Assembly (NCBI RefSeq): GCF_003337555.1
Contig: NZ_QPJK01000009.1
Coordinates: 62,001 to 126,000, forward strand
Direction: 5' to 3'
Length of the DNA stretch: 64,000 bases
Origin: Pseudorhodoferax soli
Lineage (GTDB): Bacteria; Pseudomonadota; Gammaproteobacteria; Burkholderiales; Burkholderiaceae_C
Below, piece by piece: positions 1-64,000 of the stretch. Made by a program: the position numbers and the translations under genes. Position 1 is the stretch's first letter. Every line of letters begins with the position of its first letter. The notes beneath the pieces were generated by a model. That model was not told the origin of the DNA. It saw only the letters and a list, made by a program, of their open reading frames with translations, and ran no database searches.

Positions 1-1680
1 CGCGATCGACACGTACTGCTTGCCGTCCACGAGGTAGGTGGCCGGCGCGGCCACCACGCCGGTGCCGGTGGGCGTTTCCCAGAGCTTGGCGCCGGTCTTG
101 GCGTCGTAGGCCACCATGCGGCCGTCGGCCGTGCCCTGGAACACCAGGTTGCCGGCCGTGGTCAGCGTGCCGCCGTTCCAGGGCGATGCATGTTCCACGC
201 CCCAGGCTTCCTTCTGCGCCACCGGGTCCCAGGCCACCAGCCGGCCCATGGGCTTGCTGGTGGGCGGCGCGGCGTTCATGAACATCGCGGTGTTCCAGCC
301 CTGGTTGGAGTGCGGGCGCAGCGGCACGTCCTTGTTGAACTGCCAGTCCTTGTCGTCCATGAGGTTCACCGGCACGTGCTGGGCCGGCAGGTAGACCAGG
401 CCGGTGGCCGGGTTGAACGACATCGGGTGCCAGTTGTGCGCGCCGTACGGGCCGGGGATGCTGTCGCCCGGCTTGTCGTTCTGGCGCGCGGCGGCGATCT
501 CGATCGGCCGGCCCTTGGCGTCGTAGCCCGTGGCCCAGTTCACGTCGACGAAGTTCTTGGCCGAGATGAACTGGCCGTTGCTGCGGTCGATGACGAAGAA
601 GAAGCCGTTCTTGGGCGCGTGCAGGATCACCTTGCGCGGCTTGCCGTCCACCGTCAGGTCGGCCAGGATCATCGGCTGCGTGGCGGTGTAGTCCCAGTTG
701 TCGCCGGGCGTCTCCTGGTAGTGCCACTTGTAGGCGCCGGTGTCGGGGTCGAGCGCGACGATGGACGAGAGGTACAGGTTGTCGCCGCCCTTGGGGCTGC
801 GCTTGCTGTGCGCCCACGGCGAGCCGTTGCCGGTGCCGATGTACATCAGGTTGAGCGCGGGGTCGAAGGCCATGGTGTCCCAGACCGTGCCGCCGCCGCC
901 GGCTTCCCAGTACTTGCCGGCCGGATCCCAGGTCTTGGCGGCGCGCTCCATGGCGGCGTCCTCGAAGGGCTTGGCCGGGTCGCCCGGCACCGTGAACCAG
1001 CGCCATTTCTGGTCGCCGGTTTCGGCGTCGTAGGCCGTGACGTAGCCGCGCACGCCGTATTCGGCGCCACCGTTGCCGATGATGACCTTGCCCTTGAACA
1101 CGCGCGGCGCGCCGGTGATGGTGTAGCTGCGCGCATGGTCGATCAGCGTGTCCTTTTGCCACAGCACGCGGCCGCTGGCGGCGTCCAGCGCGATCAGCCG
1201 GCCGTCGTAGGCGCCCACGTAGACCTTGCCCTGCCACAGCGCCACGCCGCGGTTGACCACATCGCAGCAGCCGCGAAAGCCCTTGGACTTGTCGACCTGC
1301 GGGTCGTAGCTCCAGATGCGCTGGCCGGTGCGCGCGTCGATGGCGTGCACCACGCTCCACGAGGCCGTCACATACATCACGCCATCGACCACCAGCGGCG
1401 TGGCCTCCACCCCGCGCGTGCTCTCCAGGTTGTAGGACCACACCAGGCCGAGCTGCTTCACATTGCCGGCGTTGATCTGGTCGAGCTTGCTGTGGCGGGT
1501 CTCGGCGTAGTCCAGGCCGTAGCTCGGCCAGTCGGCTGTCTTGGCCGCGTTGGACTGGATGAATGCGCCATCGACCTTCTTCACGGCGCTGGCAGCGCGC
1601 TCGGCCGGTGTCTGCGCCTGCGCGGAAACCGACGACGCCAGCGCGACCAGGGCCAGCGCGGCAAGAGAACGTACGAGCAT
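1..1680 (-). CDS. PQQ-dependent alcohol dehydrogenase, C-terminus cut by window edge
   Basis: Periplasmic quinoprotein dehydrogenase that oxidises alcohols or aldehydes and passes electrons to a cytochrome. About 560 residues are visible; the C-terminus, and therefore any fused cytochrome c domain, lies outside the window. The ATG at 1680 gives a Sec signal peptide ending near SAQAQ, with a GGAGAC ribosome site before it. The vicinal cysteine pair C138-C139 sits in [10 protein letters not shown], the disulfide next to PQQ in this family. The catalytic Asp is D330 in [10 protein letters not shown]. Two residues on there is Thr332 rather than the Asp that marks lanthanide-dependent enzymes, so it should be a calcium-type enzyme. 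GNGGAEYG supplies the conserved metal-ligand Glu. Tryptophan-docking repeats recur along the chain. It is close to the type II alcohol dehydrogenases; the substrate is not decidable. Confidence 0.9.
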
Positions 1681-1712
1681 CGGGATGTCTCCGTTTTTGT
1701 TGTGGTGGCGCC

Positions 1713-1743
1713 GAGCATCCGCGCGCTTTCCAGTCGGATGCTC
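1713..1743. promoter_or_regulatory. 9-bp inverted repeat in divergent promoter region
   Basis: GAGCATCCG (1713-1721) and CGGATGCTC (1735-1743) are perfect reverse complements separated by 13 bases. They lie between the quinoprotein dehydrogenase gene (minus strand, start 1680) and the E1-alpha-like gene (plus strand, start 1847). The position, 33 bases or more upstream of the dehydrogenase start, fits an operator for that gene. A small CCCTAGGG palindrome follows near 1753-1760. No regulator gene lies next to it, so the binding protein is unknown. A stem in the mRNA leader is the alternative. Confidence 0.4.
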
Positions 1744-1846
1744 CGTATTTTCCCTAGGGCCTGTCGCCGGGAAATCACTGGCGCAGTGCAGCATGGCGCT
1801 CGCCTAGCATGGCGGTCACGCGCGATCGGACCGCGCTGGAGACAAG

Positions 1847-2659
1847 ATGCCTGCTTCGCCTTCCCTTTCCACGCTCGAAGAGCTGCTGCGCGGCATGCTG
1901 CGCATCCGCGCCTTCGAGGATGTCGCCGAGACGAGCCGCCCGGACGCTGCCGCGGCGCCGCCCATCGCGGGCCAGGAGGCCGTGCCGGTGGGCGTGTGCG
2001 CCCACCTGCGGCCCGGCGATCACCTGACCGCCACGCACCGCGGCCATGGCCAGACGCTGGCCGGCCTGCTGGGCCAGGCAGCGGGCGCGCACGGCGCCAT
2101 GCACACCGCGGTGGGCGCTGCGCACGGTGCCAAGCTGCAGGGCAAGGACGGTGTCACGGTCTGCTTTTTCGGCGATGCCGCACTGCACCCCGGGCCGTTC
2201 CTGGAGTCCCTGAACTGGGCCAGGGTCTATGCGCTGCCCGTGCTGTTCGTCTGCGAGGACGGCCCCTGGAGCCTGGATGCGGCGAGCGAGGGCGCCTCCG
2301 TGCGCGCCGTGGCCATGGGCGTGCCGGCCGAGCAGGTCGACGCCAGCGATGTGCTGGCCGTCCATGCGCTGGCCGGGCGGCTCGTGGCGCAGTTGCGCGG
2401 CGGCGCCGGCCCCTGCCTGCTGCATGCGCGCAACTACCGCGGCGCGGCCTGCGCGCCCGCCGGCCGCGAGACCGATGCCATCGCCCGGGCCTGTGCGCGC
2501 TACCTGGCCTTGGGCGGCAGCGCCCAGGCGCTGCAGCGGATCGAGCGCCAGGCGCTGCAGCAGGCCCGGCGCGCGCTGGCCGATGCGCTGCCCGCACCGC
2601 AGGCCGCGCTGCACCGAGTTGCCGAACTGGCCGCCGCCGTGCGGCCCCTGTGGAACTGA
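1847..2659 (+). CDS. E1-alpha-like thiamine-diphosphate protein, shortened and with altered cofactor motif
   Basis: Resembles the alpha subunit of pyruvate/acetoin/2-oxoacid dehydrogenase E1, which decarboxylates 2-oxoacids with thiamine diphosphate. Family marks are [16 protein letters not shown] and a GDxA...[20 protein letters not shown] block. It is 270 residues against the usual 320-360; a stretch after the HRGHG motif is missing. The cofactor motif is changed: the usual GDG is GDA, and the NN that closes the motif is DG (CEDGPW). No E1-beta, E2 or E3 gene lies nearby; the next gene is a Bug protein, 14 bases on. It may have a changed or lost activity. I infer an E1-alpha paralogue whose catalytic function is uncertain. 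Confidence 0.65.
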
Positions 2660-2673
2660 ACGAGGAACTTCCC

Positions 2674-3684
2674 ATGCGCTCTCTTCTGTCGATCCGCCGC
2701 CTGGTGCTGGGCGCTGCCGCCCTGGCCGCCTGCGCCCACGCGCTGCCCGTGCTGGCCCAGTCGGGCTGGCCCAGCAAGCCCATCCGCATGGTGGTGCCGT
2801 TCGCGCCCGGCGGCACCACCGACATCCTCGCCCGCGCGGTGGCGGTGGAGCTGACCAAGTCGCTGGGCCAGCCCGTGGTGGTGGACAACAAGGCCGGTGC
2901 CGGCGGCAACATCGGCGCCGACATCGTGGCCAAGGCGGCCCCGGACGGCTACACCATCCTGATGGGCACGGTGGGCACGCACGCCATCAACAAGTGGCTA
3001 TACGACAAGATGCCCTACGACCCGGTCAAGGACTTCGCGCCGATCAGCCTGGTGGCCGGCGTGCCGAATGTGATGGTGGTCAACGCCGAGAAGGCGCGCG
3101 CCTTGAAGATCCACAACGTCAAGGACTTCATCGCCTACGCCAAGGCCAACCCCGGCAAGCTGAACATGGCTTCCAGCGGCAACGGCACCTCCATCCACAT
3201 GGCTGGCGAGCTGTTCAAGACCATGACGGGTGCGTACATGGTGCACTTCCCGTACAGGGGCTCGGGCCCCGCGCTCATGGACATGGTCGCCGGCAGCATG
3301 GACGTGATGTTCGACAACCTGCCCTCGGCCATGCAGCAGATCAAGGCCGGCAAGCTGACCGCGCTGGCCGTGACCAGCGCCCAGCGCTCGGCCGCTCTGC
3401 CCGACGTGCCCACTGTGGAGCAGGCCGGCGGCCCCGAGCTCAAGGGCTTCGAGGCCAGTTCCTGGTTCGGCCTGCTGGCGCCCGCCGGCACGCCGCCCGA
3501 GATCGTGGCCCGCATCCAGCAGGACGTGGCCAAGGCCATCAAGACCCAGGAGGTCAACGAGCGGCTGCTGGCCCAGGGCGCGATCCCGAGCGGCAACACG
3601 CCGCAGCAGTTTGCGGCGCTGATCGGTGCGGAGCTGAAGAAGTGGCAGCCCGTGGTCAAGGCCTCGGGCGCGAAGGTGGACTGA
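2674..3684 (+). CDS. Bug-family tripartite tricarboxylate transporter substrate-binding protein
   Basis: Periplasmic solute-binding protein of the TctC/Bug family, which binds small carboxylates or related metabolites. The 336-residue chain opens with a signal peptide ([22 protein letters not shown]) and the family start [54 protein letters not shown] is reflected in the typical ligand-loop positions. A long open frame runs far upstream in the same phase, but the ATG at 2674 gives the signal peptide, so this start was chosen. No TctA or TctB membrane component is in the window; orphan Bug genes like this are common in Burkholderiales. It probably shares a transcript with the E1-alpha-like gene. 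The ligand is unknown. Confidence 0.9.
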
Positions 3685-3697
3685 AAGGTCGGCGGGG

Positions 3698-4024
3698 CTA
3701 CACGCCCCAGACCACTTCCTTGCCCGCGGCCTGGGCGCGCCGCAGCATCTCGATGAAGGGCACGGCGCGCTGGCGCAGCGACACCACCTCGGGCTTGCTC
3801 CTGGGCTGTTCGCCCTTGGCATGCGCCTCGTCCTCGGCGGCCTTCTGGGCCGCTTCTTCCTCGGCGATGGCCTTCTCCAGCGCGGCGACCGCGCCCGTCA
3901 TCTGGTCGGGCAGGATGATGCCGCTGGGTCCTGGCTCCTTGCCGATCAACTGCAGCACGCGGCGCCCGTTGGGCTCCAGCATGATGAGGTCGCCGGTGGC
4001 TTTGGACTTGAACTTGAACAGCAT
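3698..4024 (-). CDS. DUF1840 domain protein
   Basis: Small cytosolic protein of 108 residues. It begins MLFKFKSKATGDLIMLEPNGRRVLQLIGKEPGPSGII, which I recognise as the DUF1840 family found in beta-proteobacteria. A charged, Ala/Glu-rich helical stretch (AALEKAIAEEEAAQKAAEDEAHAKGE) fills the middle. The C-terminus (SLRQRAVPFIEMLRRAQAAGKEVVWGV) is the other conserved block. The function is unknown. It lies four bases behind the methyltransferase gene on the same strand, so the two are probably co-transcribed. It converges with the Bug gene with only 13 bases between. Confidence 0.8.
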   Translation of the reverse strand: MLFKFKSKATGDLIMLEPNGRRVLQLIGKEPGPSGIILPDQMTGAVAALEKAIAEEEAAQKAAEDEAHAKGEQPRSKPEVVSLRQRAVPFIEMLRRAQAAGKEVVWGV

Positions 4025-4029
4025 GGGGG

Positions 4030-5298
4030 TCAGCGGTACATGTAACCGCGGTTGAACGGATAGGCCGATTGTGCGCCCGTCATCGGGCCGCTGCGGGTGC
4101 TGCCGCCGGGCCTGGTGGCCAGCATCTGGTGCAGCGAAATCCAGTCGTGTTCGAAGCTCATAGCGCTGCCGGCCAGGTACAGCCGGTAGGCGCGCAGGAC
4201 GCGCTCGGCGCTGTCCGATTCCCTGGCGGTGGCCGCCAGTACCTGCCGGGCTTCGTCCAGCCGGGCCTCCAGCGCATCGGACCAGGCCCACAGCGTGCGC
4301 GCGTAGTGCGGGCGCAGGTTCTCGGTGTCCACCATCTCCAGGCCGGCGCCGGCCATCTCGCGCAGAACGTGCGAGACATGCAGCAATTCGCCGCCCGGGA
4401 AGATGTACTTCTCGATGAAATCGCCCATGCCCGCGCCGAGCTGGTCGTGGTGCACCGACGAGCCCGTGATGCCGTGGTTGAGCACCAGGCCGCCCGGCTT
4501 GAGCATTTCGTGGATGCGGGCGAAGTAGGTCGGCATGTTGGCCCGGCCCACGTGCTCGAACATGCCGACCGAGGCGATCTTGTCGAATGGCTCGGCTGCC
4601 AGGTCGCGGTAGTCGCACAGCAGCATGCGCACGCGGCCTGACAGGCCACGCCGCTCGATCTCGCGGCTCACATGCGCATGCTGGTTGCGCGAGAGCGTGA
4701 TGCCGGTGGCGTCCACGCCGTAGTGCTCGGCCGCCCACAGCAGCAGGCCGCCCCAGCCCGCACCCACGTCCAGGAAGCGCTCGCCGTTGCGCAGCATGAG
4801 CTTCTTGCAGATGTGGTCGAGCTTGGCCTCCTGGGCCTGGGCGAGGCTCATGTCGGCCTCGCGGAAGTAGGCGCAGGAGTACACGCGCTTGTCGTCCAGC
4901 CACAGCGCGTAGAAGTCGTCGGAGACGTCGTAGTGGAACTGGATCTGCTCGGCGTCCTTGGCATGCGAATGCGCCGCCAGCGATCTGGCGCGGCGCAGCA
5001 CGTTGCCCCACCAGCCCGAGGACGACTGCTCGCCCGGATGCCCTGGCAGCAGCCGCGCGGCCACCTCCATGAGGTCGCGCATGCGGCCCTGCAATTGCAC
5101 GCGGCTCTCGACGAAGTCCTCGGCCAGCCGGCCGATCTGCCCTGCGGCCATGGTGGCCAGGCTGGACCAGTCCTGGAACGACAGCGTGACCTTGGCGCCG
5201 CTGGCGCCCACGCGTTCACCGGCCGGCAGCTGCAGCGCGACGGGAACCGGCAGTCCCTGCAGCTGGGCCTCGATCTTGGGGATGAGGGGGTTGCGCAT
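4030..5298 (-). CDS. Cyclopropane-fatty-acyl-phospholipid synthase family methyltransferase
   Basis: S-adenosylmethionine-dependent enzyme of the CFA synthase family, which transfers a methylene group to double bonds of membrane phospholipid acyl chains. The 422-residue chain has the family entry motif HYDVSDDFYALWLDD, then YSCAYF. SAM motif I is FLDVGAGWGG, followed by GITLSRNQ, CDYRDL and the bicarbonate/active-site region VGMFEHVGRANMPTYF. A downstream LNHGITG block completes the core. The ATG at 5298 was chosen; an in-phase ATG eight codons upstream (5322) is possible. A TTGACC hexamer on the minus strand (5330-5335) could be its -35. Some members make other modified lipids or hydroxyl/methoxy acids, so the exact product is not certain. 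Confidence 0.85.
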   Translation of the reverse strand: MRNPLIPKIEAQLQGLPVPVALQLPAGERVGASGAKVTLSFQDWSSLATMAAGQIGRLAEDFVESRVQLQGRMRDLMEVAARLLPGHPGEQSSSGWWGNVLRRARSLAAHSHAKDAEQIQFHYDVSDDFYALWLDDKRVYSCAYFREADMSLAQAQEAKLDHICKKLMLRNGERFLDVGAGWGGLLLWAAEHYGVDATGITLSRNQHAHVSREIERRGLSGRVRMLLCDYRDLAAEPFDKIASVGMFEHVGRANMPTYFARIHEMLKPGGLVLNHGITGSSVHHDQLGAGMGDFIEKYIFPGGELLHVSHVLREMAGAGLEMVDTENLRPHYARTLWAWSDALEARLDEARQVLAATARESDSAERVLRAYRLYLAGSAMSFEHDWISLHQMLATRPGGSTRSGPMTGAQSAYPFNRGYMYR

Positions 5299-5383
5299 GC
5301 AACAAATTCTTGCCAATAGCAAAGGCCCTGGTCAAGGCATGGGTCTGTAGGACGGCACCGCATACCGGCATCGTCAAACCCCA

Positions 5384-5414
5384 TTGACATGCAATAGTTC
5401 ATATCTAAACTATT
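5384..5414 (+). promoter_or_regulatory. Promoter with overlapping MarR-type operator (AATAGTT-N8-AACTATT)
   Basis: A perfect -35 hexamer TTGACA lies at 5384-5389. TAAACT at 5406-5411 (16-base spacer) is the best -10. A perfect 7-bp inverted repeat, AATAGTT (5393-5399) and AACTATT (5408-5414), spans the spacer and covers the -10. Repeats of this size and AT-rich character are typical MarR-family operators, and a marR-like gene is the second gene of the operon. Binding here would block RNA polymerase; a CoA-ester intermediate would be the likely inducer (inference). The predicted transcription start falls within a few bases of the ATG at 5420, so the mRNA may be nearly leaderless. Confidence 0.75.
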
Positions 5415-5419
5415 TCGAC

Positions 5420-7732
5420 ATGAACATCCTGTGCCTCGGCGGAGGGCCCGCCGGCCTGTACTTCGCCCTGCTGATGCAGCGCCAGAACCCGGCGCACCGC
5501 GTCACGCTGCTGGAGCGCAACCGCGCCGGCGACACCTTCGGATGGGGCGTGGTGCTGTCCGACCAGACCCTGGAGAACCTGCAGGCGGCGGATCCGGCCT
5601 CGGCTGCGCGCATCGGCGAGCAGTTCCACCACTGGGACGACATCGAGGTGTTCTTCAAGGGCCGTAGCCTGCGTTCTGGCGGCCACGGCTTTTGCGGCAT
5701 CGGCCGCAAGCGGCTGCTCGACATCCTGCAGGCCCGCTGCGCCGAAGTGGGCGTGCGGATGGTGTTCGAAGCCGAGGTACACGACGACGAGGCGGTGGCG
5801 CGGCAATACGCGGCAGACCTCGTCATCGCCTGCGACGGCTTGAACAGCCGCGTGCGCCAGCGCCATGCCGAGACCTTCCGGCCCGACGTGGACGTGCGCG
5901 CCTGCCGCTTCGTCTGGCTGGGCACGCGCAAGCGCTTCGACGCGTTCACCTTCGCCTTCGAGCAGACCGAACACGGCTGGTTCCAGGCCCATGCGTACCA
6001 GTTCGATGGCGACACCTCGACCTTCATCGTCGAGACGCCCGAGGCCGTCTGGCAGGCCCATGGCCTGGACCGCATGGCACAGGAGGATGCGATCGCGTTC
6101 TGCGAGCGGCTGTTCGCGCGCTACCTGGACGGCGAGAGGCTCATCAGCAATGCGGCGCACCTGCGTGGCTCGGCGATCTGGATCCGCTTTCCGCGCGTGG
6201 TTTGCGCGCAGTGGGTGCACCGGCTGGCGCTCGATGGACGCAGCGTGCCGGTGGTGCTGATGGGCGATGCCGCGCACACGGCGCATTTCTCGATCGGCAG
6301 CGGTACCAAGCTGGCGCTCGAGGACGCGATCGACCTGGCCGGCGCCATCGCCACCGAGCCCACGCTGGACCAGGCGCTGGCCGCCTTCGAGGCGCGCCGC
6401 AGCGTGGAGGTGCTGAAGATCCAGAACGCCGCACGCAACTCCACCGAGTGGTTCGAGAACGTGGCGCGTTACAGCGGCCTGCCGATGGAGCAGTTCATGT
6501 ACTCGCTGCTCACGCGGTCACAGCGCATCGGCCACGAGAACCTGCGCCTGCGCGACGCGCGCTGGCTCGGCGACCATGAGCGCTGGCTGGCCGGCGGCAC
6601 CGCGGCGCGGCTGCCCATGCTGCTGCCCCTCCAGGTGCGCGGGCTCACGCTGAAGAACCGCATTCTGGTCTCGCCGATGGCCACCTACAGCGCTGTCGAC
6701 GGCGTGCCGCAAGACTTCCACCTCGTGCACCTGGGCGCGCGTGCGCTGGGCGGCGCAGCCATGGTGTGCGTGGAGATGACCAGCCCCACGCCCGAGGGCC
6801 GCATCACGCCGGGCTGCACGGGCCTGTGGAACATGGCGCAGCAAGAGGCGTTTGCGCGCATCGTCGACTTCGTCCACGCGAGCAGCAGCGCCGCCATCGG
6901 CCTGCAGCTGGGCCACAGCGGCCCCAAGGGCTCCACCCAGCGCGGCTGGGAGGAGGCGGACGCGCCGCTGCCCGAGGGCAATTGGCCCCTGCTGGCCGCC
7001 AGCGCCGTGGCCTATGGGCCGGACAACCAGGTGCCGCAGGCCATGACGCGCGCCGACATGGATGCGCTGCGCGACGCCTTCGTGGCTGCCACCGAGCGCG
7101 CCGCTGCGGCCGGCTTCGACTGGCTGGAATTGCACTGTGCGCACGGCTACCTGCTGTCGAGCTTCATCACGCCGCTGACCAACCTGCGCAGCGACGCCTA
7201 CGGCGGCCCGCTGGAGAACCGGCTGCGCTACCCGCTCGAAGTGTTCGCCGCCATGCGCGCCGCCTGGCCTGCGGAGCGGCCCATGAGCGTGCGCATCTCC
7301 GCGCACGACTGGGCGCCCGGTGGCCACACCGCCGACGATGCCGTGGCGATCGCGCGCGCATTCCAGGCGGCCGGCTGCGACGTGATCGACGTGTCCTCGG
7401 GGCAGACCACGCGTGCGGCCCGGCCGGTCTACGGCCGCATGTACCAGACCCCGTTCTCCGACCGCATCCGCCAGGAGGTGGGCATCCGCACCATCGCGGT
7501 CGGCGCCATCACCGAGGGCGACCAGGCCAACAGCATGATCGCCGCGGGCCGCGCCGACCTGTGTGCCGTGGCGCGTCCGCACCTGGCCGACCCGGCCTGG
7601 ACGCTGCACGAAGCCGCGCGCCTGCAGGCAGCGCAGCAGACCGACTGGCCGCTGCCCTACCTGGCCGGGCGCGACCAACTGCTGCGCGAGCTGGCGCGCC
7701 AGCGTGCCAGCGCACCTGAAACCACGCATTGA
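5420..7732 (+). CDS. 2-aminobenzoyl-CoA monooxygenase/reductase (fused FAD monooxygenase and old yellow enzyme)
   Basis: Bifunctional flavoenzyme of 770 residues. Residues 1 to about 390 form a class A FAD monooxygenase with the dinucleotide fold GGGPAG at 7-12, a central [14 protein letters not shown] block and GDAAH at 282-286. Residues from about 398 form an old-yellow-enzyme (FMN) domain with [13 protein letters not shown], the substrate pair H572-H575 in [13 protein letters not shown], and RSDAYGG. This fusion is known for anthraniloyl-CoA monooxygenase, which hydroxylates 2-aminobenzoyl-CoA at C5 and reduces the ring. Databases often name such proteins bifunctional salicylyl-CoA 5-hydroxylase/oxidoreductase. 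The neighbouring aminobenzoate-CoA ligase and RidA favour the amino substrate. The ATG at 5420 is fixed by the N-terminal Rossmann motif; no Shine-Dalgarno sequence is visible. Confidence 0.88.
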
Positions 7733-7733
7733 C

Positions 7734-8210
7734 ATGGACCTCGAAGCCCGCGCCCACAGTGAACACCCCGAGGAGCTGCGCCTATGGCTGCGCATGCTGA
7801 CCTGCTCCCAGCAAGTCGAACGCCAGGTCCGCGCACGCCTGCGCACCCAGTTCGGCACCACCTTGCCGCGCTTCGACCTGATGGCCCAGCTCGAGCGCGT
7901 GCCCGCGGGACTCAAGATGCGCGAGCTGTCGGCACGCCTCATGGTGACGGGCGGCAATGTCACCGGCATCACCGACCAGCTGGTGGCCGAAGGCCTGGTG
8001 GAGCGTGTGGACGTGGAGGGCGACCGGCGTGCCTACCGCGTCCGCCTGACCACGCGCGGGCGCGCCCAGTTCCGCGCCATGGCGCAGCAGCACGAGCAGT
8101 GGATCGTCGAGGCCTTCGCCGGGCTTGCGGCACGCGACATCGCCACGCTGCACCGGCTGCTGGGCAAGGTGAAGCAGCACACGCAGCACAACTTCCTGGA
8201 GACACCATGA
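7734..8210 (+). CDS. MarR-family transcriptional regulator
   Basis: Winged-helix DNA-binding protein of 158 residues. The recognition region reads [39 protein letters not shown], with the wing [10 protein letters not shown] typical of MarR. It starts one base after the stop of the monooxygenase gene and its own stop overlaps the next start (ATGA), so it is embedded in the operon it probably controls. The inverted repeat upstream of the operon is its likely target. Related regulators of CoA-dependent aromatic pathways respond to CoA thioesters; the effector here, perhaps 2-aminobenzoyl-CoA, is inferred. Confidence 0.9.
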
Positions 8211-9061
8211 CCTACCCGATCGGCGCGGACAACCCCATGCGCGCCCAGTTTTCCGCGCGCGCCGGCTACCAGGGCCTGCATGTCGGCTGGCAGCTGCAAG
8301 CCGGCGTGGGCACCATCACCCTGCGCCGGCCCGAGCGCAAGAACCCGCTGAGCTTCGACTCCTATGCCGAGCTGCGCGACCTGTTCCATGGCCTGCGCTT
8401 CGCCACCGACGTCAAGGTCGTCGTGCTGGCCGGCGCCGGCGGCAACTTCTGCTCGGGCGGCGACGTGCACGAGATCATCGGTCCGCTGACCCGCATGGCC
8501 ATGCCGGAACTGCTGGCCTTCACGCGCATGACGGGCGAGCTGGTCAAGTGCATGCGCGCCTGCCCGCAGCCCATCGTGGGGGCGATCGACGGCGTCTGCG
8601 CCGGCGCGGGCGCGATGCTGGCCCTGGCCTGCGACCTGCGCTACGGCACCGAGGCGGCCCGCACGGCCTTCCTGTTCACGCGCGTGGGGCTGGCCGGTGC
8701 CGACATGGGGGCCTGTGCACTGCTGCCGCGCGTGATCGGCCAGGGCCGCGCTTCCGAGCTGCTGTACACGGGCCGTGCCATGACGGCCGCAGAAGGCCTG
8801 GCCTGGGGGTTCTTCAACGCCCTGCATGCGCCGGATGCGCTGCTGTCCGAGGCCCAGGCCATGGCGCGCGAGCTGGCCGCCGGCCCCAGCTTCGCCCACG
8901 GCATGACCAAGACCATGCTGGCACAGGAATGGTCCATGGGCATCGACCAGGCCATCGAGGCCGAAGCCCAGGCCCAGGCCATCTGCATGCAGACGGAGGA
9001 CTTTCGCCGCGCCTACGAAGCCTTCGCGGCCAAGCGCAAGCCGGTCTTCCAGGGGGACTGA
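8207..9061 (+). CDS. Enoyl-CoA hydratase/isomerase family protein of the aminobenzoate operon
   Basis: Crotonase-fold enzyme of 284 residues acting on a CoA thioester. The oxyanion-hole motifs are visible: [14 protein letters not shown] and [21 protein letters not shown]. The active-site loop reads [19 protein letters not shown]; its Asp lies where isomerase-type crotonases carry an acid, while the first Glu of true hydratases is absent. A Glu is kept in [10 protein letters not shown]. An N-terminal extension of about 30 residues precedes the core. Translation is coupled to marR by a four-base overlap. In this pathway it would act after ring reduction, in hydration or hydrolytic cleavage of the cyclic 2-oxoacyl-CoA; the exact step is inference. 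Confidence 0.85.
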
Positions 9062-9063
9062 GC

Positions 9064-10689
9064 ATGTTCCGCGGCACCAGCGCGCAGACCGACCGCTTCG
9101 TGCACGATCGCCTGCCGCCACCGGCGCAATGCGCGCAGCTGCGCTACGACCTGCCCGAGTTGCAACTGCCCGACCAGCTCAACCTGGTCGAGGAGCTGTT
9201 GGACAAGGCGGCCGGCCGGCCCTGGGCTGAGCGCCCGCTGCTGCGCTCGGCCGCGCGCACGCTGAGCTACAGCGGTGCGCGGGCCGAGGTCGACCGCATG
9301 GCCCGGGTGCTGACGGAGGACCTGGGCCTGGTGCCCGGCAACCGGGTGCTGCTGCGCGGCGGCAACTCGGTCACGCTGGCGCTGGCCTGGCTGGCCGTGG
9401 TCAAGGCCGGCCTGATCGCGGTGGCCACCATGCCCTTGCTGCGCGCGCGCGAGCTCGGCCAGATCATCGCCAAGGCACAACCCGCGGCAGCGCTGTGCGA
9501 GGCACGGCTGCTGGACGAACTGCGCCAGGCGCCCGGTGCGCAGGCGCTGCCGGCCGGATCGCTGGCCTTCCATGCACCCGACGACGGCGGTAGCCTGGAG
9601 GCGCGCGCCGCACGCAAGCCAGGCGGCTTCAGCGCGTGCCCGACCGCGGCAGACGACATCGCGCTGATCGCCTTCACCTCGGGCACCACGGGGCAACCCA
9701 AGGCGCCCGTCATCAGCCACCGCGAGGTGCTGGCCATGTGCAACTGCTGGCCACGCCATGTGCTGCGCGCGCGCAGCGATGACACCGTGGTCGGCTCGCC
9801 GCCGCTGGCCTTCACCTTCGGCCTGGGTGGCTTGCTGCTGTTCCCGATGTGGGCGGGTGCCTCTGTCTACTTCCCCGAGGCGCCCTACACGCCCGAGAGC
9901 CTGGTGCGCCAGGCCCGCGAGGTCGGCGCGACCATCTGCTACACCGCGCCGACCTTCTACCGCCAGATGGCGCCGCATGCCAGGGCGCTGGGCGGGCTGG
10001 CGCAGCTGCGCATCTGCGTCAGCGCCGGTGAGGCGCTGCCGGACGCAACACGCCAGCTCTGGAAGGAGACCACAGGCATCGAGATGCTCGACGGCATCGG
10101 CGGCACCGAGCTGTTCCACATCTACATCTCCTCGCCGCCCGAGCGCACGCGGCGCGGCGCCGTGGGCCAGGTGGTGCCGGGCTTCACGGCCCGGATCGTC
10201 GACGATGAAGGTCGCGAGCTGCCGCGCGGCAGCGTCGGCCGCCTGGCGCTGGTCGGCCCGGTCGGCTGCCGCTACCTTGATGATGCGCGCCAGACGCAGT
10301 ACGTGCAGCGGGGCTGGAACTATCCCGGCGATGCTTTTGTCCAGGACGCCGATGGCTACTTCTTCTACCAGGCCCGCACCGACGACATGATCGTCACGGC
10401 GGGCTACAACGTCGGCGGCCCCGAGGTCGAGGACGTGCTGCTGCAGCATCCCGCCGTGGCCGAATGCGCGGTGGTCGGCAAGCCCGATGCCGAGCGCGGC
10501 ATGCTGGTCAAGGCCTTCTGTGTGCTGCGCCCTGGCCACAGCGGCGACGCCGCGCTGGCGCGCGCGCTGCAAGAGCATGTGAAGGCCCGGCTGGCGCCCT
10601 ACAAGTACCCGCGCGAGGTGGCCTTCCTGCCGGCGTTGCCGCGCACCGAGACCGGCAAGCTGCAGCGCTACAAATTGAGAGAGCCATGA
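9064..10689 (+). CDS. 2-aminobenzoate-CoA ligase family protein
   Basis: AMP-forming acyl-CoA synthetase of 541 residues that activates an aromatic acid with ATP and coenzyme A in the cytosol. The P-loop-like motif is TSGTTGQPKAPVISH. The A5 region has an unusual DGIGGTELFHIYIS. The hinge and C-domain read RTDDMIVTAGYNVGGPEVEDVLL, closely matching aminobenzoate/benzoate-CoA ligases. The catalytic lysine motif is PRTETGKLQRYK at the end. It starts two bases after the crotonase stop and overlaps ridA by four bases. The context with an anthraniloyl-CoA-type monooxygenase makes 2-aminobenzoate the best substrate guess; benzoate or salicylate remain possible. Confidence 0.85.
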   Translation: MFRGTSAQTDRFVHDRLPPPAQCAQLRYDLPELQLPDQLNLVEELLDKAAGRPWAERPLLRSAARTLSYSGARAEVDRMARVLTEDLGLVPGNRVLLRGGNSVTLALAWLAVVKAGLIAVATMPLLRARELGQIIAKAQPAAALCEARLLDELRQAPGAQALPAGSLAFHAPDDGGSLEARAARKPGGFSACPTAADDIALIAFTSGTTGQPKAPVISHREVLAMCNCWPRHVLRARSDDTVVGSPPLAFTFGLGGLLLFPMWAGASVYFPEAPYTPESLVRQAREVGATICYTAPTFYRQMAPHARALGGLAQLRICVSAGEALPDATRQLWKETTGIEMLDGIGGTELFHIYISSPPERTRRGAVGQVVPGFTARIVDDEGRELPRGSVGRLALVGPVGCRYLDDARQTQYVQRGWNYPGDAFVQDADGYFFYQARTDDMIVTAGYNVGGPEVEDVLLQHPAVAECAVVGKPDAERGMLVKAFCVLRPGHSGDAALARALQEHVKARLAPYKYPREVAFLPALPRTETGKLQRYKLREP

Positions 10690-11078
10690 AGTTCCTGCAA
10701 CCCCCCGATTGGGCCCCTGCGAAGGGCTATGCGAACGGCGTGGCCGCACGCGGCACGCTGGTGTGCGTGGGCGGCCAGATCGGCTGGAACGCCGCGCAGC
10801 AGTTCGAGAGCGACGATTTCATCGACCAGACGGCCCAGGCCCTGGCCAATGTGGTGGCCGTGCTGCGCGAAGCCGGGGCCGGCCCCGCGCACATCGTGCG
10901 CATGACCTGGTATGTGACCGACCGCGCGGAGTATCTGCGCCGCCAGCGTGAACTGGGAGAGGCCTACCGCGCGCATATCGGCCGGCATTTTCCGGCCATG
11001 AGCTGCGTGGAGGTGAGCGCCTTGATGGAAGCGCGGGCCAAGGTGGAGATCGAGGCGACGGCGGTGCTGCCCGACTGA
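10686..11078 (+). CDS. RidA family enamine/imine deaminase
   Basis: Small trimeric YjgF/YER057c/UK114-type protein of 130 residues. Family marks are GTLVCVGGQIGWN, the AHIVRMTWYVTD strand and the C-terminal EVSALMEARAKVEIEATAVLP with the conserved Glu. Canonical RidA uses an Arg in RVEIE; here the position is Lys in AKVEIE, so it belongs to a specialised subgroup. RidA proteins hydrolyse enamines and imines to ketones plus ammonia. The ring-reduced product of 2-aminobenzoyl-CoA monooxygenase/reductase is a vinylogous enamine. I therefore infer that this protein removes the amino group and releases ammonium. It is the last gene of the operon. Confidence 0.85.
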   Translation: MKFLQPPDWAPAKGYANGVAARGTLVCVGGQIGWNAAQQFESDDFIDQTAQALANVVAVLREAGAGPAHIVRMTWYVTDRAEYLRRQRELGEAYRAHIGRHFPAMSCVEVSALMEARAKVEIEATAVLPD

Positions 11079-11109
11079 CAAAAATGCAGGGCGGCCGCGG
11101 CCAGGCGCC

Positions 11110-12648
11110 CTACCAGGCCACGGCGTGCGCCTGCCGGCGCAGATCGGCCACGGCTTCCAGGCCGCCGTGCGGGTGGGCGCGCACCGCCTTGACGGAGCCG
11201 AAGTGCAGCTGCTGGCCCGCGTCCTCCTGCACGGTGAGCCCGTGCGCGCGCAAGGTCGGCGCCACGGCGGCGTCCATGCCGGCCTCCAGCAGCACCTCGC
11301 CCGCATCGTTGAAGCTCCAGCGCGGCCGGCCCGCGAGTTCACCCAGCGTGGCCTCGCTCTCCAGCGCGCCACTGGCCAGTTGCAGGCCTCCCGTGGTCTG
11401 GCCGATGCCGCCGGGCGAGATGGCAGCCAGTTCGGCCCGGTTGCCGTGCACCACGATCCAGGGCGACAGCGTGTGCGCCGGACGGGCATTGGGCTGCACG
11501 CTGTTGGGCAAGCCGGGCTCGGCCCGGAACTCGGCCATGCGGTTGTTCAGCAGCACGCCCGTGCCGGGGTCGACGGCGCCGCTGCCCAGTGGCTGGAACA
11601 CGCTTTGCAGCAGGGCGACGGCGTTGCCGTCCACATCCATGGCAACGAAGCCGGTGGCATCGGCGGGTGTCAGCCGCGTCGCGCTGGTGTCGATCGGGCC
11701 ACTGCCGATGTGGCGCTCGCCGAGTTCGAAGTCGCCCGGCATCAGGCGGCGGCGCGCCGGATCGCCCAGCCGGGCACGGTAGCGCTGCAGCACTGCCACG
11801 GCGCGCAGCACATCGTGCGCCGGATCGTTCTGCGCCGCGCCGGCGGCGGCGCGCAGGTTGAGTTGGCGCAACATCAACACGCCGGCCGAGTTGGGCGGCG
11901 CCACATGCACCTGGCGGCCGGCGTAGTGCGTGCTCCAGCTTTCCCACCAGTCGGCCTGGGCCTGGGACAGGTCGTCCTGGCCCAGCCAGCCGCCGTGCTC
12001 GGCGCAGAAGGCAGCCAGGCTGCGCGCGACCCAGCCTGTGTAGAAACCGGCCTCACCCTGGCGCGCGATGGCCTGCAGCACCTCGGCCAGCTGTGGCTGG
12101 CGCATGGGCTGGCCCGCTGCGAGCGGCTGGCCGTTGCGGTGGAACGCGTCGGTGAATCCCGGTTGCTCCGCCAGCTTGGGATCGGCCTGCATCAGATTGC
12201 GCGCCAGCTCCTCGGACGTGCCGATGCCGGCCGATGCCGCTGCGATCGCGGGCGCCAGCAGCTGCGCCCAGGGCAGCCGGCCGAAACGTTCGTGCGCGCG
12301 GGCCCACAAGCGCGCCAGCGTGGGCGTGACCGCGGCCCGCACACCGTACCGCGGCAGGCCGGCGCTGGCCAGTTCCGCCACCGGCGTGGCGGCGGGGGCC
12401 CGGCCGGTGCCGTTCAGCACCTGCACCTGGTGCGAGGCCGCGTCGTAGACCAGCAGCACGCCACAGCCGCCCAGCGATCCGGCGTGCGGCAAGGTGACTG
12501 TCAACATTGCCGACGTGGCCACCATGGCGTCCACCAACGAGCCACCTTGCTCGATCACCCGTTGGCCGGTCAGGGTGGCGAGGTGGTGGCCGCTGGCAAG
12601 CGCGGTGAGGCGACCGTATTGGCTCTTGGGGCGGGGTGGCTTTGGCAT
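11110..12648 (-). CDS. Gamma-glutamyltransferase-like protein lacking the nucleophile Thr
   Basis: N-terminal nucleophile hydrolase-like protein of 512 residues. GGT family features include GHHLATLTGQRVIEQGGSLVDAMVA, LPHAGSLGGCG and, in the C-terminal half, NRMAEF and SPGGIGQTTGG. GGT enzymes cleave themselves before a Thr in a TTH motif and use it to attack gamma-glutamyl bonds. Here the aligned stretch is D330-A331-T332-G333-F334, so the first Thr is Ala and His is Gly. No signal peptide is visible, so it is probably cytosolic. It may be uncleaved and either inactive or acting on another substrate. It converges with ridA with 31 bases between. Confidence 0.7.
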   Translation of the reverse strand: MPKPPRPKSQYGRLTALASGHHLATLTGQRVIEQGGSLVDAMVATSAMLTVTLPHAGSLGGCGVLLVYDAASHQVQVLNGTGRAPAATPVAELASAGLPRYGVRAAVTPTLARLWARAHERFGRLPWAQLLAPAIAAASAGIGTSEELARNLMQADPKLAEQPGFTDAFHRNGQPLAAGQPMRQPQLAEVLQAIARQGEAGFYTGWVARSLAAFCAEHGGWLGQDDLSQAQADWWESWSTHYAGRQVHVAPPNSAGVLMLRQLNLRAAAGAAQNDPAHDVLRAVAVLQRYRARLGDPARRRLMPGDFELGERHIGSGPIDTSATRLTPADATGFVAMDVDGNAVALLQSVFQPLGSGAVDPGTGVLLNNRMAEFRAEPGLPNSVQPNARPAHTLSPWIVVHGNRAELAAISPGGIGQTTGGLQLASGALESEATLGELAGRPRWSFNDAGEVLLEAGMDAAVAPTLRAHGLTVQEDAGQQLHFGSVKAVRAHPHGGLEAVADLRRQAHAVAW

Positions 12649-12772
12649 GTCAGCTGTTCGACGCTGGCGGGGCGTCTTGGTTCACGGCCGTTGCACAGAA
12701 CACGAAGGGCGTGCCGAACCGCCAGCAACCTGCGTGCCAGGGTGCGGATGGTCTGCCCGTAAACTGCCCGAT

Positions 12773-13843
12773 GTGTGGAATCGTGCATTGTTCAAGCGCG
12801 TCGGCGCGGCGCTGACGCTGGTGGTCCTGGCGGGGTGCGCCGACATGTCCTACTACCTGCAGTCGGCACGCGGGCACCTGGCGCTGATGCATGCCGCCCG
12901 GCCGATCCAGGATTGGCTGGACGACCCCGCCACGCCGGCCGAGTTGCGCCAGCGCTTGGAACTGGCGCAGCGCATGCGCCGGTTTGCGGTGGAGCGTCTG
13001 CATCTTCCCGACAACGCGAGTTACCACCGTTACGCTGACCTGCACCGGCAAGCAGCCGTGTGGAATGCCGTGGCGGCGCCGCCGTACTCGCTGACGCTGA
13101 AGACCTGGTGCTTTCCGTTCACAGGCTGCATCGGCTACCGCGGCTACTTCGACGAGGCCGAGGCGCGGGCGCTGGCCGAGCAGCTGCATGCCGAGGGCAT
13201 GGAAACCAATGTCTACGGCGTGCCGGCCTATTCCACGCTGGGCTGGATGAACTGGCTGGGGGGCGACCCGCTGCTCAACACCTTCATCCGCTCCAACGAA
13301 GGCGAACTGGCCCGCCTGTTGTTCCACGAGCTCGCGCACCAGGTTGTCTACGTGCAGGACGACACCACCTTCAACGAGTCCTACGCCACGGCGGTCGAGC
13401 GGTTGGGCGGCGCCGAATGGCTGGCAAGCCAGGCCGGCGAGGGCGCGCGCGAGGCCTACCTGCGCTTTGACGGGCGCCGCCGCGAATTGCGTGCACTGAT
13501 GCTCAAGACGCGCCAGGCACTCGCTGCTGTGTACGCCGATGGGGCCGACCCGGAACCCATGGAGCAACGCAAGGCCCGCGTGATGGCGCAATTCCACGAA
13601 GCCTATGCACGGCTCAAGCGCGAGCACTGGGCGGGCTTTGCCGGCTACGACGCCTACATCGCGCGGGCCAACAATGCGGTGTTCGGTGTACAGGCCGCCT
13701 ACGACGGGTTGGTGCCGGCCTTCGAAGCCTTGTTCGCACGCGAAGGCGGCGACTGGGCGCGCTTTCATGCCGCCGTGGCGGCGCTGGCGGCGCGGCCCAA
13801 GGCCGAGCGCGATGCCGCGTTGGCCGCGCTCGTGGCGCGCTGA
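12773..13843 (+). CDS. Putative lipoprotein aminopeptidase (zinc metallopeptidase)
   Basis: Probable zinc aminopeptidase of the family annotated as predicted aminopeptidase (formerly DUF2265). A lipoprotein signal ends in LTLVVLAGC, so the protein should be anchored in a membrane facing the periplasm. The metal site is LLFHELAHQVVYVQDDTTFNES, an HExxH motif with a downstream NESYATAVE whose Glu is a likely third ligand. Length is about 356 residues. No in-frame ATG exists at the right place; GTG at 12773 was chosen, with TTG at 12788 as the alternative. A TAAACT hexamer at 12760-12765 could be the -10. It converges with the acyl-CoA-binding gene four bases away. Confidence 0.8.
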   Translation: MWNRALFKRVGAALTLVVLAGCADMSYYLQSARGHLALMHAARPIQDWLDDPATPAELRQRLELAQRMRRFAVERLHLPDNASYHRYADLHRQAAVWNAVAAPPYSLTLKTWCFPFTGCIGYRGYFDEAEARALAEQLHAEGMETNVYGVPAYSTLGWMNWLGGDPLLNTFIRSNEGELARLLFHELAHQVVYVQDDTTFNESYATAVERLGGAEWLASQAGEGAREAYLRFDGRRRELRALMLKTRQALAAVYADGADPEPMEQRKARVMAQFHEAYARLKREHWAGFAGYDAYIARANNAVFGVQAAYDGLVPAFEALFAREGGDWARFHAAVAALAARPKAERDAALAALVAR

Positions 13844-13847
13844 GGCT

Positions 13848-14105
13848 TTACTCGTCGAGCGTGGCGATGGCGTCGATGTACTGCTGCATCGCGTCTTCGG
13901 CGGACATGCCTTGCAACTTGTTCCAGGCGTCCCACTTGGCGCGGCCGACCATGTCAGAGAAGCCGGGCTTGGGGACCTTGTTGTCTCCGGTGCTGGCTTG
14001 CTTGTACAAGCCGTAAAGACGGAGCAGCGTGGCGTTGTCGGGGCGCTGGCTACGCTGCTGTGATGCGACAACGGCGGCCTGGAAGGCGGTCTGCAGTTCG
14101 GACAT
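13848..14105 (-). CDS. Acyl-CoA-binding protein
   Basis: Small cytosolic four-helix protein of 85 residues that binds long-chain acyl-CoA. The ACBP signature is clear: LLRLYGLYKQASTGDN, KPGFSDMVGRAKWDAWNKLQGMSAEDAMQQYI. The start is the ATG giving MSELQTAFQAA; an upstream in-phase ATG would add a poorly conserved extension. The gene lies in a run of minus-strand genes. Its presence fits the fatty-acid and polyester metabolism suggested by the nearby phasin and the acyl-CoA operons. Confidence 0.92.
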   Translation of the reverse strand: MSELQTAFQAAVVASQQRSQRPDNATLLRLYGLYKQASTGDNKVPKPGFSDMVGRAKWDAWNKLQGMSAEDAMQQYIDAIATLDE

Positions 14106-14161
14106 GGCGGGCTCCTCTTGTTGGACGTCAGCGGGCACACGGCACTACGGCCCCGACGGCA

Positions 14162-14608
14162 TCAAGCCTGTACGCGCTGTGTGGTGAATTCTGCCTCGTA
14201 CTCCTTGGCCAGCGCCGTCTTCTGCGCCGCGCTGAGCACCTTGCCGGCCAGCTGGAAGAACTTCTGCTCTTCCTCGTCCAGGTGGTGGTGCAGCTTGTGG
14301 TGCAGCGCACGCGCCTTGACGAGCCAGGTGGGCGACGACATCTCCAAATCCATCAGCTCCTCGACCATCTCGTCCATCTCGTGGTGCTCCGCGATGCCGT
14401 GGCGGGAGGTGTCGACGGCGGCATCGTGCTCCATCAGCGGGACGTAGAAGCAGCGTTCCTCCGCAGTCTCGTGCGCGGCCAGTTCGCGGCGCAGGTCACG
14501 GAACAGCCGCTGGCGCTCAGGGCTGTCGCCGCTGGTGGCGACCAATTGGTCGGCCAGCGCGCGCTGCAGCGTGTGGCTGATACGCAGGGCTTCGAAGATA
14601 TTCATCAT
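14162..14608 (-). CDS. Hemerythrin-domain protein
   Basis: Four-helix-bundle protein of about 148 residues with hemerythrin-type His and Glu ligands. Visible positions are ISHTLQRAL, AAHETAEERCFYVPL, AEHHEMDEMVEELM and ALHHKLHHHLDEEEQKFF. Such domains bind a di-iron centre and sense or store oxygen, nitric oxide or iron. Two adjacent ATG codons (14608 and 14605) can start it. Nothing in its neighbourhood points to a specific partner. The assignment to the family is sound; the physiological role is open. Confidence 0.85.
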   Translation of the reverse strand: MMNIFEALRISHTLQRALADQLVATSGDSPERQRLFRDLRRELAAHETAEERCFYVPLMEHDAAVDTSRHGIAEHHEMDEMVEELMDLEMSSPTWLVKARALHHKLHHHLDEEEQKFFQLAGKVLSAAQKTALAKEYEAEFTTQRVQA

Positions 14609-14710
14609 GGCAAGGGGCTCCGGGTGGGTGCCCTGCATGCTCGCCGCCCATGGCAGGCAGCGCCAGAGCTCCGGGCCGGGTTGCGCTGTAGGACGGGCGC
14701 GCGTGCGCCG

Positions 14711-15484
14711 TCAATCGGCCAGTGCGGCCTGGGCCAGGTCGACGTCCAGCCGCTCTGTCGCGTCCTGCGGTTCGGCGGCCGCCGCGCGTTCGTAGAGCCG
14801 GTTGGCCTCGTCCATGCGGCTGTCGCCTTCCAGCATCAGCAGCGCGTGCGCGTACTCCACCATGCCGATGACCGATCCGGGGTGCAGTTCCAGGCCCTGG
14901 CGGAACATGCGCAGGCCCACGTCCTTCTTGGCGCCGTAGGTCATGGAGCCGATCAGTGCGCCGACCTTGTCGATCACCTCGGCATGGAAGATGCCCAGGG
15001 CGAGGTGGGCATCGGCATGCTGCGGCGACAGCGCGATGACCTTCTCCAGCGTTTCCTTGACCTTGTTGCCCAGGCCCTGGGCCAGGGCCTTGGCGATGCT
15101 GATGCCCTGGCTGTAGCGGCCCAGCGCATAGGCGTGCCAGTACCAGGCGTTCGGATCGGCGGGCGTGGCCTGGGCCTGTTGTTCGGCCCGTGTGGCGACC
15201 AGGCGGAACAGGTCCAGCCGCTTCTTCTCGCTGGGCTCCAGGTAATTGGCGTAGATGGCGGTGGCCTTGTTGGCCACGGTGATGCCGCTGCCGCCGGCCG
15301 CCAGGCCCGCCGCGCAGGCCTGCGCGAAGTCGCCGTTGTGGAACAGCACCCAGGCCTGCAGCACGGCCGGGTCGGCGGGCGGCGGTTCGGCATCGCCGGC
15401 GTGCAACCTGGCCCAACGTTGGAGCACGCCGGCTGCATCGAGATGGAATGCGCCCGCATGCGGGAATGCGCTCCAGTCGCCCAT
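14711..15484 (-). CDS. TPR-like hypothetical protein
   Basis: Cytosolic protein of 257 residues with no signal peptide. Helical repeats resembling tetratricopeptide repeats occur in the middle and C-terminal parts: PNAWYWHAYALGRYSQGIS, KVIALSPQHADAHLALGIFHAEV and QGLELHPGSVIGMVEYAHALLM. The N-terminus MGDWSAFPHAGAFHLDAAGVLQ is not a domain I know. TPR proteins bind other proteins, but no partner is evident. It lies between the hemerythrin and TetR genes on the same strand. I cannot give it a function. Confidence 0.7.
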   Translation of the reverse strand: MGDWSAFPHAGAFHLDAAGVLQRWARLHAGDAEPPPADPAVLQAWVLFHNGDFAQACAAGLAAGGSGITVANKATAIYANYLEPSEKKRLDLFRLVATRAEQQAQATPADPNAWYWHAYALGRYSQGISIAKALAQGLGNKVKETLEKVIALSPQHADAHLALGIFHAEVIDKVGALIGSMTYGAKKDVGLRMFRQGLELHPGSVIGMVEYAHALLMLEGDSRMDEANRLYERAAAAEPQDATERLDVDLAQAALAD

Positions 15485-15520
15485 CGTGGTCTCCTCTTTG
15501 TGGCGGGTGTCGCGCCAAGT

Positions 15521-16198
15521 CTAGGTGGTTTGCGTGACAGGCGCTTCGCGGGCGTAGGCCGCGACCAGCGCGAGCAAGTGTTCACGTTGCGCCATCACCA
15601 GGTAGGGCGCCAGCAGCATCAGGACATGGTGGGCGCCGCGTAGCAGCACGGCCTGGGCCGCGGCCGGTTCCAGCGCGTCGCGCGGTGCGCGGGCGTATTC
15701 GAAGCTGAGCCACCAGCTCAGCACCACCACCATGCTGGTGGCCGTGGGCTCGGCCGTGCGCGGGTCGATCTGCAGCGCGCCGCTGGCCGAGAGGCTCGCC
15801 AGCATGTCGCGCAACGCACGCGTCTTGCCCTGCAGCACCTGCTGGACCTGCTGTTCGAGCCGGCGGTGGTTGCTGAGCAGGTCGTTGAGGTCGCGGTAAA
15901 GGAAGCGGTATTCCCAGATGCGCTCGAACAGGCTGTGCAGGAAGAACCAGGCGTCTTCGACGTCGCGGACCTCGGCACCTGCATCCAGCAACTCGTGCAT
16001 GTGCAGGGTGTAGCGGTCGAAGAGGGCGCCCAGCAGCTCGTCCTTGGCGGGATAGTGGTAGTAGAGATTGCCGGGGCTGATGCCCAATTCGGCGGCGATC
16101 AGCGTGGTCGACACATTGGGCGCGCCGAAGCGGTTGAACAGCGCCAGCGTCACTTCCAGAATGCGTTCGGCCGTCCTGCGCGGGGCTTTCTTCGGCAT
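15521..16198 (-). CDS. TetR/AcrR-family transcriptional regulator
   Basis: Repressor-type protein of 225 residues. The DNA-binding domain is at residues 1-60: RRTAERILEVTLALFNRFGAPNVSTTLIAAELGISPGNLYYHYPAKDELL. The C-terminal part (from EVRDVEDAWFFLHSLFERIWEYRF) matches the larger-ligand TetR group found near fatty-acid and polyhydroxyalkanoate genes in beta-proteobacteria. The ATG at 16198 (MPKKAPRRT) was preferred over one eight codons upstream. The targets are not visible. The adjacent phasin and acyl-CoA-binding genes make lipid or storage control plausible (inference). Confidence 0.85.
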   Translation of the reverse strand: MPKKAPRRTAERILEVTLALFNRFGAPNVSTTLIAAELGISPGNLYYHYPAKDELLGALFDRYTLHMHELLDAGAEVRDVEDAWFFLHSLFERIWEYRFLYRDLNDLLSNHRRLEQQVQQVLQGKTRALRDMLASLSASGALQIDPRTAEPTATSMVVVLSWWLSFEYARAPRDALEPAAAQAVLLRGAHHVLMLLAPYLVMAQREHLLALVAAYAREAPVTQTT

Positions 16199-16246
16199 CG
16201 TTCCTCCCTGGGGAGGCAGCATGCCGCAGTCGTGGGCCGCCGCCCG

Positions 16247-16663
16247 CTAGGTGTTTCCCGGTGGCGGGGCAGTGCTGTCGACCATTGCCGGCACGACGCG
16301 GCGGATGCGCTCCTCCTCGAAGTAGCCGCCATGCTCGGCATAGCGCAGGAACACCGTGGCGCACGCCCGGCAGCGCCAGACGCCGCAGCGGTTGTAAGGG
16401 AACCAGGCCGGTGCGATGGGCGCCTCGGCTGACCAGTAGCGCGTGCCCTGGGGGTGGTATTCCTCCAGCGTCGACTCGAGTGGGTTGCCGGCCTGCAGGT
16501 CGTACAGCGTGCCCAGCGGCTCCAGCCGCGGGCGGTCGAGCGAGACGGGCACGGTTTCCCAGCCAGTGGCGGGCATCGTGGCGCAGGAAGCGCAGGGCGC
16601 GGCATGGGCCTGTGCGGCGAGATCCCGCAGCGCCTGGGCATCCCAGATCTTTTCTCCGGACAT
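16247..16663 (-). CDS. Conserved hypothetical protein with two CxxC pairs
   Basis: Cytosolic protein of 138 residues. It carries CASC near residue 26 and CRAC near residue 100, a spacing that could form a zinc-ribbon-like site. The rest is rich in Arg, Pro and aromatic residues (GTRYWSAEAPIAPAWFPYNRCGVWRCRAC). It follows the phasin gene by ten bases on the same strand and is probably co-transcribed with it. I recognise no characterised homologue. Confidence 0.65.
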   Translation of the reverse strand: MSGEKIWDAQALRDLAAQAHAAPCASCATMPATGWETVPVSLDRPRLEPLGTLYDLQAGNPLESTLEEYHPQGTRYWSAEAPIAPAWFPYNRCGVWRCRACATVFLRYAEHGGYFEEERIRRVVPAMVDSTAPPPGNT

Positions 16664-16673
16664 GGCCGGCGCG

Positions 16674-17195
16674 TCAATCGCCGCGCGGAGCCGCGCGCTT
16701 GCGGGCAGCCCGCTTGGTGGGCACGGATGGCGGCGGTGTGGCCGCTGCATGGCGGGGGCGGGTGGCGGTCTTGCGACTTGCTGCCGGGCGTTGGGCTGCG
16801 CGTTCGAGCGCGTCGACCCGCGCCGCCAATTGCTCCAGTTCCTCCAGCCGCGGCACACCCAGCTTGCGCAGGGCCTTGGCCACCCTCTCCTCGAAGATGC
16901 CTTCCAGCTTGTCCCATTGGCCAGCGGCCCGCGCGCCGATGTCGTTGGCCATGCTGCCGAAGCGTGCCCCGGCTTCGTGCAGGCCTTCCCGGGCGCTTGC
17001 CTGGGTCTTGCTCTGCATGTCCGAGCCCTCCTTGACCAGGCCTTCGAAGACCTTGCTGCCTTCGGCCTGGGCCTTGGCGAAGGCGCCCAGGCCTGCCAGC
17101 CAGATCTGCTGCGCCGAGGCGCGGACCGAATCGGCGAACTGGGCGGCCGAGGCGTCGTCGCCGAACGGATTGAAGGGGTTGGGCTTTTTGGCCAT
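16674..17195 (-). CDS. Phasin / polyhydroxyalkanoate granule-associated protein
   Basis: Protein of 173 residues in two parts. Residues 1-115 are amphipathic helices with the pattern of the PhaI/PhaF phasin family: ADSVRASAQQIWLAGLGAFAKAQAEGSKVFEGLVKEG and an IFEERVAKALRKLGVP coiled segment. The tail from about residue 135 is rich in Ala, Lys, Arg and Pro (histone H1-like), which in PhaF binds DNA and helps share granules between daughter cells. The start has a GAGGATCC ribosome site. It is divergent from the O-polysaccharide locus. The granule-surface role is taken from the family. Confidence 0.85.
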   Translation of the reverse strand: MAKKPNPFNPFGDDASAAQFADSVRASAQQIWLAGLGAFAKAQAEGSKVFEGLVKEGSDMQSKTQASAREGLHEAGARFGSMANDIGARAAGQWDKLEGIFEERVAKALRKLGVPRLEELEQLAARVDALERAAQRPAASRKTATRPRHAAATPPPSVPTKRAARKRAAPRGD

Positions 17196-17262
17196 GGTGG
17201 GATCCTCGAACGGGTGGATGCCTCCAACTGTAAGCGGCGACTGGCCCGATTCCTGCCTGCGA

Positions 17263-17268
17263 TAATCG
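17263..17268 (+). promoter_or_regulatory. Candidate -10 of the O-polysaccharide operon
   Basis: GATAAT at 17263-17268 lies 25 bases before the rfbB start. Its context (GCGATAATCGCCGG) is usual for promoters in this group of bacteria. The -35 region near 17240 is weak. All genes from rfbB to the large glycosyltransferase overlap or nearly touch, so this could be the main promoter of the locus. Confidence 0.45.
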
Positions 17269-17293
17269 CCGGTTCGTTTTGCGGATACTCCCC

Positions 17294-18364
17294 ATGATTC
17301 TTGTCACCGGCGGCGCCGGCTTCATCGGCACCAACTTCGTGCTGGACTGGATTGCCAGCGTTGGCGAACCCGTCCTGAACCTGGACAAGCTCACCTACGC
17401 GGGCAATCTGGAGAACCTGGCCAGCCTGGCCGGTGACGCACGGCACCGGTTCGTGCAGGGTGACATCGGAGACACGGCGCTGGTTGGCCGCCTGCTGGCC
17501 GAGAACGAGGTCCGCGCTGTCGTGAACTTCGCGGCCGAATCGCATGTGGACCGTTCCATCCATGGCCCGGCCGCCTTCGTCGAGACCAATGTGGTCGGTA
17601 CCTTCGGCCTGCTGGAGGCCGTGCGCGCCTATTGGGGGGCACTGCCGGCCGAGCGCAAGTCGGCTTTCCGTTTTCTGCATGTGTCCACCGATGAGGTCTA
17701 CGGCTCCCTGGATGCACAAGCGCCAGCCTTCACCGAGCAGCACCGGTACGAGCCGAACAGCCCGTATTCGGCCAGCAAGGCTGCCAGCGATCACTTGGTA
17801 CGTGCCTACCACCACACCTATGGTCTCCCGGTGGTCACCACCAACTGCAGCAACAATTACGGTCCGTTTCATTTCCCCGAGAAGCTGATCCCGCTGATGA
17901 TCGTCAATGCACTCGCTGGCAAACCGCTGCCGGTGTATGGGGACGGGCAGCAGGTGCGGGACTGGCTCTACGTCGGTGACCACTGCAGCGCCATCCGCCG
18001 CGTGCTGGAGGCCGGCCAGCTCGGCGAGACCTACAACGTGGGCGGTTGGAACGAGAAGCCCAATCTGGAGATCGTGCGCACGGTCTGTGCATTGCTGGAC
18101 GAGAAGCGGCCGCGTGTTGACGGCAAGTCGTATGCCGAGCAGATCGCCTATGTGACCGACCGGCCCGGGCACGACCGACGCTACGCCATCGACGCCCGGA
18201 AGATCGAGCGCGAACTCGGCTGGAAGCCGGCCGAGACCTTCGATACCGGCATCCGCAAAACGGTGGAGTGGTACCTGGACCACGCCGATTGGGTGGCGCG
18301 CGTGCAGAGCGGCGCGTACCGCGAATGGTTGTCCACCAACTACGGCGAACGAGAGAGCGCATGA
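17294..18364 (+). CDS. rfbB: dTDP-glucose 4,6-dehydratase
   Basis: Second enzyme of dTDP-L-rhamnose synthesis; converts dTDP-glucose to dTDP-4-keto-6-deoxyglucose with bound NAD. It has 356 residues, the usual length. Visible motifs are [12 protein letters not shown], the [11 protein letters not shown] block with Thr-Asp-Glu catalytic residues, and [15 protein letters not shown] (YxxxK). The start at 17294 gives MILVTGG directly. Its stop overlaps the rfbD start by four bases. It opens the O-polysaccharide locus. Confidence 0.96.
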
Positions 18365-19269
18365 AGATCCTGCTGCTGGGCAAGGGTGGCCAGGTTGGCT
18401 GGGAGTTGCAGCGCAGCCTTGCGCCGCTGGGCGAACTGGTGGCGGTGGATTTCGACAGCACCGATCTGTGCGGCGACCTCAGCAAACCCGAAGAGTTGGC
18501 CGCGACGGTGCGCCGTGTTGCGCCGACCGTCATCGTCAACGCCGCCGCCCACACGGCAGTGGACAAGGCCGAGAGCGAGCCTGAGTTCGCCCGCACGTTG
18601 AACGCGACGGCCGTGGGCGTGCTGGCGCGCGAGGCGCAGGCACTCGGTGCCTGGATGGTCCATTACTCGACCGACTACGTCTTCAACGGCAGCGGCAGCG
18701 CACCCTGGAGCGAAGACAGCCCGACCGGCCCTCTGTCGGTCTACGGCCGTACCAAGCTGGAAGGTGAACAACTGCTGCAGCAGCATTGCGCCCGGCATCT
18801 GATCTTTCGCACCAGTTGGGTCTACGCCGCGCGCGGCCAGAACTTCGCCAAGACCATGTTGCGGCTGGCGGCAGAGCGTGATCGGCTGACCGTGGTGGAT
18901 GACCAGTTCGGGGCGCCGACCGGAGCGGAACTGCTGGCCGACGTGACGGCCCTGGCCTTGCGCCGTGTCTTGTCTCCTGGTGGCGACCCGCTGGCTGGCC
19001 TGTACCACTTGGTGGCCGGCGGCGAGACATCCTGGCACGGCTATGCGCGCTTCGTGATCGACTTCGCCGAGCAGCGCGGGCTCGCGCTCAAGGCAGTCGG
19101 CGAGGCGGTGCAAGCCGTTCCATCGAGCGCGTTCAAGGTTGCGGCGCCGCGCCCCGGCAACAGCCGCTTGAACACGCAAAAGCTGCGAGACACCTTTGGT
19201 CTGATGCTGCCGCACTGGCAGGCCGGCGTGGGCCGCATGCTCACCGAAACCCTGGAACGCTCCGCATGA
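18361..19269 (+). CDS. rfbD: dTDP-4-dehydrorhamnose reductase
   Basis: Last enzyme of dTDP-L-rhamnose synthesis; reduces dTDP-4-keto-L-rhamnose with NAD(P)H. 302 residues. It shows the RmlD pattern: [40 protein letters not shown] and [11 protein letters not shown] (YxxxK). It overlaps rfbB and rfbA by four bases each, so translation is coupled. The gene order B-D-A-C is common in beta- and gamma-proteobacteria. Confidence 0.95.
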
Positions 19270-20153
19270 CGACAAATCGCAAGGGCATCATCCTGGCTGG
19301 CGGATCTGGTACGCGGCTGCACCCGGCAACGCTGGCGATCAGCAAGCAACTGCTGCCGGTATATGACAAGCCAATGATCTACTACCCGCTGAGCACCCTG
19401 ATGCTGGCGGGGATTCGAGAGATTCTGGTGATCAGCACGCCGCAGGACACTCCGCGGTTCCAGCAGTTGCTTGGGGATGGAAGCCAATGGGGGCTGAACC
19501 TGCAGTATGCGGTGCAGCCGAGTCCGGATGGACTCGCGCAGGCGTTTCTGGTCGGCGAGGCATTCCTGAGTGGGGCCCCGAGCACGTTGGTGTTGGGCGA
19601 CAACATCTTCCATGGCCACGACTTTCAGGATCTGCTGGAAAGCGCGAGCCGGCGTACGGACGGGGCGAGTGTTTTCGCCTACCACGTGCACGATCCGGAG
19701 CGCTATGGCGTGGCTCAGTTCAATGGCGAAGGCAAAGTCCTCTCGCTGGAAGAAAAGCCGCGGGAGCCGAAGTCGAACTATGCGGTGACGGGGTTGTATT
19801 TCTATGACGGGCGCGCGCCGGAACTGGCCCGGCAACTCAAACCCTCGGCGCGCGGGGAACTGGAGATCACCGACCTGAACCGGCTCTACCTCGATGAAGG
19901 CAAGCTCGATGTCGAGATCATGGGCAGAGGCTATGCCTGGCTAGACACCGGCACGCACGAAAGCCTGCTGGAAGCCAGCCAGTTCATCGCCACCATCGAG
20001 CACCGGCAGGGCCTGAAGGTGGCGTGTCCCGAAGAGATTGCTTTTCGCCAGGGGTGGGTCGACGCCGCGCAGTTGGAGCGGCTGGCGGCTCCTCTGCTCA
20101 AGGGAGGCTACGGGCAGTACCTGCTGCGTCTATTGAAGGAACAGGTGTTTTGA
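19266..20153 (+). CDS. rfbA: Glucose-1-phosphate thymidylyltransferase
   Basis: First enzyme of dTDP-L-rhamnose synthesis; joins dTTP and glucose-1-phosphate. 295 residues, normal length. The nucleotide-binding signature is [14 protein letters not shown], followed by [32 protein letters not shown] and [20 protein letters not shown]. These place it in the RmlA class. It overlaps the neighbours at both ends. Rhamnose itself normally inhibits this enzyme class through dTDP-rhamnose. Confidence 0.96.
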
Positions 20154-20704
20154 TGAAGGTGACGCGACTGGCGATTCCCGATGTCGTGCTGATCGAGCCC
20201 AAGGTGTTCGGCGATGCGCGTGGCTTCTTCTACGAAAGCTTCAACGCCGAAGCCTTCCGCGCAGCGACCGGAATCGATCTGGAATTCGTCCAGGACAACC
20301 ATAGCCGTAGCACGAAGGGCGTGCTGCGCGGGCTCCACTATCAGCTGCCGCCGCATGCCCAGGGCAAGCTGGTGCGCGTGGTGCGCGGTGCGGTGTTCGA
20401 TGTCGCGGTCGACATCCGTGCGTCGTCTCCGAGCTTCGGGAAATGGGTGGGCGCGGAGTTGACAGAGGAGAACCGCCACCAACTCTGGGTGCCACCCGGT
20501 TTTGCGCATGGGTTCCTGGTGCTGAGCGACACCGCCGACTTTCTCTACAAGACGACTGAGTACTACGCGGCAACGCACGAGCGTTGCATTGCGTGGAACG
20601 ACCCGACGCTCGCGGTCCATTGGCCGCAGTCTGACGGGACACCGCAACTGTCGGGCAAGGACCAGCAGGGGCTGCCGTTCGTCCGGGCCGAGGTCTTTTC
20701 TTGA
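20153..20704 (+). CDS. rfbC: dTDP-4-dehydrorhamnose 3,5-epimerase
   Basis: Third enzyme of dTDP-L-rhamnose synthesis; inverts C3 and C5 of the 4-keto sugar. 183 residues with the cupin-fold RmlC marks: DARGFFYESFN, FVQDNHSRSTKGVLRGLHYQ with the catalytic His, and VPPGFAHGFLVLSD. It starts one base inside the rfbA stop (TGATG). Its stop overlaps the start of the ABC permease gene. This ties rhamnose supply to export of the polysaccharide. Confidence 0.95.
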   Translation: MKVTRLAIPDVVLIEPKVFGDARGFFYESFNAEAFRAATGIDLEFVQDNHSRSTKGVLRGLHYQLPPHAQGKLVRVVRGAVFDVAVDIRASSPSFGKWVGAELTEENRHQLWVPPGFAHGFLVLSDTADFLYKTTEYYAATHERCIAWNDPTLAVHWPQSDGTPQLSGKDQQGLPFVRAEVFS

Positions 20705-21519
20705 TGCTGGCAGCGAGTGCCCCGACCGCCGCCATCCAATCCTTGTGGGTACATCGGTCACTGATCAGCCAGTTGGTTCGGCGTGAAGTCATCGGCCGCT
20801 ACGCCGGCTCCTTCCTTGGCATCGTTTGGTCTTTCATCAATCCGCTCTTGATGCTGACGATCTACACCTTCGTGTTCGGTGTGGTCTTCAAATCCCGATG
20901 GCGCGCGGCTTCCACTGATCCGCTGGAGTTCGCCGTCGTGATGTTCGGCGGGCTCATCATCCACTCGATGGTGGCGGAGTGCCTGCAGCGCGCGCCGACG
21001 CTGATCGTTGGCAATGCCAACCTCGTCAAGAAGATCGTCTTCCCGCTGGAAACCTTGGCCTGGGTGTCCGTAGGCACGGCGCTGTTCCATTTCCTCATCG
21101 CGCTACTGATCTTCGCAGGTGCTCTGTTGGTATGGCAGGGCAGCATCCCCTGGTCCTTTTTGCTTGTTCCGGTCCTCATATCTCCGCTGGCCCTGATGAC
21201 TGTTGGCCTGGTCTGGATCGTGTCCTCTCTGGGCGTCTACCTGCGCGACATAGGTCAGTTGATGGGCATCGTGACTGCGCTGTTGATGTTTCTTGCGCCT
21301 GTCTTCTATCCGCTCCATTCTGTGCCTGAAGGTTTGGCGCAGTACCTGTACTTCAACCCCATCACGTTCATCCTGGAGCAGGTGCGCAATGCTGCAATCT
21401 GGGGTGAGCCGGTGAACTGGCTCGGCTGGGCGGCCTACTGGCTGGTGGCCTACGCAGTGGCTTGGCTGGGATGGCTCTGGTTCGCACGTGTGCGCAAGGG
21501 GTTCGCGGATGTCCTCTGA
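20704..21519 (+). CDS. wzm: Polysaccharide ABC exporter, membrane subunit (Wzm type)
   Basis: Inner-membrane permease of 271 residues with six predicted membrane segments. The N-terminal RREVIGRYAGSFLGIVWSFINPLLMLTIYTFVFG is typical of ABC-2 permeases that export O-antigen or capsule. ANLVKKIVFPLE and LGVYLRDIGQLM are further family blocks. It pairs with the next gene to move lipid-linked polysaccharide across the inner membrane. The start codon overlaps the rfbC stop by one base, and the next gene begins 11 bases before its end. A chain made in the cytoplasm, rather than by Wzy in the periplasm, is implied. Confidence 0.92.
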   Translation: MLAASAPTAAIQSLWVHRSLISQLVRREVIGRYAGSFLGIVWSFINPLLMLTIYTFVFGVVFKSRWRAASTDPLEFAVVMFGGLIIHSMVAECLQRAPTLIVGNANLVKKIVFPLETLAWVSVGTALFHFLIALLIFAGALLVWQGSIPWSFLLVPVLISPLALMTVGLVWIVSSLGVYLRDIGQLMGIVTALLMFLAPVFYPLHSVPEGLAQYLYFNPITFILEQVRNAAIWGEPVNWLGWAAYWLVAYAVAWLGWLWFARVRKGFADVL

Positions 21520-22858
21520 CGATGTTGCGGTCCGTGTCGAGCGCCTGAGCAAGTGCTACCAGATTTATGAGCGCCCCAGCGATCGACTGAAGTCGTTTCT
21601 GATGCCGCGCGTGCGGCGCTGGGCTGGGCAGCCGCAGAAGGCGTATTGCCGCGAATTCTGGGCATTGCGCGATGTGTCCTTCGACGTCGCGCGTGGCGAG
21701 ACAGTGGGCATCCTAGGCCGCAATGGCGCAGGCAAGTCCACTTTGCTGCAGCTCGTCTGCGGCACGCTGTCGCCAACCGGCGGTACCGTCGAGACCCGCG
21801 GGCGGGTTGCTGCACTGCTGGAGCTCGGGTCCGGATTCAACCCCGATTTCACCGGGCGCGACAACGTCTACATGAACGCCGCCCTGCTCGGGTTGACCAA
21901 GCAGGAAACGGACGCTCGCTACGACGCGATCGTCGGGTTCGCCGACATTGGCGATTTCGTCGACCAGCCCGTCAAGACCTACTCCAGCGGCATGATGGTG
22001 CGGCTGGCATTCGCCGTGCAGGCTCAGGTCGAGCCCGACATCCTCATCGTCGACGAAGCCCTCGCCGTTGGCGATGCGAAGTTCCAGGCGCGCTGCTTTG
22101 AACGCTTGCGCCAGCTCAAGGAGAACGGCACCAGCATCCTGCTCGTGACGCACTCCACGGAGCAGATCGTGACCCATTGCTCGCGTGCCATCCTGCTGAG
22201 CGATGGCGGGGTGCTGGATGCCGGCGAGCCGCGCCGTGTGGCCAACCGCTACCTGGACCTGCTGTTCGGCAGGGAGCGCACGGTGAAGCCGTCCGCCGCG
22301 CCTTTGCCCCCCGCGGATGCGCCTGCGGCTACAGCGCGCGCGGCGTTTCCGCTGAGCTTCCATGAGGATGTGTTCGCGCAGCACGCCGGCTACAACCCGC
22401 ACGAGTACCGGTGGGGCGATGGTTCAGCGGCCATTCTGGACTTCTATCTTGCGGCCGATGACACGCTCTACCCCGCCGTGTTGTCCAGCGGGCAATCGAT
22501 CCGCCTGGGTGTTTCGATCCGCTTTCAGCGCGATCTGATTCGCCCCATTCTGGGCGTGACCATCAAGACTAAGGAAGGCGTCACCGTCTATGGCGCCAAT
22601 TCGGAAACACTGGACGCGCAGGCGCTGAAGGTGCTCGGCCAGTCCGACTCCCTTGTGGCGGTCGAGATGGCCTTCACTTGCCGGCTGGCGCAGGGCGACT
22701 ATTTCATCTCCCTCGGCGTTGCGACCCGCGCTGGCGAAGACATCGTGCCGCATGACCGCCGCTACGACTCCATCCATCTTCAGGTCGGCCCAGACGCACG
22801 GTTCTTCGGACTGGCGAATCTGGACTTGAGCTTCAGGGAAATTTCGGCTTCTTCATGA
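21509..22858 (+). CDS. wzt: Polysaccharide ABC exporter, ATPase with C-terminal carbohydrate-binding-type domain (Wzt type)
   Basis: ATPase of 449 residues. The nucleotide-binding domain has Walker [10 protein letters not shown] (70-78), signature [12 protein letters not shown] (158-169) and Walker [11 protein letters not shown] (177-186). After a Pro/Ala-rich linker (about 245-275) comes a beta-rich domain of about 170 residues, including [14 protein letters not shown] and [20 protein letters not shown]. This matches the Wzt C-terminal domain that recognises the modified non-reducing end of finished O-antigen in E. coli O8/O9a. Such a two-domain Wzt implies a capped chain, which agrees with the WbdD-like protein encoded next. 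Confidence 0.92.
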
Positions 22859-25800
22859 ACGATCAGCTTCTCAGCGCGGGCTATGCGCACGATCCGGCCG
22901 CCCAGGTGTGGGCGCGTCCGGGATATGGCGGCATCGCCTACAGCGATGGCGACGAGGTCGAGCAGCGCATCGGTTCGATTGTCAGGAACGCGGGCGACCT
23001 CACCGTGCTGTCGCCGGAACTGCGTGCGTACTGTACGGATTGGCCGTCGCTGTACCACCTGACCAGCGCGCGCGCCAACATTCTTCGACCATTTCACGCG
23101 ACGCTGCACGGCGCGCAGGTGCTGGAGATCGGCGCCGGTTGCGGCGCCATTACGCGCTACCTCGGCGAGTCCGGCGCGCACGTGTTGGCTCTCGAAGGCT
23201 CGCCGCGTCGTGCCGCGATTGCACGCGCCCGTTCACGCGACCTGCCGAATGTCGATGTGGTGGCCGACAGTTTCGAGCAGTTCTCCACTTCGCAGCGTTT
23301 CGACGTCGTGACGCTTATCGGCGTGCTGGAGTACGCCAACCGTTTCGTCGCAGGGGAGTCCCCTGCGCAGGTGATGCTGCAGCGCGCGCGCGCGCTGCTC
23401 AAGCCTCAGGGGCGGCTCATCATCGCGATCGAGAACCAGCTGGGCCTCAAGTACTTTGCGGCGGCGCCGGAAGACCATTTCGGCGTGCCCATGTACGGGC
23501 TGGAAGACCGCTATCGGGCCGATGAGGCCCAGACGTTCGGCCGCGCTGCACTGCAAGCCATGCTGCATGGTGCAGGCTTCACGCAGGTCCAGTGCATGGC
23601 GCCCTTTCCGGACTACAAGCTGCCGATGTCCATCGTCACGGAAGAAGGCTTTCGCGCCGGGGACTTCGATGCCACCGCATTCGCTTGGCAGAGCGCGCGC
23701 CGCGATCCGCAACTGCCGGAGGTGCTGGCCTTTTCGCCGGAGCTTGTCTGGCCGGTACTGGGCCGCAATGGGCTGGCGCTGGATTTGGCAAACTCATTCC
23801 TGTTCGTGGCGGCGCAAGCACCCACTGCGCCCGATACGGCGAACGTACTGGCCTACCACTACAGCACCGATCGCGCCAAGCTGTATTGCAAGGAGACGCG
23901 GTTCGTGCGTACGGACGGCAACGCGATCAAGTTGGAGTACCAGCGCCTGAGTCCAGGCGAGCACCCAGCGTCGACACATGTGCAACATACGCTGGCGGCT
24001 TCCGCAGCCTATGTCCATGGCGAACCTCTGTCGCTGGCCTTGCTCCGGACCGTGTCGACCGATGGTTGGGCGCTTCAGCAAGTTGGCGCCTTTCTGCGTG
24101 ATTACCTGCGCATCGTGGCCGATCTGGCGGCGGGCGTGGAAGTGCCCGAAGACCCCTGGGCCGCCGACACGCAACTGCCAGGGGTCTTCTTCGATCTTGT
24201 ACCGCAGAACATCATCGTCGAGCCGCGAGGTCAGGGCTTCGCAGTGATCGACCGCGAATGGGTCTTGCGGGACGGCATCTCCGTGGGCTGGCTGCTGTTC
24301 CGGACATTGCTGCTGCTCATCAATTCCGTTTCCCGTTTCGGGCGCTGTACCGACGCCGATGAGTGGACGCGCAAGAACTTCATCCTGGCGGCCTTGCAGT
24401 CCGCAGGCCTGCATGTGGACGCGCATGACGTCGACAATTACGCGCGCGAGGAGATCCGCCTACAGGCGGAGCTGACGGGGCGCGCGGTCGCGGATCTCCA
24501 GGATTGGGGCGCCATCGCAAAATTGCCGATGGAGAACCTGTCACTGGCCGTGCAGCGGCGCAGCGCCCAGGTGGGTCAACTCGCCGCAGTGCATGAAGGA
24601 CTTCAGAAGGAGTTCGACGAGCGCACGAACTGGGCCTTGCAACTGGACGCGGCCTTGGCGAAGGCACAGCAGGACTACCAGGCGCTGGACCAAGCGACGG
24701 TTCAAGAGCGCCATGAGCGCGAGCAAGGGCAGAACGAACTCAACTTGCTTCGGGCCACTTTGGCGGAGTTGCAGTTGCAGTCCGCTCAGATGCAGCGTGA
24801 GCGCGATGATGTCCAGACCGAATGCACATCCCTGCAGGAGCGGCTGGTACATGCCGACCAGGAACGAGGCCAGCTGCACGAGGGCCTGGCTTCCCTGCGC
24901 GCAGTTGTTGAAGACGTGCAGTCACAGCTGGAGCAGACGCAGCGCGAGCGCGATGAAGCACACACGCAGGTGCGCTCCATCTCCTCGACGCGGGATGACA
25001 TCCTCGTGGCGAAAGGGGAGGCGGAGCGGCGCTATGCGGAAGTCGAGGCCAAGCGTGCCGCGCTGGCCGGATCCTTGTCGTGGCGCGTGACCAAGCCTTT
25101 GCGCATGCTGGGGCGGATAGCGCGAGGGGAATGGTCGACGATCCGCACGCTCGTGGCACCGGAGATCGTGCGGCTGGCGCGGGTCGGGTACAAGCGCGCA
25201 CCGATTCCCACGCATATGAAGGACAAGGCCGCCGCGCTAGCCTACCGCGTGGCCGGCCCGATGTTCACGGGCGTGGTTCACTATGAGATCTGGCGTCGGC
25301 AGCGCGACAACGCTCCGCTCGCTCCGGTAGGCGCCGGCCCGGTCGCCGCAGCCGACTTTGCCGAGGTGTTGTCGTCGCTGCGTTTTCCTGTCGTCGCCAA
25401 GCCGGATGTCTGCATCGTCATTCCGACCTACGGCAATCTGGAGCACACACTGGCCTGCTTGCGTTCCATTGCCATTCATATGCCGCGCGCGTCCGTTGAG
25501 GTCTTGGTTGCCGAAGATGCATCCGGCGACCCGCAGATTGATTTGATTCGCCGCATCCCTGGCCTGCGCTACATCAGGCACCCGGAGAATCTGGGGTTCC
25601 TGCGGTCGTGCAACGCTGCCGTCAAGCAAGCCAAAGGTCGCTACATCTACTTGCTCAACAACGACACGGAAGTGACTGCGGGCTGGCTCGACAGCATGCT
25701 GGCCCTGTTCGACAAGCATCCGGATTGTGGGATGGTCGGCTCCAAGCTCGTCTATCCCGACGGGCGTCTGCAGGAGGCTGGGGGCATTCTGTGGCGCGAC

Positions 25801-27297
25801 GGCTCAGCCTGGAACTGGGGGCGGCTCGACGATCCTTCCCGTCCTGTCTACAACTATGTGAAAGAGGCCGACTATTGCTCGGGCGCTTCCCTCATGATTC
25901 CAACCGCGCTTTGGCAACAGTTGGGGGGCTTCGACGAGCACTATCTTCCGGCCTACTACGAGGACACGGATCTGGCATTTCGGGTCCGTGCGGCAGGCAG
26001 GACGGTGATGTACCAGCCCCAGTCGGTCGTCATCCACTACGAAGGAATTTCCCACGGCACGGACACTGGTAGCGGCATCAAAGCGCACCAGGTTGAGAAC
26101 CAGAAGAAGTTCTATGTGCGCTGGAAGGAAACCCTGGAGCGCGAGCACTTAGACAACGGCGTCAACCCATTCCGGGCGCATGACCGCTCCATCGGCCAAC
26201 GCACGATTCTTGTTGTCGACCACTACGTACCGCAGCCCGACCGCGATGCCGGTTCGCGCAGCATCTGGTGCTTCCTGCGCGAGTTCAAGGCGATGGGTTT
26301 GAACGTGAAGTTCTGGCCCGCGAACCATTGGCACGATACGCAGTACGCCCCTTTGCTAGAGCAGGAAGGCATCGAGGTGCTGTACGGCAATGAATTTGTC
26401 GGACGGTATGAGGAGTGGATTGCCAACCATGGGTCCGCTTTGGACTACGTCTTGTTGAATCGCCCTCACATTGCGATAGAGCATTGGGAAGCTGTGAGAA
26501 AGCATACCCACGCGAAGCTGTTTTACTACGGGCACGATCTGCACTATGCGCGTTTGAAGTTGCAGTATGAGAAAACAGGCGACAAGAACGTTCTACGAGA
26601 ATCGGAACTCATTCGATCCGTAGAGGAGACCTTGTGGCGGAACTCGGATGTTATTTACTATCCATCCCCAACTGAGACCGATGCCGTCCTGAAGTATTTG
26701 CCCAATGCAATTGCTAGAACAGTGCCTCTTTATTACTTTGATAAAGAGGATCTATCGATCATTGCGCCGAGACGTGAAAAGACCGATTTGCTTTTTGTCG
26801 CGGGATTTGGGCATCCGCCGAACGTGGATGCGGCCAAATGGCTGGTGAAGGAGATATTCCCGCTTCTGCAAGCAAACGTAGCAGGCGCCCGACTTTTTCT
26901 GGTCGGCTCCAACCCGACGGACGAGGTGAAGGCCTTGGCAAGCGATAGTATTACCGTGACTGGTCACGTGACGGACTCCGAGTTGAGCGGTTTCTATCGA
27001 ACGGCTGGAGTTGCTGTGGTGCCTCTGCGATTTGGCGCGGGAGTGAAGGGCAAGGTTCTTGAAGCCCTTCACCACGGCATTCCACTGGTGACAACGACTG
27101 TCGGCGTTCAAGGCCTACCAGGTCTCGCCGATGCCATCAGCGTACACGACGACGCCGCAGGTGTCGCGACAGCCATTCGGCATTTGATGCAAAACGAAGA
27201 GGCTTGGAGTGAGGCGTCTGCTGGTGGGCGCGAATATGTCGCGCTGGGATTCTCCAGGTCGGCCTTGCGATCGGTGTTCAATCTGGACATGAAATAA
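22855..27297 (+). CDS. Giant methyltransferase / kinase-like / coiled-coil / GT2 / GT4 fusion (WbdD-like chain terminator joined to glycosyltransferases)
   Basis: Cytosolic protein of 1480 residues with five regions. Residues 1-320: SAM methyltransferase (VLEIGAGCG at 89-97, then LALEG). Residues 330-530: kinase-like fold with K346 in YCKET, D447 and N452 in DLVPQN, and D466 in IDREW, matching the catalytic and metal residues of small-molecule kinases. Residues 565-735: Gln/Glu/Arg-rich coiled coil. Residues 850-1100: GT2 glycosyltransferase ([14 protein letters not shown] at 935-939, GGFDEHY, YYEDTDL). Residues 1115-1480: GT4 glycosyltransferase ([19 protein letters not shown] with E1403). 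Methyltransferase-kinase-coiled coil is the order of E. coli WbdD, which caps O9a chains and sets their length. The 3' end falls to lower GC. Overlaps wzt by four bases. Confidence 0.85.
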
Positions 27298-27298
27298 A

Positions 27299-29179
27299 AT
27301 GCCCTGGAACTCAAATTGCCGATTGACAGGGGGCGGTGGTTTTCTGTTTTTCGGACTGACCTTGATCGTGGCCGTGCTGACGTATGCGTTGGCGCTGATA
27401 TTTATATTTCCCGGCAAGTTTCAGCCTATTGCTATCCCCCATAGCGATATTTATATGCCGTTGGCAATAGCAAACAGCCCGTTCAATTGGGGCATGCCTC
27501 GCCCGACGGGGAGTATTATTGATGCATTTCGCGGCCGCTTCGGCCTCGAATTTTCGGTGCTGTTCCCGGTCTGTGTGGCTTTCGCCAACTGTGTGGGGAC
27601 CGTGCTTTTGGTGAGGAAAATATTCTTTTCGGATTTTGATATCCGCAAAAATATACTATCTGTTTTTCTTGGCCTTGTCGTTTATTTTTGGCTGATCTTC
27701 ACGCATCGCTACTTTTATATTTTTGCGGGATGGGATGCCTACGCGCAGTATTCTTATTTCTTTTTGCTTCTGTCCGTTGCTTGGTTGAGGCTGTTCTGGA
27801 AGAGATTTTTCGTTGGTGTTCTTGGCTTCTTTTTGAGTGCGTGCGTGGCGTTCTTGAGTAAAGAGACCTATGCATTGAGCTTCTTTGTGGTCCTTCCTTT
27901 CGTTGTGCGGGGAATTTTTGTATCTGGTTCCGCGCACGTCTCAGGCCACACGATCCGAGACAGGCTCGTCCCGCGAGTCGTGGTTGTTTCGGTCACGTCG
28001 CTCTTCGCGTTCCTGGTTGCACTGGGGGTCAATCGCTATCTGAATTCCCCCTTTACTGGCCACAACCTCGCCGTCAACGGAGCGTACCAGATCTCTCTGT
28101 CCCCCATGTCCATCATGGGGGAGTGGGTGCGGTACGCTAAAGACGGGTTTAATGTGGCTCTCGGTACGGCACTTTTTGTTGTTGCGGGGTTTTTTCTTCT
28201 GCGCGCCGGAAATCGACGAAATGCACTTCCACTGATTGTCCCTGTTATTGCGGGAGGTCTGTCGTGGTTGCCGAACTCGTTGCTCCCGAATCATCACTTC
28301 GCGCAATATAGTTTCACCGGTAGCTATCTTTATTATTTGCCTTTTCTCTTTATCGTTGCAGGATGGCCGCAGTACCTCCGATCAATGCGCAATTTGCGTA
28401 TGGGCGTCGCAATTTTTCTTGTTGCCTTGCCGTTCTTGAATCTGAAACTGTTCAGAAGCGACATTGTCCAGTTTTATACTGTTCAGATGGACCGACAGAT
28501 CGAATACAACGACGCTGTCAAGAGTATCGCTCGAAATCCAGCGGCTACTGAGGGGTCGGCGCGCAATCTGCTGGTTGGGATTGCACCGCCTTTCAATCCG
28601 TTCATTTATCCTTCGGCATTTCTGAAGGGGTATTTCCCGAATGGGATTTCCCTTGATGTTGTAGGCTACTCTTTGCCGCCTGGCGAGATAGTTCGAGCCG
28701 CTGCAGCTAATGTGTCAGTGCGACTCCTGGATGCGTCAGAAGTCGATCTCGATATGTACAAGACAATCTGGAGCGTTGGGTTGGATGGCGGCGGGTTTAA
28801 AAAGTCCACGCCACAAGACTACATCCACGCCGCTCAGGTGTCTGGTATTTCGATAAAGGATCTGGTTTTATATCCTGAGGTTGGGCGGATCTTTCTCGGT
28901 CGCCCTTCTCTTTCGGAAAAAGAATTTCTCGATTGTGGCTTGGCTTTCAAGGCGTACGGTGCCAATGAAAAGTCGTTGGTTTGCTTTGATAGAAGTATTC
29001 AAATGGCTCCAAATAATCCTTACCCTTATTTTTTCTATGCATTGGCGTTGGAGCCGAGTGGTGACATAAAGGCCGCGGTGATATACATGGAGAAAGCAAA
29101 CTCGCTGGAACCGGAGAGCGCGAGGAATCCGATGTTTCAAGCGGAGTTGCGCCGCTTGAAAAAAGGCCTGACTAATTGA
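27299..29179 (+). CDS. Polytopic membrane protein with C-terminal TPR-like tail, GT-C-type
   Basis: Inner-membrane protein of 626 residues. About ten or more hydrophobic segments fill residues 12-410. A soluble part follows, and residues 540-620 contain two TPR-like helices pairs (KSLVCFDRSIQMAPNNPYPYFFYALAL, AVIYMEKANSLEPES). The acidic residue D50 in the first long loop (PHSDIY) sits where GT-C glycosyltransferases carry their catalytic acid. I recognise no specific family, but the architecture suits a periplasmic sugar transferase or modifying enzyme that uses lipid-linked sugar. The ATG begins one base after the large fusion gene. GC is much lower than in the flanks. Confidence 0.6.
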   Translation: MPWNSNCRLTGGGGFLFFGLTLIVAVLTYALALIFIFPGKFQPIAIPHSDIYMPLAIANSPFNWGMPRPTGSIIDAFRGRFGLEFSVLFPVCVAFANCVGTVLLVRKIFFSDFDIRKNILSVFLGLVVYFWLIFTHRYFYIFAGWDAYAQYSYFFLLLSVAWLRLFWKRFFVGVLGFFLSACVAFLSKETYALSFFVVLPFVVRGIFVSGSAHVSGHTIRDRLVPRVVVVSVTSLFAFLVALGVNRYLNSPFTGHNLAVNGAYQISLSPMSIMGEWVRYAKDGFNVALGTALFVVAGFFLLRAGNRRNALPLIVPVIAGGLSWLPNSLLPNHHFAQYSFTGSYLYYLPFLFIVAGWPQYLRSMRNLRMGVAIFLVALPFLNLKLFRSDIVQFYTVQMDRQIEYNDAVKSIARNPAATEGSARNLLVGIAPPFNPFIYPSAFLKGYFPNGISLDVVGYSLPPGEIVRAAAANVSVRLLDASEVDLDMYKTIWSVGLDGGGFKKSTPQDYIHAAQVSGISIKDLVLYPEVGRIFLGRPSLSEKEFLDCGLAFKAYGANEKSLVCFDRSIQMAPNNPYPYFFYALALEPSGDIKAAVIYMEKANSLEPESARNPMFQAELRRLKKGLTN

Positions 29180-29192
29180 AGAGTAGGCGGTT

Positions 29193-32000
29193 ATGACGCT
29201 CAATGAATTTCTGCGCAGGGATGGGAACAACCTGGATATCTTGAGGCTGATTGCTGCAGTGGGGGTGATTGTCGGCCACGCATACGCAGTGTCGCCTCAG
29301 CCGCCTCTCCAGGATGGGGTCATGACGCTACTGCACTTTGACTATTCGGGAGGAATGGCGGTAAAGTTCTTCTTTCTGCTAAGCGGGATTCTTGTTGCCA
29401 ATAGTCTTATTGAGAAGCCATTTTTTTTCCAGTATTTGACTCTTCGTGTGTTCAGGTTGTTTCCTGCATTGGTCGTTTGTTTGTTCGTTACGACCTTTGT
29501 AGTCGGTCCCGTTTTATCTACAAGCACTGTAGCCACGTATTTTGGCGATCCTGCTGTTTATGTATACGCCTTGAGGAATTTGGCGTTGTCACCGCAGTGG
29601 GAACTGCCAGGTGTGTTCAAGCAAAATCCCTCGAATGTCGTCAATGGGTCGCTGTGGACCTTGCCAGTAGAGTTTTTTTGCTATTTGATGCTCGGAGTAG
29701 TGGGGGGTCTGGGTCTCCTGCGAAATAAGTTCTTCGCAGGGTTTGTTTTTTTTGCATTGGCCGCTTTTTTGACGTACAGGCCAACTGCAATGCAGTGGTT
29801 TTCATTGCCTACCGAAGCCTGGATGTTCCCTCTGTTCTTTTGTATGGGTGGATTGCTGGCTGTTTTGAAGGAGTACGTCTGGATCAATTTTCAGACGGTT
29901 TTTTGTCTATTCCTGGCTGCGGCGCTGATGCACGCCACTCCGCTTTATCCGGCTTTGATGAGTCTGGCAATATTCATTTGCGCCTTATATTTTGTTTCAT
30001 TCAAAGTGGTTCGAGAAATTAAGCTGCCGGGCGACTTTTCGTACGGGATTTACCTGTACGGTTTTGTGTGCCAGCAGGTTTTCAAGAGCATTTGGCCGGA
30101 GCAGGGTGTTCATTGGAATCAATTTGGTGGTGTGGTGTTTGCCACTATATTGGCTGTTTTTTCGTGGTATTGCATTGAAGCACCCTCGATGAGGGCAGGT
30201 CGGAGGTTCGCTGCGAATTTGGGCGGCGGACGGGCCGTGGACCAGGTGCGCTCTTTGTATCTATTTGTGAGTTTGCCAAAGACGCGGCTTAACAAAGTGC
30301 AATATCTCCAGCGGATTGTCGTTGTCATTGTTATTGGCGCGCTCGTATTGTTGGCATGGGTTTTCTACATGCAGATTCTTCGCCCCAACATTGCATTCAT
30401 GGACTCGCTGAGGTTTCTGACGTACTTTGACGAGTCCGAAAGAGGGATCAGCTCGGTCTGGGCAAGCTGGAATCAAGGCCAGCATCGAGGTCTGCTTCCC
30501 CAATTCGTCGTCTATCTCAATGCCAAATACTTCAACTACCAGATCTATGGCTTTGCCTTGCTTTCGGGGGCGGTGTTGGCGGTGTCTTATCTAGTGGTTC
30601 TGTTTGAGTTCCGGCGCGAGCTTGGCGCTGGGCGGTTGGAGTATGTCGGGGTGTTCGGCTGCCTGGCGATTGCCCTGTTCAGTTTTTCCAATTGGGAGCT
30701 ATATTCTCTGGATCTCGGGCCCGCACTCTTCTTGAAGAATCTGGCGTTCGTGGTCTATTGGATCTGCATGGCCAAGGTGATTGCTGGCAATCAAAGCCGC
30801 TTTTGCAATCTGGTGACCATCATGGGTGGCCCGTTGGTGGTGTTGCTCGTCGCCTACGGGTGGGCATTGCCGTTCGTTGTTGCGTGCTTCCTCGCGGCCG
30901 GTGCCGTCGGTGGCTGGCATGGTATTAGGCGCAATCGCCAGGTCTGGATCCCGCTGGCGTTGTTGGTCGCCAGTCTGGTTCTTTATGTTATAGGCGGGTC
31001 CATCTTTCCACCTGCGCCGCGGAGCCTTCCACAGGGTGATGCAAGTGTGGCCAACTTCCTCTGGTCTATCCCTCTTGCCTTGAGCTCGATATTCGTTGGG
31101 CATGAAAGCTCGGCGATAAATGGGTTTATTGGCCTGATTCGTTGGGGTGGTGTGGCTTGTTGCGTGGTTTGTATCTTTTTCATCGTGCGGGACCTGCGTG
31201 CGCCCGAGGGTTTGCATGCGCGATTTTTCTTTCCGTTGGCACTTCTGTTCTATGCGCTGGTGGATCTGTTGCTAATGGCGGTCACGAGAGGGCGATTCGA
31301 ACCTGCGGCCACAATGGTCTCCCGTTATTTTTCTGATTTTTGCTACGTGCTTGTTGGGATTATTTTTTATGAATATCTGAAGGGTTCTTCACGAGTATGC
31401 GGGGGGGCGTCGTTGCCCGCAAGGCGCCCCATGTTGCGGGTGGCCCCCGTTTGGGGAATGGCGATTTTTTTCATCATCGGTCAGGTATGGACGGGTGTGG
31501 ATGAGTGGCGCAAGGCCCCTTATCGACACGCAGCATTCGACGCGATGGGCCAGGCAACAATTCGCGCTGCTGAAGGAGCGCGAGACATCAAGGTGCTTCA
31601 GGCGCCGATCGATGTGGCGATCGCCGGTGCGCGCGTGCAGCGAGACTACGGATTCGGTGTGTTCGCAGATGCGGCGTGCACATACAAGCCAGATTCGGAT
31701 GGCTGGATCGGAAGTTCGTATCAGTTCCTGCTCAAGAACTGCGGCGAGGCTCCAAGGTTTCAGTTCTATTTGCCACAGAACTTTCCGGATCGACGAATCG
31801 TGATTGCGATTGACGGCAGGGCGCGGGATTATGTGTTGCGCGCCGGTGAGGTGACGACACTGTCCGTTTTGGCGGATGTCGAAGGAACACATGCAGTCCA
31901 GATCAAAATTCCTATCACATCGCGGGCGGCGGATATCGATCCGTCTGCATCCGACGTGCGGGAGTTGGGCGCAATTTTTTCATTTGCTTCCACACAGTAG
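29193..32000 (+). CDS. Acyltransferase-3 domain fused to a second polytopic (GT-C-like) domain
   Basis: Inner-membrane protein of 935 residues. Residues 10-355 form an OafA-type acyltransferase 3 domain: [16 protein letters not shown] with the conserved R18 and H29, [10 protein letters not shown] and the [10 protein letters not shown] block. These enzymes acetylate surface polysaccharide from the periplasmic side. Residues 375-790 add about ten further membrane segments (for example [20 protein letters not shown]), reminiscent of the GT-C or Wzy-like membrane proteins in such loci. A soluble C-terminal domain of about 130 residues ends the chain. The common acyltransferase-3 fusion partner is SGNH, so this partner is unusual. 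Low GC. Confidence 0.7.
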
Positions 32001-32016
32001 AGGCGAGGAGTTTGTA

Positions 32017-32787
32017 ATGAAGGCGGTTATTTTGGCCGGTGGTTTGGGGACCCGTATATCGGAGGAGACGCATCTGCGTCCCAAGCCCATGATCGAGATC
32101 GGCGGCAAGCCGATCCTGTGGCACATCATGAAGATTTATTCCTCCTATGGAATCCATGACTTCGTGATCTGCTGCGGATACAAGGGCTACGTCATCAAGG
32201 AGTACTTCGCCAATTACTTCCTGCACATGTCGGATGTCACGTTCGACATGCAGCACAACAAGATGGAGGTGCACCAGCGGTACGCCGAGCCCTGGCGTGT
32301 GACGCTGGTGGATACCGGAGACGAAACCATGACGGGCGGCCGTCTGCGGCGCGTGGCCGAGCACGTTCGCGGCGAAGAGGCGTTCTGCTTCACATATGGC
32401 GACGGCGTGAGCGACATCAACATCCGAGATTTGATCGAGTTCCACCGTGCGAGCCAGCTCAAGGCGACATTGGCCGCGACCCTGCCACCGGGCCGCTTCG
32501 GCGCGCTCGATCTGCAGGACAAGAAGGTCATGGCGTTCAAGGAGAAGCCAAAGGGTGACGGCGGGCTCATCAACGGGGGCTTCTTCGTGCTGTCGCCCGA
32601 GGTGTTGGACTACATCACGGCCGACGACACTGTCTGGGAGCGTGAGCCTTTGGAGCGGCTGGCGCGGGAAGGGCAGTTGGGCGCGTACGAGCACACTGGT
32701 TTCTGGCAGCCGATGGACACGCTGCGCGACAAGACCCATCTGGAAGAGCTGTGGCAGAGCGGCGCTGCGCCCTGGAAGGTCTGGTAA
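32017..32787 (+). CDS. rfbF: Glucose-1-phosphate cytidylyltransferase
   Basis: First step of CDP-3,6-dideoxyhexose synthesis; makes CDP-glucose from CTP and glucose-1-phosphate. 256 residues with the signature [37 protein letters not shown] and the diagnostic [11 protein letters not shown] and GRFGALDL blocks. A GAGGCGAGGAG ribosome site lies nine bases before the ATG. GC content returns to the genomic level at this gene. Its stop overlaps the start of rfbG. Confidence 0.95.
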
Positions 32788-33872
32788 TGGCGGACTCCAA
32801 TTTCTGGGCCGGCAAGCGGGTGTTCCTGACGGGACACACGGGCTTCAAGGGCGGCTGGCTTGCGTTGTGGCTCGAGCGCCTGGGCGCCGAGGTGACGGGT
32901 TATGCGCTGGCCCCGTCAACCGAGCCGAGTCTGCACGGGCTCTCTGCGGGATGGAGCCGAGTGCGTTCCGTCATCGCCGACATCCGCGATCTGGAGCGCT
33001 TGAAGGCGGCCATCGGGGCTTGCCGGCCCGAGATCGTCCTGCACCTGGCCGCGCAGCCGTTGGTGCGTCGCTCTTATGTGGACCCGGTGGAGACCTACTC
33101 GACGAACGTCATGGGGACCGTGAACCTGCTCGAGGCGGTCCGTTGCGTCGGAGGCGTACGCGCCGTCGTGGTGGTGACCAGCGACAAGTGCTACGAGAAC
33201 CAGGAATGGCAATGGGGCTACCGCGAAAACGAACCCATGGGGGGGTACGACCCTTACAGCAACAGCAAGGGGTGTGCGGAGTTGGTGACGGCGTCCTTCC
33301 GGTCGTCGTTCTTCAACCCGGCGACCCATGCCGAACATGGCGTGGCCGTGGCCACCGGCCGGGCTGGCAACGTCATCGGCGGTGGCGACTGGTCGGACGA
33401 CCGGCTGGTGCCGGACCTGCTGCGCGCTTTCTCCTCAGGTGGCACGGCAGACATCCGCAATCCGCATTCCGTGCGGCCATGGCAGCACGTTCTCGAACCG
33501 CTGAGGGGCTATATGATGCTCGCCCAAAAACTGCACACCAACGGGCCGGACTGGGGTGGTGCCTGGAACTTCGGTCCCAACGATGCCGATACCAAGCCGG
33601 TGTCCTGGATCGCGGATGAACTGGTGTCGCGGTGGGGGCCCGGCGCGGCGTGGAGCACCGCTGCACAGGCTGGGCAGCCGCACGAAGCGCGCTGGCTCAA
33701 GCTGGACTGCTCCAAGGCACGCCAGACGCTGGGCTGGATCCCACGCTGGAACCTGAAGCAAAGCCTCGGTGCCATCGTCGAATGGCAGCAGGCCTGGCTG
33801 GGCGGGGCCGACATGGCGGCCTTCACCATCGGCCAGATCGAACATTACGAAAGCACAACCCAAGATGACTGA
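32787..33872 (+). CDS. rfbG: CDP-glucose 4,6-dehydratase
   Basis: Second step of the CDP-sugar route; forms CDP-4-keto-6-deoxyglucose. 361 residues of the extended short-chain dehydrogenase type: [55 protein letters not shown] (YxxxK) and [26 protein letters not shown] in place of GGAGFIG is typical of RfbG. It overlaps rfbF by one base and rfbH by eight bases, so the three are translated together. Confidence 0.95.
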
Positions 33873-35196
33873 AATTTCCTTCAAGCAGAACGAGCTGCGC
33901 AAAAAGATCCAGGCCCTGGTGGCCGAATACGGCGAACTGGCCAGCGCGCCCAAGCCCTTCCTGCCGGGCGAGACCCTCATCCCGCCTTCGGGCAAGGTGG
34001 TCGGCGCGCCCGAGATGCAGTTGATGGTCGATGCGTCGCTCGATGCGTGGCTCACGACCGGCCGGTTCAACACCATCTTCGAAAGCCGGCTGGCCCAGTA
34101 CCTCGGCGTCAAGCACCTGATGACGGTCAACTCGGGTTCGTCGGCGAATCTCGTCGCTTTTTCGACCCTGACGTCGCCCAAGCTCGGGGACCGCGCCATC
34201 CTGCCGGGCGACGAGGTGATCGGCGTGGCCGCCGGCTTCCCGACGACCGTCAATCCGATCATCCAGTGCGGCGCCGTGCCGGTGTTCGTGGACGTGCACA
34301 TCCCCACGTACAACATCGACGTCGAGCAACTGGAGGCGGCCATCGGTCCCCGCACGAAGGCCATCATGCTGGCGCATACGCTGGGCAATCCGTTCAACCT
34401 CAAGGCCATCAAGGCGGCTTGCGAAAAGCACAACCTGTGGCTGGTGGAAGACTGCTGCGATGCGCTCGGTTCGCGCTACGACGGCAAGCTGGTCGGCACC
34501 TTCGGCGACATCGGCACCTTGAGCTTCTACCCCGCACACCACATCACGATGGGCGAGGGCGGTGCAGTGTTCACCAACAACGACGATCTGCGCCTGATCG
34601 CCGAATCGATCCGCGATTGGGGCCGCGACTGCTATTGCCCGCCCGGCAAGGACAACACCTGCGGCAAGCGCTTCTGCTGGAAGCTGGGCAACCTGCCGGA
34701 AGGCTACGACCACAAGTACACGTACTCGCACCTCGGCTACAACCTGAAGATCACCGACATGCAGGCCGCTTGCGCCCTGGCGCAGCTCGACCGGCTCGAC
34801 GGCTTCGTGCAGGCGCGCAAGGACAACTTCGCCTACCTGACGGAACGTCTGCGCAGCTGCGAGGAGTTCCTGATCCTGCCCGAGGCCACGCCAGGCTCGG
34901 AGCCTTCGTGGTTCGGATTCCCCATCACCATCCGTGAAGAGGCCAACACGCGCCGCGTGGACCTCCTGCAGTACCTGGACCAGCACAAGGTCGGCACCCG
35001 TCTTCTGTTCGCCGGCAACCTGCTGCGCCAGCCCTACATGATCGGACGCAACTACCGGGTGGTCGGCGAACTCAAGAATGCCGACCGCATCATGAACGAC
35101 ACGTTCTGGCTGGGCGTCTACCCGGGACTGTCGGAGTCGATGCTCGACTACATGGTCGAATGCGTCGAAACCTATCTTGGCTTGAGGTTTGACTGA
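33865..35196 (+). CDS. rfbH: CDP-6-deoxy-4-keto-glucose 3-dehydrase (E1, PMP and [2Fe-2S] enzyme)
   Basis: Removes the C3 hydroxyl of CDP-4-keto-6-deoxyglucose, with a separate reductase supplying electrons. 443 residues of aminotransferase fold. The usual pyridoxal-binding Lys is replaced by His225 in [13 protein letters not shown], the defining change of this enzyme. The iron-sulfur ligands follow the known spacing exactly: C198-X57-C256-X1-C258-X7-C266. No partner reductase (RfbI/AscD-like) is in the window; it must be supplied from elsewhere. The product, CDP-4-keto-3,6-dideoxyglucose, is the branch point for abequose, paratose, ascarylose and the branched sugar yersiniose. Confidence 0.95.
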
Positions 35197-36232
35197 GCAA
35201 CTGCCCCCGGTCTCGTCCGATGACCTCGACGAGATCCTGCGCCATACGTCAGCCGATGTATGGGCAGGGCTGCGGCATGCATCCATCTTCCTGACGGGAG
35301 GGACGGGCTTCGTCGGCAAATGGCTGCTCGAAAGCCTGGTGCGTGCAAACCGCGAACGGGACCTGGGGCTCGTCGTCACGGTTCTGACACGCGATCCCGC
35401 TGCCTTTCAGCAGGCCTGCCCGCATCTGGCCCAGGCGGCCATCGTCAAGTTGGTGCGTGGCGATGTCGAAACCTTTGCGTTTCCTTCCGGGCAATTCAGC
35501 CATGTGGTGCATGCGGCCTTGCCGGTGGCGCCGCCGCACGCGGACAGCGCAGCGTTGGAGGCCGTCGCGGTCGCCGGAGCCCAACGGGTCTGCGCGTTCG
35601 CCCATGCCGCGGGCGCGCGTCGACTCCTGCATGTGAGTTCCGGCGCGGTCTACGGACCGCAGGATGCTGGCCATCCGCTGGTGGAAGACGCGGTCTGGTC
35701 GGGTGGCGATGCGGTCAACGCCTACACCCGAGCCAAGCGCCAGGCCGAGCGGGTCGTTCGAACCGAAGGCCCGGCCGAAACGGTGATCGCGCGGTGCTTC
35801 GCCTTCGTCGGGCCCTGGCTGCAGCCGTCCAGTGGCTCGGCTGCCGCCGATTTCATTGCGCGCGCCGCGCATGGCCGCGAGATCGTGGTCAGCGGCACCG
35901 GCACGGCCGTGCGCAGCTACCAGTACGCCGGCGACATGGCGCGCTGGCTGTTGACCTGTCTGGTGTCGGGGCGGGCCGGTGAGGCCTACAACGTCGGCAG
36001 CGACGTGGCGACCAGCATTGCGGAACTGGCACATGCGGTCGCCGGCCAAGCGGGCAGCGCCATGCCGGTCCGTGTGCTCGGCGGCGCGGCGCCAGGCTTG
36101 GCCGGTGCCCGCTATGTGCCGGACACCGGTCGTGCCCGGCGCGAACTGGGCCTGACCAACGTGGTCGGTCTGCAGGACGGCATCCGCAGAACTTTGGCAT
36201 GGCATGCCTGTGCGGAACTTATCCGAGATTGA
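35189..36232 (+). CDS. Extended short-chain NAD(P)-dependent epimerase/reductase of the CDP-sugar route
   Basis: Cytosolic enzyme of 347 residues. The cofactor motif is [17 protein letters not shown], preceded by about 30 extra residues. The catalytic set is [11 protein letters not shown] and [10 protein letters not shown] (YxxxK). [14 protein letters not shown] and EAYNVGSD are C-terminal marks of the family. Position right after rfbFGH suggests reduction or epimerisation of CDP-4-keto-3,6-dideoxyglucose or of a derivative, like RfbJ or RfbS. TTG at 35189 overlaps the rfbH stop by eight bases and is the only suitable start I see. The exact sugar is unknown. Confidence 0.8.
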
Positions 36233-36235
36233 GCA

Positions 36236-37042
36236 ATGAAACCTTTGTTCCAGCCTTCCGCTTTGCGTCGGACCGTGGTCGAGATGGCCTACGCCGGCAA
36301 CGCTGTCCATCTCGGATGCGCGTTCTCCATTGTTGAACTCGTGTCGGCGCTCTATGCGCGCCAGATGCGCTACGACCTGTCCGATCCGGATGATCCGGGG
36401 CGCGACTACCTGGTCCTGAGCAAAGGCCATGGCGTGATGGCGCAATATGCCTGTCTCCACCAGCTCGGCTGGATCGAGCGCCAGGACATCGACGGCTATT
36501 TCCACGATGGCTCCCGGCTCAAGGGGTTGTCGGATGCGCACGTGCCCGGCTGCGAAGTCACGTCCGGCTCGCTGGGGCACGGCCTGTCGGTGGGGGTGGG
36601 CCTGGCACTCGGCGCCAGCCGCCGCAAGGCCGGCCAGAACTGCTATGTCATCGTCGGCGATGGCGAGATGAACGAAGGCCCTGTCTGGGAAGGCATGCTG
36701 TTCGCTGCCCACGCCAAGCTGGACAACCTGATGGTGATCGTCGACGCCAATGGCTTCCAGGCGATGGGCACGACGGACGAGGTCATGGCGCTGGGCAGCC
36801 TCCGCGCGAAGTTCTCCGCGTTCGATTTCGATGTTCTGGAGGTGGATGGCCACGACCTGGCCGCCATTTCCGCTGCCATGGACCAATTGATGACGACGAA
36901 GAACGGCAAGCCCAAGGCACTCGTGGCCAAAACGGTGAAGGGCAAAGGCGTTTCTTACATGGAAAACATCAACGCGTGGCACTACTCACGCTTGAATGCG
37001 GTGCAGTACGAACAGGCGCTGCGTGAACTGGGAGGGGCTTGA
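36236..37042 (+). CDS. Split transketolase, N-terminal (diphosphate-binding) subunit
   Basis: Protein of 268 residues corresponding to the first half of transketolase. It holds LSKGHG, SGSLGHGLSVGVGLALG and the thiamine-diphosphate motif GDG at 141-143 through VDAN at 169-172. Transketolase moves a two-carbon unit between sugars. Its place between CDP-sugar genes and glycosyltransferase genes, with a matching C-terminal subunit next, points to a dedicated enzyme and not central metabolism. I infer two-carbon extension of the 4-keto sugar to make a branched-chain sugar. The start lies four bases after the epimerase stop. Confidence 0.85.
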   Translation: MKPLFQPSALRRTVVEMAYAGNAVHLGCAFSIVELVSALYARQMRYDLSDPDDPGRDYLVLSKGHGVMAQYACLHQLGWIERQDIDGYFHDGSRLKGLSDAHVPGCEVTSGSLGHGLSVGVGLALGASRRKAGQNCYVIVGDGEMNEGPVWEGMLFAAHAKLDNLMVIVDANGFQAMGTTDEVMALGSLRAKFSAFDFDVLEVDGHDLAAISAAMDQLMTTKNGKPKALVAKTVKGKGVSYMENINAWHYSRLNAVQYEQALRELGGA

Positions 37043-37044
37043 CC

Positions 37045-37962
37045 ATGCGATCGGCATTTTCGAAAGCACTGGTGGAGGCCGCGCAGAACGACAAGCGGGT
37101 GCTGCTGCTGACAGGCGACCATGGCTATGCGTTGTTCGACGAATTCCGCAGGAGCTGTCCCGACCAGTACATCAACGCCGGCATCGCCGAGCAGAACATG
37201 GTCGGTGTCGCTGCCGGGCTGGCCAAGGCCGGTTTTCGTCCCGTGGTGTACGGACTCAGTGCTTTCGTCCCCGTGCGCGTGCTGGAACAGATCAAGATCG
37301 ACGTTTGCTACGAGAAGCTGCCGGTGATCTTCACGGGCGATGGCGCGGGACTCGTGTACAGCACGCTGGGCACCAGCCACCAGAGTTTCGAGGACATTGC
37401 CTGCCTTCGTGCCGTGCCGCACATCGACATCCTGTCGCCGTGCGATGCCCACGAGCTGACCGCGTGTATGCGGTCCGCCTTTGCGCAGGCCGGGCCGGTC
37501 TACATGCGCATGGGCAAAGCCGACCTTGGCGCAGTCCACGAGGCGCTTCCTGATCTGGAATGTGGCAAGCTGCTGCGCGTGCTGGACGGCGATCACCCGG
37601 TGACGCTCGTGGCCACCGGCTCCATGGTGAAGGCGGCACAGACGCTGGGCCGTGAACTGGGCGCATCCGTCTGGAGTGCCCCGTGGATCAAGCCTCTCGA
37701 CACGACGCAACTCTCGTCCATTGCGGCGGGAACCCGGGCCATCATCACGCTCGAAGAGCACTCCGTCGTAGGCGGGCTGGGCGGCGCCGTTCTGGAGGCG
37801 TTGGCGGAAGCCGGCCCGCGGCCGGTGCTGCGCGTGGGCATCGGCGAGCAGTTCTCGCTGACCTGCGGCAGCCATGCCCACGCCATGCGTGAGCACCGCA
37901 TCGACCTGGAGTCCGTGCGGCAGCGCATCGCGCCCTTCGTTGCGAAATGGCAAGCTGCGTGA
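37045..37962 (+). CDS. Split transketolase, C-terminal (pyrimidine-binding) subunit
   Basis: Protein of 305 residues corresponding to the middle and C-terminal domains of transketolase. The cofactor-activating Glu is E49 in NAGIAEQNMVGVAAGLA. GDGAGLVYSTLGTSHQSFEDIA and the C-terminal VATGSMVKAA block are also typical. Start at ATG 37045 with a GGAGGGG ribosome site; an in-phase TTG two codons upstream overlaps the previous stop. It must combine with the N-terminal subunit to form one active site at their interface. Role as for its partner: probable synthesis of a branched sugar for the O-chain. Confidence 0.85.
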   Translation: MRSAFSKALVEAAQNDKRVLLLTGDHGYALFDEFRRSCPDQYINAGIAEQNMVGVAAGLAKAGFRPVVYGLSAFVPVRVLEQIKIDVCYEKLPVIFTGDGAGLVYSTLGTSHQSFEDIACLRAVPHIDILSPCDAHELTACMRSAFAQAGPVYMRMGKADLGAVHEALPDLECGKLLRVLDGDHPVTLVATGSMVKAAQTLGRELGASVWSAPWIKPLDTTQLSSIAAGTRAIITLEEHSVVGGLGGAVLEALAEAGPRPVLRVGIGEQFSLTCGSHAHAMREHRIDLESVRQRIAPFVAKWQAA

Positions 37963-37963
37963 C

Positions 37964-38329
37964 GTGCTGAGCCCACAGCTGTTTCGCTTCCTGCTGGTCG
38001 GCGTGCTCAACACCGCCGTCGGCTACGGTTTGTTCGCAGGATTTACCTGGCTGGGCCTGCCTTATCCTGTGGCCATTGGCTTGGCCACGCTGCTGGGCAT
38101 CGCCTTCAATTTCCAGAGTACCGGCCGGATCGTTTTCGGTGGCGCGCAGGCATCCCGGCTGTGGCGCTTCGTTGCAGTCTACGGGGTTGTTTATCTGATC
38201 AACGTCGCGGCGCTGTCGGTATTGCTGCGCACCGGCATGGACATCTACCTGGCCAACGGCCTGCTGGTTTTGCCACTTGCGTTGATCGCCTTCGTACTCC
38301 AAAAAAAGATCGTCTTCGCTTCGTCATGA
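37964..38329 (+). CDS. GtrA family membrane protein
   Basis: Small inner-membrane protein of 121 residues with four predicted membrane helices: FRFLLVGVLNTAVGYGLFAGF, VAIGLATLLGIAFNF, FVAVYGVVYLINVAALSVL and LLVLPLALIAFVLQKKIVF. FLLVGVLNT and FVLQKKIVF are GtrA marks. GtrA proteins are thought to flip undecaprenyl-phosphate-linked sugars made by GtrB across the membrane. GTG at 37964 is the start, one base after the transketolase stop. It overlaps the GtrB-like gene by four bases. Confidence 0.88.
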   Translation: MLSPQLFRFLLVGVLNTAVGYGLFAGFTWLGLPYPVAIGLATLLGIAFNFQSTGRIVFGGAQASRLWRFVAVYGVVYLINVAALSVLLRTGMDIYLANGLLVLPLALIAFVLQKKIVFASS

Positions 38330-39258
38330 AAAACATCACTGTCGTCACGCCCTGCTACAACGAAGAGGACAACGTCGAAGAGGTCTACCGGCAGGCCAAG
38401 GCCGTCTTCGCTGGGATCAGCGATGTGCAGTACGAACATCTCTTCATCGACAACTGCTCCACCGATCGGACGGTGGAGCTTTTGCGCGGCATTGCTGCCG
38501 CCGATCCGGCGGTCAAGGTCATCCTGAACGCGCGCAATTTTGGCCACATCCGTTCTCCGTACTACGGTTTGCTGGAGGCCCGTGGCGATGCGGTCATTTT
38601 GCTGGTGGCGGATTTGCAGGACCCGCCTGAGCTCATGGTGGAATTCGTTCGCCAATGGCAGCAGGGCCACAAACTCGTCGTCGCCGTTAAGCCCAGTGCG
38701 GATGAGTCGGGCGCCATGTTCGCCATTCGACGGCTCTACTACCGCATGGTGACCCGGATCGCAGACGTGAAGTTGATCCAGAATTTCACCGGCTTTGGCC
38801 TGTACGACCGCGCGGTGCTGGAGCAGTTGCGGCGCATCGACGATCCGTATCCCTATCTGCGTGGCCTGGTGTCCGAAGTGGGCTATGAGGCGGTGCAGAT
38901 TCCCTACAACCAGCCACGCCGCAAGCGCGGCATCACCAAGAACAATTTCTACACGCTTTACGATATTGCGATGCTTGGCATCACGTCGCATTCGCGCATT
39001 CCGTTGCGCATCGCAACGATGGTAGGGTTTGCGTTGTCTGGGCTGAGCCTTCTTGTGTCGCTCGTTTACTTGGTGCTGAAGCTGTTCTTCTGGGCACAGT
39101 TTTCGGCCGGCACTGCGCCGATTCTCATCGGCATGTTTTTCTTTGCATCGGTCCAGCTCTTTTTTATCGGGCTGCTGGGCGAATATGTGGGTTCGATCCT
39201 CACTCATGTGATGAAGCGACCGCTCGTTGTTGAGCGCGAACGAATCAATTGGGAGTGA
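38326..39258 (+). CDS. GtrB-like undecaprenyl-phosphate glycosyltransferase
   Basis: GT2 enzyme of 310 residues with two C-terminal membrane helices. The catalytic domain reads ITVVTPCYNEEDNVEEVY, FIDNCSTDRTVELL, DLQDPPELM (the DxD-like site) and RRKRGITKNNFYTLYDIAMLG. Membrane segments are near residues 223-250 and 260-290. GtrB enzymes load a hexose from a nucleotide sugar onto undecaprenyl phosphate. Together with GtrA this supplies sugar to a periplasmic transferase; the polytopic proteins at 27299 and 29193 are possible users (inference). Confidence 0.88.
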   Translation: MKNITVVTPCYNEEDNVEEVYRQAKAVFAGISDVQYEHLFIDNCSTDRTVELLRGIAAADPAVKVILNARNFGHIRSPYYGLLEARGDAVILLVADLQDPPELMVEFVRQWQQGHKLVVAVKPSADESGAMFAIRRLYYRMVTRIADVKLIQNFTGFGLYDRAVLEQLRRIDDPYPYLRGLVSEVGYEAVQIPYNQPRRKRGITKNNFYTLYDIAMLGITSHSRIPLRIATMVGFALSGLSLLVSLVYLVLKLFFWAQFSAGTAPILIGMFFFASVQLFFIGLLGEYVGSILTHVMKRPLVVERERINWE

Positions 39259-39296
39259 TGTCCGCCGCCAGTGGGGGCATCGCGATGGCAACAAAA

Positions 39297-40031
39297 CTAC
39301 GTCTTGAGGTATTTCCAGAATGCTCGCGACGTCCATACCTTTACTAGGCTGCGAATGTGCCAGTAGAGGTGCTGCCAGTTGCGATGGCTTGCCCGCTGGG
39401 CATCATGTATGGCTGTATGTTCCTCGAAGACGGTAAGACTCCATCCGTGCAGCTTCAGTCGCGCGCATATATCGAAATCTTCACCATACATGTAGAAGCG
39501 CTCATCGAAGCCGTAGACGCTTTCGTAGGCTTCAGAGCGAAAAAGCATGAACATTCCAGGAATCCAGGCGGGGTATGGCGGGGGGTTATAGCCAGGCCTG
39601 TGCCGGAGCAAAATTTCTCGGGGGGTCAGGATTTCTCGGTAGGGTTCGGGGCAACTCTTTCCCGGCTCCAAGATTCTTGGCGCAAGTACGCCGCTGGCGA
39701 GTTCTGCCTCTGCCAGCATCGGCGACAGCACATCGGTGTCAAGACGCATGTCTGGGTTGAGTACGAGAAACCACGGAGTGCCGCACCGCGCGAAAGCGGC
39801 GTTGTGATTCGCGCCGAACCCACGAGGGCAGGTGTTCGTGATCCTTTCGACCGCGAAACTCCATGGCCTATCGGCCACTAGCTCTAGCTCCGGCCGGTTG
39901 ACCGTAAGGACCACCTTGGCGATCAGTTCGGCGCAATGGGTCTCCAACTGTTCCAGAAGCGGCAGCAGTAGCACTTGCTGTCCATGGCTGACGATTGAAA
40001 CGGTGATCGGTCGGGAGGAGAGAGCTGGCAT
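39297..40031 (-). CDS. GT2 glycosyltransferase, rhamnosyltransferase-like
   Basis: Cytosolic enzyme of 244 residues, the only minus-strand gene in the locus. The GT2 fold begins TVSIVSHGQQ. LVLNPDMRLD carries the DxD-type metal site, and GFDERFYMYGEDFDICARLKLHGW is the acceptor-side block common in WbbL-like rhamnosyltransferases. Because the locus makes dTDP-rhamnose, rhamnose transfer is a fair guess. It converges with the GtrB-like gene (38 bases between) and diverges from the WecA-like gene (40 bases). Confidence 0.82.
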   Translation of the reverse strand: MPALSSRPITVSIVSHGQQVLLLPLLEQLETHCAELIAKVVLTVNRPELELVADRPWSFAVERITNTCPRGFGANHNAAFARCGTPWFLVLNPDMRLDTDVLSPMLAEAELASGVLAPRILEPGKSCPEPYREILTPREILLRHRPGYNPPPYPAWIPGMFMLFRSEAYESVYGFDERFYMYGEDFDICARLKLHGWSLTVFEEHTAIHDAQRASHRNWQHLYWHIRSLVKVWTSRAFWKYLKT

Positions 40032-40071
40032 GGTCTAATTTCGCGCAGGGAATTCTAGGTTCCCTTCTCCC

Positions 40072-41175
40072 ATGGTCTTCCTCGTCGTCTTCAGCTTCTT
40101 CATCTCCGCCATCGCGGCATTCGTGGTCATCCGGCTCGCGCGCCGCCACGCCCGCCAGTACGCGCACGACCTGCCGCAGCGCTTCCACCTCGGCCACATT
40201 CCCCGCATCGGCGGCCTTGGCATCTTCTTCGGCCTCGTCATCGCCTGGGCCTACGCCGGCACTCCTCAAGCCGCGTCCCTCAACGTCGACTGGCGCGCCA
40301 ACTCCACCTTCCTTTGGCTCATGGCCATGTGCATGGCCCCCGCTGTCTTCGCCGGCATCGCCGAGGACATGACCCAGCGCCTGCGTGCCCGCCTGCGCCT
40401 GGGCCTGACCGCGCTCTCCGCCATCCTGCTGTGCTGGCTGCTGAACCTGGGCGTGCGCCGCATCGGCTTCGCCCCGCTCGACGACTGGCTCCAGGCCGCC
40501 CCGCTTGCTGCCGCCATCTTCGCCATGGTCGCCATCGCCGGCCTGCCGCACGCCTTCAACCTCATCGACGGCTACAACGGCCTCGCGGGCATGGTCGCGA
40601 TCCTCATCAGCCTGGCGCTGATCCATGTGGCCCTGCAGGTCGGCGACCGGCAGCTCGCCGCCATGCTGGCCTGCCTGGTGGGCGCCACGGGCGGCTTCCT
40701 GCTCTGGAACTATCCCTACGGCAAGATCTTTGCGGGCGATGGCGGGGCCTATGTCTGGGGACTGGTGATCGCCGTGGCCTGTGTGCTGCTGGTGCAGCGC
40801 CACCCCACCGTGTCGCCCTGGTTCCCGATGCTGCTGCTGATGTATCCGGTCGGTGAGACGCTGTTCTCCATCTACCGCAAGCTCGCACGCGGCCAGTCGC
40901 CCAGCACGGCCGATGCCCTTCACCTGCACCAACTGATCTTTCGCCGCATCGTGCGCGTGGTGTTCGAGGACGACGAGGCCAGCGACCTGCTGGCGCGCAA
41001 CAACCGCACCTCGCCCTACCTCTGGATCTTCTCGCTGCTGACCGTGGTGCCGGCCGTCATGTTCTGGAGCAACACCCCCGTGCTGGCCGCGTTCTGCGTG
41101 CTGTTCGTGGTCACTTATGTCGGCGCCTACCTCATGATCATCCGCTTCAAGGTCCCGCGCTGGCTGGGGAAGTGA
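40072..41175 (+). CDS. WecA-like undecaprenyl-phosphate sugar-1-phosphate transferase
   Basis: Inner-membrane enzyme of 367 residues with about ten membrane helices, of the MraY/WecA/WbpL family. Motifs: [44 protein letters not shown] (conserved Asp and Asn), FAGDGGAY and [10 protein letters not shown] (HLHH-type loop). It starts the glycan by moving an N-acetylhexosamine-1-phosphate to undecaprenyl phosphate. It is the probable initiating enzyme for this O-polysaccharide. The last codons and stop are duplicated in a 14-bp tandem repeat. Confidence 0.9.
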
Positions 41176-41189
41176 AGCTGGGGAAGTGA
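41163..41189. repeat. 14-bp tandem duplication at the end of the WecA-like gene
   Basis: GCTGGGGAAGTGA at 41163-41175 is repeated exactly at 41177-41189 with one base between. The first copy holds the last codons and TGA stop of the transferase; the second is non-coding. This looks like a recent slippage duplication. Confidence 0.8.
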
Positions 41190-41203
41190 CACACAGCGAC
41201 CCC

Positions 41204-41209
41204 TACAAT
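41204..41209 (+). promoter_or_regulatory. Candidate -10 of argB
   Basis: TACAAT at 41204-41209 is a near-consensus -10 hexamer, 37 bases before the argB ATG. No clear -35 is seen at the right distance. A CCGGAG ribosome site follows at about 41232-41237. Confidence 0.45.
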
Positions 41210-41245
41210 CCGCGCCAGTTTTCAGCAGCCTCCGGAGTGCCCGCC

Positions 41246-42151
41246 ATGACCAGCCCCACCGAGCCCGACCTGTCTGCCATCGCCCCGCGCGACAAGGCCG
41301 AGATCCTGGCCCAGGCCCTGCCGTACATCCGCAAGTTCCACGGCAAGACCATCGTCATCAAGTACGGCGGCAACGCCATGACCGATCCGGCCCTGCAGGC
41401 CGATTTCGCCGAAGACGTGGTGCTGCTCAAGCTGGTCGGCATGAATCCCGTGGTGGTGCATGGCGGCGGCCCGCAGATCGAGACCGCGCTCAAGCGCCTG
41501 GGCAAGACCGGCCACTTCATCCAGGGCATGCGCGTGACCGACGCCGAGACCATGGAAGTCGTCGAATGGGTGTTGGCGGGCGAGGTGCAACAGGACATCG
41601 TGGGCCTCATCAACCAGGCCGGCGGCAAGGCCGTGGGCCTGACGGGGCGCGACGGCGGCCTGATCCGCGCCCAGCAGCTCAAGCTGGCCGACCAGGCCGA
41701 CCCGACCAAGCTGCACGATGTTGGGCAGGTCGGCGACATCGTGGCCATCGACCCCAGCGTGGTCAAGGCGCTGCAGGACGACCAGTTCATCCCCGTCATC
41801 AGCCCCATCGGCTTCGGCGAGAGCAACGAGAGCTACAACATCAACGCCGACGTGGTGGCCAGCAAGCTGGCCACGGTGCTGCAGGCCGAGAAGCTCATGA
41901 TGCTGACCAACATCCCGGGCGTGCTGAACAAGGCTGGCGAACTGCTGACCGAACTCACCTCGCGCGAGATCGACGAGCTGATCGCCGATGGCACCATCTC
42001 CGGCGGCATGCTGCCCAAGCTGGCCGGCGCGATCGACGCGGCCAAGAGCGGCGTCAACGCCGTGCACATCGTCGACGGCCGCGTGCCGCACGCGATGCTG
42101 CTCGAGATCCTGACCGACCAGGCCTACGGCACCATGATCCGCGCGCGCTGA
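41246..42151 (+). CDS. argB: Acetylglutamate kinase
   Basis: Second step of arginine synthesis; phosphorylates N-acetyl-L-glutamate in the cytosol. 301 residues. Visible blocks are [65 protein letters not shown] and [12 protein letters not shown]. The N-terminal arm of about 20 residues is typical of the hexameric, arginine-inhibited form. The ATG at 41246 follows a CCGGAG site. It is followed 17 bases on by slmA. Confidence 0.97.
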
Positions 42152-42168
42152 GCGCAGGCCGCCACCGC

Positions 42169-42822
42169 ATGCCCGAAGACGCCGCCCTGCCGACCACAAC
42201 GTCCGAAGGCGCGGAGGACGCCGCCGCTGCCGCCGCGCCGCGCAAGCGGCCCAAGCCAGGCGAACGCCGGCTGCAGATCCTGCAGACCCTGGCCGCCATG
42301 CTCGAGCAGCCCGGCGCCGAGCGCGTGACCACGGCGGCCCTGGCCGGCCGCCTGCAGGTCAGCGAGGCCGCGCTGTACCGCCACTTCGCCAGCAAGGCCC
42401 AGATGTTCGAGGGCCTGATCGAGTTCATCGAGCAGAGCGTGTTCCAGCTGGTCGGCGCCATCGCCGCTGACGAGGCCGCCAGCGGCACGCAGCAGGCGCG
42501 CAGCATCCTGTCGGTGCTGCTGCAGTTCGGCGAGAAGAACCCCGGCATGGTGCGCGTGATGGTCGGCGACGCACTGGTGCTCGAGCACGAGCGTCTGCAG
42601 GGCCGCATGAACCAGTTCTTCGACCGCATCGAGTCCAGCCTGCGCCAGTGCCTGCGGCCGGCGTTGGCCGGGGAGGGCGCGGCCACGCCCACGGTGGACG
42701 CCCATGTGCAGGCCTCGGTGCTGACGGCCTTTGCCATCGGCCGCCTGCAGCGCTTCGCGCGTTCGGGCTTTCGCCGGCTGCCGACCGAGCAGCTGGACGC
42801 CAGCCTGCAGCGCCTGCTGTAG
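42169..42822 (+). CDS. slmA: Nucleoid occlusion factor SlmA (TetR fold)
   Basis: TetR-family protein of 217 residues. The helix-turn-helix is VTTAALAGRLQVSEAALYRHFASKAQMFEGLIEFIEQSVF, which closely follows SlmA. SlmA binds chromosomal sites and blocks FtsZ ring assembly over the nucleoid. An acidic, Ala-rich N-terminal extension (residues 1-35) precedes the domain. The position directly after argB is usual in beta-proteobacteria and supports the name. Confidence 0.85.
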   Translation: MPEDAALPTTTSEGAEDAAAAAAPRKRPKPGERRLQILQTLAAMLEQPGAERVTTAALAGRLQVSEAALYRHFASKAQMFEGLIEFIEQSVFQLVGAIAADEAASGTQQARSILSVLLQFGEKNPGMVRVMVGDALVLEHERLQGRMNQFFDRIESSLRQCLRPALAGEGAATPTVDAHVQASVLTAFAIGRLQRFARSGFRRLPTEQLDASLQRLL

Positions 42823-42835
42823 CCAGGGTTTACCC

Positions 42836-42856
42836 GCGGCTTTGCCGCTTTGTCAC
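42836..42856 (+). terminator. Possible short terminator after slmA
   Basis: GCGGC-TTT-GCCGC (42836-42848) could form a five-pair stem directly followed by TTTGTCACTTT. The stem is short and the T-run is broken, so strength is doubtful. It lies 14 bases after the slmA stop. Confidence 0.35.
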
Positions 42857-42864
42857 TTTGCGCC

Positions 42865-42915
42865 AATGGCCCCAGCCATTCGGCCATTGATGGCGTGCGG
42901 GGCGCTCCAGATACT
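42865..42915 (+). promoter_or_regulatory. Promoter region of the nitronate monooxygenase-ligase group, with inverted repeat
   Basis: AATGGCC (42865-42871) and GGCCATT (42882-42888) form an inverted repeat with a 10-base gap. GATACT at 42910-42915 is a usable -10. GGCCA at 42882 lies 28 bases before it, the same distance as at the two AraC-type promoters further on. The upstream half-site (CGCCA at 42861) is looser and 21 bases away, so shared regulation is only possible. Confidence 0.35.
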
Positions 42916-42922
42916 GCGCCGC

Positions 42923-43900
42923 ATGCCACATCCCCTCTTCCAACACCTGCGCCTGCCCGTCATCGCCTCGCCGCTGTTCATCATCAGCGTGCCGCAGTTG
43001 GTGATCGCGCAGTGCAAGGCCGGCATCGTCGGCTCCATGCCCGCCCTCAACGCCCGCCCGGCCGAGCTGCTGGACGACTGGCTGGCCGAGATCACCGAGA
43101 CGCTGGCCGCGCACGACCGCGCCCATCCCGAGGCACCGGCCGCGCCGTTCGCGATCAACCAGATCGTCCACAAGAGCAACGACCGGCTCGACCACGACAT
43201 GGCCGTCTGCGCCAAGTACAAGGTGCCGCTGACCATCACGTCGCTCGGCGCGCGCACCGAGATCAACGACGCCGTGCACGCCTGGGGCGGCATCGTCATG
43301 CACGACGTGATCAACGACCGCTTCGCGCACAAGGCGGTGGAAAAAGGCGCCGACGGCCTGATCGCCGTGGCCAGCGGCGCCGGGGGCCATGCCGGCACCA
43401 CCAGCCCGTTCGCGCTGATCCAGGAGATCCGCCGCTGGTTCACGGGCCCGCTGGCGCTGTCGGGCTCCATCGCCAGCGGCGATGCGATCCTGGCCGCACA
43501 AGCGCTGGGCGCCGACTTCGCCTACATCGGCTCGGCCTTCATCGCGACCGAAGAGGCCCGCGCCGCCGAGGCCTACAAGCAGATGATCGTCGACAGCAGC
43601 AGCGAGGACATCGTCTACTCCAACCTGTTCACGGGCGTGCACGGCAACTACCTCAAGCCTTCGATCCGCAACGCCGGCCTGTACCCGGACCGGCTTGAGA
43701 CCAGCGATCCCTCGGCCATGAACTTCGGCAGCAACCGCGTCAAGCCCTGGAAGGATGTCTGGGGCTGCGGCCAGGGCATCGGCGCCATCTCGGCGGTGCA
43801 GCCGGCCGGCCAGGTCGTGGCCCGCATGGCGCGCGAGTACGCCGCTGCGCGTGCGCGCATCGCCGTGCCGCTGCGCCAGCCTGAAGCCGTCGCCGCGTGA
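42923..43900 (+). CDS. Nitronate monooxygenase / 2-nitropropane dioxygenase family protein
   Basis: FMN-dependent TIM-barrel enzyme of 325 residues. It shows LPVIASPLFIISVPQLVIAQCKAGIVGSMPAL, MHDVINDRFAHKAVEKGADGLIAVASGAGGHAGTTSPFALI and GSIASGDAILAAQALGADFAYIGSAFIAT, the phosphate-binding pattern of this family. Many members oxidise alkyl nitronates, others are quinone or enoyl reductases. It heads a group with two hotdog proteins and an acyl-CoA ligase, which hints at a CoA-linked substrate instead of a nitronate. The start at 42923 (MPHPLFQHL) was chosen on family alignment. Confidence 0.85.
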   Translation: MPHPLFQHLRLPVIASPLFIISVPQLVIAQCKAGIVGSMPALNARPAELLDDWLAEITETLAAHDRAHPEAPAAPFAINQIVHKSNDRLDHDMAVCAKYKVPLTITSLGARTEINDAVHAWGGIVMHDVINDRFAHKAVEKGADGLIAVASGAGGHAGTTSPFALIQEIRRWFTGPLALSGSIASGDAILAAQALGADFAYIGSAFIATEEARAAEAYKQMIVDSSSEDIVYSNLFTGVHGNYLKPSIRNAGLYPDRLETSDPSAMNFGSNRVKPWKDVWGCGQGIGAISAVQPAGQVVARMAREYAAARARIAVPLRQPEAVAA

Positions 43901-44220
43901 GCACGGCCGCCACCGCCGTCTGCGTCGCGCCGCAGGCGGCCGCTGCCAGCCACCGCAGCCAGGCCATCGCGCTGCTCGACGCTGCACTGGTCGCCGCCGC
44001 GCTGGCCCGCAACCCCGATGCGCAGGCGGTCGACGTGATCGATCTGCACCTGGGCTTCGTGCAGCCCGGGGGCGCCGGCCTGCATGCCGAGGGCCAGGTC
44101 ACGGGCGGCGGCCGCTCCGTCTGCTTCTGCGAAGCCGAGCTGCGCAACGCTGCCGGCCAGCTCGTGGCACGCGCCATGGGCACGCTGCGCTACCGCCATC
44201 CGCCCTCTCCTGGAGCCTGA
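43897..44220 (+). CDS. Short hotdog-fold thioesterase-like protein
   Basis: Protein of 107 residues that looks like the C-terminal two-thirds of a PaaI-type hotdog domain: AIALLDAALVAAALARN corresponds to the central helix, and AVDVIDLHLGFVQPG...LHAEGQV to the following strands. The first strand and the HGG loop of typical members are missing. GTG at 43897 overlaps the preceding stop by four bases. It may need a partner, perhaps the full-length hotdog protein at 45743, or be a degenerate paralogue. Confidence 0.6.
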   Translation: MSTAATAVCVAPQAAAASHRSQAIALLDAALVAAALARNPDAQAVDVIDLHLGFVQPGGAGLHAEGQVTGGGRSVCFCEAELRNAAGQLVARAMGTLRYRHPPSPGA

Positions 44221-44222
44221 AG

Positions 44223-45743
44223 ATGTACCTGACCCAAGGCCTGCACCGTTCGCTGCAGCGCCACCCCGACAAGACCGCGCTGCGCCACCTCGCGCCCGAC
44301 GCTGAGCGTGCCTACACCTTCACCCAGCTGCTCGACCAGGTCGCGCGCCGGGCCGCCGTGCTGCGCGCGCGCGGCATCGCCCCCGGCGAGCGCGTGGCGC
44401 TGCTGGCGCCCAACGACGACGCCATGGTCATGGGCCTCCTGGCCTGCTGGTGGCTGGGCGCCGTGGCCTGCCCGCTCAACACGCGCTGGAGCGTGCCCGA
44501 GCTGCGTTACGCCCTGGCCGACTGCGGCGCGCCGCTGCTGCTGGCCGATGCCAGCTTCTCCGGCCCCTGCGCGGAACTGGCCGATCTGGCGCAGGTGCTG
44601 CCCATGGCCGAATTCGCCGCGCAGGCGGCCGCCACAGCCCCGGTGGACGACGCGCGCGTGGGCGGCGAGGCCCTGGCCGCCATCCTCTACACGGGCGGCA
44701 CCACGGGCCGCTCCAAGGGCGTGATGCTCACGCACCTGAACTTCTGGTCGGCATCGATGACGCGCGGGGCTGAACTCAACAACGCGCCCGACAGCGTCTC
44801 GCTGCTGGTGGCGCCGCTGTTCCATGTGGCGGGCCTCGGCAGGCTGATCGGCCAGAGCATCGTGGGCGGCAGCTGGGTCACCATGCCGCAGTTCCGCGCC
44901 GAGATCGTGCTCGATGCGATCTTCACGCACGGCATCACCGACACCATCGTCGTGCCCACCATGCTGCAGGCGCTGCTGGAGGCGCCCAACTTCGACGCCG
45001 CCAAGGTGCAGAGCCTGAACCGCATCGCCTTCGGTGCCGCACCCATGCCGCCCGACCTGCTCGACCGCGCGCTGGCCACCTGGCCGAACGCCGAGTTCTT
45101 CCAGGCCTACGGCCTGACCGAGACCTCGGGCGCGGCCTGCATCAACCTGCCGGCCAACCACCGGCCCGGCGCGCCGGCAGAGCGCCTGCGCTCCGTGGGC
45201 CGCGCCGGCCTGGGCGCGGAGATCCGCATCGTCGACCCCGAGGGGCGCGAGTGCGCGCGCGGCGAGGTGGGCGAGATCGTCATCCGCGGCCCCATGGTCA
45301 CCAGTGGCTACTGGAAGCTGCCCGAGGTCTCGGCCCAGGCCCTGCGCAACGGCTGGCTGCACACCGGCGACGGCGGCCGCATGGACGAGAACGGCTTCAT
45401 CTTCATCGCCGACCGCCTGAAGGACATGATCATCAGCGGCGGCGAGAACGTCTACTCCGGCGAGGTCGAGGCCGCGCTGCGCAGCCACGGCGATGTGGTC
45501 GACGCCGCCGTCATCGGCGTGCCCGACGCGCGCTGGGGCGAGGCCGTGCACGCGGTGGTGGTGCTGCGCCCCGGCGTGGCCGAGAGCGCCGAGCTCGCGG
45601 ATGCCATCAAGGCCCATTGCCGCACGCGGCTGGCGGGCTACAAGTGCCCGCGCAGCCTGGCCTTTGCGGCCGCGCTGCCGCTGTCGGCTGCCGGCAAGGT
45701 GCTCAAGACCCAGCTGCGTGCCGAGCACGCGAAGAAGCCCTGA
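44223..45743 (+). CDS. AMP-forming acyl-CoA synthetase
   Basis: Adenylate-forming ligase of 506 residues that activates a carboxylic acid with ATP and CoA. Motifs: ILYTGGTTGRSKGVMLTH, YGLTETSGAA, WLHTGDGGRMDENGF, DRLKDMIISGGENVYSGEVE and the catalytic Lys in SAAGKVLKTQL. This set is common to medium/long-chain fatty acid and aryl-CoA ligases. It starts two bases after the short hotdog gene and its stop overlaps the next hotdog gene. The substrate cannot be read from sequence. Confidence 0.88.
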   Translation: MYLTQGLHRSLQRHPDKTALRHLAPDAERAYTFTQLLDQVARRAAVLRARGIAPGERVALLAPNDDAMVMGLLACWWLGAVACPLNTRWSVPELRYALADCGAPLLLADASFSGPCAELADLAQVLPMAEFAAQAAATAPVDDARVGGEALAAILYTGGTTGRSKGVMLTHLNFWSASMTRGAELNNAPDSVSLLVAPLFHVAGLGRLIGQSIVGGSWVTMPQFRAEIVLDAIFTHGITDTIVVPTMLQALLEAPNFDAAKVQSLNRIAFGAAPMPPDLLDRALATWPNAEFFQAYGLTETSGAACINLPANHRPGAPAERLRSVGRAGLGAEIRIVDPEGRECARGEVGEIVIRGPMVTSGYWKLPEVSAQALRNGWLHTGDGGRMDENGFIFIADRLKDMIISGGENVYSGEVEAALRSHGDVVDAAVIGVPDARWGEAVHAVVVLRPGVAESAELADAIKAHCRTRLAGYKCPRSLAFAAALPLSAAGKVLKTQLRAEHAKKP

Positions 45744-46156
45744 TGGACGCCGCCGAGAGCATGCGGCTGTACAACGCCGTGCCCTTCATGCAGCTGCTGG
45801 GCATCCGGCGCGAGTTCTCCGAGGGTGGCCGCGCGCGCCTGGTGGTCGATGGGCGGCAGGAGCTCGAGAACCCGATCCGCGCCATGCACGGCGGCGTGGT
45901 CGCCACGCTGCTGGACGTGGTCATGGCCAGCGCGGCGGTGTCGAAGATCGGCTTCGCGCGCACCGCCGTCACGCTGGACATGAACATCAGCTATCTGCAG
46001 CCCGGCCGCGGCCGCCTCACCGCCGACGGCGAGGCACTGGCCATCGATGTGGACGGCGACACCGTGCAGTGCCGCGCCGAGGTGCGCGACGACGCCGGCC
46101 GCTGCGTGGCCCGCAGCATGGGCTCGTTCCGCTACCTGCCGCTGCCCGGCGCGTAG
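45743..46156 (+). CDS. PaaI-family hotdog thioesterase
   Basis: Acyl-CoA thioesterase of 137 residues. The conserved loop is NPIRAMHGGVVATLLDVVMASAAV, with the HGG motif and the helix acid; TLDMNISYLQPGRG is the next typical block. It probably hydrolyses aryl- or acyl-CoA to free CoA that has become trapped. The start overlaps the ligase stop by one base. Last gene of this group. Confidence 0.85.
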   Translation: MDAAESMRLYNAVPFMQLLGIRREFSEGGRARLVVDGRQELENPIRAMHGGVVATLLDVVMASAAVSKIGFARTAVTLDMNISYLQPGRGRLTADGEALAIDVDGDTVQCRAEVRDDAGRCVARSMGSFRYLPLPGA

Positions 46157-46171
46157 GCCTTTGATCGATAC

Positions 46172-46227
46172 GGCCATCGTCGCTTGACGAAACGGCCATG
46201 TCCCGGCGGGCCGGCCGCCTCTAGTCT
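46172..46227 (+). promoter_or_regulatory. AraC-type activator site and promoter of the Bug/lipase operon
   Basis: GGCCAT occurs twice as a direct repeat (46172 and 46194, 22 bases apart, two helical turns). TAGTCT at 46222-46227 is the -10, 28 bases after the start of the second repeat. No good -35 is present, as expected when an activator overlaps that region. The same three elements with the same spacings occur before the thiolase operon at 50635-50690, and an AraC-family gene lies between the two operons. Confidence 0.7.
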
Positions 46228-46283
46228 TGCCGGCAAGTTTTTTCAGTAGCACCCGGCCCGTACGCGGCCGCAAGGAGACAAGC

Positions 46284-47285
46284 ATGCCCATCGCCTTCCC
46301 ATCCCCTGCCACGCCCGTTGCACGCCGCACGGTGCTGCGCGCCGGCCTGGGCGCACTGGCCGCCAGCACACTCGGCGCACCGGCTTTCGCCAGCACCGCC
46401 TTCCCCAACAAGCCCATCCAGCTGCAGCTGCCCTTCCCGGCCGGCGGCATGTTCGATGCCGTGCTGCGCGCGCTGGCCGAGGCCGCCGCCAAGGACCTGG
46501 GCCAACCCATCGTGCTCATGCACCGCGCGGGCGCTGGCGGCGTGACGGGCGTGTCCAGCCTGACCAGCATGGGCGACGCCGATGGCTACCTGCTCGGCGT
46601 GATGCACAACTCGGTGATCCGCTGGCCGCACATGAACAAGGTGGCCTGGGACCCCCGCACCGACTTCACCTACCTGATGGGCCTGAACAACCTGACCACC
46701 GGCATCGCGGTGGCGGCCGACGCGCCGTGGAAGACGCTGGCCGAGCTGCTGGCCGATGCCAAGGCCAGGCCCGGCCAGCTGAGCTGGGGCAACGTGGGCG
46801 CCATCAGCGCCAACCGCATCTACGCCGAACGGCTGGCGCGCGCCGCGGGCGCCAAGTTCAACTTCATCCCGTTCAAGGGCGGGAACGAGCAGCTGACGGC
46901 CGTGGTCGGCCGCCACCTCGATGTCTATGGCGACCCCGGCTTCGGCGCCATGGCGCGCAGCGGCAAGCTGCGCGTGCTGGCCACTTTCACCGAGCAGCGC
47001 CTGAGCCAGTGGCCCAACGTGCCCACGGTGCGCGAGCTGGGCCACGACCTCGTGGTGCAGTCGCCGTTCGGCCTGGTCGCACCCAAGAACATGGACCCGG
47101 CCGTGCGCGCGCGGCTCGAGTCGGCGTTCCAGAAGGCGGCGCACGACCCGGCCTACCGCCGCATCGTCGACGACTTCGACCTGGCGCCCTGGAACATCGG
47201 CGGCGAGGCCTACCGCCAGTACGCGGTGGCGCAGTACGACCGCGAGAAACAGATGCTCGACGAGATCGGCTTCAAGCCGGAATAG
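46284..47285 (+). CDS. Bug-family substrate-binding protein
   Basis: Periplasmic binding protein of 333 residues of the TctC/Bug family. The N-terminus has a twin-Arg stretch (ARRTVLRAGLGALAASTLGAPAFAS), so export by Tat is possible. NKPIQLQLPFPAGGMFDAVLRALAEA and AGAGGVTGVSSL are the family ligand-loop regions. A GGAGAC site precedes the ATG at 46284. It shares a promoter with the following lipase-like lipoprotein gene. The ligand is probably a carboxylate released or used by this operon (inference). Confidence 0.88.
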   Translation: MPIAFPSPATPVARRTVLRAGLGALAASTLGAPAFASTAFPNKPIQLQLPFPAGGMFDAVLRALAEAAAKDLGQPIVLMHRAGAGGVTGVSSLTSMGDADGYLLGVMHNSVIRWPHMNKVAWDPRTDFTYLMGLNNLTTGIAVAADAPWKTLAELLADAKARPGQLSWGNVGAISANRIYAERLARAAGAKFNFIPFKGGNEQLTAVVGRHLDVYGDPGFGAMARSGKLRVLATFTEQRLSQWPNVPTVRELGHDLVVQSPFGLVAPKNMDPAVRARLESAFQKAAHDPAYRRIVDDFDLAPWNIGGEAYRQYAVAQYDREKQMLDEIGFKPE

Positions 47286-47327
47286 CCGACCGGCATCCAT
47301 CCACCACAAAGAGAGAAGAGGAGACAC

Positions 47328-49472
47328 ATGAAGAAGACAACACCCCCAACCCTGCTGCGCCTGTCGGTGCTGGCGCTGGTCGCTGCCGTGGGCACGGCCT
47401 GCGGCGGCTCCAGCGACGACACCAGCGACGTCGCCGTCGCGTTCTCCAGCAGCAAGCCCGACGCCGCGCCGTTCCCGAGCGACCGCTACACGGTGGCCGA
47501 CACGCGCCAGCTGTCGCAGCTGCGTGTCGCGCTGCCCAAGCCCGACTGCGCCGTGCGCGTCAGCGACTGCTACGACATCGACGAGCTCAACACGCTGGAC
47601 GGCTTCTCGCTGGTCCCGCGCTTCACGGTGCCCTTCACGGGCGACATCGATCCCGCCACGGTGACCAGCGACAGCGTCTACCTGCTCGAACTGGCCAGCG
47701 GCCGCAAGATCGGCATCAACCAGACCGCCTGGGACGCGCCCGCGCGGCTGCTGTCCTTCAAGAGCGACGAGCTGCTGCGCGAGCAGCAGCGCTACCTGAT
47801 GGTGGTGACCGACCGCGTGCGCGACACCGCCGGCAAGCGCCTGGGCGGCGGTGAATGGCTGGACGCCTCCAGCGGCCTGGCCATCGGCCGCGCCAGCGAG
47901 AGCGGTGGCTACCGCGAGGCGCTGCGCCAAGCCCTGGCACAGGCGCCTGCCAACGCCGGCAAGCCCGTCGCCGCGACCCTGTTCACCACGCAGAACGCCA
48001 CCGCCACGCTGGCGGCCATGGCCGCTGCCGCCAAGGCGCGCACCGCCACAGGCATCGACTTCATGGTGGCCACGCAGGGTGGCACGCCGGCGCGTGCGCT
48101 GTTCGGCATCGACCAGATCGCCTCCGGCGTGGTCCACCGCCAAAGCGGCACGGCGCCGCAGTTCGCCGACACGGCGCTGCGCCTGTCCGCATTGCAGGTG
48201 GTGCCGGGCAGCGTGGCGCAGGTCGGCTTCGGCCGCTTTGCCTCGCCCACCTTTTTGGACGCCAAGGTGCGCATCGCGCCCACCGGCACGGCCGCGTTGC
48301 CGCAGCTGCTGGGCGAGACGCAGGTGGCGGTGCAGGTCTTCGTGCCCGCAGGCACCAAGCCGGCCGGCGGCTGGCCGGTGGTGCTGTTCGGCCATGGGCT
48401 GGGCAACAACATGCACGATTCGCCGTGGGCCATCGCCTCGGTGCTGGCGTCCTACGGCCTGGCCACGGCCTCGATCCACGTGGTGGGCCACGGCGGCGGC
48501 GCCCAGAGCACGCTGGAGCTGGCCCTGTCCGGCGGCGGCCAAGCCAGCGTGGCCGTGCCGGGCCGCGGCATCGACCAGAACGGCGACGGCCAGATCACCC
48601 CGTTCGAAGGCGCCACGGCGCCCGCACCCTACGGCGTGATCGGCTCGCGCGACGCGCTGCGCCAGACCGTCACCGACCTGGTGGAGCTGGCGCGCCGCTT
48701 CCAAGCCGGCGTGGACATCGATGGCGACGGCCAGAGCGACTTCGACGGCAGGCGCGTGACCTACAGCGGCCAGTCCTTCGGCGGCGTCTACGGCACCATG
48801 CTGCTGGCGGTCGACAAGGACCTCGTGGCCGGCGTGCCCAACGTGGGCGGCGGCAGCCTGATCGAGGCCACACGACTGGGCGGGCTGCGCTCGCTGCGCG
48901 TGGCCTCGCTGGCGGGCCGCACGCCCTCGCTGATCAACCTGCCGCCCACGGCGACCGGCGCCGCGCAGTTCGACGAGAACCTGCCGTTCCGCGGCCAGCC
49001 GGTGTTGAGCAAGCATGTGGACGGCGCGCAGGCCATTGCCAAGCTGTTCGACCACAGCGAATGGGCGCAGCAGTCCGGCGAGGCCACGGCCTATGCGCCG
49101 CTGATCCGCTTGCGGCCGCTGGCGGGCCATGCCCCCAAGCCCATCGTCTACCAGTTGGCCAAGGGCGACACGGTGATGACCAACACCAGCTCCGGCATGG
49201 TGGTGCGCGGCGGCGCGCTGGGCGACCGCGTGAGCTGGTTCCGGCACGACCTGGCGTTCAACAACAACAACGCCGTGGCGCGCAACCCGCACGGCTACAT
49301 GCTGGACATCACGAACCCGGCGGCCTTGCCCTATGCCTTGCAGGCGCAGCGGCAGATCGGCGCCTTCCTGGCGAGTGGCGGCACGGACTTCAGCGATGCG
49401 GACGGCACCGGGCCGTACTACGAGAACGTCGTCGATCCGGCCGTGCTGGATGCGCTGAACTTCCTGCCCTGA
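47328..49472 (+). CDS. Secreted lipase/esterase-like lipoprotein with EF-hand-type loop
   Basis: Alpha/beta-hydrolase of 714 residues. The signal peptide ends in a lipobox (VAAVGTACGGS), so it is membrane-anchored. Residues 35-300 resemble the N-terminal domain of bacterial virulence-factor lipases (PFPSDRYTVAD, FTGDIDPATV). VLFGHGLGNNMHD is the oxyanion region and GQSFGG holds the nucleophile S483. D416-x-N418-x-D420-G with E427 is a complete EF-hand calcium loop; a second Asp-rich loop (DIDGDGQSDFDG) follows. A calcium-stabilised ester hydrolase outside the cytoplasm is likely. It would release a fatty or other acid for the neighbouring CoA pathway. Confidence 0.85.
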   Translation: MKKTTPPTLLRLSVLALVAAVGTACGGSSDDTSDVAVAFSSSKPDAAPFPSDRYTVADTRQLSQLRVALPKPDCAVRVSDCYDIDELNTLDGFSLVPRFTVPFTGDIDPATVTSDSVYLLELASGRKIGINQTAWDAPARLLSFKSDELLREQQRYLMVVTDRVRDTAGKRLGGGEWLDASSGLAIGRASESGGYREALRQALAQAPANAGKPVAATLFTTQNATATLAAMAAAAKARTATGIDFMVATQGGTPARALFGIDQIASGVVHRQSGTAPQFADTALRLSALQVVPGSVAQVGFGRFASPTFLDAKVRIAPTGTAALPQLLGETQVAVQVFVPAGTKPAGGWPVVLFGHGLGNNMHDSPWAIASVLASYGLATASIHVVGHGGGAQSTLELALSGGGQASVAVPGRGIDQNGDGQITPFEGATAPAPYGVIGSRDALRQTVTDLVELARRFQAGVDIDGDGQSDFDGRRVTYSGQSFGGVYGTMLLAVDKDLVAGVPNVGGGSLIEATRLGGLRSLRVASLAGRTPSLINLPPTATGAAQFDENLPFRGQPVLSKHVDGAQAIAKLFDHSEWAQQSGEATAYAPLIRLRPLAGHAPKPIVYQLAKGDTVMTNTSSGMVVRGGALGDRVSWFRHDLAFNNNNAVARNPHGYMLDITNPAALPYALQAQRQIGAFLASGGTDFSDADGTGPYYENVVDPAVLDALNFLP

Positions 49473-49536
49473 TGCGGCATACGCGGCCCGGCGCGCGCCG
49501 GCTGCGCAAGTGACAGTGGGCAGGGGGCGCGGCCTC

Positions 49537-49542
49537 TAGAAT
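49537..49542 (+). promoter_or_regulatory. Candidate -10 of the AraC-type regulator gene
   Basis: TAGAAT at 49537-49542 sits in GGCCTCTAGAATTTGCCG, which closely resembles the -10 context of the operon at 46222 (CGCCTCTAGTCTTGCCGG). No GGCCAT direct repeat precedes it. The ATG at 49555 would be only a few bases from the transcription start. Confidence 0.45.
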
Positions 49543-49554
49543 TTGCCGCGTTCC

Positions 49555-50580
49555 ATGCCACCACTCTCCGCCGGCAACACGCGGCAAACCATCGCCATCG
49601 GCCAGGTCCAGCAGATCGTGCTGGGCGCGCGCCGTGCCGGCCGCGATGTCGACGCCCTGCTGCAGCGCGCCGGCATCCCGCCCGAACTGCTGGGCTCGCC
49701 GCTCTCGCGCGTGAGCCAGGCGCAGTACGCGGCCCTCATCTTCGAACTGCGCCACAGCCTGCGCGACGAGCTGTGGGGCCTGTGCAGCAGGCCGCTGCCG
49801 CTGGGCAGCTTCGAGGCGGCCTGCCGCCAGGCCGTGGGTTGCCGCACGCTGGGCGAGGCGCTGCGCGCCGGCCTGCGCCACTACCGGCTGCTGCTGGCCG
49901 ACTTCACACCGCGCCTGCACGTGCACGACGGCGTGGCCAGCATGGCGCTGGCGCCGCGCCTGCCGGTCGACGAGCGCCTGAGCTACGCGATGCGCTGCTT
50001 CGCGTTCCTGGGCTACGGCCTGGTCTGCTGGCTCGTGGCACGGCGCCTGCCGCTGCTGGCGGTGGATCTGCCCCGCACCGAGGCCGACCGCACCGGTGAC
50101 GCACCACAGCTGTTCCAGGCCCCGCCGCACTACGGCCTGCGCGCCGGCTGGCGCTTCGAGGCGCGCTGGCTGGCGCTGCCCATCGTGCAGACGCCCGAGA
50201 GCCTGGCCGGCTTCCTGGCCCAGGCGCCGGCCAGCCTGCTGCTGAAGTACCGCGACGACAGCAGCCTGGCCGAGCGCATCCGCCGCCTGCTGCGCCGCCA
50301 CCTGGGCGGGCCCATGCCCTCGCTCGAAGACGTGGGCGCCCAGCTCGCGATGACGCCGCAGACCCTGCGCCGGCGCCTGCGCGAGGAAGGCGCAGGCTTC
50401 CGCGCGATCCGCGACGACCTGCTGCGCGACGCCGCCATCGACTACCTCACGCACCCCGGCCTCACGCTGCCCGAGATCGCGGGGCAACTGGGCTTCTCCG
50501 AGGCCAGCACCTTCCACCGCGCGTTCAAGAGCTGGACGGGCCTGGCGCCCGGCGCCTACCGGCAGGAACGCCTGGGCTGA
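49555..50580 (+). CDS. AraC-family transcriptional regulator
   Basis: Regulator of 341 residues. The N-terminal sensor domain (residues 10-220) is of the type found in OruR/ArgR-like AraC proteins (IFELRHSLRDELWGLCSRPLPLGSFEAACR). The C-terminal domain has two helix-turn-helix motifs: PSLEDVGAQLAMTPQTLRRRLREEGAGFRAI and LTLPEIAGQLGFSEASTFHRAFKSWTG. Such proteins usually activate adjacent lipid or carboxylate catabolic operons by binding direct repeats. Repeats with 22-base spacing lie before the operons on both sides. The ligand is unknown. Confidence 0.9.
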   Translation: MPPLSAGNTRQTIAIGQVQQIVLGARRAGRDVDALLQRAGIPPELLGSPLSRVSQAQYAALIFELRHSLRDELWGLCSRPLPLGSFEAACRQAVGCRTLGEALRAGLRHYRLLLADFTPRLHVHDGVASMALAPRLPVDERLSYAMRCFAFLGYGLVCWLVARRLPLLAVDLPRTEADRTGDAPQLFQAPPHYGLRAGWRFEARWLALPIVQTPESLAGFLAQAPASLLLKYRDDSSLAERIRRLLRRHLGGPMPSLEDVGAQLAMTPQTLRRRLREEGAGFRAIRDDLLRDAAIDYLTHPGLTLPEIAGQLGFSEASTFHRAFKSWTGLAPGAYRQERLG

Positions 50581-50608
50581 AACGCCCGGGTTAACCCTGG
50601 GTGGGCGT

Positions 50609-50620
50609 GCCGCGCGCGGC
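50609..50620. other. 12-bp GC palindrome after the AraC-type gene
   Basis: GCCGCGCGCGGC at 50609-50620 is a perfect palindrome, and GGGTTAACCC at 50588-50597 is another. They lie between the regulator stop and the next promoter. They could form a terminator without a T-run or act as binding sites; neither can be settled from sequence. Confidence 0.25.
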
Positions 50621-50634
50621 ACTTTGAGCGTTCG

Positions 50635-50690
50635 GGCCAATCTCTTCCATCGCTTCGGCCATGGGCTGCGCCACGGCCGCTGCCTAGACT
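50635..50690 (+). promoter_or_regulatory. AraC-type activator site and promoter of the thiolase operon
   Basis: GGCCA occurs at 50635-50639 and 50657-50661, 22 bases apart. TAGACT at 50685-50690 is the -10, 28 bases after the start of the second repeat. These spacings equal those before the Bug/lipase operon at 46172-46227. The flanks also match (CGGCCATG and GGCCGC...CTAG.CTTG). The mRNA leader to the thiolase start would be about 140 bases. Confidence 0.7.
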
Positions 50691-50714
50691 TGTTTGCAGC
50701 CACAGGAGACACGT

Positions 50715-50840
50715 TTGACCCGCATGCCCGACGCCGCGCACCTTCGCCGCACCGTCCGTCTGGCCGCCGCTTCAGCGGCGGCGCTGGCCATCCCGCTCCA
50801 GCGAGCCCCATTCTTTTTCCCAGCCAAGGAACACCCATGA
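50715..50840 (+). CDS. Small upstream ORF overlapping the thiolase start
   Basis: A 41-codon frame starts at TTG 50715, seven bases after a GGAGAC ribosome site; an in-phase ATG follows at 50724. It ends in TGA at 50838-50840, overlapping the thiolase ATG (ATGA). The product is basic, then hydrophobic (RRTVRLAAASAAALAIPL), like the signal peptide of a Bug protein. It may be the remnant of a deleted Bug gene or a coupling leader peptide. No evidence of expression. Confidence 0.4.
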   Translation: MTRMPDAAHLRRTVRLAAASAAALAIPLQRAPFFFPAKEHP

Positions 50841-52021
50841 AACGCAATGTCTACGTCGCCGGCGTCGGAATGATCCCCTTCACCAAGCCCGGCAAGAGCG
50901 AGCCCTACACCGTGATGGGCGCCCGCGCCGCCGAGCTCGCGCTCAAGGACGCCGGCGTGCCCTACGACGCCGTGCAGCAGGCCTACGTGAGCTACGTCTA
51001 CGGCGACTCCACCGCCGGCCAGGCCGCCATCTACGGCGTGGGCCTGACGGGCATCCCGGTGTTCAACCTCAACAACAACTGCTCCAGCGGCTCGTCGGCG
51101 CTGTACCTGGCGCGCCAGGCGGTCGAGAGCGGCGTGGCCGAATGCGCCATCGCGCTGGGCTTCGAGCAGATGGTGCCGGGTGCGCTCAAGGGGGCCTACG
51201 AAGACCGTCCCTCGCCGATGGCGCGTTTCGCCGAGACCATGGACCAGCTGCAAGGCACGCTGCCCACCGCACCGCGCGCGGCCCAGTTCTTCGGCGGCGC
51301 GGGCCGCGACTACATCAAGCAGTACGGCATCCGCCCCGACACCTTCGGCCGCATCTCGGTCAAGGCGCGCCAGCACGCCGCGCGCAACCCGCTCGCCGTG
51401 TTCCGCGACACCGTGACGCTGGAAGAGGTGATGGCCTCGCCCGCCGTGTTCGACCCGCTCACGCGCCTGCAGTGCTGCCCGCCCACCTGCGGCGCGGCCG
51501 CCACCATCGTGTGCTCGGAAGCGTTCGCCAAGAAGCACGGCATCGCGCTCAAGGTGCGCATCGCGGCCCAGTCGATGACCACCGACACGCCCAGCACCTT
51601 CGACAGCGGCGACATGCGCCGCGTGGTCGGCTACGACATGACGGCCGCCGCCGCCAAGCAGGTCTACGAGGCCGCGGGTGTGGGCCCGGAAGATGTGGAC
51701 GTGGTCGAGCTGCACGACTGCTTCACCGCCAACGAACTCATCACCTACGAAGGCCTGGGCCTGACGCCCGAGGGCACGGCCGAGAAGTTCATCCTGGACG
51801 GCGACAACACCTACGGCGGCAAGGTCGTCACCAACCCCTCGGGCGGCCTCTTGTCCAAGGGCCACCCGCTGGGCGCCACGGGCCTGGCGCAGTGCTACGA
51901 GCTCACGCACCAGCTGCGCGGCACAGCCGACCAACGCCAGGTGGAAGGCGCGCGGCTTGCGCTGCAACACAACCTGGGCCTGGGCGGCGCCTGCGTCGTC
52001 ACGCTGTACGAGCGGGTGTGA
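50837..52021 (+). CDS. Thiolase / lipid-transfer-protein-type (SCP-x) acyl-CoA acyltransferase
   Basis: Thiolase-fold enzyme of 394 residues. The nucleophile Cys lies in NLNNNCSSGSSALYLARQ. HDCF and the GHPLGATG motif supply the catalytic His residues. Members of this group cleave 3-oxoacyl-CoA chains, or act in branched and cyclic substrates such as sterol side chains, and often lack the second Cys of standard thiolases. It heads an operon of at least nine genes for CoA-dependent acid breakdown. Start at ATG 50837, coupled to a small upstream frame. Confidence 0.88.
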   Translation: MKRNVYVAGVGMIPFTKPGKSEPYTVMGARAAELALKDAGVPYDAVQQAYVSYVYGDSTAGQAAIYGVGLTGIPVFNLNNNCSSGSSALYLARQAVESGVAECAIALGFEQMVPGALKGAYEDRPSPMARFAETMDQLQGTLPTAPRAAQFFGGAGRDYIKQYGIRPDTFGRISVKARQHAARNPLAVFRDTVTLEEVMASPAVFDPLTRLQCCPPTCGAAATIVCSEAFAKKHGIALKVRIAAQSMTTDTPSTFDSGDMRRVVGYDMTAAAAKQVYEAAGVGPEDVDVVELHDCFTANELITYEGLGLTPEGTAEKFILDGDNTYGGKVVTNPSGGLLSKGHPLGATGLAQCYELTHQLRGTADQRQVEGARLALQHNLGLGGACVVTLYERV

Positions 52022-52034
52022 GCAAGGAGCACGC

Positions 52035-52478
52035 ATGATCGACAAGAAATACATCGGCCACACCCAGCCGGCCTTCACGGTGCCGGTGGAGGCCTCGCGC
52101 CTGCGCTTCTTCGCCAAGGCCACGGGCCAACTCGATTCGGTCTACAGCGACGAGTCGGCTGCACGCGATGCCGGCCACCCCGCGCTGCCCGTGCCGCCCA
52201 CGTTCCTGTTCTGCCTGGAGATGGAATCGCCCGACCCAGCCGCGCTGCGCAACCTGCTGGGCCTGGACTACCGCCGCCTGCTGCACGGCGAGCAACGCTT
52301 CGTCTACCACCGCATGGTGTACGCGGGCGACCAGCTGACCTTCGAGCAGCGCATCGACGACATCTACGACAAGAAGGGCGGCGCGCTGGAGTTCGTCGTG
52401 CGCACCACGCGCGTGACCAACCAGCGCGGCGAGCACGTGGCCGACCTCAAGGGCGTCACCGTGATGCGCAACGGCTGA
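52035..52478 (+). CDS. MaoC-like N-terminal-type dehydratase subunit
   Basis: Hotdog-fold protein of 147 residues like the N-terminal half of fused MaoC/FAS1-type dehydratases: MIDKKYIGHTQPAFTVPVEASRLRFFAKATG, ALPVPPTFLFCLE and HGEQRFVYHRMVYAGDQL. This half normally binds substrate but lacks the catalytic Asp-His pair. The next gene supplies the catalytic half, so the two should form a heteromeric enoyl-CoA hydratase. Thirteen bases follow the thiolase stop. Confidence 0.85.
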   Translation: MIDKKYIGHTQPAFTVPVEASRLRFFAKATGQLDSVYSDESAARDAGHPALPVPPTFLFCLEMESPDPAALRNLLGLDYRRLLHGEQRFVYHRMVYAGDQLTFEQRIDDIYDKKGGALEFVVRTTRVTNQRGEHVADLKGVTVMRNG

Positions 52479-52491
52479 AGGAGACACGAAC

Positions 52492-52911
52492 ATGACCACC
52501 ATCACCTACGACCAGATCAATGTCGGCGACGCACTGCCCGCCTTCGAGACCGAGGCGATCTCGCGCCTCACGCTGGCGCTGTACTGCGGCGCCTCCGGCG
52601 ACCACAACCCCATCCACGTGGACACAGACTTCGCCAAGGCCGCCGGCCAGAGCGACGTGTTCGCGCACGGCATGCTGTCCATGGCCTACCTGGGCCGCCT
52701 GCTGACCAACTGGGTGCCGCAGACCGCGCTGCGCGAGTACGGCGTGCGCTTCGTCGCGATCACGCAGGTGGGCGCCAAGGTCCGCTGCGAAGGCCGCGTG
52801 ACCGAGAAGTTCGAGCAGGACGGCGAGCGCCGCGTGCGCGTCGAACTCTCCACCACCGACCAGAACGGCCAGGCCAAGCTGGCCGGCGACGCCGTGTTGG
52901 CCCTTTCCTGA
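52492..52911 (+). CDS. MaoC-like dehydratase, catalytic subunit
   Basis: Hotdog-fold hydratase of 139 residues. The hydratase-2 signature is YCGASGDHNPIHVDTDFA with the Asp-His pair, followed by FAHGMLSMAYLGRLL. It adds water to trans-2-enoyl-CoA, giving the R-3-hydroxyacyl form. It pairs with the preceding N-type subunit, 14 bases upstream with its own GGAGAC site. The next gene, a short-chain dehydrogenase, would oxidise the hydroxyl. Confidence 0.88.
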   Translation: MTTITYDQINVGDALPAFETEAISRLTLALYCGASGDHNPIHVDTDFAKAAGQSDVFAHGMLSMAYLGRLLTNWVPQTALREYGVRFVAITQVGAKVRCEGRVTEKFEQDGERRVRVELSTTDQNGQAKLAGDAVLALS

Positions 52912-52928
52912 ATCCAACGAGACAAGAC

Positions 52929-53750
52929 ATGACGCTCAAGCTCCTAGACAAAGTTGCCCTGGTCTCCGGCTCCGGCCGCGGCATCGGCAATGCCATCGCG
53001 ATGAAGCTCGCCTCCGAAGGCGCGCGCCTGGTCATCAACGACCTCGACGAAGCACCGGCCATGGAAACCGTGGCCGCCATCCGCGCGGCCGGCGGCCAGG
53101 CCGTGGCCTGCGTCGGCAGCGTGACCGATGCCGACTTCGGCACACGCTTCGTCGGCGCCGCGCTCAAGGAATTCGGCGGCGTGGACATCATCGTCAACAA
53201 CGCCGGCTACACCTGGGACAACGTGATCCAGAAGATGAGCGACCAGCAGTGGGAAGACATCCTGGCCGTGCACCTGACGGCGCCGTTCCGCATCTTGCGC
53301 GCCGCCGCCGAGTTCATCCGCGAGGCCGCCAAGAAGGAGGCCGACGCGCCGGTGTTCCGCAAGGTCGTCAACATCTCGTCCACCTCGGGCGTGTACGGCA
53401 ACGCGGGCCAGGCCAACTACGCCGCGGCCAAGGCCGGCATCAACGGCCTGACCAAGGCCATGGCCAAGGAGTGGGGGCGCTACAAGGTCAACGTCAACAG
53501 CGTGGCGTTCGGGCTGATCCAGACGCGGCTGACGCAGCCGCTGACGGCCGGGGAGGCCAGCGTGGACATCGGCGGCCGCACCATCGCGGTGGGCGTGCAG
53601 CCCGACCGCCTGAAGGCCGCAGAAGCCACGATCCCGCTGGGCCGTGGGGGCACGCCGGAAGAGGCGGCCGGCGCGGTCTACATGTTCTGCATCCCCGAGT
53701 CGAACTACGTGAGCGGCCAAGTGCTGGTCTGCGGCGGAGGCCGGCCATGA
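52929..53750 (+). CDS. Short-chain dehydrogenase/reductase (3-hydroxyacyl-CoA dehydrogenase candidate)
   Basis: Classical SDR of 273 residues. The cofactor motif is VSGSGRGIGNAIA, then NNAG and NISSTSGVYGNAGQANYAAAKAG with the Ser, Tyr and Lys of the active site. Acidic residues after the second strand (INDLDEAP) favour NAD over NADP. An insert of about 12 residues (REAAKKEADAPVFRK) sits before the active-site Ser. In this operon it would oxidise the 3-hydroxyacyl-CoA made by the MaoC pair before thiolysis (inference). It overlaps the acyl-CoA dehydrogenase gene by four bases. Confidence 0.88.
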   Translation: MTLKLLDKVALVSGSGRGIGNAIAMKLASEGARLVINDLDEAPAMETVAAIRAAGGQAVACVGSVTDADFGTRFVGAALKEFGGVDIIVNNAGYTWDNVIQKMSDQQWEDILAVHLTAPFRILRAAAEFIREAAKKEADAPVFRKVVNISSTSGVYGNAGQANYAAAKAGINGLTKAMAKEWGRYKVNVNSVAFGLIQTRLTQPLTAGEASVDIGGRTIAVGVQPDRLKAAEATIPLGRGGTPEEAAGAVYMFCIPESNYVSGQVLVCGGGRP

Positions 53751-54907
53751 TGCAGGCCCCTCGCGCCTGGATGACACCCGAACTCGAACTGGTGCGCGAC
53801 ACCGCGCGCCGCTTCTTCGAAACCGAGTGCGTGCCCAACCAGAAGAAGTGGCAGGAGCAGGGCCACGTCGACCGCGCCATCTGGCGCCGCGCCGGCGAAC
53901 TCGGCCTGCTCTGCGCCGGCATCCCCGAGGAATATGGCGGCGGTGGCGGCAGCTTCCTGCACGAGGCCGTCATCTGCGAAGAGCAGATGCGCGCGCTGGT
54001 CAACAGCTTCTCGATCAACGTGCACAGCGGCATCGTGGCGCACTACCTGCTGGCCTACGGCACCGAGGCGCAGAAGCAGCGCTGGCTGCCCGGCATGGCG
54101 CAGGGCGAGACCATCGCGGCCATCGCCATGACCGAGCCCGGCGCCGGCACCGACCTGCAACGCATCGCCACCAGCGCGGTGAAGGATGGCGATGACTACG
54201 TGGTCAACGGCGCCAAGACCTTCATCACCAATGGCCTGCTCGCCGACATCATCGTCGTGGCCGTGAAGACCGACCCCACGGCCCGGGCCAAGGGCGTGTC
54301 GCTGGTCGTGATCGAGACCAAGGACCTGGAAGGATTCCGCCGCGGCCGACTGCTCGAGAAGGTCGGCCAGCAGGGCCAGGACACGGTGGAGCTGTTCTTC
54401 AACGACATGCGCGTGCCGCAGGCCAACCTGCTCGGCGGCGAGGAGGGCAAGGGCTTCGCGCAGCTCATGCTGCAGCTGCCGCGCGAGCGTCTGGTGCTGG
54501 CCATCGGCTGCGCGGCCACCATGCAGCGCGCGGTGGACGAAACCCTGGCCTACACGCGCGACCGCAAGATCTTCGGCGACTCGCTGTTGCACCTGCAGAA
54601 CACGCGTTTTAAGCTGGCCGAGTGCCAGACCAAGGCGACCATCGCACGCAGCTTCCTCGACGACTGCGTGGCCCGTCTCGCACGCCACGAACTGGACATT
54701 CCCACCGCCGCCATGGCCAAGTGGTGGGTCAGCCAGGCGACCTGCGAGGTGGTGGACGAGTGCCTGCAACTGCACGGCGGCTACGGCTACATGCAGGAGT
54801 ACCCCATCGCCCGCATGTACGCCGACGTGCGCGTCTCGCGCATCTATGGCGGCGCGAACGAGGTCATGAAAGAGATCATCGCCCGCGCGATGGAAAAGGG
54901 CGACTGA
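53747..54907 (+). CDS. Acyl-CoA dehydrogenase
   Basis: FAD enzyme of 386 residues that introduces the alpha-beta double bond into acyl-CoA. Motifs: AIAMTEPGAGTDLQ, DYVVNGAKTFITNG, RERLVLAIG and the C-terminal LHGGYGYMQEYPIARMYADVRVSRIYGGANEVMKEII. The catalytic base in most members is the Glu of YGGANEVM-type or an earlier residue; here the Glu in GGANE is present. It overlaps the preceding SDR gene (ATGA). Electrons go to electron-transfer flavoprotein, not encoded here. Confidence 0.92.
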   Translation: MMQAPRAWMTPELELVRDTARRFFETECVPNQKKWQEQGHVDRAIWRRAGELGLLCAGIPEEYGGGGGSFLHEAVICEEQMRALVNSFSINVHSGIVAHYLLAYGTEAQKQRWLPGMAQGETIAAIAMTEPGAGTDLQRIATSAVKDGDDYVVNGAKTFITNGLLADIIVVAVKTDPTARAKGVSLVVIETKDLEGFRRGRLLEKVGQQGQDTVELFFNDMRVPQANLLGGEEGKGFAQLMLQLPRERLVLAIGCAATMQRAVDETLAYTRDRKIFGDSLLHLQNTRFKLAECQTKATIARSFLDDCVARLARHELDIPTAAMAKWWVSQATCEVVDECLQLHGGYGYMQEYPIARMYADVRVSRIYGGANEVMKEIIARAMEKGD

Positions 54908-54929
54908 CCCACAGGGGATGGAGACACTG

Positions 54930-56588
54930 ATGACCCCCAGCACACCACCCTGGCACCGCCACTGGCCGCGCGGCTTGCCACACGCACTGGCCGTGCCGCA
55001 AACCACGCTGTGGGACAACCTGGCGACCAGCGCCGCGCGCTACCCCGCGCGGCCCGCCATCGTCTACTACGACAGCGTGCTGACCTATGCCGCGTACCGC
55101 GCGCAGGCCGACGCCCTGGCGGGCCACCTGCAGCGCGCCGGTGTCGCCAAGGGCGACCGCGTGCTGCTGATGAGCCAGAACTGCCCGCAGTTCGCCATCG
55201 CCTTCTTCGCCGTGCAGCGCTGCGGCGCCGTGGTCGTGCCCGTCAACGCGATGTGCACGGCCGGCGAAGTCGACCATTACCTGGAAGACAGCGGCGCGCG
55301 CCTCGCCATCGCGGCGCAGGAACTGCTGCCCGCCATGCAGCCCGCGCTCGCCCGTGGCGTGCTGCGCGAGGTGGTGGTCATCTGCTATGCGGACGCGTTG
55401 ACGGCACCGACCGAACTCAACGTGCCCGAGGTCGTCCGCGCGCCGCGCCTGGCGCTGCAGCAGCCCGGCTGCGTGGCCTGGGCGGACGCCACCGCTGGCG
55501 CAAGGTCCACGCCGGTGGCCATCGGCCCGAACGACCTCGCGGCGCTGCCCTACACCTCGGGCACCACCGGCCGGCCCAAGGGCTGCATGCACACGCACGC
55601 CAGCCTGACGGCCTCCAGCGTCGGCGCCAGCCTGTGGCGCAACCTGCATGCCGAATCCGTGGTGCTCGGCGTCGCCCCCATGTTCCACCTGCTGGGCATG
55701 CAGAACGCGATGCTGATGCCGGTGTGGCACGGCGCCACCGTGGTCATGCTCGCGCGCTGGGATGCCGCCGCCGCCGCGGCCTTGATCGAGCGCTACCGCG
55801 TCTCGGTCTGGGCCTCGCCGCCGGCCATGCTGATCGACTTCTTCGCCCACCCCGAAGCGCAGCGCCGCGACCTCTCCAGCCTGGCCATGCTCAACGGCGG
55901 CGGCGCGGCCATGCCCGAGGCCGTCTCCGGCATGCTCAAGGAGCGCTTCGGCATCACCTACATCGAGGGCTACGGCCTGACCGAGACGGCTTCGTTCCTG
56001 CATTGCAACCCGCTGCAGGCGTCCAAGCGCCAGTGCCTGGGCATCCCGACCTTCGGCGTGCACTCGCTGATCGTCGATCCCGAGACGCTCGCGGTGCTGC
56101 CGCCGGGCGAAACGGGCGAGCTGGTCAGCCGCGGCGCGCAGGTCATGCAGGGCTACTGGCGCGACGAGGCCGCCAACCGCGCGGCCTTCATGGAGGTGGA
56201 CGGCGAGCGCTACTTCCGCACCGGCGACCTGGCCAGCATGGACGCCGACGGCTACTTCTTCATGCGCGACCGCCTCAAGCGCATGATCAACGTCAGCGGC
56301 TACAAGGTCTGGCCCGCCGAGGTGGAAAGCATGCTCTACGAGCACCCTGCCATCCACGAGGCCTGCATCGTGTCCCGCCCCGACGCCAAGCAGGGCGAAT
56401 CGGTCTGCGCGGTGGTGGTGCTGCGGCCCGGCCAGACGCTCGACGAGCCCGGGTTGATCGCCTGGTGCCGCGAGCGCATGGCGGTGTACAAGGCCCCGCG
56501 CGCCGTGGAGTTCCGCGCCGCACTGCCCAAATCCAACACCGGCAAGGTGGCCTGGCGAGAGATCCGGGAAGCCTTCGCCCGCGCTTGA
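54930..56588 (+). CDS. AMP-forming acyl-CoA synthetase
   Basis: Ligase of 552 residues that activates the substrate acid of this operon. Motifs: LPYTSGTTGRPKGCMHTH, GYGLTETASF, YFRTGDLASMDADGYFFMRDRLKRMINVSGYKVWPAEVE and the catalytic Lys in PKSNTGKVAWRE. It resembles the medium-chain/aromatic fatty acid ligase group. The ATG at 54930 follows GGAG by six bases and is preferred to the ATG at 54918. A Bug protein gene follows 25 bases on, linking uptake with activation. Confidence 0.9.
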   Translation: MTPSTPPWHRHWPRGLPHALAVPQTTLWDNLATSAARYPARPAIVYYDSVLTYAAYRAQADALAGHLQRAGVAKGDRVLLMSQNCPQFAIAFFAVQRCGAVVVPVNAMCTAGEVDHYLEDSGARLAIAAQELLPAMQPALARGVLREVVVICYADALTAPTELNVPEVVRAPRLALQQPGCVAWADATAGARSTPVAIGPNDLAALPYTSGTTGRPKGCMHTHASLTASSVGASLWRNLHAESVVLGVAPMFHLLGMQNAMLMPVWHGATVVMLARWDAAAAAALIERYRVSVWASPPAMLIDFFAHPEAQRRDLSSLAMLNGGGAAMPEAVSGMLKERFGITYIEGYGLTETASFLHCNPLQASKRQCLGIPTFGVHSLIVDPETLAVLPPGETGELVSRGAQVMQGYWRDEAANRAAFMEVDGERYFRTGDLASMDADGYFFMRDRLKRMINVSGYKVWPAEVESMLYEHPAIHEACIVSRPDAKQGESVCAVVVLRPGQTLDEPGLIAWCRERMAVYKAPRAVEFRAALPKSNTGKVAWREIREAFARA

Positions 56589-56613
56589 CGCACCACATTT
56601 CAAGGGACAAGAC

Positions 56614-57597
56614 ATGACAACAACCGACATCACGCGCCGCCAGGCCCTGGCCTTCACCACGCTCGCGCTCACCGGCCTGCCGGCGTTGGCGCAGCAGGAT
56701 TTCCCGAGCAAGCCGCTGCGCGTGATCGTGCCCTACGCGCCGGGCGGCGGCACCGACACCATCGGCCGCCTCATGGCCACCAAGCTTGGGGAGAACTGGA
56801 AGGCCACCGTGGTGGTGGAGAACAAGCCGGGCGCGGGCGGCGTGATCGGCAACGACATGGCGGCCAAGGCCCCGGCCGATGGCTACACCATCCTGATGGC
56901 CATCACGGTCATGGTGCAGCACCCGGCGCTGATGCCCAAGCTGCCCTACGACCTGCTCAAGGATTTCCAGCCGCTGGCCGTGGCCGCGCGATCGGCCGAC
57001 CTGCTGCTGGTGCACCGCGATGTGCCGGCCAACACGGTCGAAGAGTTCGTCAAACTGGCCAAGGCGGACCCGCGCACCTACGCGCTGGGCTCCTACGGCA
57101 ATGGCACCTCCGGCCACATCCACGCAGCCATGCTCAACCAGCAGGCCGGGCTGGACTTGTCGATCGCGCACTACAAGGGCGCCGGCCCGCTGATGGCCGA
57201 CCTGCTGGGCGGCCAGGTCAAGGTGGGCTTCCTGGACGCGACCACGGCCGCGGCCCAGGTCAACGGCGGCCGCGTGAAGGTGCTGGGCGTGACGGGCGCG
57301 CGCCGCTCGCCGCTGGCACCCAATGCACCGACCTTCACCGAGCTGGGCTACAAATCCTTCGAGCCCTACGGCTGGTTCGCGCTGTTCACGCAGGCCGGCA
57401 CGCCGCCGGCGATTGCCAAGAAGCTGTCCGACGAATTCGTCGCCATCTTGGCCCAGCCCGAGGTGCGCAAGCGCCTGGAGGAACTCGGCCTGCTGCCGGG
57501 CGGCGAGCCGGTGGCCGAATTCGCCAAGGAGATGCGGCGCGACCTCGACATCTGGAGCCGCGTCATCAAGGAAGCCAACATCAAGATCGACCAATGA
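56614..57597 (+). CDS. Bug-family substrate-binding protein
   Basis: Periplasmic binding protein of 327 residues. The N-terminus (MTTTDITRRQALAFTTLALTGLPALAQQ) has a twin-Arg motif, so Tat export is likely. FPSKPLRVIVPYAPGGGTDTIGRLMA, ENKPGAGGVIGNDMAAKAPADGYTILM and the typical GYGWFALF-like C-terminal region identify the family. Set inside the acid-catabolic operon between the ligase and a reductase, it probably captures the substrate acid. No membrane components are nearby. The stop overlaps the next start by four bases. Confidence 0.92.
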   Translation: MTTTDITRRQALAFTTLALTGLPALAQQDFPSKPLRVIVPYAPGGGTDTIGRLMATKLGENWKATVVVENKPGAGGVIGNDMAAKAPADGYTILMAITVMVQHPALMPKLPYDLLKDFQPLAVAARSADLLLVHRDVPANTVEEFVKLAKADPRTYALGSYGNGTSGHIHAAMLNQQAGLDLSIAHYKGAGPLMADLLGGQVKVGFLDATTAAAQVNGGRVKVLGVTGARRSPLAPNAPTFTELGYKSFEPYGWFALFTQAGTPPAIAKKLSDEFVAILAQPEVRKRLEELGLLPGGEPVAEFAKEMRRDLDIWSRVIKEANIKIDQ

Positions 57598-58388
57598 ACA
57601 CCGACTTCTTCGACTTCAAGGGCCACCACGTTTTCGTGGCCGGCGGTTCTTCCGGCATCAACCTGGCCATCGCCGATGCCTTCGCGCAGGCCGGCGCCAA
57701 GGTGGCCATCGCCAGCCGCTCGGCCGAGCGCATCGCCGGCGCCGTGGCGCAGCTGCGCGCCCATGGTGGCGAGGCCGAGGGCTACAGCGCCGACGTGCGC
57801 GAGGCGGAGGCGATCGAGGCCGCGCTGCGCGCCGCGCACGAGCGCTTCGGCCCCATCGACGTGCTGGTCTCGGGCGCGGCCGGCAACTTCGTCGCACCGG
57901 CGCTGGGCATGTCGCCCAAGGGCTTTCGCACCGTGGTGGACATCGACCTGATCGGCGGCTTCAACGTGGTGCGCTCGGCCCATGCATTCCTGCGCAAGCC
58001 GGGCGCCTCGGTGCTGAACATCTCGGCACCGCAGGCCGCCAATCCGACGAAGCTGCAGGCCCATGTCTGCGCGGCCAAGGCCGGGCTGGACATGATGGTG
58101 CGCGTGCTGGCCATGGAGTGGGGCCCGGACGGCATCCGCGTGAACTCGCTGGTGCCCGGGCCCATCGCCGGCACCGAGGGCATGAAGCGCCTTGCACCCG
58201 ACGCCGCGGCCGAGAAGCGGGTCACCGATTCCGTGCCGCTGGGCCGCATGGGCAGCACGCAGGAGATCGCCAACATGGCCCTGGTGCTGGCCTCGCCGCT
58301 GGCCAGCTACGTGACCGGCGCCATCCTCAACGTGGACGGTGGCAGTTCGCTGCCGGGTGGGCGCGACCTGGGCGCCACGCCGCAATGA
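57594..58388 (+). CDS. 2,4-dienoyl-CoA reductase-type SDR
   Basis: SDR of 264 residues. VFVAGGSSGINLAIADAFA is the cofactor motif and SGAAGNFVAPALGMSPKGF the next block. The usual Tyr of YxxxK is replaced: the segment reads AHVCAAKAGLDMM, with Val four residues before the Lys. That change and the following EWGPDGIRVNSLVPGPIAGTEGMKRL match peroxisomal and bacterial 2,4-dienoyl-CoA reductases, which use Lys and an Asp. It would remove conjugated double bonds from unsaturated acyl-CoA with NADPH. Overlaps the Bug gene by four bases. Confidence 0.85.
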   Translation: MNTDFFDFKGHHVFVAGGSSGINLAIADAFAQAGAKVAIASRSAERIAGAVAQLRAHGGEAEGYSADVREAEAIEAALRAAHERFGPIDVLVSGAAGNFVAPALGMSPKGFRTVVDIDLIGGFNVVRSAHAFLRKPGASVLNISAPQAANPTKLQAHVCAAKAGLDMMVRVLAMEWGPDGIRVNSLVPGPIAGTEGMKRLAPDAAAEKRVTDSVPLGRMGSTQEIANMALVLASPLASYVTGAILNVDGGSSLPGGRDLGATPQ

Positions 58389-58401
58389 CAAGGACCCTCC
58401 A

Positions 58402-59178
58402 ATGAGCAAGATCCGCTTCGAACAACAGGGCGCCACCGCCATCCTGACGCTGGACGACCAGCCCGTGCGCAACGCGCTCTCGCCCGAGATGCGCGTGGAG
58501 GTGGCCGAGGTGGTCGAGCGCGTGCGCACCGACGCCACCATCCGCGCCCTCGTCATCACCGGCGCCAACGGGCATTTCTGCTCGGGTGGCGACCTGCGCA
58601 ACATCGCCAATGCGGGCCTGGACAACGCCGGCTGGCGCGACCGCCTGCACCTGCTGCACGGCTGGCTGGCCAAGCTGCTGAGCCTGGACAAGCCCGTGAT
58701 CTGCGCGGTGGACGGTGCGGCCTACGGCGCAGGCTTCGGCCTGGCGCTGGCCGGCGACTTCATCGTCGCAACAAAGCGTGCGCGCATGAGCGTTTCCTTC
58801 CTCAAGGTCGGCCTGGTGCCGGACTGCGGCATCTTCTACACGCTGCCGCGCGTCGTCGGCCCGCAGCGTGCGCGCGAACTCATGCTGTCGGCGCGCGAGG
58901 TCAAGGCCGACGAGGCCCTGCGCCTGGGGATCGCGATGGAGGTGGTCGAAGCCGACCAGCTGCTGCCGCGCGCGCTGGCGCTGGCCAAGAGCTTCGAGGG
59001 CGCCTCGCCCATGGCCGTGAGCCTGATCAAGCGCGCCTGTGCGGCGACCGGCGACCTGGTCGGCCAGCTCAGCCTGGAGGCCGACGCCCAGGCCCTGGCC
59101 ATGGGTTCGCCCGAGCACAAGACCGCCATCCAGGATTTCCTGCAGAAGCGCCCGCCGAAGTTCGCCTGGCCGGAGTAA
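58402..59178 (+). CDS. Enoyl-CoA hydratase/isomerase (PaaG-like)
   Basis: Crotonase-fold enzyme of 258 residues. Oxyanion-hole motifs are ANGHFCSGGDLRNI and AVDGAAYGAGFGLALAGDFI. The loop SFLKVGLVPDCGIFYTLPR has the Asp of isomerase-type members (as in PaaG) instead of the first hydratase Glu, so double-bond isomerisation is as likely as hydration. Together with the dienoyl reductase this suggests an unsaturated or cyclic substrate. Last gene of the operon; the next gene begins 118 bases on. Confidence 0.88.
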   Translation: MSKIRFEQQGATAILTLDDQPVRNALSPEMRVEVAEVVERVRTDATIRALVITGANGHFCSGGDLRNIANAGLDNAGWRDRLHLLHGWLAKLLSLDKPVICAVDGAAYGAGFGLALAGDFIVATKRARMSVSFLKVGLVPDCGIFYTLPRVVGPQRARELMLSAREVKADEALRLGIAMEVVEADQLLPRALALAKSFEGASPMAVSLIKRACAATGDLVGQLSLEADAQALAMGSPEHKTAIQDFLQKRPPKFAWPE

Positions 59179-59296
59179 GCGCCCTGCGCCATCGGGCGTA
59201 TGGCGTGTTGTGCGGGCGCTGCGACAATGCGCCGCTTTGCCGTGGGGCGGTGCGCATGGGGCGGCCGTTGTCGTGCGGACGTCCGGGTGCCGATCG

Positions 59297-61111
59297 ATGT
59301 GCAGGGCTCTGGGGTGGCTGTGGGGGATCTGTCTGTGGCTCTGTGCCGGCGCGGCGTCGGCCCAGGCCGTGCAAGTCGTGCCCGGGCAGGGCCAACTGGT
59401 GCTGCACGAGGCCGCGGAGGTTCTTGAGGACCCCACGGGCCAGCTGACGCTGGACGCGGTGCGCGGCCAGCGCTTCGCACCTGCCACGGGCGGGCTGTCC
59501 AGTTTCGGCTTCACTGCGTCGGCCTACTGGTTCCGCTTCACGCTGGACAACCCGGGCAGCGCCGTGCTCACGCGGCTGCTGGTGCTGCGCACCAACTGGC
59601 TGGACACCGTGGACCTGTACGCGCCCGGTGCGGACGGCCAGCCCGTCCACCGCCGCTTCGGCGACACGCTGCCGTTTGCCGAACGCGAGGTCGATGCGCC
59701 GCAGTTCGTGGTGAGCCTGCCGGTCGCGCCGGGCCAGCACACCTACTACCTGCGCATCACCAGCAGCCAGGCCTTCATGACGCCCATGGAGCTGTGGGAG
59801 CTGAAGGCCTTCCACGAGAGTGACCGGCGCTGGTCGGCCTACTACGGCATGTTCTACGGCATCCTGGCCGTGATGGTGCTCTACAACGCCTTCATCTGGA
59901 CGTCCACGCGCGACCGCAACTACCTGGCCTACTGCGCCTACCTGCTGTCGTTCTTCCTCATGAACGCGGCCTACAACGGCTTCGCCTACCAGTACTTCTG
60001 GCCCGAATCGCCGCGCTGGAGCAACTGGGCCCACACGCCGTTCATCTTCGGCTTCCAGGTCGTCGCGCTGTGGTTCTCGATGAGTTTCCTGGAGTCGCGC
60101 CAGCGCACGCCGCGCGTGCACCGGGTGATGCAGGTCTACCTGGCGCTCACGCTGGTGGCCTGGGCCGCGGTGACGGTGGCGGGCGACCCGGTGGCCTACA
60201 ACGCGGCGCCCGTGTACTTCATCTTCCTGGGCACACCGCTGATCCTCACGGCCGGCTTGCGCGCCTGGCTGCGCGGCTACCGCGCTGCGCGCTTCTTCGT
60301 GCTGGCCACCATGGCCAGCCTCACGGGCAGCTTCGTCACCGCGCTGACGGTCAGCGGCCTGCTGCCCTACACCTTCGTGCACTTCCACGCGGCCGAGTTC
60401 GGCATCCTCGTCGACGTGGTGCTGCTCTCGCTGGCGCTGGCAGACCGCATCAACCTGCTGTACCAGCAGCGTCGCGCGGCGCAGGCGCAGGCCACGCGGC
60501 AGCGGCTGCAGGCCTCCTTCCAGCTGGAGAAGGCCAACATCCGGCTGGAGCAGCAGGTGCAGGAGCGCACGGCCGAACTCGCGCGGGCGCGCGACGATGC
60601 GGAGCAGCTGGCGCGGCTGGACGCGCTGACCGGCGTGGCCAACCGCCGTTCCTTCCAGGAGGTGGCCGAGCGCGAGTTCCTGCGCGCGCGGCGCTACGGG
60701 CATCCGCTGGCCGTGCTGGTGTTCGACATCGACCTGTTCAAGCAGGTCAACGACACGCATGGCCATGCGGCGGGCGACATGGTGATCCGCGCCGTGGCCG
60801 GCATCGTGCGCGGGGCGGTGCGCGAGGTGGACTTCCTGGCGCGCATCGGTGGCGAGGAGTTCGCGGTGCTGCTGCCGGAGGTGCAGCTGCTGGACGCGCA
60901 ACGCACCGCGGAGCGGCTGCGCGAGCTGGTCGCAGACTGGCGCGGCGCCTTCGAAGGCCGGGCCCTGCGCTGCACGGCCAGTTTCGGCGTCAGCATCGTC
61001 GAGGCGGATGACCCCGCCTTCGACACCGTGCTGCAGCGGGCCGACCAGGCCATGTACGCGGCCAAGCAGGCGGGCCGCGACCAGGTGAGCGTGTACGGCT
61101 CGGTGTTCTGA
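59297..61111 (+). CDS. Membrane diguanylate cyclase with 7TMR-DISM sensor
   Basis: Inner-membrane signalling protein of 604 residues. A signal sequence ends near AGAASAQA. Residues 30-160 form the periplasmic 7TMR-DISM extracellular domain; residues about 185-390 hold seven membrane helices (YYGMFYGILAVMVLYNAFIW onward). A coiled coil (QLEKANIRLEQQVQERTAELARARDDAEQ) leads to a GGDEF domain with LDALTGVANRRSF and the active site RIGGEEFAVLLPE. The product-inhibition site RxxD is present five residues upstream (REVD). It should make cyclic di-GMP from GTP under feedback control. The periplasmic ligand is unknown. Confidence 0.92.
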   Translation: MCRALGWLWGICLWLCAGAASAQAVQVVPGQGQLVLHEAAEVLEDPTGQLTLDAVRGQRFAPATGGLSSFGFTASAYWFRFTLDNPGSAVLTRLLVLRTNWLDTVDLYAPGADGQPVHRRFGDTLPFAEREVDAPQFVVSLPVAPGQHTYYLRITSSQAFMTPMELWELKAFHESDRRWSAYYGMFYGILAVMVLYNAFIWTSTRDRNYLAYCAYLLSFFLMNAAYNGFAYQYFWPESPRWSNWAHTPFIFGFQVVALWFSMSFLESRQRTPRVHRVMQVYLALTLVAWAAVTVAGDPVAYNAAPVYFIFLGTPLILTAGLRAWLRGYRAARFFVLATMASLTGSFVTALTVSGLLPYTFVHFHAAEFGILVDVVLLSLALADRINLLYQQRRAAQAQATRQRLQASFQLEKANIRLEQQVQERTAELARARDDAEQLARLDALTGVANRRSFQEVAEREFLRARRYGHPLAVLVFDIDLFKQVNDTHGHAAGDMVIRAVAGIVRGAVREVDFLARIGGEEFAVLLPEVQLLDAQRTAERLRELVADWRGAFEGRALRCTASFGVSIVEADDPAFDTVLQRADQAMYAAKQAGRDQVSVYGSVF

Positions 61112-61112
61112 C

Positions 61113-62264
61113 TCAGCCCGGGATGGTGCCCGGCAGCAGGATGCTGCGGTCGACCTTCTGGATGTCGGTGTGGCCGCAGAAGGCCATGGTCACGTCGAGT
61201 TCCTTGTGCAGGATTTGCAGCGCCTTGGTGACGCCTGCCTCGCCCATCGCGCCCAGGCCGTAGGCCATGGCGCGGCCGATCATGGTGCCGCGCGCGCCCA
61301 GGGCCCAGGCCTTGAGCACGTCCTGGCCGCCGCGGATGCCGCCGTCCATCCACACCTCGGTCTTGCTGCCCACGGCGTCGACGATGGGTGGCAGCGCCTC
61401 GATGGAACTGGGCGCGCCGTCGAGCTGGCGGCCGCCGTGGTTGCTGACCACGATGGCGTCGGCACCGGCGTCCACGGCCAGCTGCGCGTCCTCGGCCACC
61501 ATGATGCCCTTCAGGATCAGCTTGCCGCCCCATTGCTTCTTGACCCACTCGATGTCGGCCCACGACAGGCGCGGGTCGAACTGCTCGTTGGTCCAGGCCG
61601 ACAGCGAACGCATGTCGCTGACGCCCTTCACATGGCCCACCAGGTTGCGGAAGGTGCGGCGCTGCGTGCCCAGCATGCCCAGGCACCAGCGCGGCTTGGT
61701 GGCCAGGTTGACGATGTTGCGCAGCGTGGGCCGTGGCGGCGCGGTGAGGCCGTTCTTCAAGTCCTTGTGGCGCTGGCCGATCACCTGCAGGTCGAGCGTC
61801 AGCACCAGCGCGCTGCACTTGGCGGCCTTGGTGCGCTCGATCATGCGGGCCATGGCGTCGCGGTCGCGCATCATGTAGAGCTGGAACCAGAACGGCGCGG
61901 TGGTGTTCTCGGCGATGTCTTCGATGGAGCAGATGCTCATGGTCGACAGCGTGAACGGGATGCCGAACTTCTCGGCCGCGCGCGCGGCGTGGATCTCGCC
62001 GTCGGCATGCTGCATGCCCGTGAGGCCCACGGGCGCGATGGCCACCGGCATCTTCGCGGCCTGGCCCACCATGGTGGTGGCCGTCGTGCGGTTCTCCATG
62101 TTCACGGCCACGCGCTGGCGCAGCTTGATCTTGTGGAAATCGGCCTCGTTGGCGCGGTAGGTGCCCTCGGTCCACGAGCCGGAATCGGCGTAGTCGTAGA
62201 ACATGCGCGGCACGCGCTTTTCGGCGAGGACGCGCAGGTCCTCGATGGTGGTGATGACGGTCAT
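61113..62264 (-). CDS. lldD: FMN-dependent L-lactate dehydrogenase / 2-hydroxyacid dehydrogenase
   Basis: Membrane-associated flavoenzyme of 383 residues that oxidises L-lactate to pyruvate. Visible marks: FYDYADSGSWTEGTYRANE, PVAIAPVGLTGMQHADGE, the catalytic SNHGGRQLDGAPSSIEALPP with His and Arg, and WMDGGIRGGQDVLKAWALGARGTMIGRA for phosphate binding. It follows the lactate permease gene by 21 bases on the same strand, which supports L-lactate as substrate. It converges with the diguanylate cyclase gene one base away. Confidence 0.9.
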   Translation of the reverse strand: MTVITTIEDLRVLAEKRVPRMFYDYADSGSWTEGTYRANEADFHKIKLRQRVAVNMENRTTATTMVGQAAKMPVAIAPVGLTGMQHADGEIHAARAAEKFGIPFTLSTMSICSIEDIAENTTAPFWFQLYMMRDRDAMARMIERTKAAKCSALVLTLDLQVIGQRHKDLKNGLTAPPRPTLRNIVNLATKPRWCLGMLGTQRRTFRNLVGHVKGVSDMRSLSAWTNEQFDPRLSWADIEWVKKQWGGKLILKGIMVAEDAQLAVDAGADAIVVSNHGGRQLDGAPSSIEALPPIVDAVGSKTEVWMDGGIRGGQDVLKAWALGARGTMIGRAMAYGLGAMGEAGVTKALQILHKELDVTMAFCGHTDIQKVDRSILLPGTIPG

Positions 62265-62285
62265 GGCGGTATTGTCTTTCTCAGC

Positions 62286-63947
62286 TCACTTCACGACCAT
62301 CAGGGTGAACGGCCAGACGTAGGCCTGCATGGTGACGTACAGGCCCACCAGGCAGGCCAGTGCGATCGAGTGGAAGAACACGTAGCGCAGGATCTCACCT
62401 TCCTTGTTGAACCAGCGCGTGGCGGTGGAGGCCACCACGATGGACTGCGCGTCGATCATCTTGCCCATCACGCCGCCCGAGCTGTTGGCCGCGCCCATCA
62501 GGTTGGGCGACAGGCCCAGTTGCTCGGCCGCCACCTTCTGCATGCCGCCGAACAGCACGTTCGAGGCCGTGTCCGAGCCCGTCAGCGCCACGCCGATCCA
62601 GCCCATCAGCGTGCCGAAGAAGGGGTACAGCACGCCGGTGTTGGCGAAGGCCAGGCCCAGCGTGGTGTCGGTGCCCGAGAAGCGCGTCAGCGTGCCCAGG
62701 GCCAGCATCAGCACGATGGTCAAGAGCGAGTACTTGACCAGCCACACCGTCTTGAAGAAGGTGCGCACGATGGCGACCGGGTTGTACTTCATGACGATGG
62801 CGCTGACGAGCGCCGCCAGCAGGATGCCGGTGCCGGTGGCCGACAGCAGGTTCAGCGTGTAGACGGCGGCCTCGGGGTGCGGCACGGGCACCACGGGCGG
62901 CACCTTCATGATCAGGTTGTGCAGGCCGTCGATCGGGAACTTGGGCGAGAAGATGCCGTTGAGCCAGGCCTTCACGGGCGGCAGGCCCCAGACGAAGACG
63001 AACACCGACAGGATGGCCCAGGGCGTCCAGGCGGCGATGAGCGCCTCTTTCGAGTGCTTCACGACGGGTTGTGGCGGCTTGGCTTGGTCGGCGCTGACGT
63101 CCTTGCCGCGCAGCGCGGGCGAGGTCCACACCTTCTTCGGCTGCCAGACGCGCAGGAAGCCGACCAGGCACAGCATGGAAACGATGGCGGCGATGATGTC
63201 GACCAGTTCCGGGCCCATGAAGTTGGACACCAGGTACTGCGGGATCGCGAACGACAGGCCGGTCACCAGGATGGCGGGCCAGATCTCCAGCATGCCCTTG
63301 CGGCCGGCGAAGGCCCAGATCAGCCAGAACGGCACCAGGAGCGAGAAGAACGGCAGCTGGCGGCCGATCATCGCCGTCACCTGCATCAGGTCGTAGCCGT
63401 GCACCTGGGCCAGCGTGATCACCGGCGTGCCCAGCGCTCCGAACGCCACTGGGGCGGTGTTCGCGATCAGCGACAGGCCGGACGCGGCCAGCGGCGAGAA
63501 ACCCAGGCCGATCAGGATCGCGGCCGTCACGGCCACGGGCGTGCCGAAGCCGGCCGCGCCCTCGAAGAACGCGCCGAAGCAGAACGCGATCAGCAGCAGC
63601 TGGATGCGTCGGTCTTCGGTGATGCCCGAGAGCGAGTCCTGCAGCACCTTGAAGCTGCCGTTCTGCTCGGTCAGCTGGTGCAGGAAGATGATGTTCAGCA
63701 CGATCCAGCCGATCGGCAACAGGCCCGTGAAGCCGCCCAGCATGGCGGCGCGGCCCGCCATGTCGATCGGCATGCCGTAGGCGAACACCGCGACGATCAG
63801 CGCGGCCACCAGCCCCATGCCGGCGGCGATGTGGGCCTTGATGTGGAAGAAGCCGAGGGCTCCGAGCATCACGACCACCGGAATCGCCGCCAGCGCGGTC
63901 GAGATGATCATGTTGCCGAACGGGTCGTAAATCTGCTGCCAGGTCAT
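62286..63947 (-). CDS. lldP: L-lactate permease
   Basis: Inner-membrane transporter of 553 residues with about 13 membrane helices, of the LctP/GlcA family that brings in L-lactate and glycolate with protons. Family blocks: GWIVLNIIFLHQLTEQNGSF, FGAFFEGAAGFGTPVAVTAAILIGLGFSPLAASGLSLIANTAPVAFGALGTP and the C-terminal TGSDTASNVLFGGMQ with NLMGAANSSGGVMGKM. The ATG at 63947 has a GGAGAC ribosome site. The promoter lies at or beyond the right window edge. First gene of the lldP-lldD pair. Confidence 0.95.
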   Translation of the reverse strand: MTWQQIYDPFGNMIISTALAAIPVVVMLGALGFFHIKAHIAAGMGLVAALIVAVFAYGMPIDMAGRAAMLGGFTGLLPIGWIVLNIIFLHQLTEQNGSFKVLQDSLSGITEDRRIQLLLIAFCFGAFFEGAAGFGTPVAVTAAILIGLGFSPLAASGLSLIANTAPVAFGALGTPVITLAQVHGYDLMQVTAMIGRQLPFFSLLVPFWLIWAFAGRKGMLEIWPAILVTGLSFAIPQYLVSNFMGPELVDIIAAIVSMLCLVGFLRVWQPKKVWTSPALRGKDVSADQAKPPQPVVKHSKEALIAAWTPWAILSVFVFVWGLPPVKAWLNGIFSPKFPIDGLHNLIMKVPPVVPVPHPEAAVYTLNLLSATGTGILLAALVSAIVMKYNPVAIVRTFFKTVWLVKYSLLTIVLMLALGTLTRFSGTDTTLGLAFANTGVLYPFFGTLMGWIGVALTGSDTASNVLFGGMQKVAAEQLGLSPNLMGAANSSGGVMGKMIDAQSIVVASTATRWFNKEGEILRYVFFHSIALACLVGLYVTMQAYVWPFTLMVVK

Positions 63948-64000
63948 GGCGGGTCTCCTGTCGGTATTGAAAAACTGGTGGTGCAGCGGGCACGGGGCGG

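Follow-up and report, generated by a model that had tools for sequence, protein, structure and literature searches.

Can the building of a polysaccharide chain, the measurement of its length and its capping be carried out by one polypeptide? This question is raised by a 1480-residue protein encoded in the window, by which we mean the whole stretch of 64,000 nucleotides of Pseudorhodoferax soli DNA analysed here. The gene lies directly downstream from the two genes of a glycan ABC exporter, and its product contains a methyltransferase, a kinase-like domain, a long coiled coil and two glycosyltransferases (GTs).

Organization of the fusion gene and its neighbours

The features of the locus are listed below.

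17279..20704, + strand: rmlB, rmlD, rmlA and rmlC, for dTDP-L-rhamnose supply (NCBIfam: dTDP_gluc_dehyt, rmlD and rmlA above cut-off, dTDP_sugar_isom E 4.7e-75)
20701..21519, + strand: wzm, membrane subunit of a glycan ABC exporter (Pfam ABC2_membrane, E 6e-26)
21488..22858, + strand: wzt, ATPase subunit with a C-terminal carbohydrate-binding domain (Pfam ABC_tran; Wzt_C at residues 306-444, E 1.3e-28)
22855..27297, + strand: 1480-residue fusion protein, single frame without internal stop
22855..23589, + strand: methyltransferase domain, about residues 1-245 (Pfam Methyltransf_12, E 7e-13)
23590..24528, + strand: divergent kinase-like domain, about residues 246-558 (conservation; local match to a Ser/Thr kinase profile)
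24529..25071, + strand: long coiled coil, about residues 559-739, the proposed ruler (AlphaFold2 helix; heptad period)
24811..24957, + strand: 49-residue coil segment, residues 653-701, absent from the sister protein (sole gap of the pairwise alignment under two gap scorings)
25072..25146, + strand: 11-residue motif (740-750) and amphipathic segment (747-764), the proposed membrane foot (likeness to a WbdD motif; hydrophobic moment)
25402..26184, + strand: GT2 module, residues 850-1110 (Pfam Glycos_transf_2, E 3.8e-19, 853-1018)
26185..27294, + strand: GT4 module, residues 1111-1480 (Pfam Glyco_trans_1_4, E 5e-23, 1311-1447)

The ATG of the fusion gene overlaps the wzt stop codon by 4 bases. 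A preliminary description of this DNA, made from the letters and their translations, had placed a methyltransferase motif at residues 89-97, a GT2 domain at 850-1100 and a GT4 domain at 1115-1480, all in one frame directly after wzm and a two-domain wzt. Frame and Pfam domains agree with this account: the motif VLEIGAGCG is found at 89-97, overlapped by a Pfam class I methyltransferase match at about residues 90-190, and both transferase matches fall within the domains described. The frame is beyond chance, since the N-terminal module occurs in frames of over 1300 codons in four of six genomes of the genus, the window's included, and a full-length relative exists.

The open frame, the order of the modules, the catalytic-type residues, the long helix and the neighbouring genes were confirmed as a real observation. 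The analysis supports a single chain that unites a capping module with a rod and transferases, the kinase-like domain lying between the methyltransferase and the coil.

Relationship to Klebsiella O7 ORF6 and other single-chain proteins

The closest described counterpart is ORF6 of Klebsiella pneumoniae O7 (MN173773.1), which, as presented in PMC11231755, carries in one chain a methyltransferase, an unannotated kinase (catalytic residue D441), a carbohydrate-binding module, a coiled coil and two GT2 modules. Full-length ORF6 phosphorylated a mimic of the repeat unit completely and methylated it partly; the D441A mutant showed no phosphorylation in vitro, and unexported polymer remained in vivo (PMC11231755). 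The same source reports that the O7 kinase is quite different from that of WbdD, that its nearest fold is the amicoumacin kinase AmiN, and that ORF6 orthologues are known both with and without GT modules.

The window protein likewise combines methyltransferase, kinase-like domain, coiled coil and two GTs in a single chain, and both proteins are encoded in clusters with wzm, wzt and rml genes. All seven residues that PMC11231755 names for the O7 terminator, in its SAM site and at its catalytic position (Y28, Y66, G91, G93, E112, Y158 and D441), correspond to Y29, Y67, G93, G95, E114, Y160 and D447 of the window protein (offsets of +1, +1, +2, +2, +2, +2 and +6), and each counterpart is invariant among the aligned relatives that cover its position. 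The two proteins differ in their transferases, GT2-GT2 in ORF6 and GT2-GT4 in the window protein, and O7 uses a separate ribofuranosyltransferase as well. They also differ between kinase and coil, where ORF6 has its carbohydrate-binding module, which PMC11231755 does not describe as essential; the window protein has no room for one, because the family profile extends as far as residue 562 and the helix already begins at 559. Module order and residue spacing thus suggest that the window protein belongs with the O7 ORF6 type.

WbbB of K. pneumoniae O12 and Raoultella terrigena also combines polymerase, terminator and ruler in a single polypeptide (PMC11231755, for O12); its terminator adds Kdo, whereas the N-terminal half of the window protein consists of a methyltransferase and a kinase-like domain. 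In E. coli O101 a methyltransferase with a coiled coil has been offered as a possible ruler (PMC13168486). The preliminary description had proposed that terminator, ruler and transferases are covalently joined here. The joining itself is seen in the chain, but the concept is not new, because O7 ORF6 and O12 WbbB are published cases. This kind of protein was described in 2024; what the present locus offers is a different pair of transferases and the absence of the extra binding module. Neither a GT2-GT4 version nor a protein of this kind in this genus was found in the literature searched. A single paper in that literature named both Pseudorhodoferax and O-antigen; judging by its entry, it is a dental-plaque metagenome study.

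A Pseudomonas asturiensis plasmid protein (WP_024686765.1, L076) has the same N-terminal module at 48% identity in a long chain with two GTs and, like the window protein, is encoded directly after wzt. Unlike the window protein, it has a GT2-GT2 pair and about 120 extra residues before the coil.

Comparison with WbdD

The N-terminal half had at first been described as WbdD-like. The window protein and WbdD of E. coli O9/O9a (K. pneumoniae O3) do share a methyltransferase, the D-N-D spacing of protein kinases, a coil, an SxSWRxT motif after the coil and an adjoining wzt. In the alignment of the kinase parts, D447, N452 and D466 fall on WbdD D351, N356 and D369; D351 was read off the alignment, and N356 and D369 are named as WbdD residues in PMC3482155. 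WbdD ends about 110 residues past the SxSWRxT motif, without transferases, and its polymerase WbdA is a separate protein, whereas the transferases of the window protein are in the same chain.

The description did not hold at the level of homology. Blastp of the whole protein against WbdD of E. coli HS (708 aa) gave, at E below 1, a match in the coil only (589-753 against 435-605, E 0.003). The same WbdD scored -1.3 bits against the HMM of the N-terminal family, and hhalign gave a probability of 79% over 38 columns for the methyltransferase parts and of 7.7% for the kinase parts. Direct homology to WbdD was therefore rejected for the kinase and is weak for the methyltransferase.

Proposed function of the fusion protein

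Taken together, the protein is probably a single-chain polymerase-terminator like ORF6 of K. pneumoniae O7, and its substrate would be a polysaccharide that Wzm/Wzt export. A lipid-linked chain would be extended by the two C-terminal modules, GT2 and GT4, which the amphipathic segment past the coil would keep at the membrane; the neighbouring rml genes would supply the rhamnose donor. Once the growing end could reach the distal tip of the coiled coil, it would be phosphorylated by the kinase, and the methyltransferase would then methylate the terminal phosphate; the capped end would be read by the C-terminal domain of Wzt and the chain exported. Both capping activities are attributed by analogy with the O7 protein, and the ruler action and membrane foot by analogy with WbdD. 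Rhamnose as the donor and lipopolysaccharide as the product would follow from the gene neighbourhood only.

The coiled-coil rod and the putative membrane foot

AlphaFold2 modelling of residues 541-852 (two sequences, monomer) yielded one helix at 559-756, with a mean pLDDT of 69.6 for the model. The pLDDT was 90 or higher in 115 of the 312 residues; block means were 91-96 from about 581 to 700, and values fell below 50 beyond about 738. Proline is absent from 561-739, and the best hydrophobic period of the coil is 3.50, with 20 of 1000 shuffles as strong. The coiled coil that had been proposed at about 565-735 is thus seen both in the model and in the periodicity. At 1.5 angstroms per residue, 180 coil residues would extend over ~270 angstroms; a distance of about 200 angstroms has been given for WbdD, in which the length of the coil alters the length of the O-chain (PMC5082667) and recruitment of the polymerase matters too (PMC11231755).

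Just past the coil, the window protein carries an 11-residue motif of the form SxSWRxTxPLR at 740, and WbdD carries SRSWRMT at 592. The segment 747-764 has a hydrophobic moment of 0.70, more than any other 18-residue stretch in the protein, and a net charge of +4; the strongest hydrophobic moment of WbdD is 0.76, at 619-636. By analogy, this amphipathic segment may be the membrane foot of the rod. The motif does not serve to mark the family: a search with one pattern gave 8 of 26 loci and a second pattern added L037 and L039, so that it is not universal. Nor is it specific to the terminator, because it is also present in the long GT proteins L043, L045 and L046, which lack this terminator; it is absent from L044.

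Natural variants in coil length

The window protein and its sister from P. aquiterrae (L035/L036) are identical at 1141 of 1431 aligned residues (80%). The sole gap between them comprises the 49 residues 653-701, or 7 heptads; it was unchanged with standard gap costs, and a QRERD-like stretch lies on either side of it, the two being exactly 49 residues apart. Identity by module is 80% for the methyltransferase, 79% for the kinase, 84% for the coil, 89% for the linker, 95% for GT2 and 65% for GT4. With a 49-residue difference in the rod and no other indel, the two proteins form a useful natural pair. Their GT4 modules have diverged and their neighbouring genes differ.

A second pair in the same genus, L105 and L106 (both with the N-terminal module and a GT4, the latter assigned by Pfam for L105), is 88% identical and shows a single gap of 21 residues, or 3 heptads, again in the coil. 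The span from the kinase motif to the anchor is 384 and 363 residues in L105 and L106, 275 in the window protein and 226 in its sister. The L105 coil has a period of 3.52, with 3 of 1000 shuffles as strong, and the heptad period of the sister's shorter coil is no better than shuffles (497 of 1000).

Gaps in multiples of seven were counted post hoc, in two pairs, both of which fit a rule of whole heptads. The rule is not general, because in another genus, in which nine genomes yielded eight module proteins, two of the eight spans differ by -1 and +11; the other six are equal, at 58-79% identity. We therefore put it forward only tentatively, and for this genus, that the builder-capper might evolve chain length by gain or loss of whole heptads in its built-in rod, each polypeptide fixing its own chain length. 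If so, related species carry rods differing by 49 and 21 residues, which by helix geometry would be about 74 and 32 angstroms. A single chain fixes the ratio of capper to builder, so chain length should track rod length more directly, and the natural length variants give the protein its value for testing the ruler model.

Alternatively, the coil could be a scaffold or an oligomerisation rod and chain length could be set otherwise, for example by export. We regard this as unlikely, while giving it some weight. The occurrence of the coil-end motif in terminator-free GT proteins would agree with it, as would the two deviating spans of the other genus and the lack of a heptad period above shuffles in the sister's coil. 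Against it stand the effect of coil length in WbdD, the confinement of the sole indel of two pairs to whole heptads within the coil, and the constancy of the span in most members of the other genus despite their sequence divergence. A ruler remains the preferred function of the rod.

Nature of the exported glycan

The rml genes stand in one run with wzm and with a wzt whose product has a Wzt_C domain, an arrangement known from O-antigen clusters and not exclusive to them. Among the 26 loci with the N-terminal module, a same-strand wzt lies at most 1.3 kb upstream in 16. The C-domain is BLAST-similar to that of the window Wzt in 15 of these neighbours; the sixteenth, that of the sister, has a Wzt_C domain by Pfam, which BLAST with the C-domain alone misses at E 1e-4. 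The 10 other loci showed no wzt on the same strand within 1.5 kb; some of them are near contig ends, and L089 and a few more hold little upstream sequence. In the sister genome an extra gene, with methyltransferase-like and transferase-like sequence as judged by eye, lies between wzt and the fusion gene. Because of this intervening gene and the divergent C-domain of its Wzt, the sister cap may differ from that of the window protein.

The product could also be another glycan exported by Wzm/Wzt, capsule-like or an exopolysaccharide, with the same capping logic. The presence of ORF6 homologues in an exopolysaccharide cluster of Gluconacetobacter diazotrophicus (PMC11231755) speaks for this; the rml-wzm-wzt run of the window, an arrangement of O-antigen type as in O7, speaks against it, and we consider it improbable. 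The O antigen of lipopolysaccharide is accordingly kept as the presumed product.

Conservation and relationships of the kinase-like domain

The alignment of the N-terminal module comprised 24 frames; one of them (L088, 407 aa) lacks the kinase region, and the other 23 include the window protein. The preliminary description had singled out K346, D447, N452 and D466 as kinase-like. The last three proved to be conserved: D447 and N452, together with E468 and W469, are retained in 23 of 23 sequences, and D466 in 22, the exception being a Glu in a Citrobacter protein. K346 did not share this conservation, being retained in 14 sequences and lost in 9, so some of these relatives may not phosphorylate.

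Residues 236-582 alone matched no Pfam family at E up to 10. A profile of 22 kinase-like domains was compared by hhalign with a template made from two Ser/Thr kinases of the same genome. The local match scored 36.9-37.1, at a probability of 54-56% with this template of only two sequences; the maxima in the controls were 20.4 for 60 column shuffles, 16.4 for the reversed profile and 18.4 for six unrelated families. This alignment places D447 and N452 on HxD...N, D466 on DFG and the sequence YVHGEPL on the stretch labelled as hinge. Ser/Thr kinases were favoured by two local settings; in global mode their score was 4.9, within the range of the controls (up to 6.3).

Profile comparison did not support a relationship to aminoglycoside phosphotransferases (APH): against 15 APH kinases the profile scored 14.2, and 19 of 60 shuffles scored as high. 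In a search of the PDB with a kinase profile of 12 sequences, the best of three matches was a choline kinase at E 0.57, which is not significant and aligns the same catalytic residues. The PDB was also searched with the N-terminal half as a whole; the best 60 of 70 and the best 60 of 131 matches are nearly all methyltransferases by name, and WbdD is absent from the matches listed. The AlphaFold2 model of residues 1-582 (two sequences) had a pLDDT of 33.7, too low to be of use. A kinase is thus suggested by the conserved residues D447, N452 and D466-x-E468-W469 together with the local Ser/Thr profile match.

That the kinase-like domain is inactive or merely binds the chain end, and that the cap is a plain methyl as in K. 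pneumoniae O5, whose chains end in methyl (PMC11231755), and E. coli O8, is quite improbable: the uneven retention of K346 and the occurrence next to wzt of L088, a methyltransferase without kinase region, would fit such a cap, but the window protein keeps all five nearly invariant residues of the family, and the O7 protein phosphorylates whereas its D441A mutant does not.

Distribution of the N-terminal module and its partners

Counting the window's genome each time, the N-terminal module was found in at least 8 of 299 genomes of the family (from 81 matching genomes), at least 11 of 300 of the order, in which G469 gave a weak partial match, and at least 13 of 369 of the class. These counts are lower bounds, two to four candidates having been scored per genome. 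Six loci on viral contigs, with short methyltransferase matches at 22-35% identity, were left out.

Behind the module, two of the eight family genomes (those of the window and the sister) have the GT2-GT4 pair, three have other transferases (assigned by Pfam in two; the third, L038, resembles L037) and three have nothing past the terminator. The fused relatives carry, by Pfam, GT2-GT2 (L076, L089), WbsX with a GT2 fragment (L037), RgpF with GT2 (L042), GT4-type transferases (L078, L105) or GT2 (L079). The GT2-GT4 half, in turn, follows a different methyltransferase in L043 (by Pfam) and L044 (alike by eye), and is also found in frames of 744-745 aa (L009, L011), too short to hold the terminator. 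The terminator half and the transferase half are thus each paired with different partners from genome to genome.

Genes downstream from the fusion gene

The gene coding for the 1480-residue fusion of a methyltransferase, a kinase-like domain, a coiled coil, GT2 and GT4 is followed in the window by these genes:

27299-29179, 626-aa protein, directly 3' of the fusion gene
29193-32000, acyltransferase-3 protein of 935 aa, in the same gene run as the fusion
Within 31876-37962, two enzymes scoring over the NCBIfam cut-off, namely glucose-1-phosphate cytidylyltransferase and CDP-glucose 4,6-dehydratase, together with a DegT aminotransferase-family gene, an epimerase gene and a transketolase divided between two genes

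Pfam and NCBIfam scans of the 626-aa protein assigned no family at E 0.001; weak TPR-like matches were found close to its end. The acyltransferase-3 protein is a candidate chain acylase, and the genes at 31876-37962 look like a set supplying a branched or dideoxy CDP sugar.

Sister cluster and other relatives

The gene surroundings of the fusion homologue in the P. aquiterrae cluster (L036) differ from those in the window, and the C-terminal domain of its Wzt is divergent. The following features were located in this cluster and in two loci of relatives carrying the N-terminal methyltransferase and kinase-like module (terminator) or part of it:

L036 5550-7166, frame of 538 aa that separates wzt from the fusion homologue
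L036 11499-13534, DegT gene and GT2 gene after the fusion homologue
L088 7413-8636, 407-aa relative, overlapping wzt
L084 7522-10590, terminator-bearing relative

The 407-aa protein of L088 contains the methyltransferase and lacks the kinase region, making it a candidate methyl-only terminator. In the L084 protein the terminator is preceded by approximately 330 residues of other sequence, and its kinase half is, as judged by eye, broken up by a long repeat-containing insertion. The relatives encoded in L037 and L038 are 1783 aa and 1760 aa long, respectively; a Pfam scan of the L037 protein shows a WbsX-type transferase module joined to the terminator.
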